Shown here: in pieces, positions 1 to 16,688 of the stretch | Layout of the letters: each line of letters begins with the position of its first letter | How positions within the stretch are numbered: the stretch's first letter is position 1 | Origin: an uncultured Desulfurobacterium sp. | Lineage (GTDB): Bacteria; Aquificota; Aquificia; Desulfurobacteriales; Desulfurobacteriaceae | Direction: 5' to 3' | Length of the DNA: 16,688 nt | Assembly (NCBI GenBank): GCA_913055135.1 | Contig: CAJXJV010000007.1 | Coordinates: 1-16,688, forward strand | Position numbers and translations under genes: made by a program | Notes under the pieces: generated by a model | Told to the model about the DNA's origin: nothing | What the model saw: only the letters and a program-made list of their open reading frames with translations | Databases searched by the model: none

Positions 1-1
1 A

Positions 2-709
2 CGTTTCAACACTTCTGTGAAGAAACTCATAGCGCTTAACAACTTGAAAAAGCCTTACACTATTAGACCCGGACAGAGGTTAAAAGTCCCATCTGCAAAG
101 AGTTATTCGAGAAGAAGAAGGAGGTTGTCACTTTTCTCAAAGGTGCCTGTTTACAGGTACTATCGAGTAAAGAGAGGAGATTCTGTTTTCAAAATAGCCA
201 AGAGGTTTAAAGTTTCTTCAAGAACGATAATAAGGGAGAACAAACTGAGAAAACCTTACATTCTTAGACCCGGACAGAGGTTAAAAATCCTTGTTGGTTA
301 TAGGGATGTCCTGAAACTTAATAGACCAATTCAGTTTAGATTTCCCCTTGATGGAAGAGTTGACCCAACTGTGAGGGAGAAGGGATATCCGGGAATATTC
401 ATACTTAGTCATCCAGGAACGAAGGTTAAGGCAGCTGAGACAGGTATAGTAAAGTTTGCAGGAAAAGATGAGCATTTTCTGAAGACCTACGGAAATGTTG
501 TTGTGATTGAGCATCCGGAAGGTTACCAGACTGTTTACAGCAATCTGGACAAGATTTTCGTTGAACCCAGGCAGATAGTTAAAAGAGGAAAGGTAATCGG
601 TACGGCTGGAGTATCCGGAGACTGGGGAAAGAGTGGAATCTATTTCGAGATTAACAAGGTATATAATGGAAAAGTCTATCAGATCAATCCGCTTGAGGTT
701 CTAAAGTAG
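2..709 (+). CDS. LysM repeat and degenerate M23/LytM-domain envelope protein (5' end outside window)
   Basis: The reading frame is open from the first bases, so the gene begins upstream. The GTG at 17 falls inside a LysM repeat and is not a believable start. In the window there are about 235 residues: the end of one LysM repeat (ending PGQRLKVP), a complete second LysM repeat (from YYRVKRGDSVFKIAKRF to PGQRLKIL), then an M23/LytM fold (roughly the last 120 residues). LysM binds peptidoglycan; M23 domains normally cut its cross-links. Here the metal site looks lost. Where active enzymes read HxGxD there is YPGIF, the HL of the second motif is NL (VYSNLDK), and the terminal HLHFE is GIYFE. This is the pattern of EnvC/NlpD-type proteins, which switch on amidases rather than cutting wall themselves. 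An amidase-activating role is inference; the fold and missing residues are seen directly. Confidence 0.9.
   Translation, partial: RFNTSVKKLIALNNLKKPYTIRPGQRLKVPSAKSYSRRRRRLSLFSKVPVYRYYRVKRGDSVFKIAKRFKVSSRTIIRENKLRKPYILRPGQRLKILVGYRDVLKLNRPIQFRFPLDGRVDPTVREKGYPGIFILSHPGTKVKAAETGIVKFAGKDEHFLKTYGNVVVIEHPEGYQTVYSNLDKIFVEPRQIVKRGKVIGTAGVSGDWGKSGIYFEINKVYNGKVYQINPLEVLK
63..286 (+). repeat. Direct repeat shared by two LysM units
   Basis: Bases 63-85 and 264-286 are an identical 23-base run that encodes the end of each LysM repeat (RPGQRLK). The bases upstream of each copy also match closely, encoding KKPYTI and RKPYIL. The copies lie 201 bases apart, an exact multiple of three, so unequal exchange would add or remove one LysM unit in frame. 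Confidence 0.8.
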
Positions 710-710
710 A

Positions 711-878
711 TTACTCCTTGTTGACTACTTTTATAACGGGTTTTTCTTTTTCCTCCTCTTCTCCTTCAAGTCCTTTTTTGAACTCCTCTTTTGCAACAAA
801 GAAGGACTTAATGAGGTTAATTATCTTATCCCATCCAAAGAGAACACCAACCACAATCAGAAGAAGAACTATCTTCAT
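711..878 (-). CDS. Small membrane-anchored protein, 55 residues
   Basis: A short minus-strand frame begins with ATG at 878 and ends with TAA at 711. A purine-rich ribosome site (GAGAGGTG) lies about ten bases upstream of the ATG. Residues 2-15 form a hydrophobic membrane segment (MKIVLLLIVVGVLFGW). An amphipathic stretch and a very acidic/basic tail follow (GEEEEKEKPVIK), so it probably sits in the inner membrane with a charged cytoplasmic tail. Its stop lies one base from the stop of the LysM gene on the other strand. I do not recognise the family. The overlapping plus-strand frame at 718-903 is Ser/Thr/Phe-rich nonsense and lacks a ribosome site, which favours this strand. It could be a single-pass accessory subunit, but nothing in the sequence shows a partner. 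Confidence 0.6.
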   Translation of the reverse strand: MKIVLLLIVVGVLFGWDKIINLIKSFFVAKEEFKKGLEGEEEEKEKPVIKVVNKE

Positions 879-914
879 CAACAATTTTCACCTCTCAGAT
901 TAACGATTAACTCT

Positions 915-920
915 ATTATA
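915..920 (-). promoter_or_regulatory. Candidate -10 box for the 55-residue gene
   Basis: The minus strand reads TATAAT at 920-915, about 37 bases upstream of the ATG at 878. No good -35 box lies at the usual distance. The palindrome at 925-943 occupies that place instead. The call rests on the perfect -10 alone. Confidence 0.3.
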
Positions 921-924
921 CTCC

Positions 925-950
925 AAAGGACAAACTGTCCTTTATTTTTA
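925..950 (+). terminator. Perfect 8-bp hairpin; plus-strand terminator or operator
   Basis: AAAGGACA (925-932), a three-base loop AAC, and TGTCCTTT (936-943) form a perfect inverted repeat. On the plus strand a T-rich run (ATTTTTA) follows, as in an intrinsic terminator, and would stop read-through from the LysM gene. On the minus strand it begins ten bases after the zinc-ribbon gene stop but has no U-tract. There it also sits just upstream of a TATAAT, so an operator role is an alternative. Confidence 0.45.
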
Positions 951-953
951 GCC

Positions 954-1109
954 TCAGCCAAATGGTGAACAGGCATTTGCAATGTCGATTACTTCAACAT
1001 CTTCAGATCCGCAAAATGGGCACTTGATCTCCATCAGTTGAAGAGGGGTATAAATTGCCTCTTCAAACTCGGCACCGCAACTGTTACACTCAAAGATGTA
1101 AATTTGCAC
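954..1109 (-). CDS. FmdB-type zinc ribbon protein, 51 residues
   Basis: A minus-strand gene starts with GTG at 1109 behind a strong ribosome site (CCGGAGGT) and ends with TGA at 954. The product opens MQIYIFECNSCGAEFEE and carries a second cysteine pair in KCPFCGSEDVEV. The two CxxC knuckles, 19 residues apart between first cysteines of the CNSCG and CPFCG pairs at about positions 8/11 and 30/33, form a single zinc ribbon. The aromatic 'Y-F-C' opening is typical of the FmdB/CxxC_CXXC_SSSS family of small putative regulators. The family's molecular role is poorly known; metal binding is expected. The gene is divergent from the helicase operon, 57 bases away, so a shared regulatory region is likely. 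A regulatory role over either neighbour is speculation. Confidence 0.75.
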   Translation of the reverse strand: MQIYIFECNSCGAEFEEAIYTPLQLMEIKCPFCGSEDVEVIDIANACSPFG

Positions 1110-1131
1110 GTTTACCTCCGGTGGTTAGAAT
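1104..1131 (+). promoter_or_regulatory. Weak candidate promoter for the helicase operon
   Basis: TTGCAC (1104-1109) and TAGAAT (1126-1131) are 16 bases apart and lie about 35 bases upstream of the helicase ATG. The -35 match is partial, and this segment overlaps the start of the divergent zinc-ribbon gene. It is proposed only because the eight-gene operon needs a promoter in the 57-base gap or just inside that gene. Confidence 0.25.
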
Positions 1132-1166
1132 TTATGCACCCATTAATTTAGGAGTTTTCTGAGGAA

Positions 1167-3458
1167 ATGAAAATAATCAAAGTTTTAGAATCAAGTAAAT
1201 TTAATGGTAGAACAGGAACTGTAGAGTACATTTTAGAGGGTGAATTAAAAAAAGAGGCTCTTGTTCCTGTAAAGGGTACAGGTTTAAAAGTTTCATTTGA
1301 ATTTCTCAATCCTATCCAGACGTTATTCTTCAAGTTTTACAAAGGTGGAAATGCTCTTGTCTCTTCTCCTACAAGTTCTGGAAAGACATTGATAGCTCTT
1401 CTCTTCTATTTAAAGAACAGGAACAACGGGCGCTTTATCTACACTGCCCCTACACGGTCTTTGATATGGGAAAAGTTCAGAGAATTCAAAAGTTTCTTCA
1501 GGGCGATAGGGATAAGAACCGGCGATTTAGTAGAGGAATTAGATGAAATTGTTCAGCCGGCGGTTGTCGCCACCTATGAAAGTTTACTTTCTGCTGCGAG
1601 AAACAGAGTTAGATGGTTTGAAGAAGCCGGTGCGGTGGTGATTGATGAAATACACATAATCAGAGATCCTTCGAGGGGAGCAGGAATTGAGGAGATTGTC
1701 AGTTACTGTCTTGAGGAGGAAATTCCTGTTTTGTCCCTTTCTGCTACCATACCGGGAGCGGAGGAGTTAGCAAGGTGGATTGATGCGGAACTGTTCATTG
1801 AATCGGAATGGAGACCTGTTCCCTTAGAGAGAAGGGTTTTCAATATGCCAAAGCTTTTGAGGAAAATAAAGGCTCCCAGGAGCTCTCCTGAAGAGAAGAT
1901 TGTATCCGTCCTGGAACATTTGAACTTAGAGGGAAAAACGATTGCGTTTGTTCCAAGGAAAGATTTAGGCTGGCAGTCTTTGAAGGTGGATAATACAATC
2001 TACAACAGAAAAGTTTTAAATGAAACGTTGCCGTTTGAAGTGGAGGAAACGGAGAGTAAAAAGATAGTTGCTTTTCACAATGCAGATGTTCCGCAAGAAG
2101 AAAGAGAAGAGATAGAAAAGGAGTTTAAAGAGGGGAATCTCAATCGGCTCTATGCTACCCAGACCCTTGCTTATGGAGTGAATCTCCCGGCAGATAACGT
2201 TGTTATTTTTGTCAGGGGAAGTTTTGATAGGTTTACCTACAGGTATCGCTTTTTCCCTGATCCTCTTACTATTCTTCAAATGGAGGGAAGGGCAGGAAGG
2301 TTTGGGCTTTCAGAAAAAGGTTATTCATTTATAGTCGTGACCGGGGCAAAGGAGGGAGCTCTCGAAAAAGCTCTTGAAGAGGAGCTCCAGATGCCCTTTG
2401 AAACTGCCCTCTCTTCTGGAATAGAGAGAAGAGAGAGTGCTGCCTGTCCCAACAGGAGAAAGGCTTATCTGAGCTTAATGATTTTGGGACCTCTGATAAG
2501 GTATGGAGATAGATGGAAAGAGGCTGTAAAGTCAATGTTCAGCATAAAGAGGAATCCCCTCCTCATTAATGAGATTGAGGAAATTCTGGAAGAGCTGGAA
2601 TCTACAGGTTTTATAGTAGATGGAAAGCCATCTCTTCTTACCAGAATCCTCGTTTCCTCTTTTGTTTCTCCGTTCTGTTACGGGGAATTTCAGGAAAGAC
2701 TTCAGTCAGCTAAGGAGAGCCTTGAAGCAGGAATAGAGAGGACGTATCTCTACTCCTTTATTGTGAGACCCTTTATAAGAAGGGAACTGAATCCGTCAAC
2801 AGTTGCGCTTTTTACAGGTAAAGCTTTTTATGAAGAGGCACAGAGGATAAGGGATAGAGTGAAAGAGGTTTCGGGACTGGACGTTAATGATAACTCGGAC
2901 GTTCTGGCTTTTTATGCATCTGGAAGATTCTTTCTCTTCAAAAATGTTGCCAGACCCCCGGGGGACCTTTCTACTTTACCAACCGAGAGCTCCCTCCTCG
3001 GACAGCTTCTGTGCAGATTGAATATTTTCGATTTTGAAACACTCCACAGGGTTGCAATGATGATAAGGTCCGGGATTCCTTTTGAGTTTTCTCTTTTGGG
3101 TGCTGTTGAGGGTTTGGGTTATATGAGAGGAAATGCTCTGGCACTGACGGGACAGAGAGCCGGAATCACAAATGAAATAGCCTTAGTAAATGGAATCCGT
3201 GAAGAGAACCGGGAGCTGCTGGAAGTTCTTAAAGAAACCCTTTCACTCAGGTATGACAGGAAGGAAAGTCTTGAAAAAGAATTCTCTGCAATTGTTAAGA
3301 TTGTGAAAGGGATTAAATTTCCACTTGGGAATTTGAAGTTTCTGCGATTTTTAGCATCCCTATTCGTTGGCAGACAGGAAGCTATTAAACTTTCAAAGGA
3401 AGACGCCCTGGAGGTGCTCTTTGAAAATGTCTCAGGACAGAAAGAAAATGAGAGTTAG
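1167..3458 (+). CDS. Ski2/Hel308-like superfamily 2 helicase
   Basis: The protein is 763 residues, starting at an ATG behind a GAGGA site. Superfamily 2 motifs appear in order: Q-motif-like LNPIQ (47-51), Walker A SSPTSSGKT (66-74, Lys73), motif Ia TAPTRSL (93-99), motif II DEIH (160-163), motif III SAT (192-194), motif IV AFVPRK (260-265), motif V TLAYGVNLP (333-341) and motif VI QMEGRAGRFG (371-380). DEIH together with QMEGRAGR points to the Ski2/Hel308 group (ATP-driven 3'-5' unwinding of DNA or RNA) rather than RecQ or RecG. Beyond residue 400 the sequence is poorly conserved to my eye. A segment at about 440-490 could be the winged-helix part of that group, followed by a helical ratchet-like region. 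The substrate cannot be read from sequence. It opens the operon, and its last 32 bases overlap the next gene. Confidence 0.9.
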   Translation: MKIIKVLESSKFNGRTGTVEYILEGELKKEALVPVKGTGLKVSFEFLNPIQTLFFKFYKGGNALVSSPTSSGKTLIALLFYLKNRNNGRFIYTAPTRSLIWEKFREFKSFFRAIGIRTGDLVEELDEIVQPAVVATYESLLSAARNRVRWFEEAGAVVIDEIHIIRDPSRGAGIEEIVSYCLEEEIPVLSLSATIPGAEELARWIDAELFIESEWRPVPLERRVFNMPKLLRKIKAPRSSPEEKIVSVLEHLNLEGKTIAFVPRKDLGWQSLKVDNTIYNRKVLNETLPFEVEETESKKIVAFHNADVPQEEREEIEKEFKEGNLNRLYATQTLAYGVNLPADNVVIFVRGSFDRFTYRYRFFPDPLTILQMEGRAGRFGLSEKGYSFIVVTGAKEGALEKALEEELQMPFETALSSGIERRESAACPNRRKAYLSLMILGPLIRYGDRWKEAVKSMFSIKRNPLLINEIEEILEELESTGFIVDGKPSLLTRILVSSFVSPFCYGEFQERLQSAKESLEAGIERTYLYSFIVRPFIRRELNPSTVALFTGKAFYEEAQRIRDRVKEVSGLDVNDNSDVLAFYASGRFFLFKNVARPPGDLSTLPTESSLLGQLLCRLNIFDFETLHRVAMMIRSGIPFEFSLLGAVEGLGYMRGNALALTGQRAGITNEIALVNGIREENRELLEVLKETLSLRYDRKESLEKEFSAIVKIVKGIKFPLGNLKFLRFLASLFVGRQEAIKLSKEDALEVLFENVSGQKENES
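3410..3416 (+). promoter_or_regulatory. Ribosome binding site setting the start of the 205-residue gene
   Basis: GGAGGTG lies ten bases before the ATG at 3427, inside the helicase coding sequence. It favours that ATG over the earlier in-frame TTG at 3367 and the later ATG at 3448, implying a 32-base overlap and coupled translation. Confidence 0.65.
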
Positions 3459-4044
3459 GATAGATGGCAAATATCAGGAGATAGAAGTTAGCAGCAAAAT
3501 GCCTAAAACTACGTCGGGGCTCTTGAGGCTTATTGAGTATAGATATCTCTTTCCAGAACGTTCTATAAAGTATGTTGAAAAAGATGGCGAAGTACTTCAT
3601 CCGACGAAGGTGGACGAGATAAAGGATCTTGAAGCCATAAACATAGTAACAGAATCTTCTGTGAACATGATAAAGAAACAGATAGAGCTGGCGCTAATAG
3701 CCCTTGATGCAATGGTTGTTTCGATCAATCAGATAGTTAATGACTGGAAAATAAAAGGGGATCTGGCAAAGCTTTACCTCAATAACCTTCTGGATTCCTT
3801 AGAGTGGACTGTTAAGGTAGTTGAAAATGGTTCAAAGATACTTCCCATATACGATGGACTTGAAGAGGCTATAGCAAAACTTGAGGATAAAATCTTTAGA
3901 ATTGATGATCTCATGTTTGAAGGAAAAGAGGAAGAAACAATAGAGGTTCTCATGAATGAGTTTCCAAGGGCTATAGAGGAGTGGAAAGAGTTTTTAAGGG
4001 ACATGATAAGGTTTATTAAATCAGCTTCTGGAGAGACCCACTAA
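3427..4044 (+). CDS. Unknown 205-residue protein coupled to the helicase
   Basis: I do not recognise the family. Residues 1-80 look like a small alpha/beta unit (MRVRIDGKYQEIEVSS, then RSIKYVEKDGEVLHPTKVDEI), with the strand pattern of a beta-grasp or ubiquitin-like fold; this is only an impression. From about residue 80 the protein is all helical, with acidic amphipathic helices (MIKKQIELALIALDAM; LYLNNLLDSLEWTVKVVENG; AIAKLEDKIFRIDDLM) and a C-terminal helix with two tryptophans in the helical half. There is no signal peptide, membrane segment, cysteine or obvious catalytic motif, so it is probably a cytoplasmic binding or structural protein. Its ribosome site lies inside the helicase gene with a 32-base overlap, and the prepilin peptidase ATG follows its stop directly. 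Coupling suggests similar dosage to the helicase, and perhaps a complex. Confidence 0.8.
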   Translation: MSQDRKKMRVRIDGKYQEIEVSSKMPKTTSGLLRLIEYRYLFPERSIKYVEKDGEVLHPTKVDEIKDLEAINIVTESSVNMIKKQIELALIALDAMVVSINQIVNDWKIKGDLAKLYLNNLLDSLEWTVKVVENGSKILPIYDGLEEAIAKLEDKIFRIDDLMFEGKEEETIEVLMNEFPRAIEEWKEFLRDMIRFIKSASGETH

Positions 4045-4815
4045 ATGGAATATCTGATGGCGTTTATCTTTGGAACGATTGTGGGTAGTTTTCTCAATGT
4101 TTGCATTTACAGAATCCCCATGGGAGAATCTGTAATCTATCCATTTTCTCACTGTCCTAAATGTGGCGAAAAGATTAAGTGGTATGACAACATTCCAATT
4201 ATCAGTTATTTAATCCTGAGGGGAAAGTGTAGAAACTGCGGGGAGAAAATTTCAGTTCAATATCCTCTAATAGAACTTTTAACAGGAATCCTTACAGCAG
4301 GAGTTATCTGGAAATATGGAATTTCATTAGTCTCTCTCTATTTTTTGATTTTAGCCTGTGTGTTAATTGTGGTTTCCATGATTGATCTGAAAACGATGCT
4401 TGTGCCCATAAAGCTCTGCTACTTTGCAATGGTTGCAGGAATTCTGCTTTCACCTTTTATTTCGATTAGCTCTTTCAAGGACTCCATTTTAGGAGCATCC
4501 TTTGGAGCAGGAATAATTCTCTTTATCATTGAAACCTACTACATATTTACAGGCAAAGAGGGTATGGGATATGGAGATGCTAACATAATGGCACTTATCG
4601 GTGCTTTCTTAGGATGGGAAAAAGTGTTGTTAACGATATTCTTCGCTTCACTGATTGGATCTGTTGTTGGAGTTGCCCTTATGGTTCTGAAGGGTAAAAA
4701 CACAAAGTTCGCACTGCCTTTTGGACCCTTTCTCTCTGCAGGAGCATACATTACAATACTGTTTGGCAATGAAATAATCAATTGGTATCTGGGGAAATTA
4801 GGATGGTGTTTTTGA
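4045..4815 (+). CDS. pilD: Prepilin peptidase / N-methyltransferase (type IV leader peptidase)
   Basis: This inner-membrane aspartic protease cuts the leader of type IV pilin or type II secretion pseudopilins and methylates the new N-terminus. The 256 residues begin with the family's N-terminal motif GSFLNVCIYRIP. A four-cysteine zinc-type pair follows (CPKCG about residues 33-36, CRNCG about 58-62), the mark of bifunctional enzymes with the methyltransferase loop. Then come several membrane helices with both catalytic aspartates, in MIDLKTMLVP and GMGYGDANIM. The end (LPFGPFLSAGAY) is also typical. The ATG follows the previous stop with no gap, and no separate strong ribosome site is visible, so translation is probably coupled. 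No pilin gene is in the window, so its substrates are encoded elsewhere. Confidence 0.95.
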   Translation: MEYLMAFIFGTIVGSFLNVCIYRIPMGESVIYPFSHCPKCGEKIKWYDNIPIISYLILRGKCRNCGEKISVQYPLIELLTGILTAGVIWKYGISLVSLYFLILACVLIVVSMIDLKTMLVPIKLCYFAMVAGILLSPFISISSFKDSILGASFGAGIILFIIETYYIFTGKEGMGYGDANIMALIGAFLGWEKVLLTIFFASLIGSVVGVALMVLKGKNTKFALPFGPFLSAGAYITILFGNEIINWYLGKLGWCF

Positions 4816-5453
4816 GGAAAGTGGAAAATTTTCTGTTAAAAACCTCTGAGACTTTTCTTATTGCTATAACGATGGCTTTGCTAATTATCTCTTTTATTCT
4901 TTTCTTTGAATTTGTAGCAATGTCCCCTCATTTCTTTCACATTGAAGAGATAATCTTCTCCGGTCATATGAAGGATGCTACAGAGAGTCTGAAAGAGATC
5001 ATCTCTCCTCTCTTGATGTTTGTTATTGTCGTCGAACTTATCGTTATGCTGATAAAACATCAGCCAAGAATCGTTTTTGATGTTCTTTTAATTGCGGTTG
5101 CAAGAGAAATCATCATTGCAGGACATAATTTCAAGGATGTTCTGCTGGGATCTATTTCACTTTTGGTTCTTTTCTTCATCAGGAAGTTCTTGACTCTTAA
5201 AAGTGTTCCACCTGGAACAGCAGTTATCATAGATCCATATATAACGATTGAGGCTTTGAATGAAATGCTGGATGTTTACATTCCTTTCGAAGAGGAAAAG
5301 TATCTGATTGATCTTATAGAAAAAATTTCTAAGGAAAGAGGAGTTGTTCTCAAAAAACGGAAGATAGTTGACATCGCAAATGTTAAGATAGAAATACTGG
5401 ATACTGATGAAAGAGGAAAACCTATCTTAGTAAGGGTGATAAAGACAGCGTAG
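4803..5453 (+). CDS. PsiE-like integral membrane protein
   Basis: The 216-residue product starts at an ATG 13 bases inside the end of the prepilin peptidase gene. A TTG at 4782 is in frame but less likely. The N-terminal half has about four hydrophobic helices: FLIAITMALLIISFILFFEF; LLMFVIVVELIVMLI; a segment with VAREIII; and LLGSISLLVLFFI. The FE motif of helix 1, the glutamate in helix 2 and the 'AREII' motif match my memory of the PsiE (phosphate-starvation-inducible) family. The C-terminal 80 residues are soluble and charged (EMLDVYIPFEEEKYLIDLIEKISKE), and longer than in short PsiE proteins. The function of PsiE proteins is unknown. Nothing here shows phosphate control (no Pho box seen). 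Confidence 0.65.
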   Translation: MVFLRKVENFLLKTSETFLIAITMALLIISFILFFEFVAMSPHFFHIEEIIFSGHMKDATESLKEIISPLLMFVIVVELIVMLIKHQPRIVFDVLLIAVAREIIIAGHNFKDVLLGSISLLVLFFIRKFLTLKSVPPGTAVIIDPYITIEALNEMLDVYIPFEEEKYLIDLIEKISKERGVVLKKRKIVDIANVKIEILDTDERGKPILVRVIKTA

Positions 5454-5466
5454 ATCAGGGAAAGCC

Positions 5467-6105
5467 GTGACAGTTATCGGAATAGATCTCTGTACCTCTG
5501 AAGGAAGTGTTTCCCTTGTGAAAGAGGGGGAACCCTTAGGCGTTTCCATGTGGAATCAGTCCAGAAAACACGCTGAGAGGGTTTTTGTAGAAATAGAGAG
5601 ACTATTAGAGAAATCAGGTATAGGAAAAGAAGATGTAAATCTTGCTGTGGTTACTTCGGGTCCCGGTTCGTTCACAGGAGTGAGGCTTTCTGTTACTGTT
5701 GGGAAATCCTTGAAGGTCTTGGGACTTGATGTAAAAGCGGTTTCAACTCTTCAACTTGTGGGTTTTGGGATCCTTAAAATGGGATTACCCGTGGTTTCAC
5801 TCTTTCCCGGTAGAAGAAATAGGTACTATACACTGATCAGGGAAAGGATTGGAGATTCTACAGAGGTTCTGGATTTGTCTGAGGAGGAGTTGTTCTCCAT
5901 CCTGAAAGAGCTTTCTGAGTATAGAGTTGTTTATAAGGGAACTGTTCCGGAAACTATAAAGAACAATTTCAAAACTCTGTATGAGACAACTCCCCTTTCC
6001 CTTATTGCTGCACTTCTTCCTTTTGAAGCTCCTCAGCTGCTCAAGTCTCTTCACTTCTACTACGTAAGAGATCACGATGCAAAACCTTCTTGTAAGGGAC
6101 TGTAG
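5467..6105 (+). CDS. tsaB: tRNA t6A threonylcarbamoyltransferase complex protein TsaB
   Basis: TsaB (YeaZ) is the inactive actin-fold partner of TsaD in making N6-threonylcarbamoyladenosine at position 37 of ANN-decoding tRNAs. The 212 residues open with the ASKHA phosphate-loop strand (VIGIDLCTSEGSVSLV). The family signature follows: SRKHAERVF at about 32-40 and SGPGSFTGVRLSV at about 64-76. The C-terminal part is short and diverged, as usual for TsaB. The start is a GTG with AGGGAA upstream. It lies 13 bases after the PsiE-like gene and overlaps rimI by 29 bases. The tsaB-rimI pairing is common in bacteria and supports both calls. tsaD, tsaC and tsaE are not in the window. Confidence 0.93.
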   Translation: MTVIGIDLCTSEGSVSLVKEGEPLGVSMWNQSRKHAERVFVEIERLLEKSGIGKEDVNLAVVTSGPGSFTGVRLSVTVGKSLKVLGLDVKAVSTLQLVGFGILKMGLPVVSLFPGRRNRYYTLIRERIGDSTEVLDLSEEELFSILKELSEYRVVYKGTVPETIKNNFKTLYETTPLSLIAALLPFEAPQLLKSLHFYYVRDHDAKPSCKGL

Positions 6106-6541
6106 AAGGGAAGATTTAAGTGCTATACTAAAAATAGAGAAGGAATCTTTTCCTGACCCGTGGGGAAGAGAGCTTCTTGAGAAGGAGTTGTCTCTTTCCT
6201 TTTCTTGGTTTATCGTTGCAGAAGTGGATGGAGAAGTTGTTGGTTATCTGGTAGCCTGGATAGTAGGAGATTCCTGCGAATTGAACAGGATAGCGGTTAC
6301 ACCTTGTATGAGAAGTAGAGGAGTAGGGAAAAGATTACTTTATGAACTAATAAATTATTGTAAAAATAGAAACGTTAAAGAGATTTTTCTTGAGGTTAGA
6401 GAATCCAATTTAAACGCAATTAAACTTTACGGTAGTTCCGGTTTTGAGAAAATCTCTGTCAGAAAAAATTATTACGTCAGAGAGAGTGCTTTTATCTACC
6501 GGCTTAAACTAGATAAAGGAGGAGAAAATGCTCAGGGATGA
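6077..6541 (+). CDS. rimI: RimI-type GNAT N-acetyltransferase
   Basis: The 154 residues carry a complete GNAT fold. The N-terminal strand and helices include the RimI-like KIEKESFPDPWG. A core strand follows (FIVAEVDGEVVGYLVAW), then the start of motif A (ELNRIAVTP) and the acetyl-CoA pyrophosphate loop RSRGVGKRLL at about 86-95. The end carries the family pattern EVRESNLNAIKLYGSSGFE. RimI acetylates the alpha-amino group of ribosomal protein S18 in Escherichia coli; thermophile homologues may have wider protein targets. The ATG lies 29 bases inside tsaB. The 3' end overlaps the next gene by 14 bases, and that gene's GGAGGA site is inside rimI. Confidence 0.88.
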   Translation: MQNLLVRDCRREDLSAILKIEKESFPDPWGRELLEKELSLSFSWFIVAEVDGEVVGYLVAWIVGDSCELNRIAVTPCMRSRGVGKRLLYELINYCKNRNVKEIFLEVRESNLNAIKLYGSSGFEKISVRKNYYVRESAFIYRLKLDKGGENAQG

Positions 6542-6764
6542 AAATCTAAAGGCTCTTGCAAGGGAGAAGTTTCACCGCTTTAGGACTCTGGAAAGGAAGC
6601 ATCAGGAACTGGACGACATGATAGATGAACTGGAGAAGAAAGCTGTCATTACACCGAAAGAGGAACTTGAACTGGAAAGGATGAAGAAAGAGAGACTGAA
6701 ACTCAGAGATGAGATGATGCTCCTCATGAAGAAAGCCAAGGAGGAAGTTGAGAATGAGAAGTGA
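6528..6764 (+). CDS. DUF465 (YdcH-like) small coiled-coil protein
   Basis: The 78-residue protein starts at an ATG with an excellent ribosome site (AGGAGGAG). It is almost wholly helical and charged. It shows the DUF465/YdcH layout: a first helix with the [21 protein letters not shown] pattern (F..L..kH.eLD..I), a turn, then [16 protein letters not shown] (LKk.kL.lkDei). The family is widespread and of unknown function, expected to form a helical hairpin or dimer in the cytoplasm. Its end overlaps ilvD by 11 bases, and the AAGGAGG for ilvD lies in its last codons. A link to leucine/valine synthesis is therefore positional only. Confidence 0.8.
6738..6744 (+). promoter_or_regulatory. Ribosome binding site setting the ilvD start
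   Basis: AAGGAGG lies nine bases before the ATG at 6754, within the DUF465 gene. It argues against the in-frame TTG at 6748, which would be only three bases from the site. Confidence 0.7.
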
Positions 6765-8406
6765 TGTTCTGAGGGAGTTTGAGAAGCTTCCTGCCCGTGC
6801 CCTCATGATGGCGACCGGAATTCAGAGGAAGGACATAGATAAGCCTTTGATCGGGATAATCTCAAGCTGGACAGATCTTGTTCCCGGTCATGTCGATATG
6901 TTCTCCCTGGAGAGATTTATAGAAAGAGGGGTTGCAGCGGCTGGTGGTACACCGTTTGTTGTTCGTGTTCCTGCTATTTGTGACGGTATTGCCATGGGAC
7001 ATGAAGGAATGAGATTTTCTCTTCCTTTGAGGGAGCTCATAGCCGATGCAGTTGAAGACGTTGTAATTGCCCATCAACTTGATGGTGTCGTCCTTCTCAC
7101 AGCTTGTGACAAGATAACTCCCGGAATGCTTATGGGAGTTGCAAGGCTAAATGTTCCTGCAATTGTTGTTACAGCAGGTCCAATGCTTGCAGGAAGGAGA
7201 GGAAAAGAAAGGCTTGACCTTGTTACCCATACATTTGAGGCTATTGGAAGGTACAAGGCAGGAGAGATAACACTTGAGGAACTCCTTGAACTCGAAGGAG
7301 CAGCATGTCCTTCTTCAGGATCGTGTCAGGGAATGTTTACTGCAAACACGATGGCGTGTCTTTCAGAGGCTCTTGGAATGTCTCTTCCATACTGCGGAAC
7401 CTCACCTGCACCTCTGGCAGAGAAGAAGAGAATAGCAGAGGCATCTGGAGAGAAAATTGTTGAGTTAGTTAGAAAAGGGATAAAGGCACGGGACATACTG
7501 ACACCGGCAGCTTTCAGAAATGCAATAAGGGTTGACCTCGCCCTCGGTGGTTCTACAAACACAGTTCTCCACCTTCCGGCAATTGCCCACGAAGCGGGAG
7601 TTCCTTTTGAGATTAAGCTTTTTGACGACCTGAGCAGGGAAACTCCAAAGATCTGTAGCATGAGACCTGGTGGAAAGTACCTGATGGAAGACCTCCACTA
7701 CGCTGGAGGAATTCCAGGAGTTCTCAAAAGACTCTACGATAGTTTAGAAGACAATCCAACAGTTCTTGGAGTGAACATCAAGCAGATTGCTGCAAGCGCA
7801 AGGATTTGGGATGAAGACGTTATAAGACCGGTTGATAACCCATACAGTCCAGAGGGTGGGATTGCAATTCTCTACGGCAACCTTGCTCCACATGGGGCTG
7901 TTGTTAAACAGGGTGCAGTTTCAGATAAGATGAAGGTCTTTACCGGGACCGCAAGGGTCTTTGATTGTGAAGAAGATGCAATGAAAGCTGTAATGGATGG
8001 AAAGATAAAAGCTGGAGATATCATTGTTATCAGATATGAAGGACCTAAAGGTGGTCCCGGAATGAGAGAGATGCTTGCCGTAACGGCTTCTGTAATGGGA
8101 ATGGGACTTGGAGAATCGGTTGCTCTCATTACAGATGGAAGATTCTCAGGTGGAACCCACGGTCCCTGCATTGGTCACATCTCTCCTGAGGCAGCAGAAG
8201 GCGGTCCTATTGGAGTTGTTCAGGAAGGGGATAAGATTCACATAAACATTCCTGAGAGGAGGCTTGAGCTCATTATTTCTGAGGAAGAGCTCAAAAAGAG
8301 ACTTGAGAACTTCAAACCGAAGCAGAAAGAGATAAAATCAAAACTCCTCAGAAAGTACGCAAAGCTTGTAACTTCTGCCGCAAAAGGAGCAATCCAGGAC
8401 GTTTAA
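6754..8406 (+). CDS. ilvD: Dihydroxy-acid dehydratase
   Basis: The enzyme dehydrates 2,3-dihydroxy-isovalerate and 2,3-dihydroxy-3-methylvalerate to the 2-oxo acids that become valine, leucine and isoleucine. At 550 residues it is full length for the family. Landmarks are MRSD at the N-terminus, VPGHVDM (about 43-49), [11 protein letters not shown] (about 76-86), the cluster and carbamylated-lysine-type motif [10 protein letters not shown] (C118, K120), [18 protein letters not shown] (C191) and the C-terminal [19 protein letters not shown]. The position that is 'PCN' in some [2Fe-2S] enzymes is 'PGH' here, as in the E. coli oxygen-sensitive [4Fe-4S] type; C76 may supply a further ligand. That suits an anaerobe, but cluster type is inferred. 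It is the last gene before a strong terminator. Confidence 0.97.
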
Positions 8407-8415
8407 TCCTTCCTT

Positions 8416-11289
<2,874 letters not shown>

Positions 11290-11909
11290 TTGGATATTTC
11301 CGGAAGTTTCTGGAATTCTACGGTTTTTCTGAAGAGAACTTTGATCAGGATAAGTTACAGTCCTTTCTCTCTACCCGATATAGAACTGAGAGAAGTTTCA
11401 GAACAGCAGTTTCAGCCATTCAACGTTTTCTGAAGTTTCAGGATGTAAGAGTGGATTTAAAGATTGAGTTTCCTCTATCCGGTGAATTTAAAGAGTTTAG
11501 AGAAATAGGGAAGGAGATGATCAACAGTATTGAAAATGAGGTGAATGCTCTGAGGTCTGATGAGTTAAAACTTTCTTTGTTCCTCATTATTCATTTAGGT
11601 CTGGCTCCCTCAGAGATTTCGCTTCTTAAAGTATCATCCTACGGGTCTTTTTTAGGAGTTCCTATCCTTGAAGAGGGGAAGGTGAAAAGATTTGTTCTGG
11701 AAGAGAAACTTAACAAGAAGCTAAAGGATTTGAAGGAAAGGAAACTGCCTGAAGATAAACTTGTGGATGTTTCACCAGGGACTGTGAAGGTTACTTTTCA
11801 TCGGATAATGAAAAAATTAGGGTTGAATTTAAAAGTGTCAGATTTCAGGGATAACTACGTTGCAGAGCTCCTGAAAAAGGGACTTCCGCAGGATATTGTG
11901 GTTGAGTAT

Positions 11910-12683
11910 TCAGGGTGTAGTCTTGATAGAGTTGCTTACATAGGTAGAGTTTTCTTCTTGCGGAGCAAGGCGGATATTATTGAGGCTAATCTCAAAGAGT
12001 CTTGAGATGAATATCTCTTCACCATCTGTAAAAGTTGAGATTTCTCCGAGCTTTGATAGTTCTAATATTGCAAGGAAGTATGTAATCAGCTCAAGCTTGC
12101 AGGAGCTTTTTTCTACAAAATCTGAGAAAGGAATCAGGTATTTCTCCTTCATTAAGAATCGGATCTCTTCCATCTTTACCGGAACTTTGAAGGCTTCGCT
12201 GGAGATGTTTATTCCAACTTTGATCTGTGGCTGAAACTTCTCTGTTAGAATGTTCTCGAAAGCTCTTCTTAGGTCTTCTACCGTATTGGCTATCTTTATT
12301 TTGTCCTGAAACTGAAATATCAGGTCGGAAGGGTCATTTGTAAAGTATTTTGAAGCTTTCTCTTCTAACCTTTCCAGTTCCCTGGCAGCCCGTTTAGATT
12401 TGAGGTACTCCTCTATTATCTGAACAATTGTTTTTCCTGGATCCTCATCGTCTTCCCGGGGAATCAGGAGCTCCGACTTTATCTTTGCTAAGGTTGCAGC
12501 CATTACAAGGAATTCAGAGGCAAGGGGGATGTTAAGCTCCTGCATGCTGTATATGTAGTTGAGAAACTCTTCAGTAATCTCTGCAATAGGGATGTCGTAA
12601 ATGCTTACTTCCCGTTTCTTTATCAGATAAACCAGCAGATCTAATGGTCCTTCAAATACCTCTGTTTCAACTTTTATGTTCAT
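11910..12683 (-). CDS. scpA: Segregation and condensation protein A (kleisin)
   Basis: ScpA is the kleisin bridging the heads of the bacterial SMC dimer, with ScpB, for chromosome condensation. The 257 residues open with the diagnostic FEGPLDLLVYLIKKREVSIYDIPIAEITEEFL (split here: FEGPLDLLVYLI, then VSIYDIPIAEITEEFL). LASEFLVMAATLAKIKSELL follows at about 55-74, then a charged linker. A C-terminal winged helix (YFLAILELSKLGEI) binds the SMC head. The tail after about residue 235 is not conserved and is encoded opposite the recombinase-like gene. The ATG at 12683 lies nine bases after the CBS-gene stop. Its ribosome site (AGGGGA) is within that gene's last codons, so the two are co-transcribed. 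scpB is not in the window. Confidence 0.95.
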   Translation of the reverse strand: MNIKVETEVFEGPLDLLVYLIKKREVSIYDIPIAEITEEFLNYIYSMQELNIPLASEFLVMAATLAKIKSELLIPREDDEDPGKTIVQIIEEYLKSKRAARELERLEEKASKYFTNDPSDLIFQFQDKIKIANTVEDLRRAFENILTEKFQPQIKVGINISSEAFKVPVKMEEIRFLMKEKYLIPFSDFVEKSSCKLELITYFLAILELSKLGEISTFTDGEEIFISRLFEISLNNIRLAPQEENSTYVSNSIKTTP

Positions 12684-12692
12684 CTACAGCTT

Positions 12693-13097
12693 CTATCCCC
12701 TTATGGCTACTATGAGATTTGCAAATTCAGTTGTGAGAAGCTCGAGTATGTCGTCAATAGAAATTAGACCTACAAGTTTTCCATCCTTATCCACAACAAT
12801 CAGCCTTCTAACAGCTGCTTTTCTAAAGGCTTTTGTAAGATCAAAGAAGCTTGCATCATCCCTTATGGTTATTGGATCCCTTGTCATTACTTCTCTAACG
12901 GGGGTGGTTGGATCTTTACCTGCTCCTACAACCCTTATTGCTATGTCCCTGTCGGTTATTATTCCTGCTGGTTTATCCCCGTCCAGAACAACAAGACTTC
13001 CGACCATTTTGTCCTTCATTCTTTGAGCGGCAAGCATTACGGGGTCTTCAGGTTCAATCGTAACAACTTTTCTCTGAATCAGGTCTTTAACAGGCAT
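12693..13097 (-). CDS. Two-CBS-domain protein
   Basis: The 134 residues are two CBS domains and nothing else. The first spans about 1-58 (MPVKDLIQRKVVTIEPEDPV ... GIITDRDIAIRVV). The second spans about 66-128 (VREVMTRDPITIRDDAS ... LVGLISIDDILELL). Such proteins pair their CBS units into a Bateman module that binds AMP, ATP or a similar adenosine ligand and acts as an energy sensor or partner-protein regulator. The GxxTDRD motif, with its ligand-phosphate Asp, is intact in the first domain; the second has LISIDDIL. The ligand and target are unknown. The ATG at 13097 has a very strong ribosome site (AAAGGAGGGAG), which lies in one arm of a long inverted repeat (13097-13167) and could be hidden in the RNA. 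scpA follows nine bases downstream. Confidence 0.93.
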   Translation of the reverse strand: MPVKDLIQRKVVTIEPEDPVMLAAQRMKDKMVGSLVVLDGDKPAGIITDRDIAIRVVGAGKDPTTPVREVMTRDPITIRDDASFFDLTKAFRKAAVRRLIVVDKDGKLVGLISIDDILELLTTEFANLIVAIRG

Positions 13098-13167
13098 GGC
13101 TCCCTCCTTTCTTTGTTTCTAAGTTTAAATTTAAAGCCTTTTCTTTCAAATAGAAAGGAGGGAGCCA
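13097..13167 (-). promoter_or_regulatory. 16-bp inverted repeat that would mask the CBS-gene ribosome site
   Basis: On the plus strand, bases 13097-13112 (TGGCTCCCTCCTTTCT) are the exact reverse complement of 13152-13167. In the minus-strand message the upstream arm would pair with AGAAAGGAGGGAGCCA, which covers the Shine-Dalgarno sequence and the first base of the ATG, across a 39-base AT-rich loop. The loop contains the palindrome TTTAAATTTAAA (13124-13135). No U-tract follows the second arm, so it is not a normal terminator. It fits a translational switch or RNA thermometer, which is inference. Confidence 0.6.
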
Positions 13168-13175
13168 AAAAGTGA

Positions 13176-13778
13176 TTAACTCTTTGATATACCTGCGAGT
13201 CTCAACTCATACTTTGGGTGGTTAATGTTGTACATTGTTGGAAATTTCTGGTAGATAGGACCTGCGTATATAACCTTTCCATTTGACTTAACTTCGATGA
13301 GTATGGCAGGGTTGTTGGGTTCGTTCGAACCGGAAGTGTATCCCTGATCAAGAACAAGGTGGGGAACGATATAGAGAATCTTGATGTCGAGACCGTCATA
13401 CTTTATTTCTGCTCCTTTTGTGACTTTTTCTGTTTTTACTGCTTTTCCTGTTGTCTTGTCAATGATTTTAACTGTTGCGTATTTCCAGGTTTTAACGACT
13501 TCTTCGGGAATGTTGATTGGTCTGTTAAACTTGGTGAGTTTTTTTCCTGAATGCATTGCTGCGAGTTCTTTTTCAGCTCCCATAGGCGGATGACCGGGAG
13601 GTAGCTGGTTGTTTATTGGAGGATGTCCTTGAGGCAGGTTGTTTTCGTGGGCAAGCTCTGTAATTGGCTTTGGAGCTTTGCTTTCAACTTTACTTCTGGT
13701 TTCCTCTTTTTTACCACAACCTGACAAGGCTACAGTTGCGGAAAGGAAAAAAGTTAAGAGAACCAAGCCTTTTTTCAT
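13176..13778 (-). CDS. DUF2155-like lipoprotein with PGHPP repeats
   Basis: The 200 residues start at an ATG with AGGAG upstream. A lipoprotein signal (KK, hydrophobic core, LSGC with lipid-carrying Cys21) places it on a membrane, facing the periplasm. After a Lys/Glu-rich linker come two near-copies of one motif, NNLPQGHPPI (46-55) and NNQLPPGHPPM (56-66). A beta-rich domain from about residue 93 follows (TWKYATVKIIDKTTGKAVKTEKV, split in phrase; then KYDGLDIKILYIV ... PAILIEVKSNGKVIYAGPIYQKFPTMY). Its pattern resembles DUF2155: 'conversion/definition' strands, a 'PNNPAILIEV' strand and a conserved end. The function is unknown. The histidines in the GHPP repeats could bind metal, but that is speculation. 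It is the first gene of the minus-strand group with the CBS gene and scpA. Confidence 0.75.
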   Translation of the reverse strand: MKKGLVLLTFFLSATVALSGCGKKEETRSKVESKAPKPITELAHENNLPQGHPPINNQLPPGHPPMGAEKELAAMHSGKKLTKFNRPINIPEEVVKTWKYATVKIIDKTTGKAVKTEKVTKGAEIKYDGLDIKILYIVPHLVLDQGYTSGSNEPNNPAILIEVKSNGKVIYAGPIYQKFPTMYNINHPKYELRLAGISKS

Positions 13779-13901
13779 CGCACTCTCCTTTACTTTTAGG
13801 AAGTTTCTTCAATTTTATCAAATGGTGTTCAGAAAGTATGTGATGAGAGATGTATATCGTTTTTTTCAATTTAAAGCCACAATGCGATAGAAAAATACTA
13901 T

Positions 13902-13930
13902 TTGTTTGATAGTTAAAATCTTGTTAAGAT
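13902..13930 (+). promoter_or_regulatory. Candidate promoter of the fused reductase gene
   Basis: TTGTTT (13902-13907) and TAAGAT (13925-13930) are separated by 17 bases. A start near 13937 would leave about 25 bases of leader, with GGAAGAGG (13946-13953) eight bases before the ATG. Both boxes are imperfect matches to the sigma-70 type. Confidence 0.4.
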
Positions 13931-13931
13931 T
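13917..13931. promoter_or_regulatory. Palindrome over the -10 box; possible operator
   Basis: AATCTT-GTT-AAGATT is a perfect inverted repeat with a three-base centre. It covers the proposed -10 box, where a bound repressor would block transcription. It is short, so it could occur by chance in such AT-rich DNA. Confidence 0.3.
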
Positions 13932-13961
13932 AAGAAAAAAAAGCCGGAAGAGGTTAAATCT

Positions 13962-16688
13962 ATGAAGAGAAGAGAGTTCCTGAAGGTTGCCGGTCTTACA
14001 GTTCTGTTTGGTGGAACGTTCAAAATTAAAACCTCAAGGGGAGAAGAGCTTTTCAAGCCTGTTCTCATATTTGATCAGACAAAGTGTATGGGCTGTAAAG
14101 CCTGTATGGCAGCCTGTCAGCTTGAACACGGACTTGAAACAGAACCTGAAGTAAATCTCTTCTGGATAAAGGAAAAGGAAATAGGTAGATATCCAGAGGC
14201 AAAATTAACGTTCTATCAGGAGAACATCTGTAAGGAATGTATTGATCATCCCTGTGTTTCAGCCTGCCCGTTTGATGCGGTTTCCGTTAAGAAGGGTGGG
14301 ATTGTTTACATAGAAGAAGAGAGATGTACAGGGTGCAAAAAGTGTGTAGATGTTTGCCCTTACAACGCTATAACCTTTGATGAAAATGATAAAGCTAAGA
14401 AGTGTGACCTTTGTTTTGAAAGGATTTTGAAAAAAGGAGATGTTCCAAGGTGTGTTTCTGTTTGTCCAGGTGGAGCTCTTGTATTTGGAAACCTCTTAAA
14501 GCCAGAAGGACAGCTTGCAGAACTTCTTAAATCAAGACCTGAAGCGAAGAAGTTACTTCTCAAACACCTTCAGGCAGAGCTTGTCTTTAAACCTAAAGAA
14601 ACAGACGTTTTCGTTTTTCCCGAAACAAGAAAACCTGAAGGGGAAAGAATTGTTAACACAGTTTGTCTTGCCTGCAACGCAAGATGTGGACTGAGAGTGA
14701 CGGTCAAGGGAGATAGGCTTGTTCAGATTGATGGAAATCCATATCATCCTTACAACAGGGCGGGGAAAGAGATTCCTTATGATACTTCAGTTGAAAAGAG
14801 CTTTAACTCTGTTGCAACAACGTGTGCAAAACCACAGATGGATAACGACTATCTCCACAACCCTTACAGGATAACCCAACCTCTCAAAAGAATTGGTTCA
14901 AGGGGTTCTGGAAAGTTCAAACCAATAAGCTGGGAGCAGTTGATAAGAGAAGTTAGCGAAGGAGGATACATCTTTAAGGAGATTGGTGATAACAGGTACT
15001 ATCCCGGTATAAAGGACGTCCTTTCAGATGATCTGATTGATCCAGAAGCACCGGAGCTCGGTCCAAAGAGGAACCAGATTGTCTGGTTTACAGGAAGGTC
15101 TCAAGGAGGAAGGAGTCACTTCATAAAGAGGTGGTTGCTTAACTCTATCGGCTCAAAGAATTACATAAGCCATACAGACATCTGTGGAATTGGGTTTAGA
15201 ATGGGTAACTACGCCCTTACAGATGGAAAAGAGGTTGAGCTGAAGGCAGACTTCTGGAACTGCAAGTACATGCTGATATTTGGAGCAAACATCTACTCAG
15301 CACTTCAGCCGGGTGTAAACACATCAGGTTCGATAATTGCAAGGAGAATTGCATCTAAGGATTTGAAAATAGTTCTCATAGATCCAAGAGCTCCAAAAGC
15401 TGTTGCCCATGCCCACGACTGGCTTCCTGTAAGACCGACAAAAGACGGAAGCTTAGCCCTTGGATTACTAAGAGTAATGCTTGAAAATGGCTGGTACGAT
15501 AAGGATTTCCTCTCCATTCCATCAATGAAGGCAGCAAAAAAAGCAAAGAGAAATGTCTATACAAATGCCACACATCTTGTAATCGTTGATGAAAAACATC
15601 CTGAAACCGGGAGAATGCTAAGAGTTAAGGACGTTAAAGGATTGAAAGGAAAACCTGATGCAGAAATCGTTATAGACCCGGAAACCCTAAGACCGGTTCC
15701 TGCAGATTCTGTCCGTAGAGCTCTCTTAGAGTGGGAAGGGGAAATTAACGGAATTAAGGTCAAGACAGCCTTTAAGCTGATGAAAGAGAGCGTATTTGCA
15801 CACTCTCTTGATTTCTACTCAAGAGAGTGTGGAATTCCTGCCGAAAAGATTAAAAAGATTGCAAAGGAGTTCTGGGAACATGCTCCATATGCTGCAGCCT
15901 TTGCCTACCACGGTGGTGGAAACTACGTTGGAGGAACGTATGCAAGTTACGCCCTTTCGATGCTAAACGTTTTAGTCGGTAACATAAACAGGAAAGGTGG
16001 TTACCTTGGTAAAGGTAAAGGAGCTGCAAACTGGCAAAAAGGACTTTATGACCTCAAAAGCTTTCCCGGTGCAAGGAAACCTACGGGTGTTAAGATTTCA
16101 AGGGAAAAGGCAAAGTATGAAAAGTCAACTGAGTTTAAGAAAAGTGGTTATCCTTCAAAGCTTCCCTGGTTCAGCTTCACAAAAGGTGGTCTCTCTGTTT
16201 CTGCAATTTCCGGAATCGACCAGAAGTACCCATATCCAATAAAGATTCTCATAACCTACTTCTCTAACATCATCTACAGCATGCCAGGTGGAAGAAGGTT
16301 TATTGAAACCCTGAAAGACCAGGATAAAGTTCCACTCCACATCTCAATAGATACAACCATAAACGAGTCCAACATCTATGCCGACTACATCGTTCCAGAC
16401 GTTACATACCTTGAGGGGCACTACGGGTTTCTTACTCCCCATGCTCCAGGCTGCTGGTTCACAGCGGTTAGGACTCCGATCTTAGAGCCAATGACTGGAA
16501 GGACGGAAGATGGAAGACCTTTCTGCATGGAGACTTTCCTCATCGACGTCGCAAGACACCTCAATCTTCCAGGCTATGGAGAGAAAGCTATTCCCGCAAA
16601 AGATGGAAAGCTCTATCCTCTTATAAAGCCAGAGGACTATTATCTGAGAGGCATTGCAAACCTTGCCTTTAATGCTAAGGTAAAGGAT
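13962..16688 (+). CDS. Tat-exported ferredoxin-molybdopterin oxidoreductase fusion, TtrB+TtrA/PsrA-like (3' end outside window)
   Basis: The frame is open for 909 codons to the window end. It starts with a twin-arginine signal (MKRREFLK, hydrophobic VAGLTVLFGG), so it is folded with cofactors before export. Residues 42-190 form an electron-transfer ferredoxin domain with 16 cysteines in four groups: CMGCKACMAAC, CKECIDHPCVSAC, CTGCKKCVDVC, and CDLC with CVSVC. This is the four-cluster layout of TtrB/PsrB/DmsB subunits. From about residue 229 a molybdopterin catalytic subunit begins, with its own cluster motif CLACNARC (from C235) and CAKPQ, then PLKRIGSRGSGKF. C408 (DICGIGFR) is the likely molybdenum ligand. 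Late segments (LEGHYGF, LNLPGYGEKAI, PEDYYLRGIANLAF) recall tetrathionate reductase TtrA. Polysulfide or another sulfur/arsenic oxyanion is possible. These are normally two genes, so the fusion is notable. Confidence 0.88.
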   Translation, partial: MKRREFLKVAGLTVLFGGTFKIKTSRGEELFKPVLIFDQTKCMGCKACMAACQLEHGLETEPEVNLFWIKEKEIGRYPEAKLTFYQENICKECIDHPCVSACPFDAVSVKKGGIVYIEEERCTGCKKCVDVCPYNAITFDENDKAKKCDLCFERILKKGDVPRCVSVCPGGALVFGNLLKPEGQLAELLKSRPEAKKLLLKHLQAELVFKPKETDVFVFPETRKPEGERIVNTVCLACNARCGLRVTVKGDRLVQIDGNPYHPYNRAGKEIPYDTSVEKSFNSVATTCAKPQMDNDYLHNPYRITQPLKRIGSRGSGKFKPISWEQLIREVSEGGYIFKEIGDNRYYPGIKDVLSDDLIDPEAPELGPKRNQIVWFTGRSQGGRSHFIKRWLLNSIGSKNYISHTDICGIGFRMGNYALTDGKEVELKADFWNCKYMLIFGANIYSALQPGVNTSGSIIARRIASKDLKIVLIDPRAPKAVAHAHDWLPVRPTKDGSLALGLLRVMLENGWYDKDFLSIPSMKAAKKAKRNVYTNATHLVIVDEKHPETGRMLRVKDVKGLKGKPDAEIVIDPETLRPVPADSVRRALLEWEGEINGIKVKTAFKLMKESVFAHSLDFYSRECGIPAEKIKKIAKEFWEHAPYAAAFAYHGGGNYVGGTYASYALSMLNVLVGNINRKGGYLGKGKGAANWQKGLYDLKSFPGARKPTGVKISREKAKYEKSTEFKKSGYPSKLPWFSFTKGGLSVSAISGIDQKYPYPIKILITYFSNIIYSMPGGRRFIETLKDQDKVPLHISIDTTINESNIYADYIVPDVTYLEGHYGFLTPHAPGCWFTAVRTPILEPMTGRTEDGRPFCMETFLIDVARHLNLPGYGEKAIPAKDGKLYPLIKPEDYYLRGIANLAFNAKVKD

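What the first reader, a model, noticed from the sequence alone, without database searches (positions are those of the whole stretch)
13962..16688. Four-cluster ferredoxin subunit fused in front of a molybdopterin reductase, under one Tat signal
Directly seen: a single uninterrupted frame encodes RREFLK, then 16 cysteines in the TtrB/PsrB/DmsB pattern, then a CLACNARC-type molybdopterin subunit with TtrA-like late motifs. In known tetrathionate, polysulfide and DMSO reductases these are separate proteins. A fusion would fix a 1:1 ratio and a covalent wire of four clusters leading to the cluster and molybdenum of the catalytic part. It would also let the ferredoxin part's Tat signal export the whole. 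The respiratory role and substrate are inferred.
Basis: partly seen in the sequence, partly recalled or inferred. Interest (0 to 1): 0.75.

Follow-up and report, generated by a model that had tools for sequence, protein, structure and literature searches.

The report
Fused molybdoenzyme lacking its membrane anchor
In heat-loving hydrothermal-vent bacteria, two parts of a respiratory molybdenum enzyme that are normally separate proteins are one protein; the usual membrane part is missing, and the gene sits beside a gene for an exported transglutaminase-like enzyme whose job is unknown.

Summary
Window 13962-16688 (+) is one open frame: Tat motif, 16 ferredoxin cysteines, then a TtrA-like molybdopterin domain; it is cut by the contig end (close relatives: about 1172 aa). 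The same fusion occurs in 14 of 22 sampled genomes of the window's family, in Thermodesulfobacteria and in Nautilia. In the tree 35 fused proteins form one clade (100/99.6); one more fusion (P0049) seems separate. The clade lies beside unfused TtrB+TtrA proteins and fails NCBI's TtrA cut-off, so tetrathionate is not shown as substrate. Best reading: a soluble periplasmic TtrB::TtrA enzyme that arose after TtrC was lost and takes electrons from periplasmic cytochromes. Substrate, electron partner and the transglutaminase's role are inferred or unknown.

The parts
13962..16688 (+). fused ttrB::ttrA-like gene, 5' 909 codons; cut by the contig end
   Evidence: 95% identical to P0002 (1172 aa)
13962..14045 (+). 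Tat signal region (RREFLK at residue 3); its far end is not defined
   Evidence: sequence; an RRxF[LI]K motif near the start is present in 24 of 24 fused loci tested
14085..14117 (+). Cys motif I (C42, C45, C48, C52)
14229..14267 (+). Cys motif II (C90, C93, C98, C102); absent from five Thermosulfurimonas-type proteins
14325..14357 (+). Cys motif III (C122, C125, C128, C132); second Cys replaced in many homologues outside Desulfurobacteriaceae, motif absent from five Thermosulfurimonas-type proteins
14403..14465 (+). Cys motif IV (C148, C151, C164, C168)
14562..14645 (+). linker between ferredoxin and catalytic parts (about residues 201-228); pLDDT under 50 at 204-206 and 210-213 in the model of P0002
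14646..16688 (+). TtrA-like molybdopterin catalytic domain (residues 229 onward), about 263 C-terminal residues missing
14664..14825 (+). FS0 cluster cysteines C235, C238, C242, C288
   Evidence: invariant in 56 of 56 aligned proteins
15183..15185 (+). Cys408 in HTDICGIGFRMGN, taken as Mo ligand
   Evidence: invariant in 56 of 56 aligned proteins; aligns with a Cys of ArrA, (that this Cys is the Mo ligand is recalled)
13176..13778 (-). divergent DUF2155-like lipoprotein gene (below the Pfam cut-off here); a homologue is divergent from the fusion in 11 of 12 Desulfurobacteriaceae loci inspected (not at L071) and, by eye, at G022 (L037)
13946..13953 (+). ribosome-binding-like GGAAGAGG, 8 bases before the ATG
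   Evidence: by eye

Best explanation
The gene encodes a single-polypeptide, Tat-exported molybdoenzyme in which a TtrB-type four-cluster ferredoxin is fused in front of a TtrA-type catalytic subunit. It descends from a ttrB-ttrC-ttrA (BCA) type operon that first lost ttrC, leaving adjacent ttrB and ttrA beside a transglutaminase-like gene; then ttrB and ttrA became one frame, keeping TtrB's Tat signal and losing TtrA's. It works as a soluble periplasmic terminal reductase, or reversible oxidoreductase, of a sulfur or chalcogen oxyanion. Electrons enter at the ferredoxin part, probably from a periplasmic c-type cytochrome such as the NapC/NapM-type tetrahaem proteins rather than from an NrfD-type quinol subunit, and run cluster by cluster to FS0 and the Cys-ligated Mo. 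The exported transglutaminase-like cysteine enzyme encoded next to it is a functional partner, in maturation or in substrate handling. Shown: architecture, clade, absence of an adjacent TtrC, linkage to the transglutaminase gene. Inferred: direction, donor, substrate, order of events, role of the partner.
Against: I found no biochemistry for the clade. NapC is equally present in all 8 fusion-less relatives, so it is a candidate donor without specific support. Thermodesulfobacteria genomes were not searched for unlinked NrfD proteins, and PMC9751629 credits Thermosulfurimonas dismutans and T. marina with tetrathionate-reductase-type proteins, counts most such sulfur disproportionators as having complete TtrBCA, and allows ttrA to be paired with a distantly encoded ttrBC (passages), so an unlinked TtrC there is possible. 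One genome (G068) has the close transglutaminase gene with no fusion found, and G059, G084 and G101 have distant ones. Two unfused loci (L153, L154) have no transglutaminase beside them, so the link is not absolute. The own genome is 89.6% complete and four of the eight fusion-less genomes are 62-85% complete. The order 'TtrC lost first, fusion second' rests on a tree rooted with long outgroup branches.
Confidence: 0.55

Rival explanations
1. It is simply tetrathionate reductase: same substrate and quinol-linked respiration as Salmonella Ttr, with an unlinked membrane protein in place of TtrC.
For: TtrA is the best NCBIfam profile by far (580 bits against 202 for PhsA, 168 for ArrA). The Thermosulfurimonas dismutans protein TDIS_0362 was assigned tetrathionate reductase by phylogeny (PMC4911364, passage), and PMC9751629 allows ttrA with a distantly encoded ttrBC (passage).
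Against: Fails the strict TtrA cut-off of 1750 that Klebsiella TtrA passes with 2076; separated by long branches from Klebsiella TtrA; residues around the Mo Cys differ: HTDICGIGFRMGN against HGAYCGLAYRAGS; no close TtrC match in the 14 fusion-bearing genomes of the class sample.
Confidence: 0.2
2. It runs mainly in the oxidative direction: a periplasmic sulfur-compound dehydrogenase that passes electrons to c-type cytochromes and on to nitrate reductase, or serves sulfur disproportionation.
For: A TtrBCA-type enzyme was found abundantly only during thiosulfate disproportionation in Desulfolithobacter (PMC9751629, passages); proteins of that genus (P0099, P0119) are among the unfused relatives. 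Thermosulfurimonas dismutans couples sulfur oxidation to nitrate ammonification (PMC5276818, passages), and that genus carries the fused form with two remaining Cys motifs (P0045, P0048).
Against: The Desulfolithobacter operon has TtrC, and that paper notes that oxidising thiosulfate to tetrathionate with its menaquinone is thermodynamically unfavourable. Desulfurobacteriaceae are mostly known as H2-oxidising reducers (recalled).
Confidence: 0.2
3. [quoted passage not shown]
For: That group has versatile substrates (PMC10100899, passages); the best structural match is ArrA 6cz7_A, though tied with PsrA; a Porin_O_P gene (PF07396, 'phosphate-selective porin') lies between fusion and transglutaminase in 6 of 24 loci (Pfam run on two of the six, the others by BLAST similarity); a TtrA-like operon of Citrobacter arsenatis lies among arsenic genes.
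Against: The C. arsenatis protein is on a separate long branch with a different motif, HTNICELSHHIA. The porin is not between the two genes in 18 of 24 loci. Arsenic genes near the fused loci were not searched for.
Confidence: 0.15
4. The fusion is an assembly or sequencing artefact, or a decayed gene.
For: The window's own copy is cut by a contig end; the copy of G070 looks interrupted (not inspected).
Against: One open frame in 24 loci of 24 genomes and in about 40 of the database proteins listed, most of 1120-1180 aa; Cys408 and FS0 cysteines invariant.
Confidence: 0.01

Closest known systems
Tetrathionate reductase TtrBCA (Salmonella, Klebsiella; TtrA/SrdA/alternative arsenate reductase group)
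   Same: TtrB-type 4-cluster protein with its own Tat signal, TtrA-type catalytic subunit with one FS0 cluster and an active-site Cys, gene order B before A.
   Different: B and A are one chain, no adjacent TtrC, transglutaminase neighbour; P0002 is 34.2% identical to the Klebsiella TtrB/TtrA stretch and below NCBI's TtrA cut-off.
Unfused ttrB-ttrA pairs lacking ttrC in Desulfobacterota ('TtrAB cluster lacking TtrC', PMC9751629, passage)
   Same: Unfused proteins of this type are the neighbouring group in the tree; 50-52% identity to the fused protein, no TtrC in the seven loci inspected, transglutaminase neighbour in five of seven. That these seven loci are the clusters meant in the paper is inferred.
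   Different: Two genes; transglutaminase upstream of ttrB rather than downstream of the fusion.
ActB of alternative complex III
   Same: Known fusion of a catalytic-type and a ferredoxin-type CISM subunit.
   Different: Reverse order (6btm_B: catalytic part at chain residues 20-616, ferredoxin match at 772-827), no Mo cofactor (PMC10100899, passage), part of a membrane complex.
Formate dehydrogenases with an N-terminal Fe-S domain (8j83, 7vw6, 9ktl, 8rqz; FdsA-type)
   Same: Fe-S domain in front of a molybdopterin domain in one chain; structural alignments start at model residue 32-33.
   Different: FdsA's Fe-S part is shared with iron-only hydrogenases (PMC10100899, passage), not a four-cluster TtrB; not Tat-exported (recalled).
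ArrAB of Shewanella sp. ANA-3
   Same: Top structural match for the catalytic part, tied with PsrA; by recall, also lacks an NrfD anchor and is fed by a NapC-family cytochrome, CymA.
   Different: Two subunits, arsenate reductase; its place relative to the fused clade was not tested in a tree.

Membership tests
CISM (complex iron-sulfur molybdoenzyme) family | molybdopterin catalytic domain with FS0 cysteines and a 4-cluster ferredoxin module | tested here: met
   both on one chain
membrane-anchored TtrABC/PsrABC-type complex | dedicated NrfD/PsrC/TtrC anchor subunit | tested here: not met
   none adjacent at the 24 fused loci inspected; no close TtrC match in 14 fusion-bearing genomes; Thermodesulfobacteria genomes not searched genome-wide
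Tetrathionate reductase TtrA (NF011567) | score above the curated cut-off of 1750 bits | tested here: not met
   580 bits for P0002, 498 for the window fragment; Klebsiella TtrA control 2076; unfused Aquificota protein of G025 also fails, 985
Tetrathionate reductase TtrA (NF011567) | BCA operon with TtrC | tested here: not met
Tetrathionate reductase TtrA (NF011567) | tetrathionate reductase activity | not testable with these tools
   no enzymology
TtrA/SrdA/alternative ArrA group in the wide sense | catalytic domain groups with TtrA rather than PhsA/PsrA | tested here: met
   a tree rooted on two PsrA/PhsA-like rows puts it with TtrA-type rows; best profile TtrA; no ArrA or SrdA row was in the tree
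ActB | order A then B, loss of the Mo site | tested here: not met
   order B then A; Cys408 invariant
Transglut_core PF01841 (partner gene) | Pfam match and Cys-His-Asp triad | tested here: met
   Pfam matches above cut-off for L009, L010 and L152 partners; triad invariant in 27 aligned partners

The most novel reading that the evidence does not exclude
TtrBA plus transglutaminase is a distinct, undescribed periplasmic redox module of vent thermophiles and Desulfobacterota: a molybdoenzyme that shed its membrane anchor, became one chain and, in Thermosulfurimonas, shed a ferredoxin domain too, and whose activity depends on an exported transglutaminase-like cysteine enzyme that either matures the enzyme or prepares its substrate (for example by opening an amide or thiol-bound sulfur compound). 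It would be the missing molybdoenzyme of sulfur-intermediate metabolism in these organisms.
Probability: 0.35. Interest if true: 0.75.

Novelty: new variant of a known kind. Interest (0 to 1): 0.5.

Why it matters
Sulfur-compound respiration in Desulfurobacteriaceae lacks a settled enzyme: the Thermovibrio ammonificans genome paper calls its sulfur reduction pathway unclear, and a search of its main text for 'tetrathionate' and 'molybdo' found nothing (PMC5441870, passages); a 2025 paper calls the thiosulfate reduction mechanism of Desulfurobacterium thermolithotrophum unknown (PMC12724263, passages). This locus offers one exported enzyme in one piece, seemingly without a membrane subunit, which should be easier to express and assay than a three-subunit complex. 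It also suggests a readable series (BCA operon, BA pair without C, BA fusion, fusion with half of its ferredoxin motifs) for how a quinol-linked complex may turn into a soluble enzyme. The transglutaminase neighbour is a link I did not find in print: the search joining 'transglutaminase' and 'tetrathionate reductase' listed one paper, on fish-spoiling Shewanella, of which I saw only title and start of abstract.

Tried and rejected
Artefact: rejected, see rivals. Looking for the missing 3' end in the own genome: not found; the transglutaminase gene lies 44 bases from the end of contig C71, which fits a gap between C7 and C71, but the contigs were not joined. A TorD/NarJ chaperone (PF02613) is undetected in all 22 sampled genomes of the family, fused or not, so it does not discriminate. 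NapC as specific donor: present with and without the fusion. PF03916 alone proved too narrow, missing the TtrC-type proteins of G043 and L127, so a seven-row TtrC profile was used. The first tree (62 rows) had seven long outgroup rows and did not resolve the main fused group as one clade; five outgroup rows were dropped for the careful tree (57 rows). L012, L013 and L018 had long match spans; L012 proved to be separate A, B and membrane-protein genes, the other two were not inspected. The 27 transglutaminases aligned leave out those of L005, L009, L071 and L123. L158, a 39%-identity relative fetched, gave no recognisable ttrA in my ORF list and was not counted. Context in Nautiliaceae could not be reached: no genome handle from that phylum was obtained. 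Distances between clusters in the model were not measurable. The VIA-align rows mostly cover model residues 221-1172, so the ferredoxin part is barely tested by them.
Full report
Observation. The frame at 13962-16688 (+) is real and continuous, 909 codons to the contig end. It starts with RREFLK, carries 16 cysteines in four motifs, then FS0 cysteines and a molybdopterin domain. The nearest full-length relative, named Desulfurobacterium crinifex by its source, is 95% identical and has 1172 aa. The last 263 residues were not found in the assembly, which is 89.6% complete.

The fusion is a stable family. Of the 120 best database homologues listed out of 404, the top group are mostly proteins of 1120-1180 aa with both domain sets; those with names come from Desulfurobacterium, Thermovibrio, Phorcysia, Nautilia, Thermodesulfatator and Thermosulfuriphilus. 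In a sample of 61 genomes of the window's class the fusion is in 14, all in the window's family (14 of 22 there); six others, all in one other family (f4), have an unfused TtrA-like gene. Among 41 Thermodesulfobacteria-class genomes 20 match at 1e-60, of which 17 are of the main type by identity. Fourteen loci were fetched: the twelve of the main type are all fused, seven with 15-17 and five with 8 cysteines before FS0; the two distant ones (G091, G077) are unfused. Of the other main-type genomes, G061 holds the start of a fusion, and G065, G070, G097 and G100 were not inspected; G070's copy looks interrupted.

Phylogeny. On the catalytic domain, 35 fused proteins are one side of a branch with support 100/99.6 (57 rows). 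P0049 sits among 18 unfused proteins (branch support 99/73 and better), so a second fusion is likely. Rooted on Klebsiella, Azospirillum and G025 TtrA-type rows, whose branches are long, fused and unfused groups are sisters. The alignment around Cys408 separates both from Klebsiella TtrA. A 2023 survey reports a seemingly novel lineage sister to the TtrA group (PMC10100899, passage); I could not check whether it is this one.

No adjacent membrane subunit. In Klebsiella, Azospirillum and Aquificota G025, G043 and G005 the order is B-C-A. At the 24 fused loci inspected no NrfD/TtrC-like gene was recognised beside the fusion. PF03916 has no match in 11 of 14 fusion-bearing genomes, and the other three hits sit with other enzymes. 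A TtrC profile gives E<1e-100 in all six genomes with unfused TtrA-like genes (three of which supplied profile rows) and nothing close in the fourteen fused ones. This genome-wide test was not made for Thermodesulfobacteria, where PMC9751629 allows ttrA to be paired with a distant ttrBC (passage). Among unfused relatives with 51-53% identity, seven of seven loci inspected (L151-L157; an eighth, from G299, was not fetched) have ttrB next to ttrA and no ttrC.

How the fusion probably arose. BCA operons with a Tat signal on B are typical of the Ttr clade (PMC2500031, passage). Loss of C brings B and A together; in L151, L152, L155 and L156 the two open frames overlap as listed, a short step from a single frame. 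The result keeps B's Tat signal, as seen.

A conserved neighbour. An exported transglutaminase-like gene (PF01841) is the next gene in 18 of 24 fused loci and follows a porin-type gene in the other six; in L070 a 122 aa frame also intervenes. In the class sample it is in 14 of 14 fusion-bearing and 0 of 8 fusion-less genomes of the family; one more of the 61 genomes has a distant copy. In the Thermodesulfobacteria class 17 of 41 genomes match at 1e-20. Three of them, G068 (close) and G084 and G101 (distant), have no main-type fusion; three main-type genomes lack it, G061, G097 and G100, and in each the match coordinates suggest that the contig ends there. Five of seven unfused loci have it upstream of ttrB. 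The triad is invariant in the 27 partners aligned. Its role is unknown. The superfamily is large, with 6055 of 8000 scored candidates at 1e-15, so the linkage, not the fold, is special. Export is inferred from hydrophobic N termini, not predicted by a tool.

Ferredoxin variation. The twelve Desulfurobacteriaceae loci have 16 cysteines before FS0. Many homologues outside that family replace the second Cys of motif III by D, E, H or L, which may make a [3Fe-4S] or an oddly ligated cluster (inference); P0031 (Thermodesulfatator atlanticus) keeps it. Nautilia PV-1 and three like proteins keep four cysteines with different spacing. P0040, P0041, P0045, P0047 and P0048 lack motifs II and III altogether. 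By recall motifs I+IV and II+III each build one ferredoxin-fold domain, the second facing the membrane subunit in formate dehydrogenase N; losing it fits an enzyme that no longer docks on a membrane subunit.

Structure. The model of P0002 is confident across both parts (pLDDT 91.8, pTM 0.92, under 50 only at 1-3, 204-206 and 210-213 among stretches of three or more). Best solved matches are ArrA and PsrA, tied.

Function. Not shown. Members of the TtrA group reduce tetrathionate, selenate or arsenate (PMC10100899, passages). A one-contig genome of the window's own genus, G002, lacks the fusion, and D. thermolithotrophum HR11 reduces thiosulfate without a membrane-bound molybdopterin thiosulfate/polysulfide reductase (PMC12724263, passage), so the fused enzyme does not seem needed for thiosulfate reduction throughout the genus. 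A distant unfused B-A pair without C (L128) lies beside genes with seven and four haem-binding motifs, weak support for a cytochrome partner. Published work on Thermosulfurimonas and other disproportionators names TtrA-type proteins there (PMC4911364, PMC9751629, passages); the word 'fused' does not occur in those two main texts.

Verdict. Real, widespread and orderly; a new variant of a known kind of enzyme, with an unreported neighbour gene and a testable change from membrane complex to soluble enzyme.

Noticed in passing
L083:5764-10568: A TtrBCA-like operon on a conjugative plasmid of Citrobacter arsenatis lies between arsenic-resistance genes; its B subunit is annotated as DsrO, which looks like a naming error for a TtrB-type protein.
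   Followed up: partly
L085:5882-6799: The transglutaminase gene of the window's genome lies 44 bases from the end of contig C71, probably beyond the gap after window base 16688.
   Followed up: partly
L128:4104-12780: A distant unfused B-A pair without C beside genes with seven and four CxxCH motifs and another molybdopterin-type protein.
   Followed up: no
L070:4733-5101: A 122 aa open frame sits between porin and transglutaminase in this locus (contig length equals that of Thermovibrio ammonificans).
   Followed up: no
L121:9523-10062 and homologues in L123-L126: A small methyltransferase-like gene (weak Pfam matches, below cut-off) lies close downstream of the transglutaminase in the loci with the two-motif ferredoxin part.
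   Followed up: no
L155:3082-5642: Two multi-helix membrane proteins, one weakly cytochrome bd-like, lie on the same strand downstream of an unfused ttrA.
   Followed up: partly
P0049: A separate B-then-A fusion nested among unfused proteins (1227 aa); genome context not reached.
   Followed up: partly
G070:C215:15504-18040: The fused gene of this genome looks interrupted (two matches, one with a stop codon).
   Followed up: no
window 13176-13778 (-): DUF2155-like lipoprotein with LPPGHPP-type repeats, divergent from the fusion in 11 of 12 Desulfurobacteriaceae loci inspected.
   Followed up: no
window 1-13097: The rest looks ordinary: LysM/M23 peptidase, DEAD helicase, type IV leader peptidase, TsaD-family, SLT transglycosylase, ScpA and CBS genes by Pfam; RimI-, IlvD-, Tgt- and integrase-like genes by eye.
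   Followed up: partly
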